64,000 bases of DNA from Pararhizobium sp. YC-54 (lineage in GTDB: Bacteria; Pseudomonadota; Alphaproteobacteria; Rhizobiales; Rhizobiaceae): assembly GCF_025847205.1 (NCBI RefSeq), contig NZ_JAOYTH010000006.1, forward strand, positions 1-64,000, read 5' to 3'. Below, in pieces: positions 1 to 64,000 of the stretch. Every line of letters begins with the position of its first letter. Positions within the stretch are counted from its first letter, which is position 1. Position numbers and translations under genes: made by a program. The notes under the pieces are model-generated. The model saw only the letters and a list, made by a program, of their open reading frames with translations. It was not told the origin of the DNA and made no database searches.

Positions 1-115
1 GTTCCCACTGATCATCCCTGAGAACCTCACCGTCCATCGCCAACCTCCAAAAGTCAGCGTTGAATCTGATTTGCTCCTCAAACGGAATCCTTAATCGTTA
101 ATTCGTCACTACAGC

Positions 116-352
116 CTAGAACGCATTGAACGTCAGCGTCGTCAATGACCGGTTGATGCCCGGCACGGTGGCGATGTTGTCATTGATGAACTTGCCGATG
201 TCCTGCTCTTCATCGACATAGACCTTGATCAGAAGGTCATAGTCGCCGCTGGTCGAATACATTTCGGAGACGATCTCCTTCTTGTAGATCACGTCGGCGA
301 CCTCGTAGGTCTTGCCGGGCGCGCATTGCAGCTGGACGAAAATCGGCTTCAT
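116..352 (-). CDS. Lrp/AsnC ligand-binding-domain protein (stand-alone RAM domain)
   Basis: This 78-residue protein consists only of the C-terminal effector-binding (RAM) domain of Lrp/AsnC regulators. The pattern MYSTSGDYDLLIKVYVDEE followed by a PGINRSLTTLTF end matches the beta-alpha-beta-beta fold of that family. There is no helix-turn-helix, so it cannot bind DNA like a full Lrp; such short versions are common in alphaproteobacteria and form rings that bind amino acids. It is transcribed alone, 67 bp downstream of the TIGR02186 gene on the same strand. Its ligand cannot be told from sequence. Confidence 0.88.
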   Translation of the reverse strand: MKPIFVQLQCAPGKTYEVADVIYKKEIVSEMYSTSGDYDLLIKVYVDEEQDIGKFINDNIATVPGINRSLTTLTFNAF

Positions 353-419
353 GGCTCAGTCTCCTGATGTTTCGTTCGCAAATAGCCTGTTTTGGCGACG
401 AGGCAAAGACGGGATCCGG

Positions 420-1208
420 TCAGTCCCTGCGGAAGACAATGCTTGCCAGCCAGCCGGTGATGACGGCCAGAAGCACGGCCACCAGACCGTACAGGAGCGG
501 CTGTTGATGCGCGGCCGCGGTGATTGCCTGTTCAAGCCCGGTCTTGACGACACGCAGCTCGAGCGCCTTGGCGGCAACAAAAACGCCGGAGCGGAACAGA
601 TAGGCGCGCACGATATGCGATCCGTTCGGCACGTCGGCCGGCAGGCGCAGCGAGGCCTTGAACAGGCTGGAACTGATGAACTGCACGCCGCCGGGGTCGC
701 GCTGGTAGATGCCGGTGGTTTCCCGCAACCGCCGGAACGCGTCGCGGAATTCGGTGAGGTTGCTGCCATCGCCGATAAAGCCGATCGGCGTCAGCGGCAT
801 ATGATCGACACCAATGCCCATGTTGTTCATGTCACCGGGCGGCGCTATCGTCTCGATATCGCGCGTGCTCGACAGGGAATAGGATTCCGGCACCTTCTCG
901 AAGGTCATCGAATGGGTGTTGATCCAGATGCCGAAGATGCGCTCCTTCTTGCGCACAGTGGTATTTTCCTTCGGCCCTTCCAGCGCCACGACGATATTGT
1001 ACTTGCCCTGCGCCAGAAGCCCGGGATCGGCACCGTCAATGGCGCCGAAGATCGTCAGGTCGGCGCCGCGGAAATCGGAGGTGATGGCGATCTCGTCGGT
1101 CGAAATGCCGATATCGAGCTTTTCGGTGAAGTCGATCGGTTCGGCCTGCGCGGCAAGCGGCGCTGCAAACAGGAGACCGCAGAACAGAAGGGCCAGACAC
1201 GTCCGCAT
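420..1208 (-). CDS. TIGR02186 family membrane-anchored periplasmic protein
   Basis: The 262-residue product starts with a signal peptide (MRTCLALLFCGLLFAAPLAA) and ends with one membrane helix (about residues 238-258) followed by a short basic tail. The middle is predicted periplasmic and matches my memory of the alphaproteobacterial family TIGR02186, which has no proven function. The start codon overlaps the stop of the upstream TauE/SafE gene in a TGATG arrangement, so the two are probably translationally coupled. The pairing suggests an accessory role in transport of a sulfur-containing anion, which is inference only. A longer reading of this frame exists, but the signal peptide fixes the start used here. 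Confidence 0.8.
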   Translation of the reverse strand: MRTCLALLFCGLLFAAPLAAQAEPIDFTEKLDIGISTDEIAITSDFRGADLTIFGAIDGADPGLLAQGKYNIVVALEGPKENTTVRKKERIFGIWINTHSMTFEKVPESYSLSSTRDIETIAPPGDMNNMGIGVDHMPLTPIGFIGDGSNLTEFRDAFRRLRETTGIYQRDPGGVQFISSSLFKASLRLPADVPNGSHIVRAYLFRSGVFVAAKALELRVVKTGLEQAITAAAHQQPLLYGLVAVLLAVITGWLASIVFRRD

Positions 1209-2134
1209 CAGAAACCGAGCCCCGCGGACACGACCGAATAGATCTCCTTCGGCGGGATCACCAGCTCGACGGCAAGACGGATACCGACAGCCAGAACCAG
1301 CAAGGCCAGAAGCGCCCGCAACTGCTCGCCGCGCAGTCTCTGGCCGACGCGCACGCCGTATTGTGCGCCGATGACGCCGGCGATCATCAAAACGAAGGCA
1401 AGCACGATATCGACGGTGTAGTTGGCCGTCGCCTGGACGATGACGGTATAGGCCGACACGAAGATGATCTGGAACAGCGAGGTTCCGACGACGACATTGG
1501 TCGGGATGCGCAGCAGATAGATCATCGCCGGCACCATGATGAAGCCGCCGCCGACACCCATCACCGATGTCAGGATGCCGATGCAGAAGCCGAGCACCGC
1601 GATCGGGATGACGCTCAAGTAGATCTTCGATTTCTTGAACCGCATCTTCAGCGGCAGCCCGTGAATCCAGTTGTGCTGCCCCGGCCTGCGCAGCGTCACA
1701 GCCTCGTTTTTCGACGCACGGCGCAGCGCAATGATACTTTCCCACAGCATCAGCGTGCCGACGGTGCCGAGCAAAAGGACATAGGCAAGTGAAATCACCA
1801 GGTCGAGCTGGCCGAGGCGACGCAGCAGCGCGAAAAGCCAGATACCGAGCGTCGCACCCGCCAGACCGCCGCAGAGCAGCACCGTCCCCAGCTTGATATC
1901 GATCGTGCCACGGCGGAAATGGGTGATGGCGCCGGAAATCGAGGAGGCGACGACCTGGTTGGCGCCGGTGGCGACCGCGACGACGGGCGGGATATTGTAG
2001 AAGATCAGAAGCGGCGTGATCAGGAACCCGCCGCCGACGCCGAACATGCCGGACAGGAAGCCGACGGCCGCACCCATGCCGAGAATGATCAGAATGTTCA
2101 CCGACAACTCTGCGATGGGCAGATACACCGTCAC
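1208..2134 (-). CDS. TauE/SafE family sulfite/anion permease
   Basis: This polytopic membrane protein has the duplicated glycine-rich motif of the TauE/SafE family: GMFGVGGGFLITPLL near the N-terminus and SVMGVGGGFIMVPAM in the second half. Roughly eight membrane helices are visible. Family members export sulfite, sulfoacetate or related organosulfur anions, but the substrate cannot be read from sequence. I chose the GTG start at 2134 (308 residues), which puts TVYLPIAELS just before the first helix. An ATG at 2167 would add 11 residues. The downstream TIGR02186 gene overlaps by one base. Confidence 0.87.
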   Translation of the reverse strand: MTVYLPIAELSVNILIILGMGAAVGFLSGMFGVGGGFLITPLLIFYNIPPVVAVATGANQVVASSISGAITHFRRGTIDIKLGTVLLCGGLAGATLGIWLFALLRRLGQLDLVISLAYVLLLGTVGTLMLWESIIALRRASKNEAVTLRRPGQHNWIHGLPLKMRFKKSKIYLSVIPIAVLGFCIGILTSVMGVGGGFIMVPAMIYLLRIPTNVVVGTSLFQIIFVSAYTVIVQATANYTVDIVLAFVLMIAGVIGAQYGVRVGQRLRGEQLRALLALLVLAVGIRLAVELVIPPKEIYSVVSAGLGF

Positions 2135-2535
2135 GGCCAGACCTCTAAATATGCCAATAGCCCGCAAGGCGGGCGGAAAACATCAAAGTGGCAAGTGATT
2201 CACCACGGGAGATAAGGAATGGAACAGTCTTGAAAACCAATTGTTAAAATCGTGAATTCAACCTCGTTCCGTCATGCGCCCCGGAGTCCGGCCTGTCAAC
2301 CTTTTGCAGGCTTTAACCCTAACGCGCTGCGCGTCATTCATGACCTGCAAGGTCGCTGCAGCACTTTAGTCTGCTACATAATTTTTCCTTAAATCGATTC
2401 GGATTCAAGAAATTATACAGTAGCGCGAAGCACGCCCCTCTGTCCGGCCGGTCTGCGGCATTATTGCGGCCGCAGACGCCGTTCCCGGGCGTGACCGCTC
2501 AAATCGCCGGCCTGTGCCCGAATGGCCACAGCGCC
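2135..2535. other. Intergenic region between TauE gene and podJ 3' end
   Basis: This region holds the presumed promoter of the minus-strand TauE/TIGR02186 pair. It also holds a degenerate copy of a rhizobial mosaic repeat (2321-2428). I see no coding sequence on either strand that is better than an antisense shadow of podJ. Confidence 0.5.
2321..2428. repeat. Rhizobial palindromic mosaic element, copy 1 (degenerate)
   Basis: Two imperfect palindromes lie in tandem. The first is GTCATTCATGAC with a flanking GCTGC/GGTCGC block. The second is a long inverted repeat built on TAATTTTTCCTTAAATCG and its complement, ending ATTATACAGTAGC. The same two modules occur at 18453-18550 in well-preserved form, and singly at 48311-48342 and 53781-53819, so this is a dispersed repeat family. 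Confidence 0.7.
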
Positions 2536-5500
2536 TTAGCCGTTGCGCTTCAGGAGTTCCTTGACCAGCGCGTCGGTGATCTGCCCGGTCGGTTCCTGGC
2601 CGATCGATTTCTGGAAAGCCTTGATCGCGGAGAGGGTCTTGCTGCCCATCTCGCCGTCGGGCTTGCCAGCGTCGAAGCCGTTATTGTTGAGGATGGCCTG
2701 GATGTTGCGCAGCGCCTTCTTCATGTCGATCGAGGCGGTCTTGGTGCCCTTGCCAACCCAGCTATCCGGCACATCGACCGAATTGGCCTTGGCGTCGAGC
2801 GGCGTCAGCTTCCAGGCGTCGAATTTCGCCTTGGCGCTCTGCAGCTGTTCGGGCTTCAGCGCCTTGCCGACTTCGTCGCGCTTCTGGGCGGCATCGGCAT
2901 CGCCGTCACGGGCAGCAACGGAAAACCACTTGTAGGATTCTTCCAGGTCCTGGCTCACCCCGTTGCCGCGGGCAAAGAGGATGGCGAGGTTGAACTGGCT
3001 GTCGCGGATGCCGCGATCGGCGGCCATGGCAAACCACTTGCCGGCTCCGGCAAAATCCGGCGCAGCATCGCCGCCGCTTGCCAGCATCACGGCGAGATTG
3101 TGCATGGCGCTGGCATTGCCCTTTTCGGCAGCCTGCTGATAGAGCGCACGGGCCTTCTTCAGGTCACGGCCGACGCCGGTGCCCTTTTCGTAGAGGCTTG
3201 CGAGCCGATACCCGGCGGGAATGACGCCGGCATCGGCAGCGCGCTGATACCATTTCGCCGCCTGGGCGAGATCAGCCTTGATGCCGCGGCCTTCGGTATA
3301 GACCGCGCCGATTTCGAACATTGCCAGGGGATCACCCTTCCTGGCAGCCTCGACCAGCGCTTCCGGCTTGATCTCGGCGGGAATGGCAAGCGCGGTTTCG
3401 CCTGCGGCGGGCTGGGCCGTGGCCGCTGCCGTCGTGGCCTCATCCTTTGTCGCATCCAAGTCCGTTGCCGTTTCCGGAGCGGAACCTTCGATGACCGGCG
3501 ACAGCATCTTGACGCTGGCTTCTCCGGTTTCCGGCATGGCCTGCGCGGCGTCCGGCAATTTGGCTTCCGGCTCGGCTGTTTCGGATGTGACCGTTTCCGA
3601 CTGCATCACCTGCGGCCCGGCGGTGGGCTGTCCGGCTGTTTGTTCCCCCGTCGGCGGCTGCAGCGAACTCAGCGGCACGACGTCGGTGCCGGTGTCAGTG
3701 TCGGCCTCCTCTGTCGCAGGAGCCACATCGGCCACCGCCGACGTTTCAGCTGCCACCGGAATTTCATTGGTCACCGGCCGCTCGATGGCGGCCACCGGCG
3801 TCTCGACGGGCGCCTGCTCGCCACGGATCAGCGTATTGACCAGCGGATAGGACATGATCGCCAGAAGCACGGCGCCGACCGCCATCAGGATCGGGCGGCG
3901 ATGACGCGAAAGAACGCCGCCGATCGGAGATGCGCTCGCACCACCCTTGCCGCGGTTCATCGTCTCGACTTCTTCAGCCGCCTGCTGGGCGGCACGGCGG
4001 GCAGCCGCGATAAAGTCCGCCTTGTCCGTTTCGCTCGGCGCCGCGTTGCGGCCGGTCTGGCCGGCGCGAACCCGTTCGAGGATTTTCTTCACGTCCGGAA
4101 CGCCGGAGCCCGGCTCCAGCAGCTGGTTGGCCACATCAGGCTCGATCGTATCGGCGGCATCGATCGGCGGCGTCGGATCGATGACCTGACGCTCGACGGC
4201 ATGAACAGGCTCGGTGCGCTTGCCGGTAAACCGCTTGGCGATCCCGGCAAAAAGACCGGGCTTGCCGGCAGGCACCGGCGCGGTCTTGATATCGCTCTGA
4301 TGCACGGCCGCCTGCTCGGTGACGACGGCAACGGCTTCCGCGACCTCTTCACGCGATGGGCCGGCAGGCTCCGCCGCAGCGGCGAACCCGTGCATGTCGC
4401 GCTTCAAATCTTCGTAGCGGCGTCCGAAATCAGCTTCGGCGAAGGGATCGTCCTGCGTCTCGAAAGCCGGTTGTGCCGCCCGGGGCATCTGCGGCTGGCT
4501 GTCCAGTCCGCGCGAACCGAAGGCGCGGGGCGCATCCTGTTCCTGGCCGCGCTCTTCCAGCCGCTCCAGCTTTTCGGCGATATGGACGAGGGTTTCGTGC
4601 AGCGCCTCGAAGGTGCGCGCCGTGCGCTCCTCGCTCGAGCGGCTCATGTCTTCGAGAACCTTGAGATCGTCGGCCAGCGCCGAGATCGCGGCCATGTCCG
4701 TGCCGCCGGAGCCGGATTGGCCCATGCCATTCTTCGAATAGGCCTCCATCACCGCTTCGGCCGCCTGGCGGGCTGCCTCGATGATATATTCGTCGCTGGT
4801 CGCCAGATAATCCTCAAGCGCGCTCATCCGGCCTTCGAATTCGGCGGGAACGGCAGCCGGCGTCATTTCGCGCGGCTGACTGACGAGGCTCGACAGGTTG
4901 GCGATCTGGTCCTGCAGGCTGCGCAGCATCTCGCTGTCGTCAAAGGGCGCCGCCTGGGTTTCCTCCAGACGGATGGCAATATCCGACAGCTGGCCTTCGA
5001 GCCGGTCGAAACGCGCATCGCCGGCATAGGAGGTCGCCGGCATGTCCAGCTGGTCGATCCGGCGGGCGAGATCGTCGAGTCGTTCGGCGAGCGCATCGTT
5101 GAGCGAACCCTGGTCGAGCGCATCGATCTTGCGGGAAATATCGGAGAGATAGCCTGTCAGGTCCGGCTGGGCGGAAACCTTCTGCGAGCGCTCCAGCATC
5201 TGCGACAGCTGTTCGAGGCGCTCTTCAAGGCGCACCGCGGCCTCTTCGTTGGCCAGTTCCTCGACACGGGCCGCCAGGGCTTCGATGCGCGAGCCGACGC
5301 CAGCGTCGGCCGGCCGCTGCAGGCTGTCGATCTGCCGGGAAAGGTCGGCAAGACGGCCCTCGACACGGCTCACGCCGGCGCTATCGGGAATGGCAGCACG
5401 GCCGCTGGCAACGATGGCGCGGCTGATCTCGTCGAGACGCGCGTCCAGATCGGCAAATTGTGATGCCAGGCGGCGATCGTCCGGCTGCATGTGGCGGCCG

Positions 5501-6546
5501 ATCATCTCGATCGCCTGCGCCACCGAAACCAGCTTGTCTTCCAAAGCGTGAATGGCCGGGCCGCTGTTCATCGAGCCGATCTGCGACTTGATCTCGTCGA
5601 GCCGGTAGGCAAGCGCCACCAGCTCGTCGTCGCGGTTCGCGTCAAACGCGTTCATCCGGTCTTCGACGCCGGTCCAGCGCGCCTCGATGCGATGCACACT
5701 GTCCTCGCGGGCAAGGCCATCGATCATCAGGCGCAATTCGTCGAACTCGACCTTGAGCGCGTCGGCCTGTGAGGGCGATGCCTGCCGGCCAAGCTGGTTG
5801 ATACTGTCGGACAGCCGCTGCAGATCGCCGCGGATATCCTGCGCCATCGTCTGGTCCTGCGCCGCATCGGCGGTGATGCCGCGGATTTCCGCGCGCAGCG
5901 CCGTCATCTCGCGCGACAATCCGTCGGCAATGTCCTTCTTCAATTCCTGGCGCAGACCGACAAGCGCCTGGGCGATCTCGGCCATGGCCGGGTCCCGGCG
6001 CTGTTGCTCATCACGGTACTGTTCCGAGCGCAGCCGTTCGCTGCGAACAGGTTCCGGACGTTGGGCCGGCTGCTGGCGGATGGTTTCCGGGCGTAGGTTT
6101 TCTTGACGCAGGTTGTCGGAGCGGATCGGCTCGCGGCGATAGACTTCGCTGCGCAGCTGTTCGCTAAGCGGCGGTGCAACCGGCAGCTCACGACGGGGCT
6201 GCACAGGGGCTTGGAACGAAGGAACGCTGCGCTCTTCATAGGCACGCGGTTCCGCACGTGGCTGGATACGTTCGCGAACGGCGTCACGTTCACGAACGGC
6301 ATCGCGTTCCCGCGTCGCCGTCAGTGTCCGCTGCCGCTGCATGATTTCCGTGATCGGGTCGGGAGTGGCCACCGGACCATCGCGCTCGGCCGCGCCACGG
6401 CCCCGCTGATCACGTCCGGCTGCCCCCATCAATCCTTCGATGCGCGCTTCCAGCCCTTCGATCGTGCGGTTCAGCGCATCGAGGGACGACCTGTCGCCAT
6501 AGGACTCGGCGCCCGGACGTGGAGTGTTTGATCGCGATCCGTTCAT
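2536..6546 (-). CDS. podJ: PodJ-like polar localization scaffold with Sel1 repeats and peptidoglycan-binding domain
   Basis: This 1336-residue protein has the PodJ architecture. An N-terminal cytoplasmic part is rich in coiled coil (about residues 190-680, many EARWTGVEDRM-like heptads). A single membrane helix lies at about 885-905 (RPILMAVGAVLLAIMSY). Four Sel1-like repeats follow at about 1062-1226 (AMFEIGAVYTEGRGI, KWYQRAADAG and similar). A C-terminal peptidoglycan-binding domain covers about 1272-1334 (KPDGEMGSKTLSAIKAFQK). In Caulobacter PodJ recruits factors to the new pole, and in Agrobacterium it controls polar growth and division. One GANTC methylation site (6578-6582) lies 32 bp upstream of the start. 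Confidence 0.9.
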   Translation of the reverse strand: MNGSRSNTPRPGAESYGDRSSLDALNRTIEGLEARIEGLMGAAGRDQRGRGAAERDGPVATPDPITEIMQRQRTLTATRERDAVRERDAVRERIQPRAEPRAYEERSVPSFQAPVQPRRELPVAPPLSEQLRSEVYRREPIRSDNLRQENLRPETIRQQPAQRPEPVRSERLRSEQYRDEQQRRDPAMAEIAQALVGLRQELKKDIADGLSREMTALRAEIRGITADAAQDQTMAQDIRGDLQRLSDSINQLGRQASPSQADALKVEFDELRLMIDGLAREDSVHRIEARWTGVEDRMNAFDANRDDELVALAYRLDEIKSQIGSMNSGPAIHALEDKLVSVAQAIEMIGRHMQPDDRRLASQFADLDARLDEISRAIVASGRAAIPDSAGVSRVEGRLADLSRQIDSLQRPADAGVGSRIEALAARVEELANEEAAVRLEERLEQLSQMLERSQKVSAQPDLTGYLSDISRKIDALDQGSLNDALAERLDDLARRIDQLDMPATSYAGDARFDRLEGQLSDIAIRLEETQAAPFDDSEMLRSLQDQIANLSSLVSQPREMTPAAVPAEFEGRMSALEDYLATSDEYIIEAARQAAEAVMEAYSKNGMGQSGSGGTDMAAISALADDLKVLEDMSRSSEERTARTFEALHETLVHIAEKLERLEERGQEQDAPRAFGSRGLDSQPQMPRAAQPAFETQDDPFAEADFGRRYEDLKRDMHGFAAAAEPAGPSREEVAEAVAVVTEQAAVHQSDIKTAPVPAGKPGLFAGIAKRFTGKRTEPVHAVERQVIDPTPPIDAADTIEPDVANQLLEPGSGVPDVKKILERVRAGQTGRNAAPSETDKADFIAAARRAAQQAAEEVETMNRGKGGASASPIGGVLSRHRRPILMAVGAVLLAIMSYPLVNTLIRGEQAPVETPVAAIERPVTNEIPVAAETSAVADVAPATEEADTDTGTDVVPLSSLQPPTGEQTAGQPTAGPQVMQSETVTSETAEPEAKLPDAAQAMPETGEASVKMLSPVIEGSAPETATDLDATKDEATTAAATAQPAAGETALAIPAEIKPEALVEAARKGDPLAMFEIGAVYTEGRGIKADLAQAAKWYQRAADAGVIPAGYRLASLYEKGTGVGRDLKKARALYQQAAEKGNASAMHNLAVMLASGGDAAPDFAGAGKWFAMAADRGIRDSQFNLAILFARGNGVSQDLEESYKWFSVAARDGDADAAQKRDEVGKALKPEQLQSAKAKFDAWKLTPLDAKANSVDVPDSWVGKGTKTASIDMKKALRNIQAILNNNGFDAGKPDGEMGSKTLSAIKAFQKSIGQEPTGQITDALVKELLKRNG

Positions 6547-6838
6547 CGTACTTCGCCTCTTTCATCGGCCTTGATCGGAATCCGGGCTTCTGAAAGGCAA
6601 ATCCGGCCTTCCGGGCGTTCCGGTACCGATCCGGACAGAGCTGCAACGACGCGAAGACAAAGACTATTGCAACTGTGACCATCTCAACACGCACTTTCAC
6701 GAAACGTGGTAAATAAGCCGTTAACCTGACTGAAATTTTTTAACGATTTGCGCGCATGCTGGCTTCGGGAGGCTTCCACAGGACAATGTCGGCACACCCG
6801 GCTTGCCGGCCGACGATCGATCAAATTTGCGGACCAGC

Positions 6839-6870
6839 AAATTTTGACGTTTACGCGCACGTCAAAATTT
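6839..6870. promoter_or_regulatory. Palindromic operator of the beta-oxidation operon (LiuR/FadR-like box)
   Basis: Perfect 12-bp arms, AAATTTTGACGT and ACGTCAAAATTT, flank an 8-bp spacer TTACGCGC. The core TTGACGTTTACG recurs upstream of fadD (55410) and, as TTACGTTTACG with a matching ACGTCAAA right arm, upstream of the nitronate monooxygenase-like gene (48562). From memory it resembles the motif assigned to LiuR (MerR family) regulators of acyl-CoA and branched-chain amino acid catabolism. The cognate regulator is not in this window. Confidence 0.65.
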
Positions 6871-6886
6871 TGTAGCGTAGTGAAAA

Positions 6887-6925
6887 TGACATGGGAGCGG
6901 TTCAGGAGACACTGCTCCCATGTCA
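6887..6925 (+). other. Strong 12-bp hairpin in the leader of the acyl-CoA dehydrogenase gene
   Basis: TGACATGGGAGC (6887-6898) and its exact complement GCTCCCATGTCA (6914-6925) are separated by 15 bases and end 25 bp before the start codon. No T-run follows, so it is not an intrinsic terminator. It may affect mRNA stability or translation, or be a second operator. Confidence 0.6.
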
Positions 6926-6950
6926 CGGTTACAGGTGAGGAACACGAGAC

Positions 6951-8747
6951 ATGCCCAGCTATAAGGCCCCGGTCGAAGACACGCTTTTCATTCTCAACGA
7001 CGTTCTTGGCATCGAGCGCTACAACAACCTGCCCGGCTTTGCCGATGCGACGCCCGACATGATCGAGGCGATCGTCGGCGAAGCGGCCAAGCTCGCCGAA
7101 GAAGTGCTGTTCCCGGTCAACCTTTCGGGCGACCAGGAAGGCTGCAAGCGCAACGACGATGCGACGGTGACCACCCCCAAGGGGTTCAAGCAGGCCTTCG
7201 ACCAGTACCGCGAGGGTGGCTGGCTCGGACTGTCGGTTCCTGAAGAATTCGGCGGCCAGGGCCTGCCCTACACGCTGCACACTGCCGTTGGCGAATATAT
7301 GTCGTCGGCCAACATGGCGCTGACCATGTATCCGGGCCTCACCCAGGGCGCGATCGCCGCGATCCTCGTCCACGGCACCGACGCGCAGAAGGCAACCTAT
7401 CTGCCGAAGATGGTGGCGGGCGACTGGACCGGCACCATGAACCTCACCGAGCCCCATTGCGGCACCGACCTTGGCCTGCTCCGCTCCAAGGCCGTGCCGC
7501 AAGGCGACGGCTCCTACAGGATTTCCGGCCAGAAGATCTTCATCTCTGCCGGCGAACACGACATGGCCGGCAATATCATCCATCTGGTGCTTGCCCGCAT
7601 CGAAGGTGCGCCGGAAGGGGTGAAGGGCATTTCTCTGTTCATCGTGCCGAAATTCCATGTCGAGGCAGACGGTTCCGTCGGCGCGCGCAACACGGTTTCG
7701 TGCGGTGCGATCGAACACAAGATGGGCATTCACGGCAATTCGACCTGCGTCATGAACTATGACGAAGCAACCGGCTATCTCATCGGTACGGAGAACAAGG
7801 GCTTGAACGCCATGTTCGTGATGATGAACGAGGCCCGCCTCGGCGTCGGCCTGCAGGGGCTGTCGGTGGCCGAAGTCGCCTATCAGAACGCCGCCAACTA
7901 TGCCCGCGACCGTATCCAGGGCCGCTCGCTCTCCGGCGCCAAGGCTCCGGACAAAAAAGCCGACCCGATCATCGTCCATCCCGACGTGCGCCGCGTCCTG
8001 ATGACCATCAAGGCCTTCAACGAGGCCGGCCGCGCCTTCACGCTGTGGACGGCGCTCAAATCCGACATCGCCCATCGCGGCGACAACGACGCTGACCGCC
8101 AGACCGCCGACGATATCCTCGGCCTGATGACCCCGATCCTCAAGGGCGTCCTGACAGACAAGGGCTTCGACCATGCCGTCATGGCCCAGCAGTTGTTCGG
8201 CGGCCACGGCTATATCGAAGAACACGGCATGAGCCAGTATGTCCGCGATGCCCGCATCGCCATGATCTACGAAGGCGCCAACGGCATCCAGGCGCTCGAC
8301 CTCGTCGGCCGCAAGCTGGCGCTGAACGGTGGCCGGGCGATCACCGCCCTGTTCAAGGAAATCGGCGACTTCTGCGAGGAAAACCGCGCGGAGGAGAAGC
8401 TTAGTCCCTATACCAAGGGCCTGAAGAAGGGCTTGAACGACCTGCAGGCGGCCACCATGTGGTTCATGGGCAATGCCATGGCCAAGCCCGACAATGCCGG
8501 CGCCGGTTCGACCGACTACATGCACCTCTTCGGCCTCGTCGTGCTCGGCTACATGTGGGCGAAGATCGCCAAGACCGCGGAGGAAAAACTGGCGCAAAGT
8601 GCTGGCGGCCGCGAAGCCTATTTGAAGAACAAGCTCGTCACGGCAAAATTCTTCATGGAGCGCATCATGCCGGAAACGGCGCTGCGCAAAGCCCGCATCG
8701 AAACCGGCGCCGACACGATGATGGCGCTCGATGCGGCGGCGTTCTGA
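6951..8747 (+). CDS. Acyl-CoA dehydrogenase with C-terminal extension
   Basis: The 598-residue flavoenzyme catalyses the first step of fatty-acid beta-oxidation. FAD-contact motif [13 protein letters not shown] is present, followed by [20 protein letters not shown] and the catalytic-base motif IYEGANGIQ, with Glu441 as the probable base. The length and the extra helical C-terminus (about 465-590) fit the subgroup with the acetyl-CoA dehydrogenase C-terminal-like domain rather than short 380-residue enzymes. It heads a plus-strand cluster with a thiolase and a FadB-like protein. A palindromic operator and a leader hairpin sit upstream. Chain-length preference cannot be predicted. Confidence 0.93.
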
Positions 8748-8756
8748 GTAAAAACC

Positions 8757-8882
8757 TCTTCTCCCCAGCGGGGAGAAGTGCCGAGCTTAGCGAGGCGATG
8801 AGGGGGTCTTACGGCAGATGCGAGGTCTTGGCTCCCCTCATCCGACCCTGCGGGCCACCTTCTCTCCGCCGGGGAGAAGAGG
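8757..8882. repeat. RIME1-like rhizobial intergenic mosaic element
   Basis: This 126-bp element between the dehydrogenase and thiolase genes is flanked by palindromes of the type CTTCTCCCC-AGC-GGGGAGAAG and CTTCTCTCCGCCGGGGAGAAG. Internal blocks are CGAGGCGATGAGGGGG and CCCCTCATCCGACCCTGCGG. It matches my memory of the abundant Rhizobium RIME1 repeat. It is probably transcribed as part of the operon and may fold in the mRNA. Confidence 0.8.
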
Positions 8883-8947
8883 AAGCCCGACCGATTTGAC
8901 ACAGACGACGCGCGGTCTGATGATCGCTGCATAGGGAGAAAACAATC

Positions 8948-10156
<1,209 letters not shown>

Positions 10157-10177
10157 TCGCAGAACATCGGTGCTCCC

Positions 10178-10252
10178 ATCGTCATCCTCGGGCTTGACCC
10201 GAGGATCCATCCCCGGGGCTGGATGGTCGGGTCAAGCCCGACCATGACGGAA
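10178..10252. repeat. Palindromic intergenic repeat (CGGGCTTGACCCG type)
   Basis: The block contains TCGGGCTTGACCCGAGGATC and then GGATGGTCGGGTCAAGCCCGACCATGACG, giving nested inverted repeats around CGGGCTTGACCCG and its complement. Repeats of this type are scattered through alphaproteobacterial intergenic regions. It lies in the gap between the thiolase and fadB-like genes. Confidence 0.65.
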
Positions 10253-10306
10253 AGAGGGGGTGGCGCCTGCCGCAAGACAGAGATTCAAGGGAAGAGGATC
10301 CCCATC

Positions 10307-12520
10307 ATGAGCTACACCAATTTCACCATCGAAACCGACGCCGACGGCATTGCGCTCGTCACCTGGAACATGCCCGACAAGTCGATGAACGTGTTCACGG
10401 CCGATGTCATGAAGGAACTCGACGCCATCGTCGATCAGACCGTTGCCGATGAAGCCGTCAAGGGCGTCGTCTTCACCTCCGGCAAATCGACCTTCTCCGG
10501 CGGCGCCGACCTGTCGATGATCAAGGGCATGTTCACGCTCCAGGCCGAGCAGAAGAAGCTCGACCCTGACAATGCCGCGCAAAAACTGTTCGACCTGACC
10601 GGCAAGATGACCGGCCTGTTCCGGAAGCTCGAAACCTCAGGCAAGCCGTGGGTTTCGGCGATCAACGGCACCTGCATGGGCGGCGCGTTTGAATTGTCGC
10701 TGGCCTGCCACGGCCGCGTCGCTGCCAATTCCAAGTCGGTGAAGCTGGCGCTTCCCGAGGTCAAGGTCGGCATCTTCCCGGGCGCCGGCGGCACGCAGCG
10801 CGTTCCGCGGCTGACCAACGCGCAGGACGCCCTGCAGATGATGACCACCGGCTCCTCGCTCACCCCGCAGCGCGCCAAGGCGATGGGCCTGATCCACGAG
10901 ATCGCCGAGCCCGCCGAGCTGATCAATGCGGCGAAAGCCATGATCAAGAACGGCCTGAAGCCCGTCCAGCCCTGGGACGAAAAGGGCTACAAGGTTCCCG
11001 GCGGCGGCATCTGGACGCCGGCTGCGGCCCAGCTCTGGCCGGCAGCGTCGGCTATCCTGCGCCGCGAAACCTCCGGCAACTATCCGGGCGGCCTCGCCAT
11101 CCTCAAATGCGTCTATGAGGGCCTCCAGCTTCCCTTCGATACGGCGCTCAAGGTCGAACAGCGCTATTTCACTGAAATCCTGCAGACCACCGAAGCCTTC
11201 TCGATGATCCGCTCGCTGTTCATCTCGATGCAGGAACTCGGCAAGGGCGCCCGCCGCCCGGCCGGTGTGCCCAAAACCGAGCTCAAGCAGATCGGCGTCG
11301 TCGGCGCCGGCTTCATGGGCGCCTCGATTGCCTATGTCTCGGCCGCCGCCGGCATCGCCGTCACCCTGATCGACCGCGACATGGAGGCTGCCACCAAGGG
11401 CAAGACCCATTCCGAGGGCCTGGTGAAGGATTCGATCGGTAAGGGACGACTGACGCAGGAACAGGGCGAAGCCCTGCTGGCGCTGATCACTCCGTCTGCC
11501 GACTACAACGACCTGAGGCAAGTCAAGCTCGTCGTCGAGGCCGTGTTCGAGGATCGCCAAGTCAAGAAGGACGTCATCGAAAAGGTCGAGGCCGTACTTG
11601 GCGAAGACGCCATCTTCGCCTCCAACACCTCGACCCTGCCGATCACGGGCCTTGCCAAGAATTCGAAGCGTCCGGCCCAGTTCATCGGCATCCACTTCTT
11701 CTCGCCGGTCGAGAAGATGATGCTGACCGAAGTCATCCTCGGCAAGGAAACCGGCGACAAGGCGCTCGCAATGGCGCTCGATTTCGTCGCCAGCATCAAG
11801 AAAACGCCGATCGTCGTCAACGACACGCGTGGCTTCTATGTCAACCGCTGTGTCTTCCGCTATATCCACGAAGCCTATGACATGCTGATCGAAGGCGTGC
11901 CGGCGGCGATGATCGAGAATGCCGCCAAGATGGCCGGCATGCCGGTCGGCCCCTTGTCGCTCAACGACGAAGTGGCGATCGACCTCTCGCAGAAGATCCT
12001 CAAGGCCTCGATCGCCGATCTGGGCGAAGCCTCGGTCGATCCGCGCCACATGACGCTGATCAACAAGCTGGTGGACGACCTCGACCGCCGCGGCCGCAAG
12101 AACGGCAAGGGCTTTTACGATTACCCGGCCAAGCCCGCCAAGAAGTCGCTCTGGCCGGGCCTGAAAGACCTCTTCGAGCAGAAGCCGGCCGAGACCTTCG
12201 ACGTTGAGACCATCAAGCAACGCTTCCTCGTCACCATCGCCTTGGAAGCCGCCCGCACCATCGAAGAAGGCATCGTCACCGACCCGCGCGAGGCCGATGT
12301 CGGCTCCATCCTCGGCTTCGGCTTTGCTCCCTATACCGGCGGCACGCTGAGCTACATCGACGGCATGGGCGTCAAGACCTTCGTGGCGCTGTGCGAAAAG
12401 CTGGCCGCCTCCTACGGCGACCATTTCCTGCCGACGCCGCTGTTGAAGGACATGGCCGCCAAGGGCGAGACGTTCTACGGCCGGTTTGATCCCTATGCGA
12501 AAGCGAGGGAGGCGGCGTAA
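10307..12520 (+). CDS. fadB: FadB-like bifunctional enoyl-CoA hydratase / 3-hydroxyacyl-CoA dehydrogenase
   Basis: The 737-residue protein combines an N-terminal crotonase domain (about 1-200; FSGGADLSMIKG and ALPEVKVGIFPGAGGTQR), a central NAD-binding Rossmann domain (about 320-500; GVVGAGFMGASIAY) and C-terminal 3-hydroxyacyl-CoA dehydrogenase helices. It catalyses hydration of enoyl-CoA and oxidation of the hydroxyacyl-CoA. The start at 10307 follows a GGGAAGAGG ribosome-binding site and places SYTNFTIETDADG at the usual N-terminus. The open frame extends upstream into the palindromic repeat, which argues against the longer form. With the two preceding genes it completes one beta-oxidation cycle. 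Confidence 0.92.
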   Translation: MSYTNFTIETDADGIALVTWNMPDKSMNVFTADVMKELDAIVDQTVADEAVKGVVFTSGKSTFSGGADLSMIKGMFTLQAEQKKLDPDNAAQKLFDLTGKMTGLFRKLETSGKPWVSAINGTCMGGAFELSLACHGRVAANSKSVKLALPEVKVGIFPGAGGTQRVPRLTNAQDALQMMTTGSSLTPQRAKAMGLIHEIAEPAELINAAKAMIKNGLKPVQPWDEKGYKVPGGGIWTPAAAQLWPAASAILRRETSGNYPGGLAILKCVYEGLQLPFDTALKVEQRYFTEILQTTEAFSMIRSLFISMQELGKGARRPAGVPKTELKQIGVVGAGFMGASIAYVSAAAGIAVTLIDRDMEAATKGKTHSEGLVKDSIGKGRLTQEQGEALLALITPSADYNDLRQVKLVVEAVFEDRQVKKDVIEKVEAVLGEDAIFASNTSTLPITGLAKNSKRPAQFIGIHFFSPVEKMMLTEVILGKETGDKALAMALDFVASIKKTPIVVNDTRGFYVNRCVFRYIHEAYDMLIEGVPAAMIENAAKMAGMPVGPLSLNDEVAIDLSQKILKASIADLGEASVDPRHMTLINKLVDDLDRRGRKNGKGFYDYPAKPAKKSLWPGLKDLFEQKPAETFDVETIKQRFLVTIALEAARTIEEGIVTDPREADVGSILGFGFAPYTGGTLSYIDGMGVKTFVALCEKLAASYGDHFLPTPLLKDMAAKGETFYGRFDPYAKAREAA

Positions 12521-12544
12521 GCCGCCTCAGGCGTACGGTCGGCG

Positions 12545-12970
12545 ATGGCAAACGCCCTGTCGGCACGACTCCTGGCAATTGTCGAGGCGTTGCCGCTCCG
12601 GCCGGGGCTGCGTGTCATCGAAATCGGCTGCGGTCCCGGCGCCATGGCGCGCGAGATCGCAAGCCGGATCGGCGACGGCACTGTTCTTGCCATCGACCGG
12701 TCCGCAAACGCGATCGCCCAGGCTGAAGTGTCCGCGCGCGCGGAAATCGCCTCCGGCCGCCTCGCCTTCCGCCATTCTGCGGTCGAGGATTTCGTCCTTG
12801 AGCCCGGTGAAGCCCGCTATGATCTTGCCGTCGCAATCCGCGTCGGCGCCCTCGACGGCCGCCACCCCGAGATCGGCGACAAGGCGAGAACTCGCATCGC
12901 TGCCGCACTCACGCCCAACGGCTGCCTTTTCATCGACGGTGGCGATCCACTGCGGGAAGTGCCGTTGTGA
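12545..12970 (+). CDS. Small class I SAM-dependent methyltransferase
   Basis: The 141-residue protein has SAM-binding motif I (VIEIGCGPGAMAREIA) and the acidic end of strand 2 (VLAIDRSANAIAQAE). A weak motif III-like AALTPNGCLFIDGG follows. It is short for a methyltransferase and lacks a C-terminal substrate domain. It begins 25 bp after fadB and is probably cotranscribed. The substrate is unknown. Confidence 0.7.
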   Translation: MANALSARLLAIVEALPLRPGLRVIEIGCGPGAMAREIASRIGDGTVLAIDRSANAIAQAEVSARAEIASGRLAFRHSAVEDFVLEPGEARYDLAVAIRVGALDGRHPEIGDKARTRIAAALTPNGCLFIDGGDPLREVPL

Positions 12971-13131
12971 AAATATCCCTCTAGCCAGACGCCGCGCACG
13001 CGCGGAAGCGTAGACGACGTCCGGTTCTTACCAGACAAGCTTTCCACCCTGCATCCGCGAAGCGCCCAGGAAGCCACTTTAAAGGAAACCGCAGGCTGTG
13101 CGGGCTGACAGACGCGGAAGCGAACGGGGGA

Positions 13132-13156
13132 TGACCGCCGGCAACGCCGGCGGTCG
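13132..13156 (-). terminator. GC-rich hairpin downstream of the Tim44-like gene
   Basis: Arms GACCGCCGGC and GCCGGCGGTC around a 3-base loop lie just after the stop of the minus-strand Tim44-like gene. No T-run follows, so it may act with Rho or only stabilise the 3' end. Confidence 0.4.
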
Positions 13157-13172
13157 AAGATCGAAGCTGCCC

Positions 13173-14201
13173 TTAGGCCGCCATGCCCTGGATGGCCGAG
13201 ACCTGCCAGTTGCCGCCACGCTTGCGCAGGAACGTCCACAGTTCGACGGCCTCCGTCAGCTTGTCCGGATCACCCTCGACGACGCGGCCGGTTACGCGGT
13301 CGCGGGTGACGTCGATGCTCTCGTAGCGCATGGCAACGGTGGCGTAGTCGTCACCGTTTTCGTTCCAGGCTTCCGCCACGTCGCCCTGCACCAGATGCAC
13401 GTCGCTGACCTCGTTCTTCAGGCCCTTGGTTGCGTTTTCGCTGAGTTCCTCGGCCAGCCACGACATCGCCTCCGGTGTCGTCAGCTTGCGCAGCGTGCCG
13501 TAATCTTCTGCCGCATAGGCGGCCTGAACCTGCTTCAGCATCGCCTCGAACTGGCCAAGATCGTCCTCGCCGACACCGATCTCATCGGTCGATTGATCGG
13601 CGGTGCGCGGCTGCGCCGGACGCGCTGCCCCCCCACCGATGGAAGGAATCTTGAAGGACGGCATCCCCGAACCAAAACCCGAACCCTGCGTGCCAAAACC
13701 CTGCATCGGCGAGGCGCCGGACGCGGCTTCACGCGGTGCGTAGCCGGCCGGCGCTGCCGTCTGACGGCTGCGGAAAAAGCGCAGGGCAAGCATCACGGCA
13801 CCGGCGATCAGCGCCATCTGCAGGATCAGGCCGAGGAAGCCGGCAGCGCCGCCAAGCCCGTTGCCCATCATCATGCCGATCAGGCCGCCAAGGGCCAGAC
13901 CGCCGAGCATGGAGCCGGCGAAGCCGCCGAAGAAACCGCCCGGACGCTGGGGACGGGCCGCCTGGCCCATGTTCTGCTGGGCAGCGCCGGGCGTGGTGGC
14001 CTGGCTCTGCGGGGTCATCGTCCGGTTGATCGGCGTCGCATCGGCCGGGGCCGTGCGGGTGACCGGCGGCTGCGAGAATGTGCGGGTGCCGCGGCTGCCG
14101 AAGCCGCTGCCGGCGCGGCGCGCCTCAGCCAGATCGACCGCAGTCAGCATCACCATGGAAGCAACCGCAACGGTCGCAAGAACGCGTCCAAACCTAAACA
14201 T
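13173..14201 (-). CDS. Tim44-like domain protein with signal peptide and glycine-rich membrane segments
   Basis: The 342-residue protein starts with a signal sequence (VLATVAVASMVMLTAVDLAEA), followed by a Ser/Thr/Pro/Gln-rich linker. A Gly-rich hydrophobic block (about 90-145; GGFFGGFAGSMLGGLALGG) comes next. The C-terminal Tim44-like domain (about 205-342) includes FEAMLKQVQAAYAAEDYGTL and ATVAMRYESIDVTRDR. Bacterial Tim44-like proteins are inner-membrane proteins of poorly known role, and a link to lipid or protein handling at the membrane is inferred. The gene stands alone, convergent with the methyltransferase gene. Confidence 0.83.
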   Translation of the reverse strand: MFRFGRVLATVAVASMVMLTAVDLAEARRAGSGFGSRGTRTFSQPPVTRTAPADATPINRTMTPQSQATTPGAAQQNMGQAARPQRPGGFFGGFAGSMLGGLALGGLIGMMMGNGLGGAAGFLGLILQMALIAGAVMLALRFFRSRQTAAPAGYAPREAASGASPMQGFGTQGSGFGSGMPSFKIPSIGGGAARPAQPRTADQSTDEIGVGEDDLGQFEAMLKQVQAAYAAEDYGTLRKLTTPEAMSWLAEELSENATKGLKNEVSDVHLVQGDVAEAWNENGDDYATVAMRYESIDVTRDRVTGRVVEGDPDKLTEAVELWTFLRKRGGNWQVSAIQGMAA

Positions 14202-14447
14202 GAAACCAAATCCTGTTGTTCACTCCCGGCCCGCCAGCGCGCGCCTCGTGGGAGACATATGGGGACATTGGCCGGCGAATTGAAGGCTTTTGCGCCGCAA
14301 TTCACGGTAAAGCGGGCGGAAAGGCTTGCGCGCGGATGAAAAAAGAGGACCAGCGAATATCCCCGCCGGCTTAATCCCGGCGATCATGCCTACGGCACGA
14401 TGGCGATGCCGCGGGTGATGACCGGTTCATCGCCGCGAAGGCCTGAT

Positions 14448-15326
14448 CTAGCTGGTCCTCAGCCGCCGGCCGAACCGCTCGCCCAGAATGATGATCATGC
14501 CGGCGGAAAAGATCAGGGCCGCGCCGGCAAAAACCTGGGTTGCCGGAATATCGCCCCAGATCAGGAATCCGAGCCCGAAAGCCCAGATCAGCGACGAATA
14601 TTCGAATGGCGCCAGCATGGAGACCGGCGCCCGCCGCATGCCCTCGAACAGTGCATATTGTGCAATGCCGGCAATCAGCCCCGTGCCAACCATCAGCCCG
14701 ACGTCCATCAGACCTGGCGGAACCCAGGTGACGACGACCGCAATGCCGGTGAAGACGATGAAGAAGCCGCTCGACAGCGTCATCTGCACCAGCGTCACCT
14801 CCTGCATCGCGGTCTTGCGCAAAAGCACGGTCGAAAACGCCCAGAACACTGCCGCCTGCAGCGCCAGCCAGACCGGCAAGGACAATTTCATGCCCGATCC
14901 GAAGGGGTCGGTCGCCACCAGCACGCCGGCGAAACCGACGAGAACGGCGATCCAGCGCAAGGGTGGCACCACCTCTTTCAGGATCGGCACGGCGAGAATG
15001 GTGATCAGGATCGGCGCCGCATAGTAGAGCGTTGTCAGTTCGGCAAGGCCAAGATCGCGCGCCGCCGTATAGTAGGACAGCCAGGCTGCGAGCAAAAGCA
15101 GGTTGCGCAGGATCATCGGCTTGAGCACCGGCGAACGCAATGAGCGGATGAGCAGCGGGCCGCGGCCGATGGCGGCGCAGATCGCAAAGATCGTCACGCT
15201 GCGCACGAACAGGATCTGCCAGACCGGCAGTGCCACCACCAGCCATTTGACCGAGGCGTCCTGCAGCGTGAACAGGAAATAGGAAAAGATCGTCAGCAGA
15301 ATGCCTGATAGCACGGAGGTATTCAC
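14448..15326 (-). CDS. EamA-family (DMT superfamily) transporter
   Basis: The 292-residue membrane protein shows two EamA repeats of five helices each. LLTIFSYFLFTLQDASVKWL opens the first, and ALQAAVFWAFSTVLLRKTA opens the second. I chose the GTG start at 15326 because it puts NTSVLSG right before helix 1 and yields the standard family length. The longer open frame adds a non-hydrophobic, Arg/Pro-rich stretch that is unlikely to be translated. Substrate is unknown; relatives export amino acids, nucleotides or other small metabolites. The gene is monocistronic. Confidence 0.86.
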   Translation of the reverse strand: MNTSVLSGILLTIFSYFLFTLQDASVKWLVVALPVWQILFVRSVTIFAICAAIGRGPLLIRSLRSPVLKPMILRNLLLLAAWLSYYTAARDLGLAELTTLYYAAPILITILAVPILKEVVPPLRWIAVLVGFAGVLVATDPFGSGMKLSLPVWLALQAAVFWAFSTVLLRKTAMQEVTLVQMTLSSGFFIVFTGIAVVVTWVPPGLMDVGLMVGTGLIAGIAQYALFEGMRRAPVSMLAPFEYSSLIWAFGLGFLIWGDIPATQVFAGAALIFSAGMIIILGERFGRRLRTS

Positions 15327-15518
15327 GCAAGGCTCCCGGACGCAAATCGCGCGCGGTCTGTGATATCGCGAGGCCTGCGCACAAGGAAGGGGCATAACCG
15401 CGAGGCTGTGTGGCGAAAAATGGGGGGCGCGACAGAAATAGCGCCCGGGGACCCGCGCAATCCGGGTGCGGACCATCCCCGCCGTGAGCCTGCCTGCGCC
15501 TTTGTCAATGCGCCTTCG

Positions 15519-16604
15519 TCAAAGCCCGATCACCGACAGCATGACGAAGGTGGCGAACAAAACGAAATGCGTCATGCCCTCGATGGCATTGGTTTCGCCG
15601 TCATTGAGGTTGATGGCGGCGGCGATCAGGGTAATCGTCACCATCACCGTCTGCACCGGCGACATCGCCATGATGAAGGGCTGGCCGGTGTAGAGCGCGA
15701 TCGCCTCCATTACCGGCACCGTCAGGATGACGGTGGAGAGCGAGGCCCCGAGCGCGATGTTGACGACAGCCTGCATCCGGTTGGCAAGGGCTGCCCGCAT
15801 CGCCGTCATGATCTCCGGCGAGGCTGAAATGGCCGCAACGACGATTGCCGCCAGAACCGGCGGCGCGCCGCTCCCCTTCAGGCCCGCCGTCAAAAGGCCC
15901 GACATGATCTCGGCCAGGATACCGATGATCACGACACCGGCGATCAGGATGGCGATGGATACAGCCAACGGCTCGTCTTCTGGCACGCGCTTCTCGGCAC
16001 CTTCGCGTTTGGGGTAGGTGTAGCTGAAGAAATAGCTGTGCACCCCCACCTGCATCTTCAGGAAGACCGCATAAAGCGTCACCATCGCAACGATCGTGAA
16101 GGCCGAATAGAAGTGCCATTTGGCCTCAGGGATGAATTCCGGCACGACCATCGAAATACCCATCGCCGTCAGGATCATCACGCTGTAGGTGCGGCTGGAA
16201 TCGTCGTTATAGGATTGCTCGCCGTGTTTCAGGCCGCCCAGCAGCGCTGCCAGCCCGAGAATGCCGTTGATGTCGAGCATAACGGCGGAATAGATCGTAT
16301 CGCGCACCAGTGTCGGCGAGATTTCTTCGCCACTCATCATGATCGCCAGGATGATCACCTCGACGAGGACCGCCGACAGCGTCAGGATCATCGTACCGTA
16401 GGGATCACCGACCTTGGCGGCCAGCACCTCGGCATGATGCGCCACGCGCAGCGACGCAAGCACAATGGCAAAGACCAGCACGGCAGCGCCGGCAAGGGCC
16501 GCGATTTGCCCGGACTGAAGCAGCGCATGTTCGAACAGGAAGCCGGCGGCGGCGAAAATGAGCGCTGCGCCCAGCAGGATTTCGGACTTCACAATGGAGA
16601 ACAA
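15519..16604 (-). CDS. chaA: Ca2+/H+ antiporter (ChaA-like, CaCA family)
   Basis: This 361-residue, roughly 11-helix protein has the two inverted ion-exchanger repeats of the CaCA family: TLSAVLVEVIILAIMMSGEE in the first half and AISASPEIMTAMRAALANRM in the second. The conserved acidic residues in both alpha-repeats (VE and PE) are present. ChaA exports Ca2+ (and Na+ or K+ in some species) in exchange for protons. It is flanked by unrelated genes and appears monocistronic. Ion preference is not predictable. Confidence 0.88.
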   Translation of the reverse strand: MFSIVKSEILLGAALIFAAAGFLFEHALLQSGQIAALAGAAVLVFAIVLASLRVAHHAEVLAAKVGDPYGTMILTLSAVLVEVIILAIMMSGEEISPTLVRDTIYSAVMLDINGILGLAALLGGLKHGEQSYNDDSSRTYSVMILTAMGISMVVPEFIPEAKWHFYSAFTIVAMVTLYAVFLKMQVGVHSYFFSYTYPKREGAEKRVPEDEPLAVSIAILIAGVVIIGILAEIMSGLLTAGLKGSGAPPVLAAIVVAAISASPEIMTAMRAALANRMQAVVNIALGASLSTVILTVPVMEAIALYTGQPFIMAMSPVQTVMVTITLIAAAINLNDGETNAIEGMTHFVLFATFVMLSVIGL

Positions 16605-16855
16605 ATGCGGCCTCGCAACCAGCGGGATAGGGTTTCCCGGAGTATAGGCGGCATGCGGCGCATTTCAATCAGACCGGCACGTGATTGCTGCCGGAAAGAG
16701 ACAGGATTATTTTCCTTTCTCACTTTACTCCATCCCGCATTTTGGCTAATCTCGGCAGCGAAGCAATCAAGACGGCACGAAGCCGGAATACAGGCCAGAA
16801 TACAGGCTAGAACCTAGGAAAGCGTCACGCTTCACCGCTCGCAGGATGTGCAACA

Positions 16856-17521
16856 ATGTTTTCACATGACCGCATCTGGAGTGCGATCGATGCGCTCGCC
16901 GAGCGGCATCAACTATCCCCTTCGGGTCTAGCCCGGCGGGCAGGCCTCGATCCGACCTCCTTCAACAAGTCCAAGCGCCATTCCGCCGATGGGCGCGAGC
17001 GCTGGCCGTCGACAGAATCGATCGCCAAGGTGCTGGACGCGACCGGCTCGACGATCAACCAGTTCATGGAATTCCTGCGGCCGGGACCTGTATCCGGAGC
17101 CTTGCCGGAGGGCGCCTTTCCGCCGCAAACCGGCTCCATTCCTCTGCTCGGCTTTGCCCAGGCAGGCGCCGGCGGCTTCTTCGACGATGGCGGCTTTCCG
17201 GCGGGTCAAGGCTGGGATGTCGTTGAGTTTCCAGCCGCACCCGGCACCAAGACCGGCGTCTACGCGCTGGAAATCCAGGGCGACAGCATGCTGCCGCTCT
17301 ATCGCGACGGCGATGTGCTGATCGTCGAACCCGGCGCGCAGATTCGCCGCGGCGACCGCGTGGTGGTCAAGACCACCGAGGGCGAGGTGATGGCCAAGGT
17401 TCTGGTGCGCCAGACGCCGCGCAGCATCGAGCTGCTCTCGCTCAACCCCGAACACCCCAACCGCACATTCGAACTCAGCGACGTCGAATGGATAGCCCGC
17501 ATCATCTGGGCCAGCCAATAG
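16856..17521 (+). CDS. HTH transcriptional regulator with S24 (LexA/CI-like) peptidase domain
   Basis: The 221-residue protein joins an N-terminal helix-turn-helix (about 10-70; LSPSGLARRAGLDPTSFNKS) to a C-terminal S24 autopeptidase fold. The catalytic Ser144 lies in IQGDSMLPLYRDGD and Lys181 in GEVMAKVL. The spacing of 37 residues equals that of the LexA Ser/Lys pair. No clear Ala-Gly or Cys-Gly cleavage site stands out. CI-like repressors of this kind respond to RecA or act as phase regulators, and its targets are unknown. The nuclease-like gene starts 14 bp downstream and is probably cotranscribed. Confidence 0.87.
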   Translation: MFSHDRIWSAIDALAERHQLSPSGLARRAGLDPTSFNKSKRHSADGRERWPSTESIAKVLDATGSTINQFMEFLRPGPVSGALPEGAFPPQTGSIPLLGFAQAGAGGFFDDGGFPAGQGWDVVEFPAAPGTKTGVYALEIQGDSMLPLYRDGDVLIVEPGAQIRRGDRVVVKTTEGEVMAKVLVRQTPRSIELLSLNPEHPNRTFELSDVEWIARIIWASQ

Positions 17522-17534
17522 GACAGTTTTCCTG

Positions 17535-18443
17535 ATGAAGCGGCACCTGCTCACCATTGGCGGCGGCCTCGCCGGAATTGTCCTGACCGTCCTCCTGCTG
17601 ATGACCGGTGTGTCAGCCATCCAAGGGCGGCAAAGCACCGCCACGCCGGACCTCACGCTCGAAACCCCTGACATGGCCGATGTGCCCGATTTGGGCGGCG
17701 ACGGGATGACGGCAGCAGAAACCAGGGTTGGCGAGCCGGCCTCCGTCGATCCTGTGCCCATCGATCCTGCAATTAGCGATCCTGCGATTGGCGATCCTTC
17801 CCCCGTGGATCCCGCATCCACGTTGTCCCTGGACAACGGCCTGCCCCAGACGGAAGACAAAGCCGTTCGCGATATCGCGCCCGAACACTTCGGCCTGCCG
17901 CGGGAAGTGACCGCGCAGCCACTGGAGCGCATCGCGCCCCGTACCCCGCTTTCGCAAGCCCTTGCCCGGCCGGAGCCGGTTCCCTCCGTCCTGCGCCATC
18001 CGGTCGCGCTGTCGGCAGGCCTCATCCAGTTCGGCGACCAGCTGCTGCAACTCGACGGGATTGTGCCGGAAAAGGCGGATCGTGTCTGCGGCGAGGCCGG
18101 CAAGACATGGCCCTGCGGCGTGGTGGCCCGAACCGCGTTCCGCAATTTCCTGCGAGCCCGCGCGCTTCTATGCATGGTTCCCAAGAACGGCTGGCAGGGA
18201 ACGCTGACCGCCGCCTGCAGCGTCAACAACATCGATCCCGCCGTTTGGCTTGCCGAAAACGGCTGGGCGAACGTGCCGGCAGGATCGCCGCTCGCCGGCA
18301 AGGTGGAAGCAGCGCGCCAATCCCGTCTCGGCTTTTTCGGCGATGATCCACGCGATTTCAGCACCGCACCCGCGCCGCTGGATGAGCCGGCCCTGCCCGG
18401 GGGCACCGATACCGGTGTTGATAGGACCGATCAGGGCTTGTAG
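17535..18443 (+). CDS. Membrane-anchored thermonuclease-fold (SNase-like) protein, probably catalytically dead
   Basis: The 302-residue protein has an N-terminal membrane anchor (about 5-28) and a periplasmic linker with four or five Asp-Pro repeats (VDPVPIDPAISDPAIGDP). An SNase-like beta barrel follows (about 155-275), recognisable from DQLLQLDGIVPEKADRVC and ENGWANVPAG. In active nucleases two arginines and a glutamate act together. Here the first Arg position reads Leu or Gln and the GR-x-L-A position reads QGTLTA, so only the PE glutamate remains. It is probably a binding or structural derivative. It lies right behind the S24 regulator. Confidence 0.7.
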   Translation: MKRHLLTIGGGLAGIVLTVLLLMTGVSAIQGRQSTATPDLTLETPDMADVPDLGGDGMTAAETRVGEPASVDPVPIDPAISDPAIGDPSPVDPASTLSLDNGLPQTEDKAVRDIAPEHFGLPREVTAQPLERIAPRTPLSQALARPEPVPSVLRHPVALSAGLIQFGDQLLQLDGIVPEKADRVCGEAGKTWPCGVVARTAFRNFLRARALLCMVPKNGWQGTLTAACSVNNIDPAVWLAENGWANVPAGSPLAGKVEAARQSRLGFFGDDPRDFSTAPAPLDEPALPGGTDTGVDRTDQGL

Positions 18444-18452
18444 ACGATGCTA

Positions 18453-18550
18453 CTGCACAATTCCTCAAATCGGAATCGATTTGAGGAATTGTGCAGCAGA
18501 TTTAAAGTGCCACAGCGACCTTTGCGCGTCATGAATGACGCGCGGCGCTG
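18453..18550. repeat. Rhizobial palindromic mosaic element, copy 2 (best preserved)
   Basis: Module 1 is a perfect 20-bp inverted repeat with a 4-base loop GAAT: left arm 18453-18472, right arm 18477-18496. Module 2 (18513-18550) is the palindrome CAGCGACCTTTGCGCGTCAT...ATGACGCGCGGCGCTG. It starts 10 bp after the nuclease-like gene stop and lies upstream of terB, so it can fold in the transcript between them. Confidence 0.8.
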
Positions 18551-18596
18551 TAGCGCTTCATACCTCACAGAACCGGCACAACAACACGGATATCTT

Positions 18597-19007
18597 ATGC
18601 CTGAAACCCTGAGCCATCATGAAGCTCTCATCTACGTCATGGTGATGACGTCGGCCGTCGATACCGCCATGACCGACAACGAACTCGAACGCATCGGCAG
18701 GCTCACCAGCTTCCTGCCGGTGTTTGATGGTTTCGACCATGATCATCTGATGCACGCCGCGCGCGAATGCACGGCGCTTCTCGACGGCCCGGAAGGATTG
18801 GACATCGCGCTCGAGGTCGTGCGCGAGGCCCTTCCTTCGCGTCTCTACGACACGGCCTACGCGCTTGCGGTCGAGCTTGCCGCCGCCGACCATTCGATCC
18901 GCCAGGAGGAAATCCGGCTGCTGCAGCTGCTGCGCGACCGGCTGGGCCTCGACAAGCTGACCTGCGCTGCGATCGAGCGCGGCGCCATGGCGCGCTTCCG
19001 CAAATGA
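18597..19007 (+). CDS. TerB-family (tellurite resistance B-like) protein
   Basis: The 136-residue, all-helical protein fits the TerB/DjlA N-terminal fold: MTSAVDTAMTDNELERIGRL near the start and AVELAAADHSIRQEEIRLLQ in the last third, the latter carrying the typical acidic metal-site pattern. Stand-alone TerB proteins are thought to act in membrane-associated stress or metal sensing. This one is not in a ter operon, so tellurite resistance should not be assumed. The ATG at 18597 was chosen because the open frame upstream runs through the palindromic repeat. Confidence 0.8.
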   Translation: MPETLSHHEALIYVMVMTSAVDTAMTDNELERIGRLTSFLPVFDGFDHDHLMHAARECTALLDGPEGLDIALEVVREALPSRLYDTAYALAVELAAADHSIRQEEIRLLQLLRDRLGLDKLTCAAIERGAMARFRK

Positions 19008-19035
19008 AGGGCAGCGGATTTCCGCTTCACGCCAG

Positions 19036-19917
19036 CTAGTATATACCCGCGGGGAAGTAGCGCAGGTAGATTTCGTTCAGCCGGCCCTTGCGGGACAACT
19101 CCAGCAGCGCATGATCGATCGCCTGCGTCAGTGCCGAATCGCCCTTGCGGTTCATGATCGCCAGCCCCTCACCAAGAAAGCGTTGCGAGAAATACGCGCC
19201 GTCGATCAGCACGCAGCAACTGGCGGCATCGCTGCCGGCGGTCCAGAAGGACAATTGCATGCCGTCTGAAAAGACCGCGGCAACGCTCCCCTGTTTCAGG
19301 GCAGCCAGCATGGGGGCGCGGCCCGGAAAAGCCCGCGTTTCGAGTTTCGGAAAAAATGCCTTGAGCATGGCCTCGTGCGTGGTGCCCGACACGATGCCGA
19401 CCGGCTTGCCGGCGAGCGCCGCCACCGAAAGATTGCGGCCCATGACCTGGCGATTGGCCGCGAAGCGGGCTGGTAGCTTCATGAAGGCACGGGAAAAGGC
19501 GAAACGCTGCCGCAGTTCCGGACTTGTGCCGACTCCGGCGATAACGGCCTCCCCTTGCCCGTCTGTCAGCGCCGGTTGCAGCTCCGCGAAAGTCACTGCC
19601 TGGATCTGGCACTTGGCGGCGATGTCCAGCTCGCGGCAGATTTCCCGGACCAGATCCACATGGAAACCGGCAAGCTTGCCCGATTGGTCGATGAAGTTGA
19701 AGGGCGGGAAATCGACGGTGGTCAGAAACCGCAGGCGCGCCAGCCCGCTCAAATCCGGTTTTGCAATCCGCTCGCGTGCATCGAACAAAAGCGGCAGATC
19801 ATGAACGCCATCCGCAGCCCGCGACACGGCCGGAAAAATTGCAACCAACAACACGCAAAACGTGAAAATCCCATAAAATTTTAGAGGTGCACAGAAAGCG
19901 CGTAACATTATGATCAT
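19036..19917 (-). CDS. Periplasmic solute-binding protein (amino-acid ABC transporter type)
   Basis: The 293-residue protein has a signal peptide (FYGIFTFCVLLVAIFPAVSRA) and a bacterial SBP family 3 domain. LRFLTTVDFPPFNFIDQSGK and LAGFHVDLVREICREL open lobe 1, and LAGKPVGIVSGTTHEAML is the usual hinge into lobe 2. No permease or ATPase genes are adjacent, so it either serves a distant transporter or senses a ligand. Start at 19917 (MIIML) gives the full signal sequence, with 19908 as an alternative. It is divergent from the GT2 gene, 51 bp away. Confidence 0.85.
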   Translation of the reverse strand: MIIMLRAFCAPLKFYGIFTFCVLLVAIFPAVSRAADGVHDLPLLFDARERIAKPDLSGLARLRFLTTVDFPPFNFIDQSGKLAGFHVDLVREICRELDIAAKCQIQAVTFAELQPALTDGQGEAVIAGVGTSPELRQRFAFSRAFMKLPARFAANRQVMGRNLSVAALAGKPVGIVSGTTHEAMLKAFFPKLETRAFPGRAPMLAALKQGSVAAVFSDGMQLSFWTAGSDAASCCVLIDGAYFSQRFLGEGLAIMNRKGDSALTQAIDHALLELSRKGRLNEIYLRYFPAGIY

Positions 19918-19968
19918 TCCCGAGGCGAGATAGGGGATATTGCCGCACCGCGCGGCAATGGGGTTTTC

Positions 19969-21903
19969 ATGCGTCTGGAAGACTATCCGGACAATTCCGG
20001 AATGGCTACCGTGAATGAGCCGCCGGTCAGGCGATCGCAGCCTGATAGCGCTGCGGAACGATTCTCCGCCGCGCTCAAACAAGAAGGTCGCCTGCTCCTT
20101 CAACTGGGCATCGGCAAGCCCTCCATTGCGCGGGCAATGCTGCTCGCGCAAGCGCATGGCACCACCGTCGAGGACGAACTTCTCGCATCCGGCGAGATCG
20201 ACGAGACGCTCTATTTCGAGGCGCTGGCTGACATATTGGGGCTTGATTTCATGCCCGCTATCGACCCCGGCCGGGTTCAGGACATTGAAGGGCTCGATAG
20301 CCAGATCGTCTGGCCGGAACTCTTGCGGGTCCATCATCCGAGCCGCGCGCCGGTCACCGTGATCGTGCCCTCGCTTGGCCGCCTCTCGGAGCTTGCCGCC
20401 CTTCTTGAGCGAACGCCGCAATTGCGCCCGTCGCTCGCCGTTTCGACGCCGGCAGCCGTGCGCGAGGCCGTATGGCAGGCCGGCAGCCAACGGCGGGTTT
20501 CGGCGGCCACGCGCTCGCTCTTCGAGACCGCGCCGCTCCACAGCGCCCGCATCACCTTCTGGGGGAAGCAAGGTTTTTATGCCGGGGTGATGCTTTGCAT
20601 CATGGCCGCGGCGGCAGCCGTTCTGCCGCTCCTCAGCCTGCTGATGCTGCATATCGTGCTGACCTTGTTCTACCTTGCCAATTTTCTGGTCCGGCTTTAC
20701 GCACTCGGCTGCGCCTTCCTGCAGGAGCCCGTGCGGATGGCGGCAAAACCACCGGACGCCACCAGTCCGTTGCCGGTCTACTCGGTGCTTGTCGCACTCT
20801 ATAAAGAAGAGAGCGTAGCGGCTCAACTTGTCCACGCGCTCGATCAACTCGACTGGCCGCGCTCGCGCCTCGACATCAAGCTGATCTGCGAGGAAGACGA
20901 CGCTGCAACCATTGCGGCACTCAGGGCTTTGCGGCTGGCGCGCGAATATGAGGTCGTTGTGGTGCCGGTCCACATGCCCCGCACCAAGCCGAAGGCCCTG
21001 AGCTACGCACTGCCCGGCGTTCGCGGCAGCTATGTGGCTGTCTATGATGCCGAGGACCGGCCGCATCCCGGCCAGTTGCGCGAGGCCCATGCCGCCTTCA
21101 CGGCTGCACCGCAGCATGTCATCTGCCTGCAGGCGCCGCTGATCATCACCAATGCGCGGCAATCGTGGTGGAGCGCCTTGTTTGCGCTGGAATATGCCGG
21201 GCTGTTTCGCGGGTTGCTGCCGATGCTCTCCCTGACCGGTCTGCCTTTGCCGCTTGGTGGCACATCCAATCACTTTCGCACGATGGAACTGAAAAAGATC
21301 GGCGGCTGGGATCCATATAATATGACAGAGGACGCCGATCTCGGGCTACGGCTCTACCGGCTCGGCTACCGCTCACGCGTCATCTTCAAACCGACGCTGG
21401 AGGAGGCGCCGATCTCGCGGACCGTCTGGCTCGGCCAGCGCACGCGCTGGTTCAAGGGCTGGCTGCAGACATGGCTGGTGCTGATGCGCAAGCCCGGCCA
21501 ACTGATCGGCGAGATGGGTTGGCTGGCCTTCATCGTCTTCCAGATCCTGATTGCCGGCCTGCTGCTGTCCGCGCTCAGCCATCCTTTCGTCATCGGCTTC
21601 CTCGCCTATCTGACATGGCTGATGCTGGAGGACGGCACGCATGCGGATGACTGGCTGACCTTCTGGCTGTTCATCGGCGATATCGTCAACATTTTCGGCA
21701 GCTATGCGGTCTTCGTTTCGCTTGGGCTCAACCCGATGACTGCGCGCGAGAAACGGGCGACCGGCTGGCGCTGGATTTTCGTGCCGGTCTACTGGCTTGC
21801 CATGTCTGTGGCCGCATGGAAGGCCTTGGCCGAATTACGGGAAAATCCGTTTTCCTGGAACAAGACTCCGCATGTGCCCGTTGGCAATCACAGTGAGAGC
21901 TGA
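19969..21903 (+). CDS. Membrane-bound family 2 glycosyltransferase with N-terminal regulatory domain
   Basis: The 644-residue protein has an N-terminal soluble domain resembling the GspE/MshE N-terminal fold (about 35-120; ASGEIDETLYFEALADILGL). Two membrane helices follow (about 200-245), then a processive GT2 domain: YDAEDRPHPG as the DxD region, TEDADLGLRLYRLGY as the ED motif and QRTRWFKGWLQTW as the Q/RxxRW motif. C-terminal helices complete it. The motifs are those of cellulose- and glucan-type synthases, so it probably polymerises and extrudes a surface glycan. It lies 150 bp from the polysaccharide island but on the opposite strand. Confidence 0.87.
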   Translation: MRLEDYPDNSGMATVNEPPVRRSQPDSAAERFSAALKQEGRLLLQLGIGKPSIARAMLLAQAHGTTVEDELLASGEIDETLYFEALADILGLDFMPAIDPGRVQDIEGLDSQIVWPELLRVHHPSRAPVTVIVPSLGRLSELAALLERTPQLRPSLAVSTPAAVREAVWQAGSQRRVSAATRSLFETAPLHSARITFWGKQGFYAGVMLCIMAAAAAVLPLLSLLMLHIVLTLFYLANFLVRLYALGCAFLQEPVRMAAKPPDATSPLPVYSVLVALYKEESVAAQLVHALDQLDWPRSRLDIKLICEEDDAATIAALRALRLAREYEVVVVPVHMPRTKPKALSYALPGVRGSYVAVYDAEDRPHPGQLREAHAAFTAAPQHVICLQAPLIITNARQSWWSALFALEYAGLFRGLLPMLSLTGLPLPLGGTSNHFRTMELKKIGGWDPYNMTEDADLGLRLYRLGYRSRVIFKPTLEEAPISRTVWLGQRTRWFKGWLQTWLVLMRKPGQLIGEMGWLAFIVFQILIAGLLLSALSHPFVIGFLAYLTWLMLEDGTHADDWLTFWLFIGDIVNIFGSYAVFVSLGLNPMTAREKRATGWRWIFVPVYWLAMSVAAWKALAELRENPFSWNKTPHVPVGNHSES

Positions 21904-22051
21904 CGCTGCGGGTACCCAACTCGTTCTTGAGCGGGCCGCGTTCCTTGTCAATCGGATGCCGCTTTGCGGAATTGCCATGTTCGAAACGGCATTCCTCCTT
22001 GAGGACGCCGTAGAAGGCCGTTCAGCAGCGTGGGAATAAGCCTAAGGGCGG

Positions 22052-23119
22052 TCAATCACGGGAGTGAGGAGACGCGTTTTTAGACGGCAATGCATCGTCG
22101 GTGGAGGGGTTCGCATTCTGCAAGTCATGCAAACGCTTTATCGTCGCTTCAAAACTGGATGGAGCGCCGGTAGCAGGATCGAAATACCGTGGATAGAGCA
22201 AATAACTTGCCGCAAAAATCTCGCCAATTGTCAGTTTCCTTCGCCTTCTCGGATTCGTCTGACGGTCATCGGTGAGACCCCAGCCCGCGTAGAAAGGCAA
22301 GCCAAAGCACGTCACCCTCTTGCCTCGCAGCAGCGCCTCAAATCCCATCAGCGAAGTAATAGTGTAGACGTGATCAATCGTTTCAAATGCATCGGCCGGG
22401 GCGATATCCTCCCTTAGAATGACACATATATCGGCAACATCTGCCGGATCAGAAACCCCGGCTCGCGTGCCATGCAGTACCTCTGGGTGAGGCTTGTAGA
22501 TAACTTGCGCGTCCGGATTCTCCTGCGCTGCAAACCGCACAAGATCATTGTTGGTCATCGCGCGATCACAACCGAGGCGAATGGAGGCATCCGTTTCAAC
22601 CTGTCCGATGACCAGGACACGTTTCCTGTCTTTGTGGCCATACAGCGCCGGAATGTTCGCTGCCACCCCTAGATTGTATTTGCTGATGCGATTTTTCATC
22701 AACAAATCCATGCCCCGTTCTGCTCGCTGCATGAGCAGGTCGTCACCGGCAAAATCATAGGTGCTCAAGATAACTTCGAGGTCGGACGGTTTGGTGGCAT
22801 CAAAATACGGGGTTCGGGAATCAACCGTTAGCGAGGCTGGCGCGCTCCCGTACGCACCAAGCGAGACGGAGCGGACAAAGCCGTCTTCGACGTGCCGAAA
22901 CGGGATTCGGAAGAGTTTGCAGAAGGTCTTTAGAAAGGGAGGGTACTTAAAACCCCAGACATAGACCTCAGCTCTCCTGGCCAAGAGGATTCGCAACGGC
23001 CAAGCCTCGCAGAGAATTACCCAGCGTTTACGACTAACGGCAACGCAGCGGCGGTCGAAAAACCAGCGCGGCAGATAGTCCTTCCAAGGGGCAAAGCCGA
23101 AGAAAAATGCCTTTTTCAT
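22052..23119 (-). CDS. KpsC-like capsule glycosyltransferase (single beta-Kdo-transferase-type module)
   Basis: The 355-residue protein resembles one half of KpsC, which builds the short Kdo linker on the lipid anchor of group 2 capsules. Diagnostic stretches are RHVEDGFVRSVSLGAYG, YFDATKPSDLEVILSTYDF, RVLVIGQVETDASIRLG, VIYKPHPEVLHGTRAG and TITSLMGFEALLRGK. Full KpsC has two such modules (about 670 residues), so this is a single-module version. Its start overlaps the stop of the upstream DUF6716-like gene (ATGA), and it ends the neuB-neuA operon. Confidence 0.82.
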   Translation of the reverse strand: MKKAFFFGFAPWKDYLPRWFFDRRCVAVSRKRWVILCEAWPLRILLARRAEVYVWGFKYPPFLKTFCKLFRIPFRHVEDGFVRSVSLGAYGSAPASLTVDSRTPYFDATKPSDLEVILSTYDFAGDDLLMQRAERGMDLLMKNRISKYNLGVAANIPALYGHKDRKRVLVIGQVETDASIRLGCDRAMTNNDLVRFAAQENPDAQVIYKPHPEVLHGTRAGVSDPADVADICVILREDIAPADAFETIDHVYTITSLMGFEALLRGKRVTCFGLPFYAGWGLTDDRQTNPRRRRKLTIGEIFAASYLLYPRYFDPATGAPSSFEATIKRLHDLQNANPSTDDALPSKNASPHSRD

Positions 23120-24369
23120 CGCTGTTTTCTACGTCTGACGGTGGAAACCAACCTGGCCTTTCCAATTGCCGAAAAGACTGACGCCCATATCGAATTCGGC
23201 TTCTGGCGGACTTGATACTTCCTGGCGAGGACATGTTCGACATCATTCGCGCTATAAAGATGCGCACGGAGCCCGGATGACATTTCAGCTTTCAGCGAGA
23301 CATCGCCGATGGTCCGGCGTGGTTCCCTTGCCATCTGCAGTGCTTCATCGATTAAAGCTTCGACTGTCTGGTGAGGGTCGCAAACATGGTCCGACAGCCA
23401 ATCCTGATTGGGTTTGATGTCAAACGGGAAATTGAGTTCGGCAAAAGTGCGGATAAGACCTGACCGGAAGAAATAATGCAGTCCGTAATCGTCATGTGCG
23501 CCGAAATCGCCAATAATCGCGGTCGGAACGCCGGCGTGAATTGCCTCCGCCGAAACGGTGGAACAGACAGTGAGGCAATGCGAGGCTCTGCCCAGAAGGC
23601 AGCTCGCCTTTTCCGATGTCAACGACAAATTACCAGGCCAACCACCACACTGTGCGGATGCCCTCTCAAGCAGAGGCCCGATCGGCTCCCACGTCCGGTG
23701 AAGTGCGGCGCCCTTGCCGGCGGTGCGGGGCTTCACCACAAACTGATGCTGCGGGAAACGCATGGCCAGGCGAACGAGCTGCTCGGCCAGAAAAAAACGC
23801 TCGTCGTGATATAGCGGTACGACAGCCTGCTCGAAGAAGACTATCGGTCCATCGTCGGCGTCCGCCTTCCGCTCCACTCGCTGTAGAAGAGGCGCCACAC
23901 CAAACAGGCGGGCATTCTTGCCGTCCATGCCAAACGCTTCGCACATTTCTTGATAAGCAGTGACATCGCTCCGGCAATTCAACCACAGCAAATCGCTAGC
24001 ACTCCGCATGGAGAACCCATCAAAGCGATATCGTAGCAGAAGGCCGGGATAGACCGAAATGACGAGAGGCCTTCGATCTCCGAGAGACCGAAGATGATGC
24101 ATCATCCGCCGCGTGGACAACCCCTCCAGGCACGAAAGCACAATATCGTAGGGACCAAATTCTCCAGCAGCGGAGCCTTCGCCAATTTCGATCCAACGGA
24201 CCACAGATCCGGGTACAAGCTCTGCAATTTGGCTATCGGTTATCTGTGTCGCTCGGCGCGCCCGGACCAGCGCATATTCGACTTCGCATCCCGCCCTGAC
24301 GAAGAAGGGGGCAATTATGCCCCCTATGTTCAGAAAGGAATCGTAGGACGCCAGCACCAGGACGCGCAT
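23116..24369 (-). CDS. DUF6716-like putative glycosyltransferase of the polysaccharide locus
   Basis: The 417-residue protein starts MRVLVLASYDSFLNIGGIIA, which resembles DUF6716 proteins that sit beside nonulosonate genes. It looks like a GT-B fold. A substrate-lobe region contains PIVFFEQAVVPLYHDERFFL and QHQFVVKPRTAGKGA, and a nucleotide-lobe pattern reads TVCSTVSAEAIHAGVPTAIIGD. A transferase role is likely but donor and acceptor are unknown. One base separates it from the neuA stop, and it overlaps kpsC by four bases, so all four genes form one transcription unit. Confidence 0.7.
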   Translation of the reverse strand: MRVLVLASYDSFLNIGGIIAPFFVRAGCEVEYALVRARRATQITDSQIAELVPGSVVRWIEIGEGSAAGEFGPYDIVLSCLEGLSTRRMMHHLRSLGDRRPLVISVYPGLLLRYRFDGFSMRSASDLLWLNCRSDVTAYQEMCEAFGMDGKNARLFGVAPLLQRVERKADADDGPIVFFEQAVVPLYHDERFFLAEQLVRLAMRFPQHQFVVKPRTAGKGAALHRTWEPIGPLLERASAQCGGWPGNLSLTSEKASCLLGRASHCLTVCSTVSAEAIHAGVPTAIIGDFGAHDDYGLHYFFRSGLIRTFAELNFPFDIKPNQDWLSDHVCDPHQTVEALIDEALQMAREPRRTIGDVSLKAEMSSGLRAHLYSANDVEHVLARKYQVRQKPNSIWASVFSAIGKARLVSTVRRRKQR

Positions 24370-24370
24370 G

Positions 24371-25543
24371 TCATTGCACCACGAGATTGTTCGCGATCAG
24401 GTACTCGCTCAGCTCACGCAAAGCACCCTGCCCACCCTGTTTCGCCAGTTTGACACCCGCAATTCCAAGTACGTCGCGATGTGCATCAGACGGGGCGAAG
24501 CTCATGCCGCACGCCTGCATGCATTCCACATCATTAAGGTCATTTCCGACATACGCAATTTCCGACCAGTCAAGCTTCTGCTCGATACGCCAGGCATCAA
24601 GCGCCGGCAGCTTATTGTGAACATGGTGCTGTACGTCCATATTGAGCTTGACAGCACGGGCCTTCACAACGGGATTTTGCTCACGCGAAAGAATGAGAAG
24701 CCGCAAGCCGCGTTTCTTCAACGCCTCGATACCCATGCCGTCACTGCGGCTGCAGCGCACGGATTCGGACCCATCCTGGTGGACGATCACGAGATCATCC
24801 GTGTGCACTCCGTCAAAATCAGTCACCAGCGCCTTAATCTTTTGGCCTGGAACAGTCATGAGCGGGTCATGCAATCGGGCAAACGCCTCAGCGACTTCCC
24901 AGTCTGCAGGTGTGTCGATTTCCACAGGGGGCATATCGACGGGCACAAGCACTGTACGTCCGCAGAACCGATTCTGGGTTTCAAGAAACTCGGGAACGCG
25001 CATCGCGTAAACAGCGCCGGTCTCGAGGTACCTTGGCGTCATGTCCTGCCGGCGCAGGCGCGGTTTGGTTTCGTCGTGGGTGATCCCGACTGCTGAACCA
25101 TCGTCGGCGATTTGCCAAATAAAACCGTGGTCTTCAGTCGCCGCAAAGGCGCTGGTTGCGTTCTGTTCGACGATTCCGCGGACAATGGCGTCAATATGAG
25201 CGGATGTCGTAAAGGGAGATGTACATTGAAGAAAGACAATGATGTCGGGCATCGCCCCATCGGTTTCCGCGACATGTCTCAATGCATGCAACAAGGCGGA
25301 TTCAGAACTTGCTGTTGAGCCTGAAATGTCGTCTGGCCTTAGAATGGCATGCGCGCCGTATCGTGTGCCGACCTCGAGAATCTCACGCGAATCGGACGAT
25401 ACATATACGTCAGAAATGTACTCTGACCCTACAGCCGCGAGAACTGCGCGCCCGACGAGCGGTATTCCGTTGAGGGGTTTTATGTTTTTGCCGGGGAGGC
25501 CGAGCGACCCCCCCCTTGCGGGAATAACAGCAATAGCTTTCAT
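24371..25543 (-). CDS. neuA: Fused CMP-nonulosonate cytidylyltransferase and HAD phosphatase (NeuA-HAD)
   Basis: The 390-residue protein has two enzymes in one chain. Residues 1-225 are a cytidylyltransferase: IPARGGSLGLPGKNIKPLNG is the nucleotide-binding loop, and FLQCTSPFTTSAHIDAIV and ETGAVYAMRVPEF follow. Residues 230-390 are a KdsC-type HAD phosphatase with motif I TDFDGVHTDD and motif IV GNDLNDVECMQA. Activation to CMP-sugar plus removal of a 9-phosphate would fit a pathway running through a nonulosonate 9-phosphate. It directly follows neuB with no spacing. Confidence 0.88.
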   Translation of the reverse strand: MKAIAVIPARGGSLGLPGKNIKPLNGIPLVGRAVLAAVGSEYISDVYVSSDSREILEVGTRYGAHAILRPDDISGSTASSESALLHALRHVAETDGAMPDIIVFLQCTSPFTTSAHIDAIVRGIVEQNATSAFAATEDHGFIWQIADDGSAVGITHDETKPRLRRQDMTPRYLETGAVYAMRVPEFLETQNRFCGRTVLVPVDMPPVEIDTPADWEVAEAFARLHDPLMTVPGQKIKALVTDFDGVHTDDLVIVHQDGSESVRCSRSDGMGIEALKKRGLRLLILSREQNPVVKARAVKLNMDVQHHVHNKLPALDAWRIEQKLDWSEIAYVGNDLNDVECMQACGMSFAPSDAHRDVLGIAGVKLAKQGGQGALRELSEYLIANNLVVQ

Positions 25544-26473
25544 TCAGGAAGCGTGCCTTATCTGGGCGCCGTGCTTTTCCTCACGCCACTTCAGCTTCTC
25601 GCGCTGAACGAGTTCGACGTCCAGCATTTCCTTTTCCTTGTAGGTCACCGCGCGGCGAACATTTTTCAGGTCGCGGCAAAGGCGACGCATACCGTCCGGC
25701 TCAAGACTTGCGGCATGGTCGGTACCCTTCCAGGTGCGATCCAGGGTGAAGTGCCGCTCGACATATTCGAACTCGCCCTTCCCATAGATATGGCGGCCGA
25801 TGATGCCGGCCGTCATGGCGGCGACGTCGGCGGCGATTCCAAGATGATGTCCGGAGAAGCCTACCGACTTGACCTTGTCGCCGTAACGCTCCTGCAGGCG
25901 ATTGATTTCCAGAACGCAAATATCCTGGAACGCTACCGGATAACCGGACGTGCATGCATAGATGACCAGGTCCTTGGCACGGCCCCGCTCCTCGTAGAAG
26001 CGAACCAGGCGATCGGTTTCGTCGTGCGTCGTCATGCCGGTCGAGACATGGATTTCGCCATCGAAATTTTTGCAAAGGAAGTCTTGCAGCACATAGTGCT
26101 GGTTGGTGGCCGACGGAAGCTTAATCAGGTTCGGCTTCAGCGTGACAATTTCCTGCGCCGAAGTCAGATCCCACACCGAGGTCGAATAGTCGATGCCCAT
26201 TGAGCGGCATTCTTCCTGCAATTCCCTATGCTGACCTACAGAGAATTCCAGAAATTCGCGATGCTCGCCGTAGGTGTCGCCATAAGCGTTGGCGGGAACA
26301 GGGTGCGGCCGATCATATTCTTCGGCAGTCAGCAATTCCCTGTTGTTACGTTTCTGAAACTTGGCAACATGGGCACCGCAAACCTTTGCGGCAACTGTGA
26401 TCAGCTCTTTGGCAATATCCATATTGCCCATATGATTGCAGCCGATTTCGGCGATTACCTTGATTTCGGACAT
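25544..26473 (-). CDS. neuB: N-acetylneuraminate-synthase-family enzyme (nonulosonic acid synthase) without SAF domain
   Basis: The 309-residue TIM-barrel enzyme condenses phosphoenolpyruvate with a six-carbon sugar to make a nine-carbon acid. Family motifs are IAEIGCNHMGNMDIAKELI, AHVAKFQKRN, IKLPSATNQHY, VSTGMTTHDE and VGFSGHHLG. Standard NeuB proteins are about 340-350 residues because of a C-terminal antifreeze-like SAF domain. Here the chain ends soon after the barrel (KEKEMLDVELVQREKLKWRE), so that domain is missing. Being first in the operon with neuA-HAD, it defines a sialic-acid-like branch. The exact acid is unproven. Confidence 0.88.
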   Translation of the reverse strand: MSEIKVIAEIGCNHMGNMDIAKELITVAAKVCGAHVAKFQKRNNRELLTAEEYDRPHPVPANAYGDTYGEHREFLEFSVGQHRELQEECRSMGIDYSTSVWDLTSAQEIVTLKPNLIKLPSATNQHYVLQDFLCKNFDGEIHVSTGMTTHDETDRLVRFYEERGRAKDLVIYACTSGYPVAFQDICVLEINRLQERYGDKVKSVGFSGHHLGIAADVAAMTAGIIGRHIYGKGEFEYVERHFTLDRTWKGTDHAASLEPDGMRRLCRDLKNVRRAVTYKEKEMLDVELVQREKLKWREEKHGAQIRHAS

Positions 26474-26748
26474 TCAGTTTTCCTAGGTTTCAATTCAAAT
26501 ATGTGGCCCGCTCGAGAACGATAGCAGCCGACCAAGTCGGCGGCATCTATAAAGTTTCGTGTTTAAAAAAGCAATCCAGCGGCGTTACCAACTCCGCGCC
26601 GGCACCGATAAGACACAGCCCGTCCGCACTCGCCGGTGCCGACATCCCGCCAGAATTGACACGACGATCATAGTCAAGCCGATGCGCGTCAACCGCGTTG
26701 CCTAGCTGCGCTGGCAGTGTTGCGTTCGGAATCCCCATCCCGCCGATA

Positions 26749-28467
26749 TCAAGTGGTGGTGGGCTGCACAACTCCGTCCGTCGCCCATGCGCTGAACGAT
26801 GCATCTCTTGTAGCCGTCACTTCCCTAATGAGGGTGACATTCGACGGCATGTTATTGGCGGTCAGGAACGGGACCGAGGCATGATTGTTTCGCCCATGTG
26901 TCCCTACAAGTTTAATGACCGCGCCAGTAACGTCCGCCCCGATTTGGATCGGGCTATACGAACGCTGTTGGCCAATCCCCTGCCAAACGACGTTGGTAAA
27001 ACAGATATTGTCATACGCTCCATCGCCGATAAAATTAGCACCGGCTTCCAACGTCGGCCCTATAGTGCCGCCGATAAAGAATATGTCACTGATGGGGTTG
27101 GCTGCACTTGATGTCATACGAATCCCGTGATCCGCCAGCCGATTGCCGCTGGCACCCATATACCCCGCAGCATTGAAATTCATGATGCAGCAGTTGCGCG
27201 ATCCCGGCTGCAACTCCACGACGCGGGACCCTTTGTAGAGCGAATATCTGCACTGGATGCCGGTCGCTACAAGGTCGATCATCACACCCTTGATCAGGCC
27301 ATCGTTGGCGCCAACATCAGCGATGAGGCCATTGATCTCAATACCACCGATATTGAGCGCATATCTCCCGGTGTTCTGGACGAACGGGGCATTCATCGCA
27401 TGAGCGCGATTGTTGTTGAAGCGGAAGCCCCGCGTGCCGGTATCAGGACCATCGATCGACGCGCTGCCGCGGGGCCTCCACGAGGCCGGTTGGTCCATCT
27501 CAATAGCAGCTATGTTCATGTCGGAAACCGTATTTCCGCTGAACTCAAGACCTCGGCCTTTAACAAGCGCCGCCCGCCCCATCCGATTTATGCCCATGTT
27601 GATGACGCGAGCGTCGATGTCTCGATACTCATCAACCGTGCGCTCAAACCAGAACGCGGTGGTCGTTGTATTGGTGGAACTGCCACGGATGCAAAAGCCG
27701 GATGCCTCGAAATTGTCATGACCGACTTGGAACACAATAGGCAGGTCATCGTCATCGATGATGATGCAGCTATTTGCCTCGCCAGACGGGCGGATACTCT
27801 CGATCGTCGCCCCGATCTTGGCACTTTCATTGGTCACGCTGATCGTGTCATTAACGTGCAGTGTTACCCCCGTAAGGTCAATCGTTTGACCCGACGACAT
27901 GGCCGATTGGAGAGCTGCCGTATCCACCGACGCATTACCAGCCCCGACGCTGGTCAGTGATGAGTCGAACGCCTTGACGTGCCATGCGCCACGAGCTTTA
28001 TGGTAGTTAAGCTTCAAGCCTTCGCCGGTAACGACCTGCCCAGATGGATCAAGATGTTCCTTGATCGCCTCGGCATCGCCCAGCCGATCTGCCGAAACAT
28101 CGCGCACACACCACCACGTCCGCGCACCGCCGTTCGAGGTAATCGTGTCCTTCGAACCGTTACCAACGCTTGTCCAAGTCCGGCCCAACCCATCGTCAGC
28201 GATGGACGAACCACGCGTTTCGATCACGGTTATACCGGCGTCAATAGTGGCCGAAGACACGATTGCTTCGGTGGCAAAGACGAGATTGTTGTTCGCTGCA
28301 GCTTGCGCCACATTGGCCCACCCCTCCGCGACAGCCGCACTGTTGCCCGGATCCGGCTTATTGACGAGTTTGTTATCGGCGTAGAAAGGCACGGCGCCCG
28401 TTAACTGGGTGGCGGCGCTATCGCCGGCGGCGAACACCCCGGCCGAAAGAAAGGATCTGCGCTTCAA
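26749..28467 (-). CDS. Right-handed beta-helix (pectin-lyase-fold) protein, tailspike-like
   Basis: The 572-residue protein opens with a twin-arginine-like sequence (MKRRSFLSAG), but the hydrophobic stretch behind it is interrupted by Asp, so export is uncertain. The body (about 180-540) carries repeating strand-turn units typical of parallel beta helices: GLEFSGNTVSDMNIAAIEM, GFRFNNNRAHAMNAPFVQN, ISDIFFIGGTIGPTLEAGA. The N-terminal third looks like phage tailspike or K-antigen depolymerase heads (VNKPDPGNSAAVAEGWANV). Possible roles are polysaccharide lyase, hydrolase or binder for the neighbouring glycan. I cannot identify catalytic residues. Confidence 0.65.
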   Translation of the reverse strand: MKRRSFLSAGVFAAGDSAATQLTGAVPFYADNKLVNKPDPGNSAAVAEGWANVAQAAANNNLVFATEAIVSSATIDAGITVIETRGSSIADDGLGRTWTSVGNGSKDTITSNGGARTWWCVRDVSADRLGDAEAIKEHLDPSGQVVTGEGLKLNYHKARGAWHVKAFDSSLTSVGAGNASVDTAALQSAMSSGQTIDLTGVTLHVNDTISVTNESAKIGATIESIRPSGEANSCIIIDDDDLPIVFQVGHDNFEASGFCIRGSSTNTTTTAFWFERTVDEYRDIDARVINMGINRMGRAALVKGRGLEFSGNTVSDMNIAAIEMDQPASWRPRGSASIDGPDTGTRGFRFNNNRAHAMNAPFVQNTGRYALNIGGIEINGLIADVGANDGLIKGVMIDLVATGIQCRYSLYKGSRVVELQPGSRNCCIMNFNAAGYMGASGNRLADHGIRMTSSAANPISDIFFIGGTIGPTLEAGANFIGDGAYDNICFTNVVWQGIGQQRSYSPIQIGADVTGAVIKLVGTHGRNNHASVPFLTANNMPSNVTLIREVTATRDASFSAWATDGVVQPTTT

Positions 28468-28487
28468 GGCAAACTCCCATCGGGATA

Positions 28488-28509
28488 AAGCCCGCTTTAG
28501 TGCGGGCTC
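28488..28509 (-). terminator. Candidate hairpin terminator downstream of the hydrolase-like gene
   Basis: AGCCCGC and GCGGGCT form a 7-bp stem with a 6-base loop. On the minus strand TTTATCC follows. A tiny minus-strand frame (28497-28601, 34 codons) ends inside it. The stem would separate the hydrolase-like gene from the beta-helix gene. Confidence 0.4.
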
Positions 28510-28614
28510 AGGTTTTGGAAGACTTCAATGGGCACCATTGCAATGTTGCGTTCCTCAGACTCGATAATCGCGCCTTTGCACAACAGCATCGCCAGTAGCA
28601 TCCGGTCCGAACGA

Positions 28615-29472
28615 TTACTCGCTGAAGACGCTGATCGCGGAAGAACCGGAAAGTGCCTCCTGGCAGAGCGTTGCAAGGCTCTTCGTTCGGGGCAAGGTTA
28701 GTATTTCATCCACCATCGCACTCGACCGCAGAGAACTTTGAAGGTCCTGCTGCTTCTTTGCTGCTTGGGTCACGCTATCGACTATATCAATCACGGCTGC
28801 TCGGTCTGTGTTATCCACCAGAAATGGCAGAACAACCGAGTGCGTCTTTAGATGTAGCCGAACCAGCGCAACATTCTCGCCTGAGACGCTCTCGGCTTCT
28901 GACCGGTCGTCCGCGTTGAGGTTGCCAAAGATGATGGTCGAGCGTGTAGTCGAAGGTACGTGCGTGACATCGCCATATCGAGCCAACGCCTCGGCTATGG
29001 TCTTGTCCTCCAATGCTTTTTTTAGCAGGCTTTTGTAGCTTGGAAACCGAACCCTCGGGTTTTCGGGGTGAATTCGCGTCTGAGGGCCGAAGCACAGACT
29101 GGAATATTGACGGCCGCTGTCCTTGGCCGAACACAATGATGCCATCAGCAATGCACCAAAACCACCTTTTGAGCATCCCGTAAAGAGCACTCTTGCGACC
29201 GCCAAGCCTGTCGCGATGTCCACAATCGCTGATGAAACCTCATCGGCGCCGAGGGTAAAATATGCGTCTTTCTGGTCGGCCAGATGAAGTACGGACGAGT
29301 GAAACTCGGTCCTATAGAAAGCAAAGCTTTTCTTCTGGGAGAGCACTACGATCAACTCTTCAGAACGCTCATTGACGCGAAGCTCAGCATTTATCCAGGG
29401 TGGAAGAGTGATTTCCATCTTAGCTAGCATCTGGTCGTCATCCTCGCAAACAATCCCGACTGTTGAGGGCAA
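28615..29472 (-). CDS. Predicted alpha/beta-hydrolase-like protein of the polysaccharide locus
   Basis: The 285-residue protein is not one I can assign to a named family. It contains a nucleophile-elbow-like GCSKGGFGALLMAS (about 98-111) after a hydrophobic strand ARVLFTGC, and a late acidic segment SSTIIFGNLNADDRSEAE that could supply an acid. This order fits an alpha/beta hydrolase, perhaps an acyl esterase or polysaccharide-modifying enzyme. The start may be one of several ATGs in the first 20 codons. It is in the accessory island between the phage-like ABA-sandwich gene and the beta-helix gene. Confidence 0.5.
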   Translation of the reverse strand: MPSTVGIVCEDDDQMLAKMEITLPPWINAELRVNERSEELIVVLSQKKSFAFYRTEFHSSVLHLADQKDAYFTLGADEVSSAIVDIATGLAVARVLFTGCSKGGFGALLMASLCSAKDSGRQYSSLCFGPQTRIHPENPRVRFPSYKSLLKKALEDKTIAEALARYGDVTHVPSTTRSTIIFGNLNADDRSEAESVSGENVALVRLHLKTHSVVLPFLVDNTDRAAVIDIVDSVTQAAKKQQDLQSSLRSSAMVDEILTLPRTKSLATLCQEALSGSSAISVFSE

Positions 29473-29539
29473 AGAACTGCTTTAAACGGAGTTGACGCGC
29501 CGCTGTCAACGCAACGACTCGGTTGAGACGTAATTTTTG

Positions 29540-29929
29540 TCAATCTGACTTTTGACTCCTGAGGAACATATCGCTCAGAGCTGCGGCACAGAGTGCCAAT
29601 GGTGGAGTTGAAGCCGAAAACCGCGGGCCGTCGTTTATGCGCGCTGTTGCGCCATCGCCCCCCCATGTGAATCCGGCGGTGCATTTCGGATCGACCAGCC
29701 GCGCCAAGCTTTGTGCAGCAGTGATGCTTCTAGTGAACGACGGTACCGGAGTTTTCCTCGAAGCTCCCGGGAACAGCCAGACAACCTTTTTTCGCTTTTC
29801 ACCTGTCTCGGTTGTTCCGTGTGTCACCCTGCGCTCATAGCCGACAGCCAGCGCAATTTTGAGGTCGAGTTTCCGGTCTGGCCCCGAAGCATGTTGAAGC
29901 TCCAGAATTATCTCTGTCACCGACGGCAT
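29540..29929 (-). CDS. Phage ABA-sandwich-domain-like small protein
   Basis: The 129-residue protein has the DLKIALAVGYERR opening, a central WLFPGA and PSFTRSITAAQSLARLVDP segment, and an ending SASTPPLALCAAALSDMF. That order matches the small ABA-sandwich proteins common in rhizobial prophages, which usually end with ATPALALCAAAL. Function is unknown. Its presence next to a tailspike-like gene hints that part of the island came with a phage. Confidence 0.6.
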   Translation of the reverse strand: MPSVTEIILELQHASGPDRKLDLKIALAVGYERRVTHGTTETGEKRKKVVWLFPGASRKTPVPSFTRSITAAQSLARLVDPKCTAGFTWGGDGATARINDGPRFSASTPPLALCAAALSDMFLRSQKSD

Positions 29930-30229
29930 GTGCGGCTGTCCTCTTCCCGTATACTGAAAGGGTCGGTCGGTAGCGAGTTTGACCCCACGTCTAAATCTCT
30001 AAATCGGTTGATGGTGCCTGTCTATCGCCTGCGTTTCTACAGTTCACTGCCACGATAGCCCTGTTCATAACCACACCATTCAAAGGAAAACACAATAACA
30101 TGACGCATCAAGAGGCAGGGTTTTTGCATCATGGAATGGGAGGGCTGCTGGGTCACCGTCTATCAAGACGGAGTGGAGTCTGGATGATCGGCTAGGCCAC
30201 ATCGCCGGTCGGGGTCCCATGTCCGTGCG
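29930..30229. other. Intergenic stretch with a diverged repeat segment
   Basis: I see no convincing coding sequence here. A segment at 29977-30032 (CCACGTCTAAAT...GTTGATGGTGCCTGTC) resembles 31590-31625, just beyond the 3' end of the glycosyltransferase fusion gene. The surroundings look like degenerate DNA with base composition unlike the chromosomal core. Confidence 0.4.
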
Positions 30230-30433
30230 TCAAGACCAACCTGCATATAGTTGAAAAAGCATAATCGAAGACGCTCCTTCGGGCGTCACACCATGAATTC
30301 CGCCAATGAAATGACCGCCAAAATCCGCGGCAGCAATCAGCCACGCAAAACATCCGGATTCACCGGCGAATGAAGGCCTCCGATTGAGCCTGGGACTTCT
30401 GCCGGGACTGATCAGAAGTGCTCGATCGACCAT
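30230..30433 (-). CDS. Hypothetical 67-residue protein, translationally coupled to the pyruvyl transferase gene
   Basis: The ATG overlaps the stop of the upstream gene in a TGATG arrangement, which is the main reason to list it. The product has one hydrophobic stretch (CFAWLIAAADFGGHFIGGI) and no motif I recognise. It could be chance reading downstream of the operon. Confidence 0.3.
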   Translation of the reverse strand: MVDRALLISPGRSPRLNRRPSFAGESGCFAWLIAAADFGGHFIGGIHGVTPEGASSIMLFQLYAGWS

Positions 30434-31518
30434 CAGACAAGAGTAGCTGCGAAATCCGCAGCCTGGGCGCGCAGTTGCTCGCCAAGAGCGGCGCGCTTTT
30501 CCGCGATTGAAGCGGCCAGCCGGTCCTCGTTATGGATGAAGAAATTGAGTTTGCCAATCAGCGCATTTGCCATGTCGTCGAGCTGTGACCGCGTCAGGTT
30601 AGCACTGTGCGGCACAGCGCACAGAAAATCGTTCGACCCGAAATAATCCATTGGCATCCCGCGGCGCGCCGACATGCCAACGAACGCTGCAGGTGCGTCG
30701 AACGCGAGGAACGGCAGCCAGCCGTGTAACCGCTTTCCGAAGGCGAAGCGGCAGCCGGTATACCGCTCGCCGAACGACGGGTGCTTCAACAGCGCTTCGT
30801 TGAATGCAATGTTGAATTCCTTTCCAGAAAGTTCCGCCTGCAGCATCTCGCCGAAGAGCGGCAGGTCAATGTCGATGGGCGGGAACAAATCCAGCAGCAT
30901 GCGGTTTGAGTCTCCAGCGGCATTGGTCATCGAGCGCACCTCGAGGCCTTCGGACTCGGCGTACGCCTTGAACCGTCGCAGCGGGTGGTCGCTGAAATTC
31001 TCCTCTTTGAAGAGGAACGCGTCGAAGTTCACGACGACAACGTCGCGCTTGCGCGGTTTGATATCGAGCAGCGTGTCAGTGAAGAGGGATGCACAGGGAG
31101 ACCACTCGGGGTGAGTCGATGGGTCAACTTCACGGATAAACTCGGATTCCCGCTGCGCGCGAACAATAATCTTAGGCGCGCGTGCTGTAACGCGGCGAAC
31201 AGCCTCGATTTCTTCATCGGACGGTTTCGCTAGAATTCCCGTCGACCAGAGATGGAACTTCGAGTGTTGGAAGCGATCCCATTGCTTAGCGAGTTTTTGA
31301 TGCAGGTGCCGCGACGAGTTGGTTTGTACGAACATCCCCCCAGGACCAATGATGACGTTCCCCGGCGTCTCCTGCCCGTCGCGGATATAGACCGGTTCGC
31401 TTACATAGCGGAAGTCCAGATCCACGAGGCCTTCGAACAGCTTCCGAGTCACTTGGTAAAGAAGGGCATCTCCGGCGTTGCCACGGATGCCACACGTAAC
31501 CCAAAGTGCCTTCTTCAT
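30433..31518 (-). CDS. Polysaccharide pyruvyl-transferase-family protein
   Basis: The 361-residue protein fits the CsaB/WcaK-type family that adds pyruvate ketals to glycans. An N-terminal Gly/Asn motif (GIRGNAGDALLYQV) and a glycine-rich loop (NVIIGPGGMFVQTN) are followed by a C-terminal donor lobe with FAFGKRLHGWLPFLAFDAPAAFVGMS, in which the RLHG histidine is highly conserved. The ATG at 31518 was chosen; an ATG six codons upstream is possible. It lies in the island between the sialyltransferase-GT4 fusion and the phage-like genes, so it may modify the same polymer. Confidence 0.82.
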   Translation of the reverse strand: MKKALWVTCGIRGNAGDALLYQVTRKLFEGLVDLDFRYVSEPVYIRDGQETPGNVIIGPGGMFVQTNSSRHLHQKLAKQWDRFQHSKFHLWSTGILAKPSDEEIEAVRRVTARAPKIIVRAQRESEFIREVDPSTHPEWSPCASLFTDTLLDIKPRKRDVVVVNFDAFLFKEENFSDHPLRRFKAYAESEGLEVRSMTNAAGDSNRMLLDLFPPIDIDLPLFGEMLQAELSGKEFNIAFNEALLKHPSFGERYTGCRFAFGKRLHGWLPFLAFDAPAAFVGMSARRGMPMDYFGSNDFLCAVPHSANLTRSQLDDMANALIGKLNFFIHNEDRLAASIAEKRAALGEQLRAQAADFAATLV

Positions 31519-31631
31519 CGTGCGTTCTTTTCTCATGTACTAAATTGTTTGCTGGTCAGAAAAACGAGCTGAACGGGGGTGGATTCGAACCACGTCTAAA
31601 TTGGTCGATGATGTCTGTCCACCCCGCGCCT

Positions 31632-34439
31632 CTAGTCAGAGACGAGTTTTTCCAGGAGTTCAAAATTCTGTTTCTTGAAATTCTGAACAGAAAAATGCTT
31701 ATTGAGCACATCAGTATTGAGCTTCTTCAGTCGCGAGATATTTTTCACGCTGAAAATATCATCATTGGGGAATGTGATATCTTCCGAGAAGATAACGTTG
31801 TCAGCCTTGTTGAAGTCTATATTCCCGCCAACCTTCGAAAGAACAATTGCGCAATTGTTCTTCATGGCCTCAAGTGTCGCGAAATCAAATATCGATATTC
31901 TATGCAGCATGATATAGACATCCGAGACATGAAGCGCGTTCATCACCTCTTTATGAGGTATTTTTTTCAGGTATGTGAACTCAAAATTGTCGTGTTTTTT
32001 AGAAATATTCTTTGCGCGTAGAAGGATATCGTCCCTCATTACCCCATCACCGATGCAAATCCATCTAACGCGGGTTTGCGTTACGGGCATCATCCGCTCG
32101 AAGAATTCCAATACCCGGTCCTGCCCCTTTGCCGCAGTAAGGGTCCCCACGCTTGTAAAAGTCAGACCGTCAAAGGCAGGGATTTTAAGATTTGCCAGAT
32201 CCGGTCGAGCCGCACCTGGCAAAATGGTATTGTAAATACTCGGCCCAATGCTGACTTCGTCAAGATTAGCGCCCCTATATTCATCCGAAAAATACATATC
32301 CCGCGCGCCGTCGCTAGGAAATACAACGTATTTTGCCTTTTTCATTGCAACGGCTTCGACTGCCTTCAGTCTCTTTATCAAAGAGGGCTGAAGTTGATGG
32401 CCGAAGTTCAGCATCTGCGTCACGAACGAACCTTGGAAATGCCAATCCAGCACATAGCTTTTGCCCGCCAGCGCAAGGCCGTAGGCGCACCCTAGGTCAT
32501 GCGTAAAATAGTGCCCATATCGTCCGGTTTTACAAATATCGAGAGCAAAGCTGGCGCCACTTGCAAGATCGCCGTACCAATCTGGATAAACATGTTTCTC
32601 CCGGAAGTGGTAGTCAATCGAGCGCTCATGGAAATATGGCCCCAGAAGCGCCTTCTGCAGCCACAGGACACCTCCGGGACCGCCGGTCGCGCCTCTATTG
32701 GGGCGATAGGCCAAGGCGGCTATGCTCGTTCCATTTAAGCTGCTGTCAGCTTTGATGCTGCGCGCTTTCCGCCCGACCTGCCTTAGAGAGCGATTGAACA
32801 GTGCATCAAATAGATAACCGGAGCGCTTGGCACGTATTTCTTGAGACCATTTCTTATAGGCCCAGTTAGCCAGATTGTAATACGAGCGCGGGTGCAGAGG
32901 ATGAGTGAACAACATTATGAGCCAGTAATCGAGAGCTTTTTTAAAGTCGGCTTTTTTCTCGAAAAGTCGAGCATTTCCAGCCAGCGCCGGGATTGATAGC
33001 GGCTTTGCCTCTGCTATCCGCAGAATATCCGCCTCGTTATTCGGGATTGTGGGATTAAACCACCTCCTGATCGGTTTCAAAAGCGTTGAGACCAGAATAC
33101 TGTAGGCTGCAGGCCTGTAGGGATTGAGGGCCAAGCCATGCCAGGCTGACTTCACACTCAGTCCGAATTTTTCCTCTTTCTGGGCGCCAGCCAATCTGAG
33201 AACGGAGTTAAACGGCCGTTGCTGTATTCGCCGTTGTATCGCCCGAAGAGGAAGCTTCATCGCGCCTTCTAAATCGAGCGCCGGCGGTTTTTGCGCATAA
33301 ATTCGTTTTAGCAAGTCGCGCTGCGGCTTAAACGACGAAAAAACCTCTCTCGCCACTTCCTCCGGCTTATCCTCATTTGCCTGCAGGCGCCGCAATAATG
33401 AGCGAAGCGTCGGAATTACAACCGCACAAAAATTTCGCGCATTTCCAAAGTCACCGTCGCCGGGGGTTAGCTTCTTCAGGTCGTATTCGTCAATTGTAAA
33501 GGCAGGAATCCCATACAGAGTGGGTATGGTCACCAGCGCGGACGACGCGTAGGAAAACACCGCACACCACTCGTAGGATGAAGCAATACGCTCAACCGGC
33601 ACATTGTGGGCATCGACGATATGGAATTTTTGACCGACAAATGCCTCCGTCAAAAGGTCCGGCAGGATGCTGATATCTCTTGGATGCTTCACGAAATAGA
33701 CGGAGAATCCAGAAAGAAGAATGGATGAGATAGAGGATAGATAATGATTCAGCAGATTATCCATAGACATATCTGCTCGTGCAAATTGCCCGATAAACAA
33801 TACTTTATTTTTGTCGGAACCGTCCTCAATTAAATGACCGTCAATCGGAATTTTTTCTATTGCCGTGCGTAGGTATTTCGGATCAGGAACAATGACCGGC
33901 ACATCATGGGCCTGATAGTCAAAAAGAGGCGGCAACCCCATAAAGTTAAAACTTACATATCCGTCGAGACGGGAAAGGAAATATTCTTCATTAGTGTTCA
34001 AGTTCTTCTTGTTATGATGGCGGAAATAGGAATTTAGCCCCTCTTCAATGCAATATGCCTGGGCATTAGGATACATCGATAGCAGCAGTCTGGATTTACT
34101 AGAGAAAAGATGAGGGACGATAATCTCGTCAAAATCAACATCCCCGAGCAGTCCCCTGATGAGGGCCTCAGATTCCGCATCGCTTTTTTCGGCCAGGTCA
34201 CCATTGGTATAATTTTCCGGCGTGGAATTTTCGTACACACAGTAATTTATACAAAAAATATTCTGGAAATCCGCAAATTTACTAGAAAACTCATCAAAGG
34301 AATCTAGATAAGATTGATTGCAGACATGAGAGATGTGCAGCAGTGTATCTTCACACTCTCCCTGCTCCCATCGACTTTCAATATAAGCAACGCTTAAAAT
34401 GGTGGACCACTTACCCGTAGCAAGAATCAGCCGTTTCAT
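31632..34439 (-). CDS. Bifunctional glycosyltransferase: N-terminal sialyltransferase-like domain fused to C-terminal GT4
   Basis: The 935-residue protein has an N-terminal domain (1-380) with the three short motifs of bacterial GT-B sialyltransferases: E132-E133-G134 in YCIEEGLNSYF, H252-P253 in VKHPRD, and S299-S300 in SYASSALVTIP. A helical linker (about 380-620) follows. The C-terminal GT4 domain (about 620-935) shows SVGTLTAAKGQDRVLEFFER and IFDFATLEAMKNN, with Ser in place of the first Glu of the usual EX7E motif. The gene is visibly AT-rich. The layout recalls meningococcal W/Y capsule polymerases but with the domain order reversed. It probably builds an alternating nonulosonate-hexose polymer. 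Confidence 0.78.
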   Translation of the reverse strand: MKRLILATGKWSTILSVAYIESRWEQGECEDTLLHISHVCNQSYLDSFDEFSSKFADFQNIFCINYCVYENSTPENYTNGDLAEKSDAESEALIRGLLGDVDFDEIIVPHLFSSKSRLLLSMYPNAQAYCIEEGLNSYFRHHNKKNLNTNEEYFLSRLDGYVSFNFMGLPPLFDYQAHDVPVIVPDPKYLRTAIEKIPIDGHLIEDGSDKNKVLFIGQFARADMSMDNLLNHYLSSISSILLSGFSVYFVKHPRDISILPDLLTEAFVGQKFHIVDAHNVPVERIASSYEWCAVFSYASSALVTIPTLYGIPAFTIDEYDLKKLTPGDGDFGNARNFCAVVIPTLRSLLRRLQANEDKPEEVAREVFSSFKPQRDLLKRIYAQKPPALDLEGAMKLPLRAIQRRIQQRPFNSVLRLAGAQKEEKFGLSVKSAWHGLALNPYRPAAYSILVSTLLKPIRRWFNPTIPNNEADILRIAEAKPLSIPALAGNARLFEKKADFKKALDYWLIMLFTHPLHPRSYYNLANWAYKKWSQEIRAKRSGYLFDALFNRSLRQVGRKARSIKADSSLNGTSIAALAYRPNRGATGGPGGVLWLQKALLGPYFHERSIDYHFREKHVYPDWYGDLASGASFALDICKTGRYGHYFTHDLGCAYGLALAGKSYVLDWHFQGSFVTQMLNFGHQLQPSLIKRLKAVEAVAMKKAKYVVFPSDGARDMYFSDEYRGANLDEVSIGPSIYNTILPGAARPDLANLKIPAFDGLTFTSVGTLTAAKGQDRVLEFFERMMPVTQTRVRWICIGDGVMRDDILLRAKNISKKHDNFEFTYLKKIPHKEVMNALHVSDVYIMLHRISIFDFATLEAMKNNCAIVLSKVGGNIDFNKADNVIFSEDITFPNDDIFSVKNISRLKKLNTDVLNKHFSVQNFKKQNFELLEKLVSD

Positions 34440-34485
34440 AATCTATGACCGCCTTCGCTTTTAATCAAAAGTTTTGGTTATTACA

Positions 34486-35634
<1,149 letters not shown>

Positions 35635-36039
35635 TTATGCCACCTCTTGGACCACGCTGCCCCTGCATAAGCATTTTGAGGGGTTTGACAACCCTACCGG
35701 CGGCCATCTGATTGCTCACAGTAACCTACACCACCTTGTTGACCGGCCTAACCGGGCGCAGGATTTGGGTGGCTCTACCTCGCCGCATCAATGTTGACAT
35801 TCACGTTGACAGACCGGCTTTCTGCAGCAAGCCCCTACTACCAACTGTAAGTCGGCGGAATACGTCAAATCTGAGTCCGGAATAAAAATATTCGGCGATA
35901 TGTGAGCCGAACCGCAGCGACCGACGCCGTCATCCAACAGATCGACAAGGCCAAACCCAGAAGGAAAAGCGTAAAACTGCCTGTAAAACCGTCTATTTGA
36001 GACGCTTCTCATCCATGGCTCAACGCCCCGAGAAACAAG
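35635..36039. other. Intergenic region between glf and tRNA-Gly
   Basis: This is the edge of the polysaccharide island. No coding sequence is supported. A short direct repeat of GTTGACA occurs near 35794-35810. It presumably carries the promoter of the minus-strand glf operon. I find no clear copy of the tRNA 3' end that would mark an attachment site. Confidence 0.45.
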
Positions 36040-36113
36040 TGGAGCGGGTAGCGGGAATCGAACCCGCACGATCAGCTTGGGAAGCTGACAAGCTACCACT
36101 ACATCATACCCGC
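36040..36113 (-). tRNA. tRNA-Gly (anticodon CCC)
   Basis: The 74-nt cloverleaf has acceptor arms GCGGGTA and TACCCGC, D-arm GTAGTGGTAGC, anticodon stem TCAGC/GCTGA with loop TTCCCAA, T-arm GCGGGTTCGATTCCCGC and an encoded CCA end. Anticodon CCC reads glycine GGG codons. It borders the accessory island. Confidence 0.95.
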
Positions 36114-36181
36114 CTTGCGCCCGAGGTTTCCACCAAGCACGGCTGCCTGTCAAGGCGGCAGTCGGGTTTCGGGCTGTGTAT

Positions 36182-37279
36182 TTACGCCGAGCGGAAATGC
36201 TTGGAGAGTTTGAGGCCCTGCGCCTGATAGTTGGAACCGAGGCCAAGGCCATAGAGACCTTCGGGGCGCTCCATCATGTGTTCGTAAACCAGGCGGCCGA
36301 CGATCTGGCCGTGCTCGAGGATGAACGGCACCTCGTGGCTGCGGACTTCGAGGACGGCGCGGCTGCCTTTGCCGCCGGCCGAAACATGGCCGAAGCCCGG
36401 ATCGAAGAAGCCGGCGTAATGGACGCGGAATTCGCCGACCAGCGGATCGAACGGCGTCATTTCGGCGGCATAGAGCGGCGGCACATGCACGGCTTCGCGC
36501 GAGACGAGGATGTAGAATTCGTCGGGATCGAGGATCAGTTCATCGCCGCCGCGGCTGTAGAGCGGCTCCCAGAAATCGAAGATGCCATGCTCGGCCTTCT
36601 TGTCGACATCGACGACGGCGGTGTGGTGCTTGCCGCGGTAGCCGATCAGGCCGTCGGCACCGGTGCCCTTGAGATCGATCGAGAGCGCAATGCCGGCACC
36701 GGAGACATTCGGCGTTTCGCTGGCAACGAGGACATCGCTTTCGTGCAGCGCCATCACTTCGGTTTCGGTCAGGAGCGCATGGCCGATGCGGAAGCGGATC
36801 TGCGACAGCCGCGAGCCGCGCCGGACGATCACCGGGAAGGTGCGCGGGCTGATTTCCAGATAGAGCGGGCCGCAATAGCCGGCGGGGATCTTGTCGAATT
36901 CCTGGGCCCGGTCGGTGATGACGCGGGTGAAGATATCAAGGCGGCCTGTCGAGCTCTTCGGATTGGCCGAGGCCGACATTTCCGGCGAAAGATCAAGGCT
37001 TTCCATCAAGGGAACGATATAGACGCAGCCGGTTTCAAGCACCGCCCCTTCGGAGAGATCGATGACGTGCAGCTTCAGCCGGTCGAGCTTGTCGGCCACC
37101 AGGTGGCCGGGACCGGGCATGAAGCTGGCGCGCACGCGGAAGGCCTTGGAGCCGAGCCGCAGGTCGAGGCTGGCCGGCTGGATCTGGTCGGTATCGAGCT
37201 TTGCCTCGCTTTTCAACCGCCCCGCATCAAACAGCGCTTTAATGGCGCGATCGGCTAGAATGCCTGTGGCCCTCGTCAT
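36182..37279 (-). CDS. 2'-deoxycytidine 5'-triphosphate deaminase (double-domain type)
   Basis: The 365-residue protein consists of two dCTP-deaminase/dUTPase-type jelly-roll halves, as in the long alphaproteobacterial form. IQPASLDLRLGSKAFRVRAS opens the first, and TFPVIVRRGSRLSQIRFR with NPKSSTGRLDIFTRVITD carry the conserved core. The second half contains FYILVSREAVHVPPLYAAEM and FDPGFGHV. The enzyme makes dUTP for thymidylate synthesis. The start at 37279 follows an AAGGAAGATGG ribosome-binding site. It is divergent from metZ. Confidence 0.88.
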   Translation of the reverse strand: MTRATGILADRAIKALFDAGRLKSEAKLDTDQIQPASLDLRLGSKAFRVRASFMPGPGHLVADKLDRLKLHVIDLSEGAVLETGCVYIVPLMESLDLSPEMSASANPKSSTGRLDIFTRVITDRAQEFDKIPAGYCGPLYLEISPRTFPVIVRRGSRLSQIRFRIGHALLTETEVMALHESDVLVASETPNVSGAGIALSIDLKGTGADGLIGYRGKHHTAVVDVDKKAEHGIFDFWEPLYSRGGDELILDPDEFYILVSREAVHVPPLYAAEMTPFDPLVGEFRVHYAGFFDPGFGHVSAGGKGSRAVLEVRSHEVPFILEHGQIVGRLVYEHMMERPEGLYGLGLGSNYQAQGLKLSKHFRSA

Positions 37280-37389
37280 TCCATCTTCCTTTTGCCGCAA
37301 CCGGCCCGTCATAACCCAAATTGTCCCTGTGACATATCTTGTTGCTCACGGGAATTGACGCAAGCGCCGCCAATCAGTAAATACTGACT

Positions 37390-37447
37390 TATCCCGTGGT
37401 GATTTGGCCGGTCGGCTTGCAGCCACGTTAAACAAATAGCTAAAAAG
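37390..37447 (+). ncRNA. SAM-II riboswitch
   Basis: The segment matches the SAM-II aptamer consensus closely: CGTGGTGATTTGGCCGGTCG, GCTTGCAGCCACGTTAAACA and AATAGCTAAAAAGG. The pseudoknot between the loop and the GCTAAA tail can form. It lies 60 bp upstream of metZ and should turn that gene down when S-adenosylmethionine is abundant. Confidence 0.93.
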
Positions 37448-37488
37448 GCCGGGTTTGAAACCGGCTTGCTTTACGCGGCCGGTTTTTT
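37447..37488 (+). terminator. Attenuator hairpins following the SAM-II riboswitch
   Basis: AACCGGC (37459-37465) pairs with GCCGGTT (37478-37484), followed by TTTTT, forming an intrinsic terminator. The alternative stem GCCGG (37448-37452) with CCGGC (37461-37465) uses the terminator's left arm, so the two are mutually exclusive and can serve as the expression platform. The metZ start is 20 bp downstream. Confidence 0.7.
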
Positions 37489-37507
37489 GTTTTGAAAGAG
37501 ACAATCG

Positions 37508-38692
37508 ATGAGCAACAATTGGCGCCCCGCGACACAGCTCGTTCATGGCGGCACGACCCGTTCAAACCATGGTGAAACCTCCGAAGCCATCTTCATGACG
37601 CAGGGCTTCGTCTATGACAGCTCGGAAGCCGCCGAAGCGCGCTTCAAGGGCGAGACGGACGGCTTTATCTATGCGCGCTATGGCAGCCCGACCAACGATA
37701 TGTTCGAAAAGCGCATGTGCATGCTGGAGGGCGCCGAAGATGCGCGCGCCACGGCGTCCGGCATGGCCGCGGTTTCTGCCGCCATCCTGTGCCAACTGAA
37801 GGCCGGCGATCACATCGTCGCTGCGCGCGCTTTGTTCGGCTCCTGCCGCTGGGTGGTGGAAACGCTGGCGCCGAAATACGGCATCGAATTCACGCTGATC
37901 GACGGGCGTTTCCTTGAAAACTGGGAAAAGGCCGTCAAGCCGAACACCAAGGTGTTCTTCCTCGAAAGCCCGACCAATCCGACGCTGGAAGTGGTCGATA
38001 TTGCCGGCGTCGCCAAGATCGCCAATGCGATCGGCGCCAAGGTCATCGTCGACAACGTTTTTGCGACACCGCTCCTGCAGAAGCCGCTGGAACTCGGTGC
38101 CCATATCGTCGTTTACTCCGCCACCAAGCATATCGACGGCCAGGGCCGGTGCCTGGGCGGCGTGATCCTGTCCGACAAGGAATGGATCAACGAACACCTG
38201 CACGACTATTTCCGCCACACCGGCCCGGCTTTGTCGCCGTTCAACGCCTGGACGCTTCTGAAGGGCATCGAAACCCTGCCGTTGCGCGTGCGCCAGCAGA
38301 GCGAGAATGCTTCGCGCGTTGCCGATTTCCTCGCCGGGCAGAGCCAGGTCGCCAAGGTGATCTATCCCGGCCGCAAGGACCATCCGCAGGCCGATATCAT
38401 TGCCCGCCAGATGAAGGGCGGCTCGACGCTGGTCTGCTTCGAACTGAAGGGCGGCAAGGAAGCAGCCTTCGCGCTTCAGAATGCGCTGGATATCGTGCTG
38501 ATCTCCAACAATCTCGGTGATAGCAAGAGCCTGATCACCCATCCGGCAACGACGACGCACAAGAACCTCAGTGACGAAGCACGCGCCGAGCTCGGCATCT
38601 CGCCCGGCACCGTGCGGTTCTCGGCAGGGATCGAAGACAGCGAAGACCTGATCGAGGATTTCGCCCGCGCCCTGAAATCGGTCCAGGCCTGA
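37508..38692 (+). CDS. metZ: O-succinylhomoserine sulfhydrylase
   Basis: The 394-residue PLP enzyme of the Cys/Met gamma-family makes homocysteine from O-succinylhomoserine and sulfide. The PLP lysine is Lys207 in YSATKHIDGQGRCLGG. Other family marks are TDGFIYARYGSPTNDMFEKR near the start and SLGDAKSLI-like NNLGDSKSLITHPATTTHKN near the end. A SAM-II riboswitch and attenuator precede it, which confirms a methionine-pathway role. A strong intrinsic terminator follows. Confidence 0.94.
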   Translation: MSNNWRPATQLVHGGTTRSNHGETSEAIFMTQGFVYDSSEAAEARFKGETDGFIYARYGSPTNDMFEKRMCMLEGAEDARATASGMAAVSAAILCQLKAGDHIVAARALFGSCRWVVETLAPKYGIEFTLIDGRFLENWEKAVKPNTKVFFLESPTNPTLEVVDIAGVAKIANAIGAKVIVDNVFATPLLQKPLELGAHIVVYSATKHIDGQGRCLGGVILSDKEWINEHLHDYFRHTGPALSPFNAWTLLKGIETLPLRVRQQSENASRVADFLAGQSQVAKVIYPGRKDHPQADIIARQMKGGSTLVCFELKGGKEAAFALQNALDIVLISNNLGDSKSLITHPATTTHKNLSDEARAELGISPGTVRFSAGIEDSEDLIEDFARALKSVQA

Positions 38693-38707
38693 TTTTCGGA
38701 TTGCGTC

Positions 38708-38742
38708 AAACGCCCGTGTCCTGCCGGATACGGGCGTTTTTT
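38708..38742 (+). terminator. Intrinsic terminator of metZ
   Basis: Stem AAACGCCCGT paired with ACGGGCGTTTT around a 12-base loop, followed by a run of T. It lies 16 bp after the metZ stop and faces the convergent CDP-alcohol phosphotransferase gene, which it may also serve. Confidence 0.88.
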
Positions 38743-39361
38743 ATGCCGGGATTTCTCTTTTGAAGATTATCCGTGCCAGCATGATGCGCGACAGCGCCGT
38801 ATAGAAACAAATGAGCGCGAAGATCACCGCGATCTCGCAAAACCATTGCGGGAACAGGCAGAAAGCCAGGAAGACGGCGATCGTCTCCGTTGCCTCGGCA
38901 AGGCCGGTCGTGAAACAGAGCGATTTCGCGCCACACGCATCGGTGGACAGGCAGCCCTTTTGCGCCATGGCCTCGAAGGCGAGAAAGCTTGCGCCATTGA
39001 TGTAGAGGGTCAGCAAAAGAAGGCCGCCGGCAACGCCGTTTTCATAGGGATCGGCGACGATGAAGGCGAACGGAATGAGGCCATAGAAGGCGAAATCGAG
39101 CAGGATATCGAGGAACCCGCCGAACTCCGTCTTTTCCGTTGCCCTTGCGACGGCCCCATCCAGGCCATCGCAAATCCGGCTGATGCCGATCAGAATAAAG
39201 CCCACAACGAAAGCGTCGAGAACAATAGAGACTGCGGCGGCAAAACCGATCAGGAAGCCGGTGACGGTGACGGCATTCGCGCTGATACCATGACCAGCCA
39301 ATGCCCGGCCTGCGCGATCCAGCAAGGGACCAAGCCGCTTTCTGAAATGACGGTCCAGCAT
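38741..39361 (-). CDS. CDP-alcohol phosphatidyltransferase family protein
   Basis: The 206-residue, six-helix membrane protein has the CDP-alcohol phosphotransferase signature CDGLDGAVARATEKTEFGG followed by FLDILLD. The spacer between AR and the following Gly is seven residues rather than the more usual eight or nine, which I associate with a distinct subgroup. The enzymes swap CMP for an alcohol such as glycerol phosphate or inositol; the acceptor here is unknown. The gene is convergent with metZ and divergent from apaG. Confidence 0.86.
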   Translation of the reverse strand: MLDRHFRKRLGPLLDRAGRALAGHGISANAVTVTGFLIGFAAAVSIVLDAFVVGFILIGISRICDGLDGAVARATEKTEFGGFLDILLDFAFYGLIPFAFIVADPYENGVAGGLLLLTLYINGASFLAFEAMAQKGCLSTDACGAKSLCFTTGLAEATETIAVFLAFCLFPQWFCEIAVIFALICFYTALSRIMLARIIFKREIPA

Positions 39362-39457
39362 TGCTGTGCCCTATCCCTACACTTTGGCCTATGCGTTATT
39401 CTTGACGAAACCATCTTGCTGTAGAATATCGCCTAGGGACTTGAAAAGGGTTTGCAT

Positions 39458-39850
39458 ATGTACCGCGCGCTGACACGCGACATCGAGGTGACCGTCGAGC
39501 CTTATTATCTGGAGGAGCAGTCCGATCCGGATGACAGCCGCTACGTCTGGGGTTACCGGATCCTGATCTCGAACCTGTCGGATGAGACCGTGAGACTGAT
39601 GACGCGCTATTGGCATATCACCGACGAAAACGGCCAGGTGGACGAAGTCAACGGACCAGGCGTTATCGGCGAGCAGCCGGTCCTCAATCCCGGCGATACG
39701 TATGAGTATTCATCCGGCTGCCCGCTCGATACACCATCAGGGGTGATGTTCGGCCACTATTCGATGGAAACCGCGCAAGGCGATACCTTCACCGTCGACA
39801 TTCCCGCCTTTTCGCTCGATTCCCCAGGCCAGAACCGGACGCTGAACTGA
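39458..39850 (+). CDS. apaG: ApaG protein
   Basis: The 130-residue protein is a full-length ApaG, a fibronectin-III-like beta sandwich. Hallmarks are [60 protein letters not shown] and [12 protein letters not shown]. The role has been linked to Co2+ resistance and Mg2+ efflux, but the biochemical function is still unclear. ATG at 39458 is preferred over a TTG two codons earlier because it gives the family length. It is convergent with hslO, only 13 bp apart. Confidence 0.94.
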
Positions 39851-39863
39851 CCGCCACAGCTTT

Positions 39864-40853
39864 TTACTGCGGCTTCACTTCCGTTGCCTCGAAGCGGTAG
39901 GTCGTCGAGCAGAACTCGCAGGTGACCGAGACCATTCCGTTCTCAGCCGCATGATCGATATCGTCCTGGCTGAGGCTTGCCAGCACATCGCGCAGCTTCT
40001 CGCGCGAACAGCTGCATTTGTCATAGACCGCCTGCGACGGATAGACCTTGACGCCACGCTCGTGGAACAGCCGGTAGAGCAGCCGCTCGGTGCCCACGGT
40101 CGGATCGGTCAGTTCGTCAGCGTCGATCGTCTGGACCATGACGCTGGCTTCATCCCACAAGTCATCGACTTCGAAGGCACCGTTGCCATCATCACCGTCG
40201 CCACCGTGCAGATCCGCCTGGCGCATGCGATCCGGCGCCTCCGGCAGGAATTGCGCCACCATGCCGCCGGCCCGCCAGCGGTGACGCGGCTTGCCGTTTT
40301 CATCACGGTCGAGCAATTCCGCAACGCCGAGGCGCACCTTTGTCGGGATCTGTTCCGACTGGCGGAAGTAAACGCCGGCAATCTCCTCAAGCGAGGCCCC
40401 ATCGAGCGGCACGATGCCCTGGTAACGCTGCATATGCGCGCCCTGATCGATGGTGAACGCAAGGACGCCGTCGCCCAGCAGATGCTGCGGCTGGGTCAGG
40501 CCATTCTGCTCGGCGATCGCAAGGGCCTCCTCGTTGTAGCGGGCATAGGCGCGCACCCGGTCCGGTGTCGCGAAATCGGCGACAACCAGATCGACGGGGC
40601 CGTTGCTCTTGGTCTGGATGATCAGCTTGCCTTCGAATTTCAGCGAGGTGCCGAGCAGCACCGTCAGCACCACCGCTTCAGCGACGAGACGGGCAACCGG
40701 CAGGGGATAATTGTGACGCTCGAGGATTGCATCGAGCATCGGGCCGAGCTGGACGGCGCGGCCGCGCACATCGAGGCCTTCCACCTGAAACGGCACGACA
40801 TGATCGTCGCCGGCATAATCGAACTGGCCGAGGCCCAAGTTTGCTTCCGTCAT
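39864..40853 (-). CDS. hslO: Redox-regulated chaperone Hsp33
   Basis: The 329-residue chaperone is activated by oxidation. The four zinc-binding cysteines are present at the C-terminus as KCSCSREKLRDVLASL and VTCEFCSTTYRF, the CxC and CxxC pairs. The N-terminal part shows the conserved VAEAVVLTVLLGTSLKFEGK and LTVDQG-like LAFTIDQGAHMQRYQG. The ATG at 40853 was chosen because the open frame upstream has no Hsp33-like sequence. It lies on the same strand as argF and argD but is separated from argF by a 375-bp gap. Confidence 0.93.
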   Translation of the reverse strand: MTEANLGLGQFDYAGDDHVVPFQVEGLDVRGRAVQLGPMLDAILERHNYPLPVARLVAEAVVLTVLLGTSLKFEGKLIIQTKSNGPVDLVVADFATPDRVRAYARYNEEALAIAEQNGLTQPQHLLGDGVLAFTIDQGAHMQRYQGIVPLDGASLEEIAGVYFRQSEQIPTKVRLGVAELLDRDENGKPRHRWRAGGMVAQFLPEAPDRMRQADLHGGDGDDGNGAFEVDDLWDEASVMVQTIDADELTDPTVGTERLLYRLFHERGVKVYPSQAVYDKCSCSREKLRDVLASLSQDDIDHAAENGMVSVTCEFCSTTYRFEATEVKPQ

Positions 40854-41228
40854 CGCTCTGCTCCTAGCCCTCGAACGTCTGCCCGCCGTAAAGGCCGGGA
40901 TATTGTCCGATGCTTCTATTGATCCTGCGCAGGCCGTCCTTGTCCAGATCGCTCCTGAAAAAACGGCTGCCCGCTCTTGTCGCCTCCAGTCAGGACGGCG
41001 AAGCGGTTGGATGGATATTCCTGAATACCAATAACCGGCAAAGGAGGACACGCCGCCTGCCGGTCATCGACTTGATGCATAGATTGTGTGCCGCCACCCG
41101 GTTTTCAATATGCCGGGCAAGACGCTCAAGCATGTCGCGCAAAAGTGTGGCGCGGTTTTGCGAGAACGGCATGCGTAAAACTAGAAATCTAAAGCGCGGC
41201 AAGCGAATCTGAAAGATCGCGACGGGCT
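40854..41228. other. Intergenic region upstream of hslO
   Basis: No coding sequence, RNA or repeat is supported. It must carry the hslO promoter. The argF 3' end lies at its right border. Confidence 0.45.
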
Positions 41229-42143
41229 TTAGAGAGCGCCGAGGCACCAGGCGAGAACGGACTTTTGCGCGTGCAGCCGGTTCTCGGCCTCGTCAAACAC
41301 CACCGACTGCTTGCCGTCGATCACCTCGTCGGTCACTTCCTCGCCGCGATGGGCAGGCAGGCAGTGCATGAACAGCGCATCCTTGCCGGCCTTCGCCATC
41401 AGCGCGGCGTTGACCTGGAACGGCTGGAAGACGTTGTGGCCGCGGGCGCGATGCTCCTGGTTCATCGACACCCAGGTGTCTGTGACCACGCAATGGGCGC
41501 CTGAAACGGCCTGATCGGCATCGTGATAGAGCGCGATCTCACCGCCGTTGTTGCGGGCCCAGTTGAGGATCTTGTCGTCAGGCTCGGAACCGAGCGGCAC
41601 GGCCATGTTCATCCGGTAGCCGAAACGGGCCGAGCCCTCGACGAAGGAGTGCAGCACATTGTTGCCGTCGCCGGTCCAGGCGATGGTCTTGCCCTTCACC
41701 GGACCTGAATGCTCTTCGAACGTCATGATATCGGCCATGATCTGGCAAGGATGCGTCGTGTCCGTCAGGCCGTTGATGACCGGCACCGTGGCGTGTTCGG
41801 CAAGCTCCAGCAACCGGTTGTGATCGGTCGTGCGGATCATGATGGCATCGACATAGCGGGAAAGAACCTTGGCAGTATCGCCGATGGTTTCGGCGCGGCC
41901 CAGCTGCATTTCGGTGCCGGAGAGAAACAGCGTCTCGCCGCCGAGCTGGCGCATGCCGACATCGAAGGACACGCGGGTGCGAGTGGAGGGTTTTTCAAAG
42001 ATCATCGCCAGCATCTTGCCAGCCAGCGGCTTTTCAGCCGTGCCTGCCTTGGTGGCTGCCTTGCGGACGCGGGCGTCCTCGATGATCGACCGAAGGTCGG
42101 CTGTCGTCATGGCAGAGAGATCGAGAAAATGTCTGGTACTCAT
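41229..42143 (-). CDS. argF: Ornithine carbamoyltransferase
   Basis: The 304-residue enzyme joins ornithine and carbamoyl phosphate to citrulline. The carbamoyl-phosphate motif [17 protein letters not shown], the [14 protein letters not shown] motif and the ornithine-binding [15 protein letters not shown] are intact. The ATG at 42143 is preferred over a TTG three codons upstream. It sits 46 bp behind argD on the same strand, forming an argD-argF operon as in other rhizobia. Confidence 0.95.
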
Positions 42144-42189
42144 ACTATTCAAAGTCCTGTGTTTTTTCAGCGTGCAAGCGAAACGTCGT

Positions 42190-43389
42190 TCAGGCCGATG
42201 CCTGTCGTCGTTCCACTGTCAGCTGTTCGGCCGCGCGTTCGAGCCGCGCCAGGCCTTCACGGGCCTCCTCGGCGCTCGTTACCAGCGGCGGCAGCAGGCG
42301 GATGACATTTTCGCCCGCCGGCACGGCCAGCAGTCTTTCGGCGCGGATGGCCTTCAGGAGATCGGCAGACGGGACCTTGGCCTTGATGCCGAGCATCAGG
42401 CCTTCGCCGCGGATTTCCTCGATGACATCGGGGAAACGATCGGCAAGCGATGCGAGCCCCTGGCGAAAGACCAGCGAGACATCGCGCACATGCTGCAGGA
42501 AACCATCCGCCAGGATGACATCCAGCACGGCATTGCCGACGGCCATGGCCAGCGGATTGCCGCCATAGGTCGAGCCATGGGTGCCGGTAACCATGCCTGA
42601 GGCCGCCTCGGCCGTGGCAAGGCAGGCGCCGAGCGGAAAGCCGCCGCCGATGCCCTTGGCGACAGCCATGATGTCCGGCGAGATGCCCGACCATTCGTGG
42701 GCAAACAACTTACCCGTCCGGCCGACACCGGACTGAACTTCGTCGAGGACGAGCAGCAGGCCGTATTCATCGCAGAGTGCGCGCAGTTCCTGCAGAAACT
42801 CGTTCGGCACGGTGCGGATACCGCCCTCGCCCTGGATCGGCTCGATCAGGATAGCGGCGGTCTCTTCGCTGATGGCGGTTTTCAGGGCACCCATGTCGCC
42901 AAACGGCACCTGGTAGAAGCCCGGCGCCTTCGGACCGAAGCCTTCGAGATATTTTTCCTGTCCGCCGGCAGCAATCGTCGCCAGCGTGCGACCATGGAAG
43001 GCGCCCTCGAAGGTGATGATGTGGAACTTTTCCGGCTGGCCCTTGGCAAAGTGATAACGCCGTGCCGTCTTGATGGCGCATTCGAGCGCCTCTGCACCTG
43101 AATTGGTGAAGAACACCTTGTCGGCGAAGGTCGCTTCCGTCAGGCGGCGACTGAGGCTCTCCTGACCGGGGACTTCATAAAGGTTCGACAGGTGCCAGAC
43201 CTTGTCCGCCTGCTCCTTCAATGCCGACACGAGATGCGGATGCGCATGACCGAGCGAATTGACCGCGACACCGGCGGCGAAATCGAGATAGCGCGTGCCA
43301 TCTTCAGCGATCAGCCAGACGCCTTCGCCGCGCTCGAACCGCAAGGGCGCGCGGGCATACGTGTCATAAAGCGGCGTGGCATCGGCCAT
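42190..43389 (-). CDS. argD: Acetylornithine aminotransferase
   Basis: The 399-residue PLP-dependent class III aminotransferase acts in arginine synthesis. Its PLP lysine is Lys245 in [56 protein letters not shown] and [18 protein letters not shown] are the usual signatures. It may also serve as succinyldiaminopimelate aminotransferase. It is the first gene of the argD-argF operon. Confidence 0.95.
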
Positions 43390-43638
43390 GGCGCGTGTCT
43401 CCTCAAACCATCACGGCAATTATACAACCAGATCCTCAACAAGGCTGTGACCGGCCCGTAAAAAATCAAAATGCCGCCTCGCGGCGGCAAGGGCACTATC
43501 TTCATTTCGCACTGCGATGTCAACAAAAGCCCATGATTTCCGGCAATTCGCGCAGATGCAGCAGATGCAAATTTTTTAGCCGGATACCCTTGCAAAAATG
43601 CCACGCATCGCAAGCAAGTTGGGGAAAACTCAGAAATC

Positions 43639-43675
43639 GATTCGGCGGGATTCCCCGGACTCTTGTCAGGGAGTC
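43639..43675. promoter_or_regulatory. Cluster of four CcrM (GANTC) methylation sites upstream of gcrA
   Basis: GATTC at 43639 and 43649, GACTC at 43658 and GAGTC at 43671 lie within 37 bp, against an expected one per 256 bp. GcrA acts at methylated GANTC promoters, and CcrM methylates this site in alphaproteobacteria. The last two sites are arms of an inverted repeat CGGACTC/GAGTCCG. Confidence 0.7.
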
Positions 43676-43689
43676 CGCCGGGCTCTACG

Positions 43690-43704
43690 TTAAGAAACAA
43701 TTAC
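43690..43704 (+). promoter_or_regulatory. Near-consensus CtrA box upstream of gcrA
   Basis: TTAA-GAAACAA-TTAC differs in one base from the TTAA-N7-TTAA CtrA binding pattern. In Caulobacter CtrA represses gcrA, so the position is suggestive. A single near-match can also occur by chance. Confidence 0.45.
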
Positions 43705-43821
43705 TAGAACGCATGCGGCGGACCTAGTCACCAAAAGTGTTATCGCGTTTCAGCCTCGGATCATATCCAGGGCTCGGTGGAGGATTCGACCATCACCAAC
43801 GCTGGGAATGGAGACAAGACC

Positions 43822-44355
43822 ATGAATTGGACTGACGAGCGGGTCGAGAAACTCAAGAAATTGTGGTCCGAAGGTTTGAGCGCGAGCCAGATCGCAGCAC
43901 AACTCGGCGGCGTCAGCCGCAATGCCGTCATCGGCAAGGTTCACCGGCTTTGCCTGCCAGGCCGTGCGAAAGCCGGCGGCAGCACGGCAACGGCACGGGC
44001 AAAACGCCCCGCGCCTTCCGCAGCACCCCGCACACCGAACTACGCCGCCTCGCGCATGACCGCCACCCGCACGGTGACGCGCACCACAGGCGCGACCGTC
44101 ATGAAGGAAGAAGTGGAAATCGACGCGATCGAGGATCAGGAAGCTACACCGGCCGGCAGCAACGTCGTTGTTCCGATGTCGCGCCGTCTGGCGCTGACTC
44201 AGCTCACCGACCGCACCTGCAAGTGGCCGATCGGCGATCCGATGAAGGAAGAGTTCCACTTCTGCGGCAACGACTCCCCGGACACATCGCCCTACTGCAC
44301 GTTCCACGCCAAGCTGGCCTACCAGCCATCCGGCGAGCGCCGACGGGCACGCTGA
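43822..44355 (+). CDS. gcrA: GcrA cell cycle regulator
   Basis: The 177-residue protein has the GcrA N-terminal DNA-binding helices (MNWTDERVEKLKKLWSEGLS, then SRNAVIGKVHRL) and the conserved C-terminal sigma-70-interacting region TCKWPIGDPMKEEFHFCGND with SPYCTFHAKLAYQP. GcrA works with RNA polymerase at CcrM-methylated GANTC promoters to time cell-cycle genes. The ATG at 43822 gives the usual length; a longer frame adds an unrelated 15 residues. An intrinsic terminator follows. Confidence 0.95.
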   Translation: MNWTDERVEKLKKLWSEGLSASQIAAQLGGVSRNAVIGKVHRLCLPGRAKAGGSTATARAKRPAPSAAPRTPNYAASRMTATRTVTRTTGATVMKEEVEIDAIEDQEATPAGSNVVVPMSRRLALTQLTDRTCKWPIGDPMKEEFHFCGNDSPDTSPYCTFHAKLAYQPSGERRRAR

Positions 44356-44378
44356 GGCCGGATTGCAGTTTATGAACG

Positions 44379-44408
44379 AGGGGCCCGAATTGAGCGGCCC
44401 CTTTTTTT
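44379..44408 (+). terminator. Intrinsic terminator of gcrA
   Basis: Stem GGGGCC paired with GGCCCC around a 10-base loop, followed by seven T, lies 24 bp after the gcrA stop. It separates gcrA from the convergent phoB relic. Confidence 0.85.
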
Positions 44409-44429
44409 ACGTCTGAACCGTAGAGAAGC

Positions 44430-44640
44430 TCAGCTCTCCAGTGAATAGCCTGCGCCGCGCACCGCGCGGATCACATCCTGCATGCGGGAAAAGTTCAGTG
44501 CCCTGCGCAGATCCGGCGAGGCCATGAAGAACTCGAGCAGACGGAACTCCGTCGGACCGAGGCGAACTTCGCGGCCGTTGGCGACCTTCATGACCTGGGC
44601 GAGCATGAGTTCGGTGGTCGCGCCGCCCTGGCTGTGTACA
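44430..44640 (-). pseudogene. phoB: phoB relic: remnant of the DNA-binding domain
   Basis: The translated end REVRLGPTEFRLLEFFMASP and ALNFSRMQDVIRAVRGAGYS matches the winged-helix domain of PhoB. About 30 residues that normally lie between these blocks (recognition-helix region) are missing, and so is the whole receiver domain. The position next to gcrA is where phoB sits in rhizobia. It cannot make a functional response regulator. It is convergent with gcrA and lies about 110 bp downstream of phoR. Confidence 0.8.
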
Positions 44641-44735
44641 TTTTCCGGCCAAGCGGATCGAACGGAATTTTTAACGAAAAATGGGCTGGCGATAAGCCAG
44701 ACGGCAAGAACGAACGTAGCCGGCAATACCGCTGA

Positions 44736-44756
44736 GATGATAGATTTGTGTCAAAA
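44736..44756 (-). promoter_or_regulatory. Weakened Pho box at the phoR 3' end
   Basis: Read on the minus strand, TTGACACAAATCTATCATCT resembles two 11-bp Pho-box units (consensus CTGTCATAAAT, twice). It overlaps the phoR stop, where the pst promoter would lie if the operon were complete. Each unit carries a substitution in its GTCA-type core. Confidence 0.55.
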
Positions 44757-46046
44757 CCTCACGGTAAAGACCGTACCCTTGCCGACTTCGGACTGAACCA
44801 GCAGTCTGGCGCGATGCCGGGTCAAGATGTGCTTGACGATGGCCAGCCCCAGGCCGGTGCCTTTTTTTGACCGGCTGGCCTCTACGTTAACCCGGTAGAA
44901 TCGTTCGGTAATGCGCGGAACGTGCTCTGCCGGAATGCCAGGCCCGTGATCGCGAACCAAAACCTCCGCGGGCGCGTCGCCACCACCTGAAAGCGTGACC
45001 TCGACCTTTTTGCCCTCCTGGCCATACTTGCAGGCATTTTCGATCAGGTTCTCGAACACTTCCGTCAACTCGTCGCGATCCCCCTGCACGATCACCGGAT
45101 CATCCGGTACGACCAGTGAAATCTCGACACCGACGTCCTCGGCAAGCGGCGACAGCGTATCGCGAACATGGCCGAGCAGCGGCGCCAGGTCGATCGCCTC
45201 ATCCGGCGCGATATGGGATTTCAACTCAAGCCGCGACAAAGACAAGAGATCATCGACCAGCCGGCTCATCCTTGTCGCCTGTTCATGCATGATCCCTAGG
45301 AACTTTTCGTGCGCCTTCTGGTCGTTGCGCGCAGGGCCCTGCATCGTCTCGATAAAACCGCGCAACGAGGCCAGTGGCGTCCTCAGTTCGTGGCTCGCGT
45401 TTGCAACGAAATCGGACCGCATCCGGTCGATACGCCGCGCCTGGGAAATATCGCGGTAGGACAGGATGTAAAGCCGCTCATCGGCCCGTTGGCCGATCTC
45501 CGCCGGCGCGACCCGAACGATATAGACCGCCTCGGATGGGAAGCGTTCCGAATGCTCTATCTGGTTGACCTTGCCGGTGACGATGGTTTCGCGGACCATA
45601 TCGAGTATGCCCGGCGAACGGACCCGAGCCGACAGGTCCGTGTTCGGCGGGATGGTGCCGAAAGCCTTTTCCGCCGCCTGGTTCTGCAAAAGGACCGTTT
45701 CATCGGGTGCCACCACCAAAATGGGGGTGTCGAGCGCATTGAAGGCCGTCGCAAGTATCCCGAAATCCGTTTCCTTCACCACAGAGGGCGCCACTGCCGG
45801 TACGGGCGGCTTGGGATCGGCGGACCGGTTGAACAGGACGATCATCCAGACGAGCCAGAACAGCAGCACGGCTGCCGTATGAATACCGAAGAGGACAAGA
45901 CCTCCAGCGGCGGCAACGGACAGGCCGATGACCCACATATCCGACCTGGCTGTCGTCTTCAGGCGCTCCCAGACTTTTCTTGTATCTTCCAACATCTTCT
46001 CACATGCACGGTGCAATTGACCGGTGATAGCGGAGGTTCGTGACAT
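44751..46046 (-). CDS. phoR: Phosphate-regulon sensor histidine kinase PhoR
   Basis: The 431-residue kinase has one or two N-terminal membrane helices (VIGLSVAAAGGLVLFGIHTA), a PAS domain (LDTPILVVAPDETVLLQNQA) and a complete kinase core: H-box ASHELRTPLASLRGF, N-box ENLIENACKYG, G-boxes VRDHGPGIP and KKGTGLGLAIVKHIL. In rhizobia phoR precedes pstSCAB-phoU-phoB. Here those genes are absent downstream and only a phoB fragment follows. Start at 46046 is a choice; an internal ATG at 45995 is also plausible. It is divergent from ppk2. Confidence 0.88.
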   Translation of the reverse strand: MSRTSAITGQLHRACEKMLEDTRKVWERLKTTARSDMWVIGLSVAAAGGLVLFGIHTAAVLLFWLVWMIVLFNRSADPKPPVPAVAPSVVKETDFGILATAFNALDTPILVVAPDETVLLQNQAAEKAFGTIPPNTDLSARVRSPGILDMVRETIVTGKVNQIEHSERFPSEAVYIVRVAPAEIGQRADERLYILSYRDISQARRIDRMRSDFVANASHELRTPLASLRGFIETMQGPARNDQKAHEKFLGIMHEQATRMSRLVDDLLSLSRLELKSHIAPDEAIDLAPLLGHVRDTLSPLAEDVGVEISLVVPDDPVIVQGDRDELTEVFENLIENACKYGQEGKKVEVTLSGGGDAPAEVLVRDHGPGIPAEHVPRITERFYRVNVEASRSKKGTGLGLAIVKHILTRHRARLLVQSEVGKGTVFTVRF

Positions 46047-46140
46047 GATTTTCACGGGCTGCTTGAATTCGCAATGCAATTGTGGCCTCCTCCCGTGAAA
46101 TCGGCGGCCGGCCGTACAATGCATTCAGCGAGGATACGCC

Positions 46141-47022
46141 ATGACGGATATGGAAGAAAACAAGCCGGTCGAACTGGTGATCAACGGCAAGAGCCGGGTT
46201 TTCGACATCGACAATCCGAAGCTGCCAGACTGGATCGACGACAAGGCGCTGGCTTCGGGTGATTTTCCCTACGAGAAGAAATTCGACGGCGACGACTATG
46301 ACGATCTTCTCGAAAAGCTGCAGATCGAACTGGTGAAGGTCCAGTTCTGGCTGCAGGCAACCGGAAAACGTGTGGTCGCCCTGTTCGAGGGACGCGATGC
46401 GGCCGGCAAGGGCGGCTCCATCTATGCCATCCGGTCCTATATGAATCCCCGCTCCGCCCGCGTCGTTGCGCTGCCCAAACCAACCGAAACCGAACGGGGA
46501 CAGTGGTATTATCAACGTTACATCTCGCATTTCCCGACCGCCGGTGAATTCGTGATGTTCGATCGCTCCTGGTACAATCGCGGCGGCGTCGAGCCGGTCA
46601 TGGGCTTCTGCACACCGGATCAGCACAAGAAGTTTCTCGCCCAGACGCCCCGGCTAGAGAAGCTGATCACCGGCGACGAGATTTTCTTTTTCAAGTTCTG
46701 GCTGGATATCGGCCGCGAGATGCAATTGAAACGGTTCCACGACCGCCGTCACGATCCGTTGAAAGTCTGGAAACTCTCGCCGATGGACATTGCAGCTTTG
46801 ACGAAATGGGACGATTACACCGAGGCCCGCGACACCATGCTGCGGGAAACGCATACGGAGCATGCACCCTGGACCGTCATTCGGGCCAACGACAAGAAGC
46901 GTGCGCACCTGAACCTCATTCGTCACCTTCTGAATTCACTCGACTATGACGGCAAGGACAAGAGCGCGATCGGCGAGATCGATGACAAGATCCTCGGCTT
47001 CGGCCACGGCTTCGTGAAGTAG
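46141..47022 (+). CDS. ppk2: Polyphosphate kinase 2
   Basis: The 293-residue enzyme transfers phosphate between polyphosphate and nucleotides. The Walker A motif is [19 protein letters not shown], the lid and Walker B regions are [20 protein letters not shown] and [19 protein letters not shown], and a C-terminal [19 protein letters not shown] follows. All active-site residues look intact. Its neighbour phoR and the rhizobial gene order agree with a phosphate-metabolism locus. Confidence 0.93.
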
Positions 47023-47051
47023 CCGCGGCGTTCGCAATAGAGCCGGAAATC

Positions 47052-48197
47052 CTATTGGCCGGGCAGTATCCGTACCGCAAAGACGCTGAGGCCGTTGCCG
47101 GAACCGGTGACATCGCTGTTGATGAGGATATAGCCGGGTGAACTCGGCGCAAGGCTGCGCGCGAACGAGACCTTGAACAGCATATCGCTCTTTTCCTCAT
47201 TCACCGTGAACCGGTGGCGGCCGCAATCGCCGAGCGAGGAAAAATCGCATTCGACGGAAAATTGCGTCTGCTTGCCGGTGTCGGCCTGGACGCTGAGGGC
47301 AACGGTCGATGTCTTGCCGGAAATCTGCGCAAGCACCGAAGCCGGTATCTCGATCGACACGTTGCCGCCGGCATCCGCCGTTGCCGACGTGATATGAAGG
47401 CGCGGGCCGCGCTCGTCGCTGACAGGATCGACCCCGGCGCGGCTGCCCGCCTTGACGTTGCTCGCATCGGTGGGCGTGAAGACATCAACCCAATCGCCGG
47501 AAAAACCCGACTGCGCTCCAAGCGTCTTCAGGCCCGCTTCGCCGTCGAAATCCTCCGATTGCACCGTCGAGGGCGGATTGGCGACACTGGTATCGCGCTC
47601 CGCCGCCGACTTCAAAAGCCCGCTGGTTTCAACCCACCAGGCCGCCATGACAAAGGCGGCGACCAGCGTCGTCACCACCATGACGAAGGAAAGAAAGCTT
47701 CCCCGCTTGCGCCGGCGGGTTTTTGCCACCGCTGTTTCGGTCTTGGCAGCCTTGCCGCGCTTGCCGGCAACCTGTTCGGCGGGCGCTGCTTCGGCAACAC
47801 GCTGTCCCTCGCGGCGCTCCGGGCGCAAGCCCGCAAGCCCGCCATCGACGGCAGGGCTGCTGCCCATATCGTCACGTCGTTCGGACGGCATGTGGATGTC
47901 GTGATCAAGCTCCGCCGAAGGCACCGGGCTCCGGCCGTCCTCAGCCTCGGCGCGGGCCGGCGGCGGCACGGATGCAGCCGCCTTCAGGCTGGCCCGCTCC
48001 TCCAGCTCGATGGCGTGGATGACGGCTTCCAGCCGGTGGCGCTGCTGGGCGATCACCTCGGGATCGTGCACGTCCTGCTTTCTGAGGCCAGCCTCAAGCG
48101 CGTTGCGCGCCGATTGATAGATGCGCGCGCGCGTTTCGGAATTCGCCCTCTCGGAGCGTTCCAGCGCATGTCTGATGGCAGTTTCCAGTCCGCTCAC
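47052..48197 (-). CDS. Hypothetical single-pass membrane protein with coiled-coil N-terminus
   Basis: The 381-residue protein starts with a helical stretch (ETAIRHALERSERANSETRA), then a charged Ala/Glu/Pro-rich linker and a strongly basic patch (KTRRRKRGS). A membrane helix follows (about 166-188; SFLSFVMVVTTLVAAFVMAA), and then a beta-rich domain probably in the periplasm, with two cysteines (VECDFSSLGDCG). I recognise no catalytic motif. The GTG start at 48197 follows an AAGGACGG ribosome-binding site. It is convergent with ppk2. Confidence 0.7.
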   Translation of the reverse strand: MSGLETAIRHALERSERANSETRARIYQSARNALEAGLRKQDVHDPEVIAQQRHRLEAVIHAIELEERASLKAAASVPPPARAEAEDGRSPVPSAELDHDIHMPSERRDDMGSSPAVDGGLAGLRPERREGQRVAEAAPAEQVAGKRGKAAKTETAVAKTRRRKRGSFLSFVMVVTTLVAAFVMAAWWVETSGLLKSAAERDTSVANPPSTVQSEDFDGEAGLKTLGAQSGFSGDWVDVFTPTDASNVKAGSRAGVDPVSDERGPRLHITSATADAGGNVSIEIPASVLAQISGKTSTVALSVQADTGKQTQFSVECDFSSLGDCGRHRFTVNEEKSDMLFKVSFARSLAPSSPGYILINSDVTGSGNGLSVFAVRILPGQ

Positions 48198-48310
48198 TAT
48201 CCGTCCTTCTTGGTGCAGGCATTCCGCAATCCTGCAAAGCATGCGGCGTTCGGGCAAAACCCCGGCCGCGCAGATATGCAATCAACCTCGCCCCGAAGCC
48301 TGGCGCCCTA

Positions 48311-48342
48311 CATCGATTCCGATTTAAGGAATTATGCAGTAG
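48311..48342. repeat. Partial mosaic element, copy 3 (right half of module 1)
   Basis: CATCGATTCCGATTTAAGGA followed by ATTATGCAGTAG matches the right arm of the long inverted repeat at 18453-18496. The left arm is missing, so this copy cannot fold alone. Confidence 0.6.
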
Positions 48343-48561
48343 CCGGGCCTCGACGCTACAAGCCATCCGCCATTGCGGCCAGGCGATCGCTCCGGCCGCT
48401 TTTGGATGTGTTAACAATTGGGTAACGGTTGACGCCCCGATCTGCAAGCCTTGCGCAGCAAACTGACTGCCAGCGCCGGGGAAAACCCGGAGCTTTTTCG
48501 CGTAGCCGAGGGCTTCAGCCGATACAAAGCGGCTTTGCAAAACACAAAGCCGCTGCTAAAG

Positions 48562-48587
48562 TTCTTACGTTTACGGAAACGTCAAAT
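48562..48587. promoter_or_regulatory. LiuR/FadR-like operator upstream of the nitronate monooxygenase-like gene
   Basis: Aligned with the 6842-6867 site, about 20 of 26 bases are identical, including ACGTTTACG and the right arm ACGTCAAA. It ends 20 bp before the start codon, a position that would block transcription or initiation. Confidence 0.6.
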
Positions 48588-48606
48588 AACAAACCGGGAG
48601 TGAACC

Positions 48607-49566
48607 TTGTCCCTGCCAGCCATTCTCAACGGCACAACGCGACTGCCTGTCGTCGCCGCGCCGCTTTTCATCATATCGCATCCGGCCCTGACGCTGGCAC
48701 AATGCAAGGCCGGCGTCGTCGGTTCGTTTCCGGCGCTCAATGCCCGGCCGGAAGCACAACTGGATGAATGGCTGGCCGAGATTACCGAAGACCTCGCCGC
48801 CTACAACACCCGCAACCCCGGCACGCCGGCTGCCCCCTTTGCCGTCAACCAGATTGTCCACAAGTCCAACCGGCGGCTCGAACACGATCTGATGCTCTGC
48901 GTCAAATACAAGGTGCCGATCGTCATTTCGTCGCTGGGCGCCGTGCCCGAGGTCAACGCGGCGATCCATTCCTATGGCGGCATCGTGCTGCATGACGTGA
49001 TCAACAACCGCCACGCCAACTCGGCCATCCGCAAGGGCGCCGACGGGCTGATCGCGGTTGCGGCCGGCGCCGGCGGCCATGCAGGCACACTGTCGCCCTT
49101 CGCCCTCGTCCAGGAGATCCGCACCTGGTTTGACGGGCCATTGCTGCTGTCCGGCGCGATATCAACCGGCGGCGCGGTTCTGGCCGCGCAGGCGATGGGC
49201 GCCGACATGGCCTATATCGGCTCGCCCTTCATCGCCACCACGGAAGCGCGCGCCAGCGACGCCTACAAGCAGATGCTCGTCGACAGCAGCGCCAGCGACA
49301 TCGTCTACTCCAATTACTTCACCGGTATCCCCGGCAACTACCTCAAGCCCTCGATCATGGCGGCCGGCATGGACCCCGATCATCTGCCGGAAGCCGACCC
49401 GTCCAAGATGGATTTCGAGACGGCCACGACCGGCGCCAAAGCCTGGAAGGACATCTGGGGCTGCGGCCAGGGCATCGGCGCCGTCACGGAGATCGCCCCC
49501 ACCGCCGGCCTCGTCGACCGGCTCACCCTGGAATATGCGGCGGCGAGACAAAGGCTGGCGCTGTAA
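48607..49566 (+). CDS. NAD(P)H-dependent flavin oxidoreductase (nitronate monooxygenase family)
   Basis: The 319-residue TIM-barrel flavoprotein has the 2-nitropropane dioxygenase/FabK-type features: LPVVAAPLFIISHPALTLA at the start, the FMN-phosphate loop VAAGAGGHAGTLSPFALVQE and GADMAYIGSPFIATTEARAS. Family members oxidise nitronates, or act as enoyl reductases or quinone reductases. A TTG start follows a GGGAG ribosome-binding site. It shares an operator with the beta-oxidation and fadD genes, which suggests regulation by fatty acid or acyl-CoA status. Confidence 0.87.
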   Translation: MSLPAILNGTTRLPVVAAPLFIISHPALTLAQCKAGVVGSFPALNARPEAQLDEWLAEITEDLAAYNTRNPGTPAAPFAVNQIVHKSNRRLEHDLMLCVKYKVPIVISSLGAVPEVNAAIHSYGGIVLHDVINNRHANSAIRKGADGLIAVAAGAGGHAGTLSPFALVQEIRTWFDGPLLLSGAISTGGAVLAAQAMGADMAYIGSPFIATTEARASDAYKQMLVDSSASDIVYSNYFTGIPGNYLKPSIMAAGMDPDHLPEADPSKMDFETATTGAKAWKDIWGCGQGIGAVTEIAPTAGLVDRLTLEYAAARQRLAL

Positions 49567-49689
49567 AAGGTACCCTTCCGATTGCCCCAAGCTTTTTTCC
49601 TGTTCTTAAAACTGATGGCTTGAAATCGCATCGGTTTGCAGGTATCAGCCCCTCACACATCGTTTCGCGGCATCGCGAAACGCATGCTG

Positions 49690-49765
49690 GCCGCTTTAGC
49701 TCAGGTGGTAGAGCACATCATTCGTAATGATGGGGTCGCAGGTTCGAGTCCTGCAAGCGGCACCA
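49690..49765 (+). tRNA. tRNA-Thr (anticodon CGT)
   Basis: The 76-nt cloverleaf has acceptor arms GCCGCTT and AAGCGGC, D-arm GCTCAGGTGGTAGAGC, anticodon stem CATCA/TGATG with loop TTCGTAA, T-arm GCAGGTTCGAGTCCTGC and an encoded CCA end. Anticodon CGT reads ACG. Small accessory genes follow it. Confidence 0.96.
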
Positions 49766-49914
49766 GTTTTCCATCCGGTAATCTTTATTTCTCAACAATT
49801 GCTAAGCATTAACTCTTGCACGAGGTCTCGAGAGGAACCCGAGCACGAGAATTGACGTTCCTTGCGTTCAGCTCGGAATCGCTACCGGACGCTGAGTTTG
49901 CACCCGATGGTCTC

Positions 49915-50463
49915 TCACCGTCTACTGCCGGCGGTGACCTCGTCCTTGTGGGCGGCGAAGGCTGCCAGGACTTCATCCTTCTCGCCTTGCGGGATCTTGA
50001 AGAAGTTCAGGGACCGTGTGAGTTCCGCTGCAACTTCATCGAATTCTTCCGGGGAAATCCTAAGGTCCCGGTGGGCCTCCTCAAGGCCGAGCGGTGTCGC
50101 GCCAGGCTTGGTGGCCGTGAACTTCAAAGGTCCGCCCGAAACGTCGCAGACCCACAGCGTCCGCATGAACTTCAGGCCGGGCAATCTTCCCAGACTCTTG
50201 GTGTGCCAGTCTCGCAACTGCGGGTTCTTGGAATCTTGGCCAACGACGGGGTTCTTCACAAGGGCGTCGCTGAAGTGATCCACCACCGCCGCAATGGCGA
50301 AGACGCCGCCCAGCCGTTCGTACAGACTTTTTTCAGGCGTGGATTGGTTGGCCTGTACGCTATTCGTCCCAGTCAGAACAACCACGGAGGCGGCGGTCAG
50401 CGTCAGCCCTGCGACCACGCTTCGTCTTGTGATAGAAGTCGAAACAGCCTGCGTCATTGTCAC
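49915..50463 (-). CDS. Group 1 truncated hemoglobin with Tat signal peptide
   Basis: The 182-residue protein begins with a twin-arginine signal (TRRSVVAGLTLTAASVVVLTG), so it should be exported folded to the periplasm. The globin domain (about 45-180) starts SLYERLGGVFAIAAVVDHFS and carries the proximal heme histidine in LEEAHRDLRISPEEFDEV. The usual distal B10 tyrosine position reads Ser in VVDHFSDAL. Most truncated globins are cytosolic; a Tat-exported one suggests periplasmic NO, O2 or redox chemistry. It lies 150 bp beyond tRNA-Thr. Confidence 0.83.
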   Translation of the reverse strand: MTMTQAVSTSITRRSVVAGLTLTAASVVVLTGTNSVQANQSTPEKSLYERLGGVFAIAAVVDHFSDALVKNPVVGQDSKNPQLRDWHTKSLGRLPGLKFMRTLWVCDVSGGPLKFTATKPGATPLGLEEAHRDLRISPEEFDEVAAELTRSLNFFKIPQGEKDEVLAAFAAHKDEVTAGSRR

Positions 50464-50556
50464 CTCCTTGGCTCAGTCCACGGCTTGGTGTAGGTTCGAC
50501 CCGGATGGACAGGCCAGTTGATAATAACTAACTAATTTAGATATATACATTATATC

Positions 50557-50811
50557 ATGATGGCGCTTGTCCACCATCGCCAAAAACTACCTCGCGCAGC
50601 CGGACCTGGCGACTACGCGCCGCTTTTTGAGACGGCCGGGAAGATAGCGGCGGCGCTGGAGGTTCCCACTCCCGTACTGTTCGGCGCCGGTAATGCTCCC
50701 AGCACCGGCGAGCGGGCGCGCCTGCTGACCGACATCAACGGCACTCTCTCGCGGATGAATGACGAACAGCTTAGTCGGGCCACCAAGATGCTGAAGGCTT
50801 TCCTTGGGTGA
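50557..50811 (+). pseudogene. Headless XRE-type regulator remnant
   Basis: The 84-residue frame ends like an XRE-family repressor: KIAAALEVPTPVLFGAGN, then ERARLLTDINGTLSRMNDEQ and a terminal KMLKAFLG. The HTH that should precede KIAAALEVP is absent, replaced by an unrelated N-terminus. It is probably the tail of a lost regulator near tRNA-Thr, though a small expressed protein is possible. Confidence 0.55.
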
Positions 50812-50935
50812 ACTCAGGCGCACATCGTTAGGATGCCCCTGTCGGATGCAAAAACCAGTCGTTCAAGCCCGGCGCAAGCGACGCGGCATAGCTTGTCCTC
50901 AATCGGCATGACGCCGGACTAGGAAGGACAATGAC

Positions 50936-51094
50936 ATGAACACGATCGAACACGCGCCCCTCACGCAAGATGCGGCAATCGCCCTGTTCCTGCAGGAAGA
51001 CAATGCCGACAGGCTGACCGACATTCTTGTCGACGCGCTCGACGAAGCCTTCAGGATTCTGAAGGAGGAACTGGTTTCCCGGCCGCTGAACTGA
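50936..51094 (+). CDS. Hypothetical 52-residue acidic protein
   Basis: The short frame is preceded by AGGAAGGACA, a good ribosome-binding site 5-12 bases upstream. The product is helical and acidic (NADRLTDILVDALDEAFRIL) with no membrane segment. No family is recognised; it could be a small regulatory protein or antitoxin-like piece, but no toxin partner is visible. Confidence 0.45.
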   Translation: MNTIEHAPLTQDAAIALFLQEDNADRLTDILVDALDEAFRILKEELVSRPLN

Positions 51095-51291
51095 TCTGCC
51101 GCGATAAACTGGCGCATGACATACATCCGACGCACGGATGCCGTATCTACCCCGTATGACTCTCTCCCGTCATGCGGGGCCGCTGCGCTACAATTTACTC
51201 CGGCAAACATGGTTAATTTTTAACTATTTTCCGGTTAGCAGCGTAGGAGTCAGCGGATCCGCCGTTGATTCGAAAACCGGGAGGACCACAG

Positions 51292-51480
51292 ATGATCTTT
51301 AATCTGCTCAAGCCCAAATGCGACGATACCGCCGATACCGGTACCTATCCCGACGGTGCTTTCGAGCTGCCGGTCATCGAGATTCAATCCGCTCCGCGGC
51401 GCCTTCGCGGCCATATGGCCCATCAGCGCGACTATGGCAGCGACCGGACGATCACGCCTATTCCCGCCGGATTTGCCTGA
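51292..51480 (+). CDS. Hypothetical 62-residue protein
   Basis: The ATG at 51292 has the ribosome-binding site GGGAGGACC at ideal distance. The product (starting MIFNLLKPKCDDTADTG, ending TITPIPAGFA) has no recognised domain and no hydrophobic segment. It is convergent with allE. The start signal makes translation likely. Confidence 0.5.
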   Translation: MIFNLLKPKCDDTADTGTYPDGAFELPVIEIQSAPRRLRGHMAHQRDYGSDRTITPIPAGFA

Positions 51481-51521
51481 CGCTCTCGTCCGGCAGGAAT
51501 AAACTGCGAATATACCGACGT

Positions 51522-52349
51522 TCAGGCCCGCGGCTTCAACTTCATGTGGCGGTTGACGTCCTTGTAGAGCAGGTAGCGGAATTTTCCCGGCCCGCCGGCG
51601 TAGCAGGCCTGCGGGCAGAAAGCGCGCAGCCACATATAGTCGCCCGCCTCGACCTCCACCCAATCCTGGTTAAGCCGGTAGACGGCCTTGCCCTCCAGCA
51701 CATAGAGCCCATGCTCCATGACATGGGTTTCGGCGAACGGGATCACGGCACCCGGCTCGAAGGTGACGATCGTCACATGCATGTCGTGACGCAGGTCGTC
51801 AGGATCGACGAACCGCGTCGTCGCCCATTTGCCCTCGGTGCCCGCCATCGGCGATGGCGCGATATCGGCTTCGTTGAGGAAAAGGGCCGCCGGTGCGTCG
51901 AGACCATCGACGGCTTCGTAGGCCTTGCGGATCCAGTGAAACCGCACCGTTTCGCCGCTGGTGTTGCGCACAGACCATTTGCTGGCCGGCGGAATGAAGG
52001 CATAGCCACCCGGACGCATCTGATGCGCCTTGCCATCCAGCGTCACGGTCAGTTCGCCCTCGACGATGAACAGCACACCTTCGGCGCCCGCGTCGAGTTC
52101 CGGCCGGTCGCTGCCGCCGCCCGGGGCCACTTCCATGATATATTGCGAGAAGGTCTCGGCAAAACCGGAGAGCGGCCGCGACAGCACCCAGAGCCGGGTG
52201 TTTTCCCAGAACGGCAGGAAGCTGGTGACGATGTCCATCATCACGCCCTTCGGGATGATGGCATAGGCTTCGGTGAAGACGGCGCGGTCCGTCAACAGCT
52301 GGGTCTGCGCGGGCGCGCCGCCCTGCGGGGCGTAATAAGTGCGGTTCAT
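51522..52349 (-). CDS. allE: (S)-ureidoglycine aminohydrolase
   Basis: The 275-residue bicupin enzyme releases ammonia from ureidoglycine in allantoin breakdown. Recognisable stretches are MNRTYYAPQGGAPAQTQLLT, WVLSRPLSGFAETFSQYIME, the first cupin EGVLFIVEGELTVTLDG and the second cupin, where FAETHVMEHGLYVLEGKAVY supplies the Mn ligands (His, Glu, His). The ATG at 52349 gives the standard N-terminus. No other ureide-pathway gene is in the window, so its partners are elsewhere. Confidence 0.88.
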   Translation of the reverse strand: MNRTYYAPQGGAPAQTQLLTDRAVFTEAYAIIPKGVMMDIVTSFLPFWENTRLWVLSRPLSGFAETFSQYIMEVAPGGGSDRPELDAGAEGVLFIVEGELTVTLDGKAHQMRPGGYAFIPPASKWSVRNTSGETVRFHWIRKAYEAVDGLDAPAALFLNEADIAPSPMAGTEGKWATTRFVDPDDLRHDMHVTIVTFEPGAVIPFAETHVMEHGLYVLEGKAVYRLNQDWVEVEAGDYMWLRAFCPQACYAGGPGKFRYLLYKDVNRHMKLKPRA

Positions 52350-52611
52350 CTGCTTCCCTGAACGTTCGAATGGATCGGCCTTGACGGTGGCCATCAGGCA
52401 CAGAAAACCATTAGCGCAACGCGGCGCTGAGATCACGCGGCAATTCCCTCCGATCCGTGAATTCACTTTCGCACAGAAGAAGAAAATCAACGGGCATGAT
52501 GGGGATCGTCAGCCGTGGCCCGTCCTTGTGCGCAAGACAGAGGACGGCGGCTTCGGTGTTCCTGCAAGCGTGATCGAGCCCGCCCGATCAAAGAGGGCGA
52601 TACGCTCAGTC

Positions 52612-53763
52612 CTATTTGTTGATCGTGCTTGGCGGCGTCGGCGTCGTGACCTCCCGCAGCCATTCCCGCCAGATCGATACGAGCAACGCCATCAGCACCG
52701 GCCCGACGAACAGGCCGAGGAATCCCATTGTCTTGACGCCCCCGACAAGCCCGAAGAAGGTCGGCAGGAAGGGCAGCTTGATCGGTCCGCCGACCAGCCT
52801 CGGGCGCAGCGTCTTGTCGACGATGAACAGCTCGATGGTTCCCCAGGCAAACAGCGCGAGCGCGGCGAAAGGCGATCCGCTGGCGAAGAGATAGATCGAC
52901 ACCAGCGTAAAGCACAGCGGTGCGCCGCCGGGCACAAGCGCCATGATGCCGGTGATGATGCCCAAGGTCACGGGAGACGGAACGCCTGCCATCCAATAGG
53001 CGACGCCGAGCACGATGCCTTCGCCGATGGCGATAACACCCATGCCGGTTACCGTCGAGCTGATGGTCAACGGCACGATGCGCGAAACGCGTTCCCAGCG
53101 CATCGGCAGGATGCGTTCGCCGAGATCATCGAGCTGCGCGACGAGTTTCTCGCCGTCGCGATAGACGAAGAACAGCGTGATCAGCATGAAAAGAAGCGTC
53201 AGGAACGACTGGAAGGCGGAGGCGCCGACGACGAGCACGCCGCGGTAGATGTTGCCGATATTGGAGCCGCTGACAAGCTGAACCAGTTCGCCGATCGCGC
53301 CGGGATGGCCGACATATTTCGCCCATTGTTCTCCAAGCCAGACGCCGAGGCCGGGGATCTGCGTCAGCCAGACTGGCACCGGCGCGCCGGAAACATTCGT
53401 CTCGATGGTCCAAGCCACCCAGTCGCGGACTTCATCGACGGCATAGACGGCGGCGAGCGAGATCGGCGCGACGATAAAGGAAATCACCGCGATAATGGCA
53501 ATCGTCGCTCCAATCGTCCGGTTGCCACCAATGGCGCCAAGAAGCCGGCGGTAAATCGGCCAGCTGGCAAAGCCGATGACAAGCGCCGCAAGCACCGGCA
53601 CGAGAAAGCCGTGAAAGAAATAGACGCCTGCGAGCAGGACAAAGACCAGAAGCCAGCGCGCAGCCGCAATCGGGCCGACAAGCGCGGAACGTTCATAGGC
53701 TGTGCGGCCGAAAAGTCGCGGTTCCGACGGCAGTTCGCCCCGTTCACGGTTGCTCAGTTGCAA
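52612..53763 (-). CDS. AI-2E family transporter (TqsA/PerM-like)
   Basis: The 383-residue protein has about eight membrane helices and the family's central periplasmic region. AARWLLVFVLLAGVYFFHGF is the first helix pair. VPGGAPLCFTLVSIYLFASG and PTFFGLVGGVKTMGFLGLFV carry the conserved Gly/Pro-rich C-terminal pattern. Some members export autoinducer-2 while others are ion antiporters, so the substrate is open. It is monocistronic. Confidence 0.85.
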   Translation of the reverse strand: MQLSNRERGELPSEPRLFGRTAYERSALVGPIAAARWLLVFVLLAGVYFFHGFLVPVLAALVIGFASWPIYRRLLGAIGGNRTIGATIAIIAVISFIVAPISLAAVYAVDEVRDWVAWTIETNVSGAPVPVWLTQIPGLGVWLGEQWAKYVGHPGAIGELVQLVSGSNIGNIYRGVLVVGASAFQSFLTLLFMLITLFFVYRDGEKLVAQLDDLGERILPMRWERVSRIVPLTISSTVTGMGVIAIGEGIVLGVAYWMAGVPSPVTLGIITGIMALVPGGAPLCFTLVSIYLFASGSPFAALALFAWGTIELFIVDKTLRPRLVGGPIKLPFLPTFFGLVGGVKTMGFLGLFVGPVLMALLVSIWREWLREVTTPTPPSTINK

Positions 53764-53780
53764 AAAGCGTTCCTCCTAAA

Positions 53781-53819
53781 CAGCGACCTTTGCGCGCCAT
53801 GAAGGACGCGCGGCGCTGT
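53781..53819. repeat. Partial mosaic element, copy 4 (module 2)
   Basis: CAGCGACCTTTGCGCGCCAT followed by GAAGGACGCGCGGCGCTGT is nearly identical to the second palindrome at 18513-18550. It lies just upstream of the AI-2E transporter gene. Confidence 0.7.
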
Positions 53820-54006
53820 CGTATCATTCAAGATGACAGCAAAACCCACGGCTTGCCAGCGTGTTTCCATTCGTGTGCCGCTTGTCTGCGGCAAACCAGC
53901 CAGCATGCGGCATAGGTAAGTATGACCGCATGGTCAACACAAGCGGATGACAAACGATTTTCGCCGGGAAAAACAGCCGCCGGACGCGAAGATATTCCAG
54001 GTAAAG

Positions 54007-55218
54007 TTACCCTTGGCTGGCCGCTGCCGCCTTCGACCGGTCGAGGAAAACCGACGACAGGAAAATGCCGATACCGGCCACCGACATCATCGCGCCGACC
54101 AGGCCGGTCGACGTCCAGCCATACCCGGCTGCAATCGACAGGCCGCCGAGCCAGGCGCCGAGCGCATTGGCGAGGTTGAAGGCGGAATGGCTCAGCGCCG
54201 CGGCCAGCGTCTGCGCCTTGCCCGCCACATCCATCAGCCGCATCTGAATCCCAGGCACGACGGCAAAGCCGCCACCGATAAAGAGAACGTTGACGACCGC
54301 CATCCAGGGAGTCGTCATGGTGAAATAGAACAATACATAGGCCACGAGGTTGAAGACCAGTGCAATGCCGATGGCCGGCATCAGCTTCCAGTCGGCAAGC
54401 CGCGAGCCAACGATATTGCCGAGGATCATGCCGGCGCCGAACACCGAAAGCAGGATCGGGACAGTTCCAAGCGATATGCCTGCAACCTCAGTCAGAGCCG
54501 GGGTGATGTAGCTGAACACCGAGAACATGCCGCCGCAGCCGATGGCGCAGATGCCGAGCGTCAGCCAGACCTGGGATTTGCCGAGAGCGCCAAGCTCCGT
54601 CAGCGGCGTTGCTGCCGGGTTGGCCCTGTCTTTCGGGACGAAGAGCCAGGTGAGGGCAACCGTCAGCACGCTGATGGCGCCGACAATGGCAAAGGCCGCG
54701 CGCCAGCCGAGCGCCTGGCCGAACCAGGCGGCAAGCGGCGTGCCAAGCAGGGTGGCGACCGTCAGGCCCATCATGACGCGGCCGATGGCGCGCGCCCGCT
54801 GGTGCGGGGCTGCCATGCCGGCGGCAACCAGCGCCGCGACGCCGAAATAGGCACCATGCGGCAGGCCGGCGAGAAACCGGGCCGCAACCAAAAGACCAAA
54901 ACTACCGGCGGCGGCGCTGGCAAGGTTGCCAAGCGCAAACAGGCTCATCAGCACAAGCAGCACATTGTGCCTTGAAAATCGCGCGGCAAGCACCGCGATC
55001 AGCGGCGCGCCGACGACAACGCCGATCGCATAGGCGCTGATGACGTGGCCGGCATAGGGAACCGAAACCGAAAGATCGCCGGCAACCTGCGGCAAAAGCC
55101 CCATGATGGCGAATTCACCCGTGCCGATGCCGAAGCCGCCGACGGCCAGGGCCAATTCAGCGCTGGACATCCCGCCCGAGCGGGCGGCCTGAATGGAAGA
55201 AAGAGCGTCGTCGGACAT
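54007..55218 (-). CDS. MFS transporter (AraJ/drug:H+ antiporter type)
   Basis: The 403-residue protein has 12 membrane helices. Family motifs are GIGTGEFAIMGLLPQVAGDL in helix 1, HVISAYAIGVVVGAPLIAVL in helix 2 and ARFLAGLPHGAYFGVAALVA in helix 4, which place it with AraJ-like and chloramphenicol- or sugar-efflux permeases. The ATG at 55218 was preferred over one eight codons upstream because the protein then begins MSDDALSS before the first helix. It is divergent from fadD. Confidence 0.87.
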   Translation of the reverse strand: MSDDALSSIQAARSGGMSSAELALAVGGFGIGTGEFAIMGLLPQVAGDLSVSVPYAGHVISAYAIGVVVGAPLIAVLAARFSRHNVLLVLMSLFALGNLASAAAGSFGLLVAARFLAGLPHGAYFGVAALVAAGMAAPHQRARAIGRVMMGLTVATLLGTPLAAWFGQALGWRAAFAIVGAISVLTVALTWLFVPKDRANPAATPLTELGALGKSQVWLTLGICAIGCGGMFSVFSYITPALTEVAGISLGTVPILLSVFGAGMILGNIVGSRLADWKLMPAIGIALVFNLVAYVLFYFTMTTPWMAVVNVLFIGGGFAVVPGIQMRLMDVAGKAQTLAAALSHSAFNLANALGAWLGGLSIAAGYGWTSTGLVGAMMSVAGIGIFLSSVFLDRSKAAAASQG

Positions 55219-55620
55219 GGGAAGACCTGCCTGGAGCCGCATCGGCCCGAAGGATTTTCGTTCTGAAATGGGAAACCGAGGCGGAAGCGGGAGGAGGCCT
55301 TGGCGCTATTGCAATGCAGTATACCTTTTTGCGCCTGCTCGCAAAGAGAATGACGCGGATACATGCCACGAAATCTGGCCCCGAAATCTGGCCAGATGCG
55401 CGCCGTGTATTGACGTTTACGTTAAGGTTATATAATCCGGAATGCGCTTGATGGAGCGCAACAAAAGCTTCATCCTGAGCAAGCGAAGAATCTGGAGGGA
55501 TTTTTCGCTTATGCACAACACGCTGGCCGCAGACATTTTCGGACAGGGTTGCGCATGGAAAAGGGAGAGGCGGTGCGCTTCTGTTTGCGGCACGGCGACG
55601 GTGGATGAGGGAGAGAGACG
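55219..55620. other. Divergent intergenic region between MFS gene and fadD
   Basis: It holds the fadD promoter and the operator at 55410-55425. A 64-codon frame at 55442 overlaps the fadD start and shows no protein-like features, so I do not call it. The fadD leader would be about 180 nt long. Confidence 0.5.
55410..55436 (+). promoter_or_regulatory. fadD promoter with embedded TTGACGTTTACG operator
   Basis: TTGACG (55410-55415) and a consensus -10 TATAAT (55431-55436) are spaced 15 bp. The -35 is part of TTGACGTTTACGTTAA, which shares its first 12 bases exactly with the acyl-CoA dehydrogenase operator. A repressor bound here would cover the -35 element. Confidence 0.6.
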
Positions 55621-57321
55621 ATGCCTGACACATTGATGCAGACACCTGACCCGCAAGCGGGCAAACCTTGGCTGCAATCCTACCCGCCCGGAATGCCGGC
55701 CGATATTGCTCCCCTGCCCTACAATTCGATTGGCGATCTCTTCGTGCAGTCCTGCAAGAAATATGCGACACGCGCCGCCTTTACCTGCATGGGCAAGACG
55801 CTGACCTTCGGCGACCTTGATGCGCAAAGCAGAAAGATCGGTGCATGGCTGCAATCGACCGGCCTTGCCAAGGGCGATCGCGTCGCCGTGATGATGCCGA
55901 ACATCCTGCAGAACCCGGTGATCGTCTTCGGCATCCTTCGGGCCGGTTATACCGTCGTCAACGTCAATCCGCTCTATACGCCGCGCGAACTGGAGCACCA
56001 GTTGAAGGATTCCGGCGCCAAGGCGATCTTCGTTCTGGAAAACTTCGCCCATACCGTCGAGCAAGTGGCGGCGCGCACGGATCTGAAGCACACCGTCGTC
56101 GCCACGATGGGCGACCTTCTCGGGCTCAAGGGGTTGATCGTCAATATTGTGGTGCGCAAGGTGAAGAAGCTGGTGCCCGCCTGGTCGCTGCCGGGGCATC
56201 TGTCGTTCAAGGCGGTCCTGTCCAAGGGGGCAAGCGCGGCGCTGAAACCGGTCGATGTGCAGCCCGGCGATGTCGCCTTCCTGCAATATACCGGCGGCAC
56301 GACAGGTGTCTCCAAGGGCGCAACGCTGACCCATTCCAACCTGCTGTCGAACATGGCCCAGATGGGGCTGTGGCTGGAGACGGCGTTTCTCAAGAAGAAG
56401 CGGCCGGAGCGCCTGGTATTTCTCTGCGCCCTGCCGCTCTACCATATCTTCGCGTTGACGGTGAATTCGCTGATGGGCCTGAGCACAGGCGGCGAGAACA
56501 TCCTGATCCCCAACCCGCGTGATATCCCGGCTTTCGTCAAGGAAATCGCCAAGTACAAGGTCAATATCTTCCCGGGCCTGAACACCCTTTTCAACGCCCT
56601 GATGAACAATGCCGAATTCCAGAAGCTCGACCTCTCCGACCTGGCGCTGACCTTCGGCGGCGGCATGGCGGTGCAGCGCCCGGTCGCCGAACGCTGGGAA
56701 AAAATGACGGGCTCGCCGATCAAGGAAGGCTACGGCCTGTCGGAAACATCCCCGGTGGCCACAGCCAACCGGCTCGACGAAGGCGAGTTCACAGGCACGA
56801 TCGGCCTGCCGCTGCCTTCGACCGACGTCGAGATTCGCGATGAGGACGGCAACACGCTGCCGCTCGGCGATATCGGCGAAATCTGCATCCGCGGGCCGCA
56901 GGTGATGGCCGGTTACTGGCAGCGCCCGGACGAAACCGCCAAGGCCATTTCACCCGACGGCTTTTTCCGCTCCGGCGACATCGGCTTCATGAACCCGGAC
57001 GGGCTGGTCAAGATCGTCGACCGCAAGAAGGACATGATCCTCGTCTCCGGCTTCAACGTCTTTCCCAACGAGATCGAGGAAGTGGCCATGACCCTTGCCG
57101 GCATTCTCGAATGCGCCGCCATCGGCGTGCCGGACGAGCATTCCGGCGAGGCGGTCAAGCTGTTTGTCGTCAAGAGGGATCCGAACCTCACCGAAGCAGA
57201 GGTCAAGGCGCATTGCGTGGCCAACCTCACCAACTACAAGCGGCCGAGGTTCGTCGAATTCCGCACCGAACTGCCGAAATCGAATGTCGGCAAGATCCTG
57301 CGCAAGGATCTGCGCGGGTAG
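55621..57321 (+). CDS. fadD: Long-chain fatty acid-CoA ligase
   Basis: The 566-residue ANL-superfamily enzyme activates fatty acids to acyl-CoA. The AMP-binding P-loop is YTGGTTGVSKGATLTH at about 223-238. Other marks are EGYGLSETSPVATANRLDEG, FRSGDIGFMNPDGLVKIVDR and the C-terminal adenylation lysine in NVGKILRKDLRG. It feeds the beta-oxidation enzymes at 7-12.5 kb and shares their operator type, although it is 48 kb away. A hairpin terminator lies about 115 bp downstream. Confidence 0.93.
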   Translation: MPDTLMQTPDPQAGKPWLQSYPPGMPADIAPLPYNSIGDLFVQSCKKYATRAAFTCMGKTLTFGDLDAQSRKIGAWLQSTGLAKGDRVAVMMPNILQNPVIVFGILRAGYTVVNVNPLYTPRELEHQLKDSGAKAIFVLENFAHTVEQVAARTDLKHTVVATMGDLLGLKGLIVNIVVRKVKKLVPAWSLPGHLSFKAVLSKGASAALKPVDVQPGDVAFLQYTGGTTGVSKGATLTHSNLLSNMAQMGLWLETAFLKKKRPERLVFLCALPLYHIFALTVNSLMGLSTGGENILIPNPRDIPAFVKEIAKYKVNIFPGLNTLFNALMNNAEFQKLDLSDLALTFGGGMAVQRPVAERWEKMTGSPIKEGYGLSETSPVATANRLDEGEFTGTIGLPLPSTDVEIRDEDGNTLPLGDIGEICIRGPQVMAGYWQRPDETAKAISPDGFFRSGDIGFMNPDGLVKIVDRKKDMILVSGFNVFPNEIEEVAMTLAGILECAAIGVPDEHSGEAVKLFVVKRDPNLTEAEVKAHCVANLTNYKRPRFVEFRTELPKSNVGKILRKDLRG

Positions 57322-57773
57322 GAGCCTGAGAGGCATTCATGCGTTCTCTTGCCAGAACGCACGGGAACCTTTATTTTAGCGGAGTGGTGACTGGAGCGCT
57401 AACTCCAGCCACCGTTTGCTTAGTTAAAGAATTGGACCCGCACGGTGATTAACCAGCTCGTGCGGGTTTTTCTTATGCCAAGCGTGACGCTAAATGGTCG
57501 AAACCACATAGTTCACCTCCACATTCAAGGACGGGGCTGCATCCTGCTACAGTCCGGGAAGCCCATCTGCCCGGATGCGCCAGCTGGCATGGCGTTGCTG
57601 CTTTCGCCCTCGAATGCTTCAAACACTACTGCAACCCGGCATTATTGCAACCACAAGACGATTTTCTCCGGCGGACAAAAAACGTGGGAAGCGGCTTTTT
57701 ATGAGGACGCCCTTGATTTGCTAAGGGCAAAGCGACTAGCTATCGCAACCCTCCGCGATGCAAGGAACCTGCC
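57322..57773. other. Intergenic region between fadD and pgi
   Basis: It contains the terminator at 57436-57472 and the pgi promoter region. A 110-codon frame running from 57445 into the pgi start begins inside the terminator and has no recognisable protein signature, so I leave it uncalled. Confidence 0.5.
57436..57472 (+). terminator. Intrinsic terminator downstream of fadD
   Basis: ACCCGCACG (57436-57444) pairs with CGTGCGGGT (57459-57467) around a 14-base loop, followed by a T-rich tail. It is the only clear stop signal between fadD and pgi. Confidence 0.85.
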
Positions 57774-59399
57774 ATGAGCGCGCTTGTCGACCAGCTGAAA
57801 TCCACCGTTTCCGAGACCAACGCAACCGACATCCGGGCGGCTTTTGCGAGCGATCCCAAGCGCTTCTCCAAATACAGCGTCACGCTTGACGACATGCTGT
57901 TCGATTTTTCGAAATGCGCCGTGAATGACACGGTTCTCGATGGGCTCGAAGCGATCGCCAAGGCAGCCAGGGTCACTGACAAGCGCGATGCGATGTTTGC
58001 CGGGGATATCATCAACATCACCGAAGGCCGCGCCGTATTGCACACCGCTTTGCGCAACCGGTCCAACACGCCGGTGCTGGTTGACGGCAAGGATGTGATG
58101 CCGGATGTCAACGCCGTGCTTGCGGCCATGGGCACCTTTTCCGACGGCATCCGCTCAGGCGCGCTGAAGGGTGCGACCGGCAGGAAGATCACCGATGTCG
58201 TCAATATCGGTATCGGCGGCTCGGACCTCGGCCCCGTCATGGCGACGCTGGCCCTGGCGCCCGATCACGATGGCCCGCGCCTGCATTTCGTCTCCAACAT
58301 CGACGGCGCCCATATTGCCGACACACTGAAGCTGCTGGACGCCGAAACCTCCCTGTTCATCGTCGCCTCAAAGACTTTTACCACCATCGAGACGATGACC
58401 AATGCGGCGACCGCACGCGCCTTCATCGCCGGGAAGCTCGGGGAAAAGGCCGTCGGCCATCATTTCTGTGCCGTCTCCACGGCGCTCGACAAGGTCGCCG
58501 CCTTCGGCATCGACAGCGACCGCATCTTCGGCTTCTGGGATTGGGTCGGCGGACGCTATTCGATCTGGTCGGCCATCGGCCTGCCGCTGATGATTGCCAT
58601 CGGCAAGGAGAATTTCGGCGAATTCCTCGCCGGCGCCCATGCGATCGACAATCATTTCCGCACAGCCCCTTTGCGCGAAAACATCCCGATGCTGCTTGGC
58701 CTGCTCGGCTTCTATCATCGCAACGTACTCGGCTACGCGACGCGCGCCATCCTGCCCTACGACCAGCGCCTGTCGCGCTTCCCGGCCTATCTGCAGCAGC
58801 TCGACATGGAATCGAACGGCAAGGGCGTGACGCTTGACGGCTTGGCCGTCGAGGGCAATTCCGGCCCGGTCGTCTGGGGCGAGCCCGGCACCAATGGCCA
58901 GCACGCCTTCTACCAGCTGATCCACCAGGGCACGAGCATCATCCCGGCCGAATTCATGATCGCTGCCAACGGCCACGAGCCTAACCTGCGCCACCAGCAT
59001 CAGCTCCTGATGGCCAATTGCCTGGCCCAGTCGGAGGCGCTGATGAAGGGCCGCACGCTTTCAGAAGCCAAGGCGCAGATGGCCTCGAAGGGCCTGGACA
59101 AGGATTTCATCGAGCGTATCGCACCGCACCGTGTCTTTCCCGGCAACCGCCCGTCGCTGACCTTCGTCTACGATCAGATGACCCCCTTTACCCTAGGCCG
59201 CCTGATCGCCCTCTACGAACACCGCGTCTTCGTCGAGGGCGCCCTTTTCAACATCAATTCCTTCGACCAGTGGGGCGTCGAACTCGGCAAGGAGCTGGCA
59301 ACAGGCCTGCTGCCCGTGGTTGAAGGCAAGGAAAGCGCTGCGGGGCATGATTCATCGACCGCGGGGCTGGTTGCCGCCCTGCTGAAGGCTCGGCGATAA
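57774..59399 (+). CDS. pgi: Glucose-6-phosphate isomerase
   Basis: The 541-residue enzyme interconverts glucose 6-phosphate and fructose 6-phosphate. The signature regions [55 protein letters not shown] and [20 protein letters not shown] are complete. Length is standard for the bacterial/eukaryotic-type PGI. It stands alone between fadD and a small DUF protein gene. Confidence 0.96.
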
Positions 59400-59539
59400 C
59401 AATCGATCAGTTCCGGCAGAACCCGATGAATACAGGCTGAACGCACAATTCAGCCTGTATTCGGACACAATGCGATATCCCTGACACTGCATCCTCAAGC
59501 CGAAGAAATCTCCGGCAGCGCACGGGTTCAGGGCATAAC

Positions 59540-59782
59540 GTGGAACACTATTTCTTCGATTTGCATTTCGGCAACGAACGGGTCGTCGATGACGTGGGCG
59601 TCGATCATTTCGACGTCGGATCCGCTGTCTATTACGGTCAGCGCATTGCCGACAGGATTGGCCGCGATGCCGACTACCGGTCGCTCACCGTCCATGTCCG
59701 CACATTCGAAGGCTCTGTCCTTGCGATTGTTGCCGCCTCGGCCGGCCGTGGATACGAGCAACTGGCCTTGATGGGTAGATGA
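59540..59782 (+). CDS. DUF6894-like small protein
   Basis: The 80-residue protein begins MEHYFFDLHFGNERVVDDVG, the typical start of the DUF6894 family of small rhizobial proteins (YFFD-x-H-x-G and an acidic D-x-x-G-V). Function is unknown. The start lies 140 bp after pgi; the LysR gene is convergent. Confidence 0.65.
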   Translation: MEHYFFDLHFGNERVVDDVGVDHFDVGSAVYYGQRIADRIGRDADYRSLTVHVRTFEGSVLAIVAASAGRGYEQLALMGR

Positions 59783-59825
59783 TGAGCCCACAGAGGCCGA
59801 TGCCCCTGGCGACGGCACTTCCACG

Positions 59826-60776
59826 TCATGGGCGAAACAGGTTTTCGCTCGTAAACTTCACGAACGCCTGTATTTTCGGGGACAGATGCCGGCTGGACGG
59901 CCACAGAATGCTGAACTCGCCGACATCCTCGATATAGTCGGCCAGAACCGGTACAAGCTTTCCCTCACCGATCTGACTGTGGATCGTGAACAGCGGCAAA
60001 CAGGCAAGGCCAAGCCCTTGCTCTGCCATGCTGACGAGCGGCTCGAGCGTGCTCGCCATGGAAGATACCGGCAGCTCCAATTTCCCCAGTCCCGGATCAT
60101 GTCTTAGAGGCCAGCGTTCAAGCTTCCCGGAAGACGGGTATTTATGGTGAAGGCAGATATGGGCCGACAGGTCCTCAGGCTTTTCAGGAATTCCGAAGCG
60201 TGCGAAATAGTCCTTCGCTGCGACGATACGATGAGAAAATTTCCCCAAAGTCCGCATCATCAGGCGGCTATCGCTTATGTCTCCGGTTCGAACCACGGCG
60301 TCGAAACCCTCTTCGATCACATCGACCAGACGGTCCGTGAAATCGAGATCGATGGAGACGTCCGGGAACAAACGCATGAACCTGGTGATCACCGGCATGA
60401 ACAGCATTCCGGCGAGCGGCAGACTGACGCGAAGGCGGCCACGCGGCGCGGCCAGAGTTTGCGTCAACTCCTGCTCGGCTGCTTCTATCTCCGAAAAAAT
60501 CCTGCGGCAGCGTTCGAGGAACATCGTGCCCTCCGCAGTGATCGCGATGCTGCGCGTACTACGGTGAAACAGGCGGACACCAAGCCTCTTCTCCAGACGG
60601 GAGATTGCCTTGCCGACCGCCGACGAGGAGATACCGAGAACCTCACCTGCTCCGACAAAACTGCGCGTTTCCGCAACGATCACGAAGACATTCAACGAAC
60701 CGAAGTTTTCCACGGCAGACGCTCCATTGCGGACATCGATGTCCGCTGTTAACGGAGCCATAACCCGTTTTTTCAC
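59826..60776 (-). CDS. LysR-family transcriptional regulator
   Basis: The 316-residue regulator has an N-terminal winged HTH (about 25-85; LNVFVIVAETRSFVGAGEVL, then AVGKAISRLEKRLGVRLFHR) and a LysR substrate-binding domain with GRLRVSLPLAGMLFMPVITR. It resembles the subgroup that regulates small oxidoreductase or monooxygenase genes. It is divergent from the ABM-domain gene with 67 bp between starts, so that gene is its likely target. Confidence 0.9.
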   Translation of the reverse strand: MKKRVMAPLTADIDVRNGASAVENFGSLNVFVIVAETRSFVGAGEVLGISSSAVGKAISRLEKRLGVRLFHRSTRSIAITAEGTMFLERCRRIFSEIEAAEQELTQTLAAPRGRLRVSLPLAGMLFMPVITRFMRLFPDVSIDLDFTDRLVDVIEEGFDAVVRTGDISDSRLMMRTLGKFSHRIVAAKDYFARFGIPEKPEDLSAHICLHHKYPSSGKLERWPLRHDPGLGKLELPVSSMASTLEPLVSMAEQGLGLACLPLFTIHSQIGEGKLVPVLADYIEDVGEFSILWPSSRHLSPKIQAFVKFTSENLFRP

Positions 60777-60843
60777 TCATCGTCACGAACTAAGTCTCAT
60801 CCCGGCGGCATATTCCGCCGATCGTTTTACAGATGGAGACAAC

Positions 60844-61197
60844 GTGACCTACTCCCCAAAGGCCGAATTTCAACTCTCTCCCCAACCCACTGTGTTCGTC
60901 GTGAACGTCATCCATGCCCACCCGGGCAAACAGGATGAGGCATTCCGGATCATCCAGGATGTCGTGCGCTATGTTGCCGAACGAAAGGCCGGCTTTCTCT
61001 GGAGCAACCTGTCGAAAAGCACCGACGGCAAGACCGTCGTGAATATCGAGGCAATTCACAGCGCCGACAATGTCGACGAGTTCTTTTCCGACCCGGTTTT
61101 CGTGGAGAAATTCAAATCTCTGGACGCAGTGTCGAAAAGCGAATTTCATATCTACAAGGTCTGCGACCTCGTGCTTCCTGCCATAAGCGCAACGTAG
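60844..61197 (+). CDS. Antibiotic-biosynthesis-monooxygenase (ABM) domain protein
   Basis: The 117-residue protein is a dimeric ferredoxin-like ABM fold: VFVVNVIHAHPGKQDEAFRI, GFLWSNLSKSTDGKTVVNIE and FFSDPVFVEKFKSLDAVSKS. Members act as cofactor-free quinol monooxygenases, or bind heme, or have unknown roles. The GTG start at 60844 has ATGGAGACAAC upstream. It is divergent from the LysR gene. A 197-bp gap separates it from the GT4 gene. Confidence 0.75.
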   Translation: MTYSPKAEFQLSPQPTVFVVNVIHAHPGKQDEAFRIIQDVVRYVAERKAGFLWSNLSKSTDGKTVVNIEAIHSADNVDEFFSDPVFVEKFKSLDAVSKSEFHIYKVCDLVLPAISAT

Positions 61198-61394
61198 GAT
61201 CGACCGTCGCCGGGCGCGACTGGCTGCGCCCGGATCGGCTGACCGCCGGGAACCGTGCACAAGACAATCGTCTGGGTAGGCCAATCATCCGTCTGTCATC
61301 CAACCGTGCTCAAACGGGTCAACGGCAGCCGCCGCCCGATTCGATCATCAGCCGGTGCTTGCCGGCAGATGGCAAAGCCGCATCGAGGTCCCTT

Positions 61395-62441
61395 ATGGAG
61401 AAAACCGTTCTTGTCGTCACCGATGCCTGGCACCCGCAGGTGAACGGTGTCGTGCGCACCCTTGATGAACTCGCCCGGTCCCTGAAGGAACAGGGTATTG
61501 CCATTCATTTCCTGACGCCGGAGCGTTTTGCGACCTTTCCGCTGCCCTTCTATTCCGATATCCGGCTGGCGCTTCCGATGCGGCGGCAGGTGGCAAGCGA
61601 GATCGATGCGGTTGCGCCCGACTTCATCCACATCGCCACGGAGGGACCGCTTGGCCTTGTCGCGCGCGGCATTTGCCTGCGCAGGGGGCTGCCGTTCACG
61701 ACGAGTTATCACACCCGGTTTCCGGAGTTCGTCAGCGCCCGGCTGCCCATCCCGGAGAGCTGGAGCTACTGGTGGCTGCGCCAGTTCCACAATTCCGGCA
61801 ACGGCATGATGGTCGCCACCGCCTCGCTCGGGACGGAAATGGCCGCGCACGGCTTTCACAACATCAAGCGCTGGACGCGCGGCATCGATACCACGCTCTT
61901 TGATCCGGCCCGCCGCCAGGACCTGCCGTTCCCTCGCCCGATCTTCCTCAATGTCGGACGGGTAGCCGTTGAGAAGAACCTGCCGGCCTTCCTTGATCTC
62001 GACCTGCCGGGCAGCAAGCTTGTCGTCGGCGATGGGCCTGACCTTGCCGGCTTGCGGCAGCGTTATCCGGATGTGCATTTCCTCGGCAAACGCCTGGGCA
62101 CGGAACTGGCGGCGATCTATGCGTCGGCAGATGTCTTCGTTTTTCCCAGCCGGGTCGATACATTCGGCAACGTCATCCTGGAAGCGCTCGCCAGCGGCTG
62201 CCCGGTTGCCGCGTTTCCGGTCACGGCTCCGAAGGATATTCTGGGCGATGGCGGCGGCGTGCTGTCGGCCGATCTGCGCCAGGCAGCCCTTGATGCGCTG
62301 ACACTGTCGCGGGAGGATGCGCGCCAGAAGGCACTGACCTTCAGCTGGAGCGAATGCGCCCGGCAGTTTCTGTCCAACCTCGCAGGAGTACCCCGCAGCG
62401 CCTTTGCCGGGCGTGGCCGGAACCTGAGGCCTGCTGCTTAA
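61395..62441 (+). CDS. Family 4 glycosyltransferase (mannosyl-/glycolipid-transferase type)
   Basis: The 348-residue GT-B enzyme begins VLVVTDAWHPQVNGVVRTLD, the hallmark of GT4 mannosyl- and sulfoquinovosyl-type transferases (N-terminal G-V-V-R-T). It continues with TSYHTRFPEFVSARLPIPES and NVGRVAVEKNLPAFLDLDLP. The C-terminal donor motif reads SRVDTFGNVILEALASG, with Asp replacing the first Glu of EX7E, as is common in this branch. It probably builds a glycolipid; the lipid is unknown. The start at 61395 trims 12 codons without family similarity. Confidence 0.86.
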   Translation: MEKTVLVVTDAWHPQVNGVVRTLDELARSLKEQGIAIHFLTPERFATFPLPFYSDIRLALPMRRQVASEIDAVAPDFIHIATEGPLGLVARGICLRRGLPFTTSYHTRFPEFVSARLPIPESWSYWWLRQFHNSGNGMMVATASLGTEMAAHGFHNIKRWTRGIDTTLFDPARRQDLPFPRPIFLNVGRVAVEKNLPAFLDLDLPGSKLVVGDGPDLAGLRQRYPDVHFLGKRLGTELAAIYASADVFVFPSRVDTFGNVILEALASGCPVAAFPVTAPKDILGDGGGVLSADLRQAALDALTLSREDARQKALTFSWSECARQFLSNLAGVPRSAFAGRGRNLRPAA

Positions 62442-62735
62442 TCGATCAGAATGGCGGGGAGAAACCCAAAGCCCGATCTCGCAGCACCACGGCGGGTTCG
62501 CCCCTGCCCGCGAGACGGTGACGGCGGTCCCTGCGTCCGCAGGGCGCAGATCGCCTTCCGAGGAAAGCCACCGCTTAACCTGTAGAACATTCCCGGTCGT
62601 GCGTACCCCACTTGAGGGATGCCGCTGCGTTCAAAAGTCCGTAAAGGCTGGGGGGAGAGGTCGATTCGCGTGACATAAGTGCGTCTTTCGCAAGCCTCCG
62701 CCATCAGGAAAGTCCAGCTTCGGAACGGAAAGACA

Positions 62736-64000
62736 ATGGCCACCATCAACGGCGACGACACCCCCAATACTCTGCAAGGCACATCTGCCGACGACGTCAT
62801 CAATGGCCTCGGGGGACTCGACTTCATTTATGGTCTTGCCGGCAATGACGTTATCAATGGCGGCGACGGCGACGACAGGCTCTACGGCGGAGCCAACGGA
62901 TCCGGCGCCAGCGGGGCAGATACCCTCTCCGGCGGCTTGGGCAACGACCAGATTTATGGAGAGGATGGCGACGATACCATCAACGGCGATGACGGCGATG
63001 ACTCTCTCAATGGTGGACTTGGTGCCGATCTTTTGATCGGCGGCCTGGGGAATGACGGCATTGGTGGCGACGACGGCAACGACACTATGTATGGCGATGA
63101 CGGGAACGACTCGTTGCAGGGCGGGATGGGCGCGGACATGCTGAACGGCGGCATGGGCAACGACAACATGAACGGCGGTGACGGCAGCGACACCCTCAAT
63201 GGCGATGACGGCGACGACGGCATTTATGGCGGGCTTGATGCGGACAATCTGTATGGCGGGCTGGGCAATGATGCCCTCTCCGGGGACGACGGTAGCGATA
63301 CCCTCGACGGGGGAGAAGGCAACGACTTCCTCTTTGGCGGCACTGGCACGGACACCCTTTACGGAAGCCTGGGCAAAGACAAGATTTCCGGTCAGGCCGG
63401 AGACGACAACATCGACGGCGGCGATGGCGACGACGAAATTTGGGGGGGTAGCAGCGGAACGGATGCCAGTGGCGCGGATACCCTCTTCGGCGGGCTCGGC
63501 AACGATTCGATTTACGGCAACGACGGCGACGACGTTATCAATGGCGGCGACGGAAACGATGTTCTCTATGGTGATTATTGGGACGTTGAATCGACCGGCA
63601 ACGATACGATCAATGGCGGCGACGGCGATGATGTCATTAACGGCCAGAGGGGCGCGGATATCCTTTCCGGAGGTCTGGGCAACGACATACTCTATGGCGA
63701 GGAGGGCGACGATGTAATTGACGGCGACGATGGAGATGACGAGCTTCAGGGCGGGGATGGCGCGGATATTCTGTCGGGTGGCTGGGGCAGTGACGTGCTC
63801 TACGGTCAGAACGGCGATGACGCGATCGGCGGCGGCGATGGCAACGACACGATCTACGGCCTGGAGGGGAACGACGACGCCGATGGTGGCGATGGCAACG
63901 ACAAAATCTACGGTGGAAACGGCGCAGATACCCTGTCCGGCGGCGTGGGAAATGATCAGGTCCATGGCGAGAACGGTGACGATACGATTTACGGCCTGGG
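62736..64000 (+). CDS. RTX calcium-binding repeat protein (5' part; continues beyond window)
   Basis: From the ATG at 62736 the frame stays open to the window end, at least 421 codons. The product is almost entirely RTX nonapeptides (GGxGxDxLx): about 35 units such as [20 protein letters not shown], with two interruptions ([12 protein letters not shown] and [11 protein letters not shown]). There is no signal peptide; type I secretion via a C-terminal signal is expected, but that end is outside the window. Such proteins act as adhesins, lectins or cell-surface calcium-bound polymers. A GGAACGGAAAG ribosome-binding site precedes it. Confidence 0.85.

Follow-up and report, generated by a model that had tools for sequence, protein, structure and literature searches.

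Can a single polypeptide chain of a soil alphaproteobacterium build a capsule from two alternating sugars? This question is raised by a long reading frame on a low-GC island of the window (the whole analysed stretch of 64,000 nucleotides from Pararhizobium sp. YC-54). The initial annotation described its product as a sialyltransferase-like (ST) domain followed by a GT4 domain, and proposed that it polymerises an alternating nonulosonate-hexose capsule. Our analysis leads to a more specific prediction, to which we give a probability of roughly 0.6, that the protein is a single-chain polymerase of a K-antigen-like capsule composed of Kdn and a hexose, perhaps galactofuranose (Galf). Its parts are listed here; MhPST is the polysialyltransferase of Mannheimia haemolytica.

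31632..34439, minus strand: fused ST, TPR-like and GT4-like protein, 935 aa, open reading frame with an ATG start
33330..34439, minus strand: N-terminal CMP-nonulosonate (poly)sialyltransferase-like domain, residues 1-370
34038..34046, minus strand: E132-E133-G134 motif, E133 corresponding to MhPST E153
33681..33686, minus strand: H252-P253 motif, H252 corresponding to MhPST H291
33591..33593, minus strand: E283, counterpart of MhPST E323 by spacing
33540..33545, minus strand: S299-S300, corresponding to MhPST S339-T340
32742..33329, minus strand: TPR-like helical linker, residues 371-566
31635..32741, minus strand: C-terminal GT4-like (PF00534) GT-B domain, residues 567-935
31863..31904, minus strand: HRISIFDFATLEAM motif, residues 846-859, with E857 retained and Ser849 in place of the first Glu of EX7E

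The AlphaFold model of the fused protein had a pLDDT of 86.6 and a pTM of 0.79. We aligned the window protein with 14 full-length relatives (33-83% identical), and the ST-linker-GT4 order was found in all 15 rows. As the meningococcal W (NmW) polymerase has an N-terminal GT4 and a C-terminal GT97 domain (excerpt of PMC10361700), the order is opposite to that of the W and Y enzymes, as had been claimed. The distances of the two domains are correlated at 0.93, a value that shared ancestry alone gives; some deep branches differ between the ST and GT4 trees. On the basis of this correlation and the 14 full-length relatives, we rejected an assembly chimera.

In the N-terminal domain, residues 4-316 matched the Pfam family PF07388 (A-2_8-polyST; E 5.8e-15, 56.1 bits against a cut-off of 23.3), and the fold comparison recovered the GT-B fold of a solved GT38 enzyme; the domain is PF07388/GT38-like by both profile and fold. 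The best structural match was a homopolymer-forming polysialyltransferase. By Foldseek E-values, plant C-glycosyltransferases (6lg0 and others) stood above 5wcn (rank 8) and 5wc6 (rank 11), and only the VIA-align Z clearly separated the polysialyltransferase from them. A viral structure library returned generic glycosyltransferases with low TM-scores. The domain profile had no match among PDB sequences at E 10, and phmmer found no single-domain relative among 4016 candidates at E 1e-3. Bacterial sialyltransferases share D/E-D/E-G, HP and S-S/T motifs (excerpts of PMC2169525 and PMC5517516), and the annotated counterparts of all three were recovered: E132-E133-G134, H252-P253 and S299 are invariant in the 15 rows, as is E283, and position 300 is always S or T. 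We mapped these residues to MhPST by motifs and spacing, not by residue alignment; the H-to-E spacing is 31 in our domain and 32 in MhPST, and the H-to-S spacing is 47 and 48, respectively. In MhPST, E153 is the catalytic base and E323 binds ribose (excerpt of PMC5517516). A beta-Kdo transferase identity was rejected because PF05159 is absent and PF07388 is present.

The linker is shorter than the 240 helical residues first reported: it spans about 195 residues (about 371-566) and is TPR-like, as judged from profile matches to TPR chains and from the helices in the model. Residues 418-530 matched designed TPR chains with E-values, summed over the repeats of the target, down to 1.3e-15; no Pfam TPR profile matched the linker. 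Its dN/dS was 0.278 in one genome pair.

The neighbouring genes of the island, in which neuA and neuB had been correctly recognised according to Pfam, are as follows.

34486..35634, minus strand: Glf, UDP-galactopyranose mutase, directly upstream of the fusion (PF03275, E 4.2e-80)
30433..31536, minus strand: polysaccharide pyruvyl transferase-like protein, directly downstream of the fusion (PF04230, E 1.8e-6)
28615..29472, minus strand: 285-aa protein with weak XcbB/CpsF-like similarity (NF033892, E 0.0042, far below cut-off)
26749..28467, minus strand: 572-aa protein, no family assigned
25544..26473, minus strand: short NeuB, 309 aa (PF03102, E 1.2e-56, as sole domain; no SAF match)
24371..25543, minus strand: NeuA cytidylyltransferase fused to a Kdn-9-P/KdsC-type HAD phosphatase (CTP_transf_3, E 1.7e-20)
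23116..24369, minus strand: DUF6716 putative glycosyltransferase (PF20471, E 2.2e-46)
22052..23119, minus strand: Capsule_synth (KpsC/KpsS-like) protein (PF05159, E 6.8e-37)

The computations establish the domain identities, the predicted fold, the conserved motif residues, the gene context and, for one genome pair, selection on both domains; from these we infer the donor, alternation, polymerisation, priming and export. The PF07388 domain would use a CMP-activated nonulosonate, most likely CMP-Kdn, as its donor; E133 would act as the base, and H252 and S299/S300 would hold the CMP phosphate. The GT4-like domain would add a hexose, plausibly galactose or galactofuranose supplied via the adjoining Glf, and alternating action of both domains would yield [hexose-Kdn]n. 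The TPR-like segment might space or oligomerise the two sites, or dock partner proteins. Kdn would come from the short NeuB and the NeuA-HAD fusion, KpsC/KpsS-like enzymes would prime the polymer on a Kdo linker, and export would proceed through an ABC system of K-antigen type encoded at another site in the genome. The Capsule_synth protein shares 51% identity with one encoded in the kps-like (Kps/Rkp) locus of this genome (L030).

The further putative transferases of the island (DUF6716, Capsule_synth and pyruvyl transferase-like) also fit an unlikely alternative, in which the fusion is bifunctional but stops after a single nonulosonate-hexose unit. It could then be a transition or priming enzyme, or could add a terminal decoration to LPS or capsule made by another polymerase (the DUF6716 or Capsule_synth protein). 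Capsule priming by transition transferases has precedent (excerpt of PMC11666461). However, a chain with two jointly conserved active sites and a TPR-like spacer between them looks more like the known polymerases than like single-step enzymes.

As for the sugar, a NeuC search (TIGR03568, E 1e-3) gave no match in the genome, which is 99.78% complete in 54 contigs; the same model matched 10 of 14 control genomes, two of them above the cut-off. Kdn is therefore the likeliest nonulosonate, NeuC being the ManNAc route considered. Among the HAD models, the Kdn-9-P phosphatase model NF058599 matched NeuA-HAD best (E 1.3e-27), although its 96.9 bits lie below the cut-off of 180, and 3ewi, an N-acylneuraminate cytidylyltransferase, was among the PDB matches of the HAD part. 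For S. fredii and Kdn, see the excerpt of PMC9000132. That the same two-domain logic instead serves another CMP-ulosonate (Neu5Ac, Pse, Leg or Kdo) is distinctly improbable in our judgement. Pointing towards it are a second NeuB, with a SAF domain, in the cluster of the sister genome (L005), the KdsB-like cytidylyltransferase next to a related GT4 fusion in Roseburia (L009), and the frequent use of Kdo or pseudaminic acid in rhizobial K-antigens (excerpt of PMC4881576); the missing NeuC match, the best HAD model and the presence of PF07388 rather than PF05159 argue against it.

Both halves of the fusion also occur apart. Stand-alone PF07388 enzymes form ST-neuB-neuA runs in two other alphaproteobacteria. 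In two Gastranaerophilales genomes, a stand-alone GT4 is accompanied by NeuA, a HAD phosphatase and a NeuB of the same short type. Weighing against the proposal, among the five PF07388 loci examined in context, L041 shows no such genes and L039 is 3 kb long; among the seven GT4-subfamily loci on genome contigs, L010 and L011 had no match to NeuB, NeuA or Glf, and L007 and L009 had none to NeuB. Homologues of the short NeuB are 56-59% identical in L006, L008, L012 and L015. The occurrence of each half beside the same NeuB type and NeuA in other bacteria adds support to the polymerase reading. It is quite improbable that the N-terminal domain alone makes poly-Kdn, like GT38 homopolymer enzymes, and that the role of the GT4-like domain is limited to priming or capping the chain. 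The top structural match forms homopolymers, an activity to which the name of PF07388 refers, but the acceptor cannot be told from the fold, GT4 relatives that stand alone are accompanied by a GT52 gene or by NeuB/NeuA clusters, and in the single genome pair tested, purifying selection on the GT4 domain was as strong as that on the ST domain.

The C-terminal assignment needed a qualification. Both the PF00534 profile (residues 760-881, E 9.3e-9, 35.5 bits against a Pfam cut-off of 26.4) and the GT-B fold were found, but all 15 fusions have S849-x7-E857 instead of EX7E; hence we call the domain GT4-like. Residues 847-859 are invariant in the 15 rows and H846 is present in 14. Ser849, whose column matches the Glu of GlgA EPFGLVALE, also occurs in all eight rows of a wider GT4-like subfamily. 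The organisms behind these rows belong to four phyla. In the usual GR...KG motif, the Arg is replaced by T766 (T or S across the family). Judging from these substitutions, the domain may be slow or depend on an uncommon donor. They could also mean a catalytically dead domain that serves as a scaffold or acceptor-binding module, which is very improbable, as RISIFDFATLEAM is invariant in the 15 fusions and kept in 8/8 subfamily rows but for I/V, F/L and L/I exchanges, and the dN/dS of the domain was 0.086. Because EX7E is atypical, one cannot simply assume that the W/Y rule for Gal versus Glc holds for the polymerase proposed here.

Glf also matched TIGR00031 (319.6 bits, above the cut-off of 303.75), and it adjoins the fusion in L005 as well; in L006 there is an amine-oxidase-like gene that PF03275 does not match. 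Since Glf lies near the GT4 only in the window, the sister genome and Prevotella, we did not accept it as proof of Galf transfer. More tentatively, the fusion might be the founding member of a new polymerase family for an alternating Kdn-galactofuranose capsule, with a GT38-type transferase ahead of an HRISIFD/Ser GT4-like subfamily specialised for Glf-supplied UDP-Galf.

Like the NmW/Y polymerases, the fusion joins a CMP-nonulosonate transferase and a GT4-type hexosyltransferase in one chain with an intervening sequence (excerpt of PMC10361700). Unlike these GT4 + GT97 enzymes, it has the reversed order, an N-terminal domain that matches PF07388 and the GT38 structure, a TPR-like linker and no first Glu of EX7E; it also comes from a soil alphaproteobacterium, in which Kdn is likelier than Neu5Ac. 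The reversed order is not unique in principle, because KrkA of E. coli K13, a single-chain alternating polymerase, has its CMP-ulosonate transferase at the N-terminus (excerpt of PMC12887879); however, this GT140 domain is a deeply divergent, retaining Kdo transferase, and the C-terminal domain is ribosyltransferase-like, not GT4-like. MhPST (GT38, 5wc6), by contrast, is a single-domain homopolymer enzyme with 14% identity. The TagF-like polymerases Cps3D, Cps7D and Cps1B likewise combine several enzymes and a TPR domain in one chain (excerpts of PMC11666461 and PMC5974469), but Pfam finds no TagF-like domain in the fusion, and the overall TM-score to Cps3D is 0.23. A search of titles and abstract beginnings of open-licence papers found no reversed ST-GT4 fusion. 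If the prediction is true, the fusion of nonulosonate and hexose transferases into a single-chain polymerase has arisen repeatedly in nature, with the domains in differing order and drawn from differing families; one enzyme would become available for producing Kdn-hexose polymers; and the hexose-ulosonate K-antigen of a rhizobia-like bacterium would have a concrete polymerase candidate. The GT4-like subfamily would also stand out as one with a non-canonical active site and a role predicted by its partner genes.

The predicted polymer resembles the hexose-Kdx repeats of Sinorhizobium K-antigens (excerpt of PMC4881576), and the genome has a kps-like export locus. The fusion is rare, however: full-length copies turned up in 2 of the 26 genomes examined from its genus and nowhere else in the samples searched, which makes a role as the general K-antigen polymerase of rhizobia unlikely. 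A sample of 61 related genomes gave two full-length matches (its own and G002) and two weak partial GT4 matches, the phylum sample only its own genome (1 of 398), and viral contigs no relative. In a wider Prevotella sample, the GT4 was found only in the source genome itself (1 of 249).

The 572-aa island protein, which had no match in Pfam, NCBIfam or PDB sequences, is 93% identical in L005. The 285-aa protein is conserved there, and the pyruvyl transferase-like neighbour is 92% identical.

Features discussed here, in window coordinates, were as follows:

19969-21903: GT2 gene, one flank of the island
26749-28467, minus strand: 572-aa protein with a TTG start and, by eye, a Tat-like N-terminus; 93% identical in the sister island
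28615-29472, minus strand: 285-aa protein containing a GCSKGG motif, its match to XcbB/CpsF being weak (E 0.0042); kept in the sister
31632-34439, minus strand: fusion ORF, 935 aa
36182-37312: dCTP deaminase gene, the other flank of the island

The fusion protein matched PF07388 (alpha-2,8-polysialyltransferase) at residues 4-316 (E 5.8e-15) and PF00534 (glycosyl transferases group 1) at residues 760-881 (E 9.3e-9). This order is the opposite of that in the Neisseria meningitidis serogroup W and Y (NmW/Y) polymerases (excerpt of PMC10361700), as the initial annotation had proposed. Single-chain polymerases of related design are known: Escherichia coli K13 KrkA joins an N-terminal Kdo transferase to a C-terminal ribosyltransferase-like domain, so that its order is in principle the same as in the fusion although the families are different (excerpt of PMC12887879), and capsule polymerases with TPR domains have been described (excerpts of PMC11666461 and PMC5974469). 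What is new in the fusion is the combination and order of its domains, within a rare family.

We searched 5.8 billion proteins by shared words and scored the 7994 candidates with the most words in common; this gave 15 proteins at E 1e-3, one of which (P0001) is the window's own protein. The other 14 (899-955 aa) showed 33-83% identity at 98-100% query coverage, and all of them contained both PF07388 and PF00534. A profile-based repeat recovered 13 of these 15 proteins and added none. The fusion was present in two of the 26 genus genomes and, at E 1e-20, in one of 398 phylum-sample genomes, namely its own. The window protein and its 14 relatives were aligned in 15 rows, the identical P0001 being omitted.

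In this alignment, E132, E133, G134, H252, P253, R254, E283, and S299 are invariant and every row has S or T at position 300; the three sialyltransferase motifs named in the initial annotation are thus conserved throughout, with S/T at the last position. Because the N-domain profile matched no PDB sequence, residues were mapped by motif and spacing onto the Mannheimia haemolytica polysialyltransferase (MhPST), in which E153, supported by E152, is the proposed base, with H291 and S339/T340 as the phosphate-holding residues and E323 as the ribose-binding one (excerpt of PMC5517516). The spacings from His to the ribose-binding Glu (31 in the fusion, 32 in MhPST) and from His to Ser (47 and 48) agree closely, whereas that from the base to His differs (119 and 138).

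The assignment of the C-terminal domain to GT4 held only in part: the PF00534 match supports it, but the first Glu of EX7E is replaced. When the fusion segment HRISIFDFATLEAM was aligned with the GlgA segment SYFEPFGLVALEAM, Ser849 fell at the column of this Glu and Thr766, which is T or S across the family, at the Arg of the usual G-R motif. All 15 fusions are identical at residues 847-859, the adjacent H846 being replaced by Gln in one relative (P0013). A broader alignment, with relatives from Gastranaerophilales, Prevotella, Roseburia, and Lachnospiraceae among its members, keeps Ser849 in 8/8 rows. Because of these replacements and the conservation of Ser849, we call the domain GT4-like. 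It need not obey the rule for Gal and Glc that applies to the EX7E residues in NmW/Y (excerpt of PMC10361700).

For a single pair, the window protein and its sister (83% identity), dN/dS (Nei-Gojobori, own script) was 0.082 in the sialyltransferase-like domain, 0.278 in the linker, and 0.086 in the GT4-like domain, where dS (1.03) was close to saturation. Both terminal domains look functional. Their pairwise distances were correlated (0.93, 15 sequences); close groups were concordant in the two trees and some deep branches were discordant, so rare exchange may have occurred.

On the minus strand, the island is transcribed in the order Glf, fusion, pyruvyl transferase-like, 285-aa, 572-aa, short NeuB, NeuA-HAD, DUF6716, and Capsule_synth. 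GC content was 0.485-0.564 across the seven 2-kb bins that span 22001-36000, compared with 0.586-0.660 for the remaining 25 bins. Besides the source and sister genomes, the genus sample holds 24 genomes. From each of these we took the sequence that adjoins the deaminase gene on the island side, in most cases about 20 kb; three stretches reached a contig end, one of them after only 4 kb. Searching the stretches for the nine island genes gave no match in any of them (tblastn, E 1e-15). The deaminase-to-GT2 distance, approximate since it was taken from the best tblastn pieces, was measurable in 20 of the 24 genomes: 12 had less than 1 kb, 17 had less than 3 kb, and three had 5.8-8.3 kb. The interval (21904-36181 in the window) is an insertion site whose content varies, and its length ranges from about 0.15 to 8.3 kb in these 20 genomes, with 14.3 kb in the window and about 35 kb in the sister. 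The 572-aa protein, for which Pfam, NCBIfam, and PDB sequences gave no match, is possibly exported and polysaccharide-acting.

In the sister, Rhizobiales bacterium AFS073149 (locus L005, the same contig as G002:C76), Glf, the fusion, and the pyruvyl transferase-like gene are arranged and oriented as in the window. About 20 kb separate them from the Capsule_synth-DUF6716-NeuA-NeuB cassette, and in between lies a second NeuB, which contains a SAF domain. This NeuB and a BNR-repeat (sialidase-like) protein form a second nonulosonate set between both cassettes (L026, 11869-16107).

Kdn is the favoured nonulosonate of the island, because the NeuC model had no match in the source genome at E 1e-3 (10 of 14 control genomes matched) and the best model for the HAD part of NeuA-HAD was Kdn-9-P phosphatase, though its score (96.9) was below the cut-off of 180; the corresponding HAD of another locus (L006) scored 174.3. 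Kdn is present in one capsular polysaccharide of Sinorhizobium fredii (excerpt of PMC9000132), and hexose-Kdx repeats are common in Sinorhizobium K-antigens (excerpt of PMC4881576). A Kdn-hexose product of the fusion is plausible. Another contig of the source genome carries one locus with ABC transporter, two Capsule_synth, SIS-CBS (KpsF-like), and type I PKS genes, whose make-up fits a K-antigen export system; the protein in its KpsE-like position was labelled by eye and had no Pfam match.

The two halves also occur apart. PF07388 was found in 6 of 385 class genomes, with eight matches in five genomes outside the source genome, and we examined five of these matches (L037 to L041) in context. 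NeuB and NeuA-like genes were nearby in three. L037 (G264) and L038 (G154) each have a run of three genes, for a stand-alone PF07388 protein (of 351 and 406 aa, respectively), NeuB, and NeuA, with NeuB 58-59% identical to that of the window. In L040, the identity of NeuB is 30% and PF07388 scores only 28.3 bits, equal with GT52. L041 had no NeuB or NeuA-like genes near PF07388, and L039 is a 3-kb contig. In L040 (G222, 7067-15476), the PF07388/GT52-like protein and a gene judged by eye to be flippase-like lie near a 773-aa CBS-NeuB-SAF-TIM-barrel fusion, the make-up of which resembles Serratia NeuB (excerpt of PMC9000132).

The GT4 subfamily was found in seven genome_contigs loci, one being the sister fusion. 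NeuB, NeuA, and HAD lie within 8 kb of it in L006 and L008, and in L007 it is directly followed by a GT52 gene, with Glf about 4 kb upstream. None of NeuB, NeuA, HAD, GT52, Glf, or KdsB-like genes was found near it in L010 and L011. A Roseburia MAG (L009, 3.9-kb contig) encodes at 624-3287 an 887-aa protein with the subfamily at its C-terminus and a different N-terminal part, which has a KAHP motif and no Pfam match; a KdsB-like cytidylyltransferase gene follows, and the protein is possibly a Kdo counterpart of the window fusion. In the 759-aa Lachnospiraceae proteins of L010 (2761-5040) and L011 (6412-8691), the HRISIFD subfamily domain is placed first, and the L010 protein has two PF00534 stretches.
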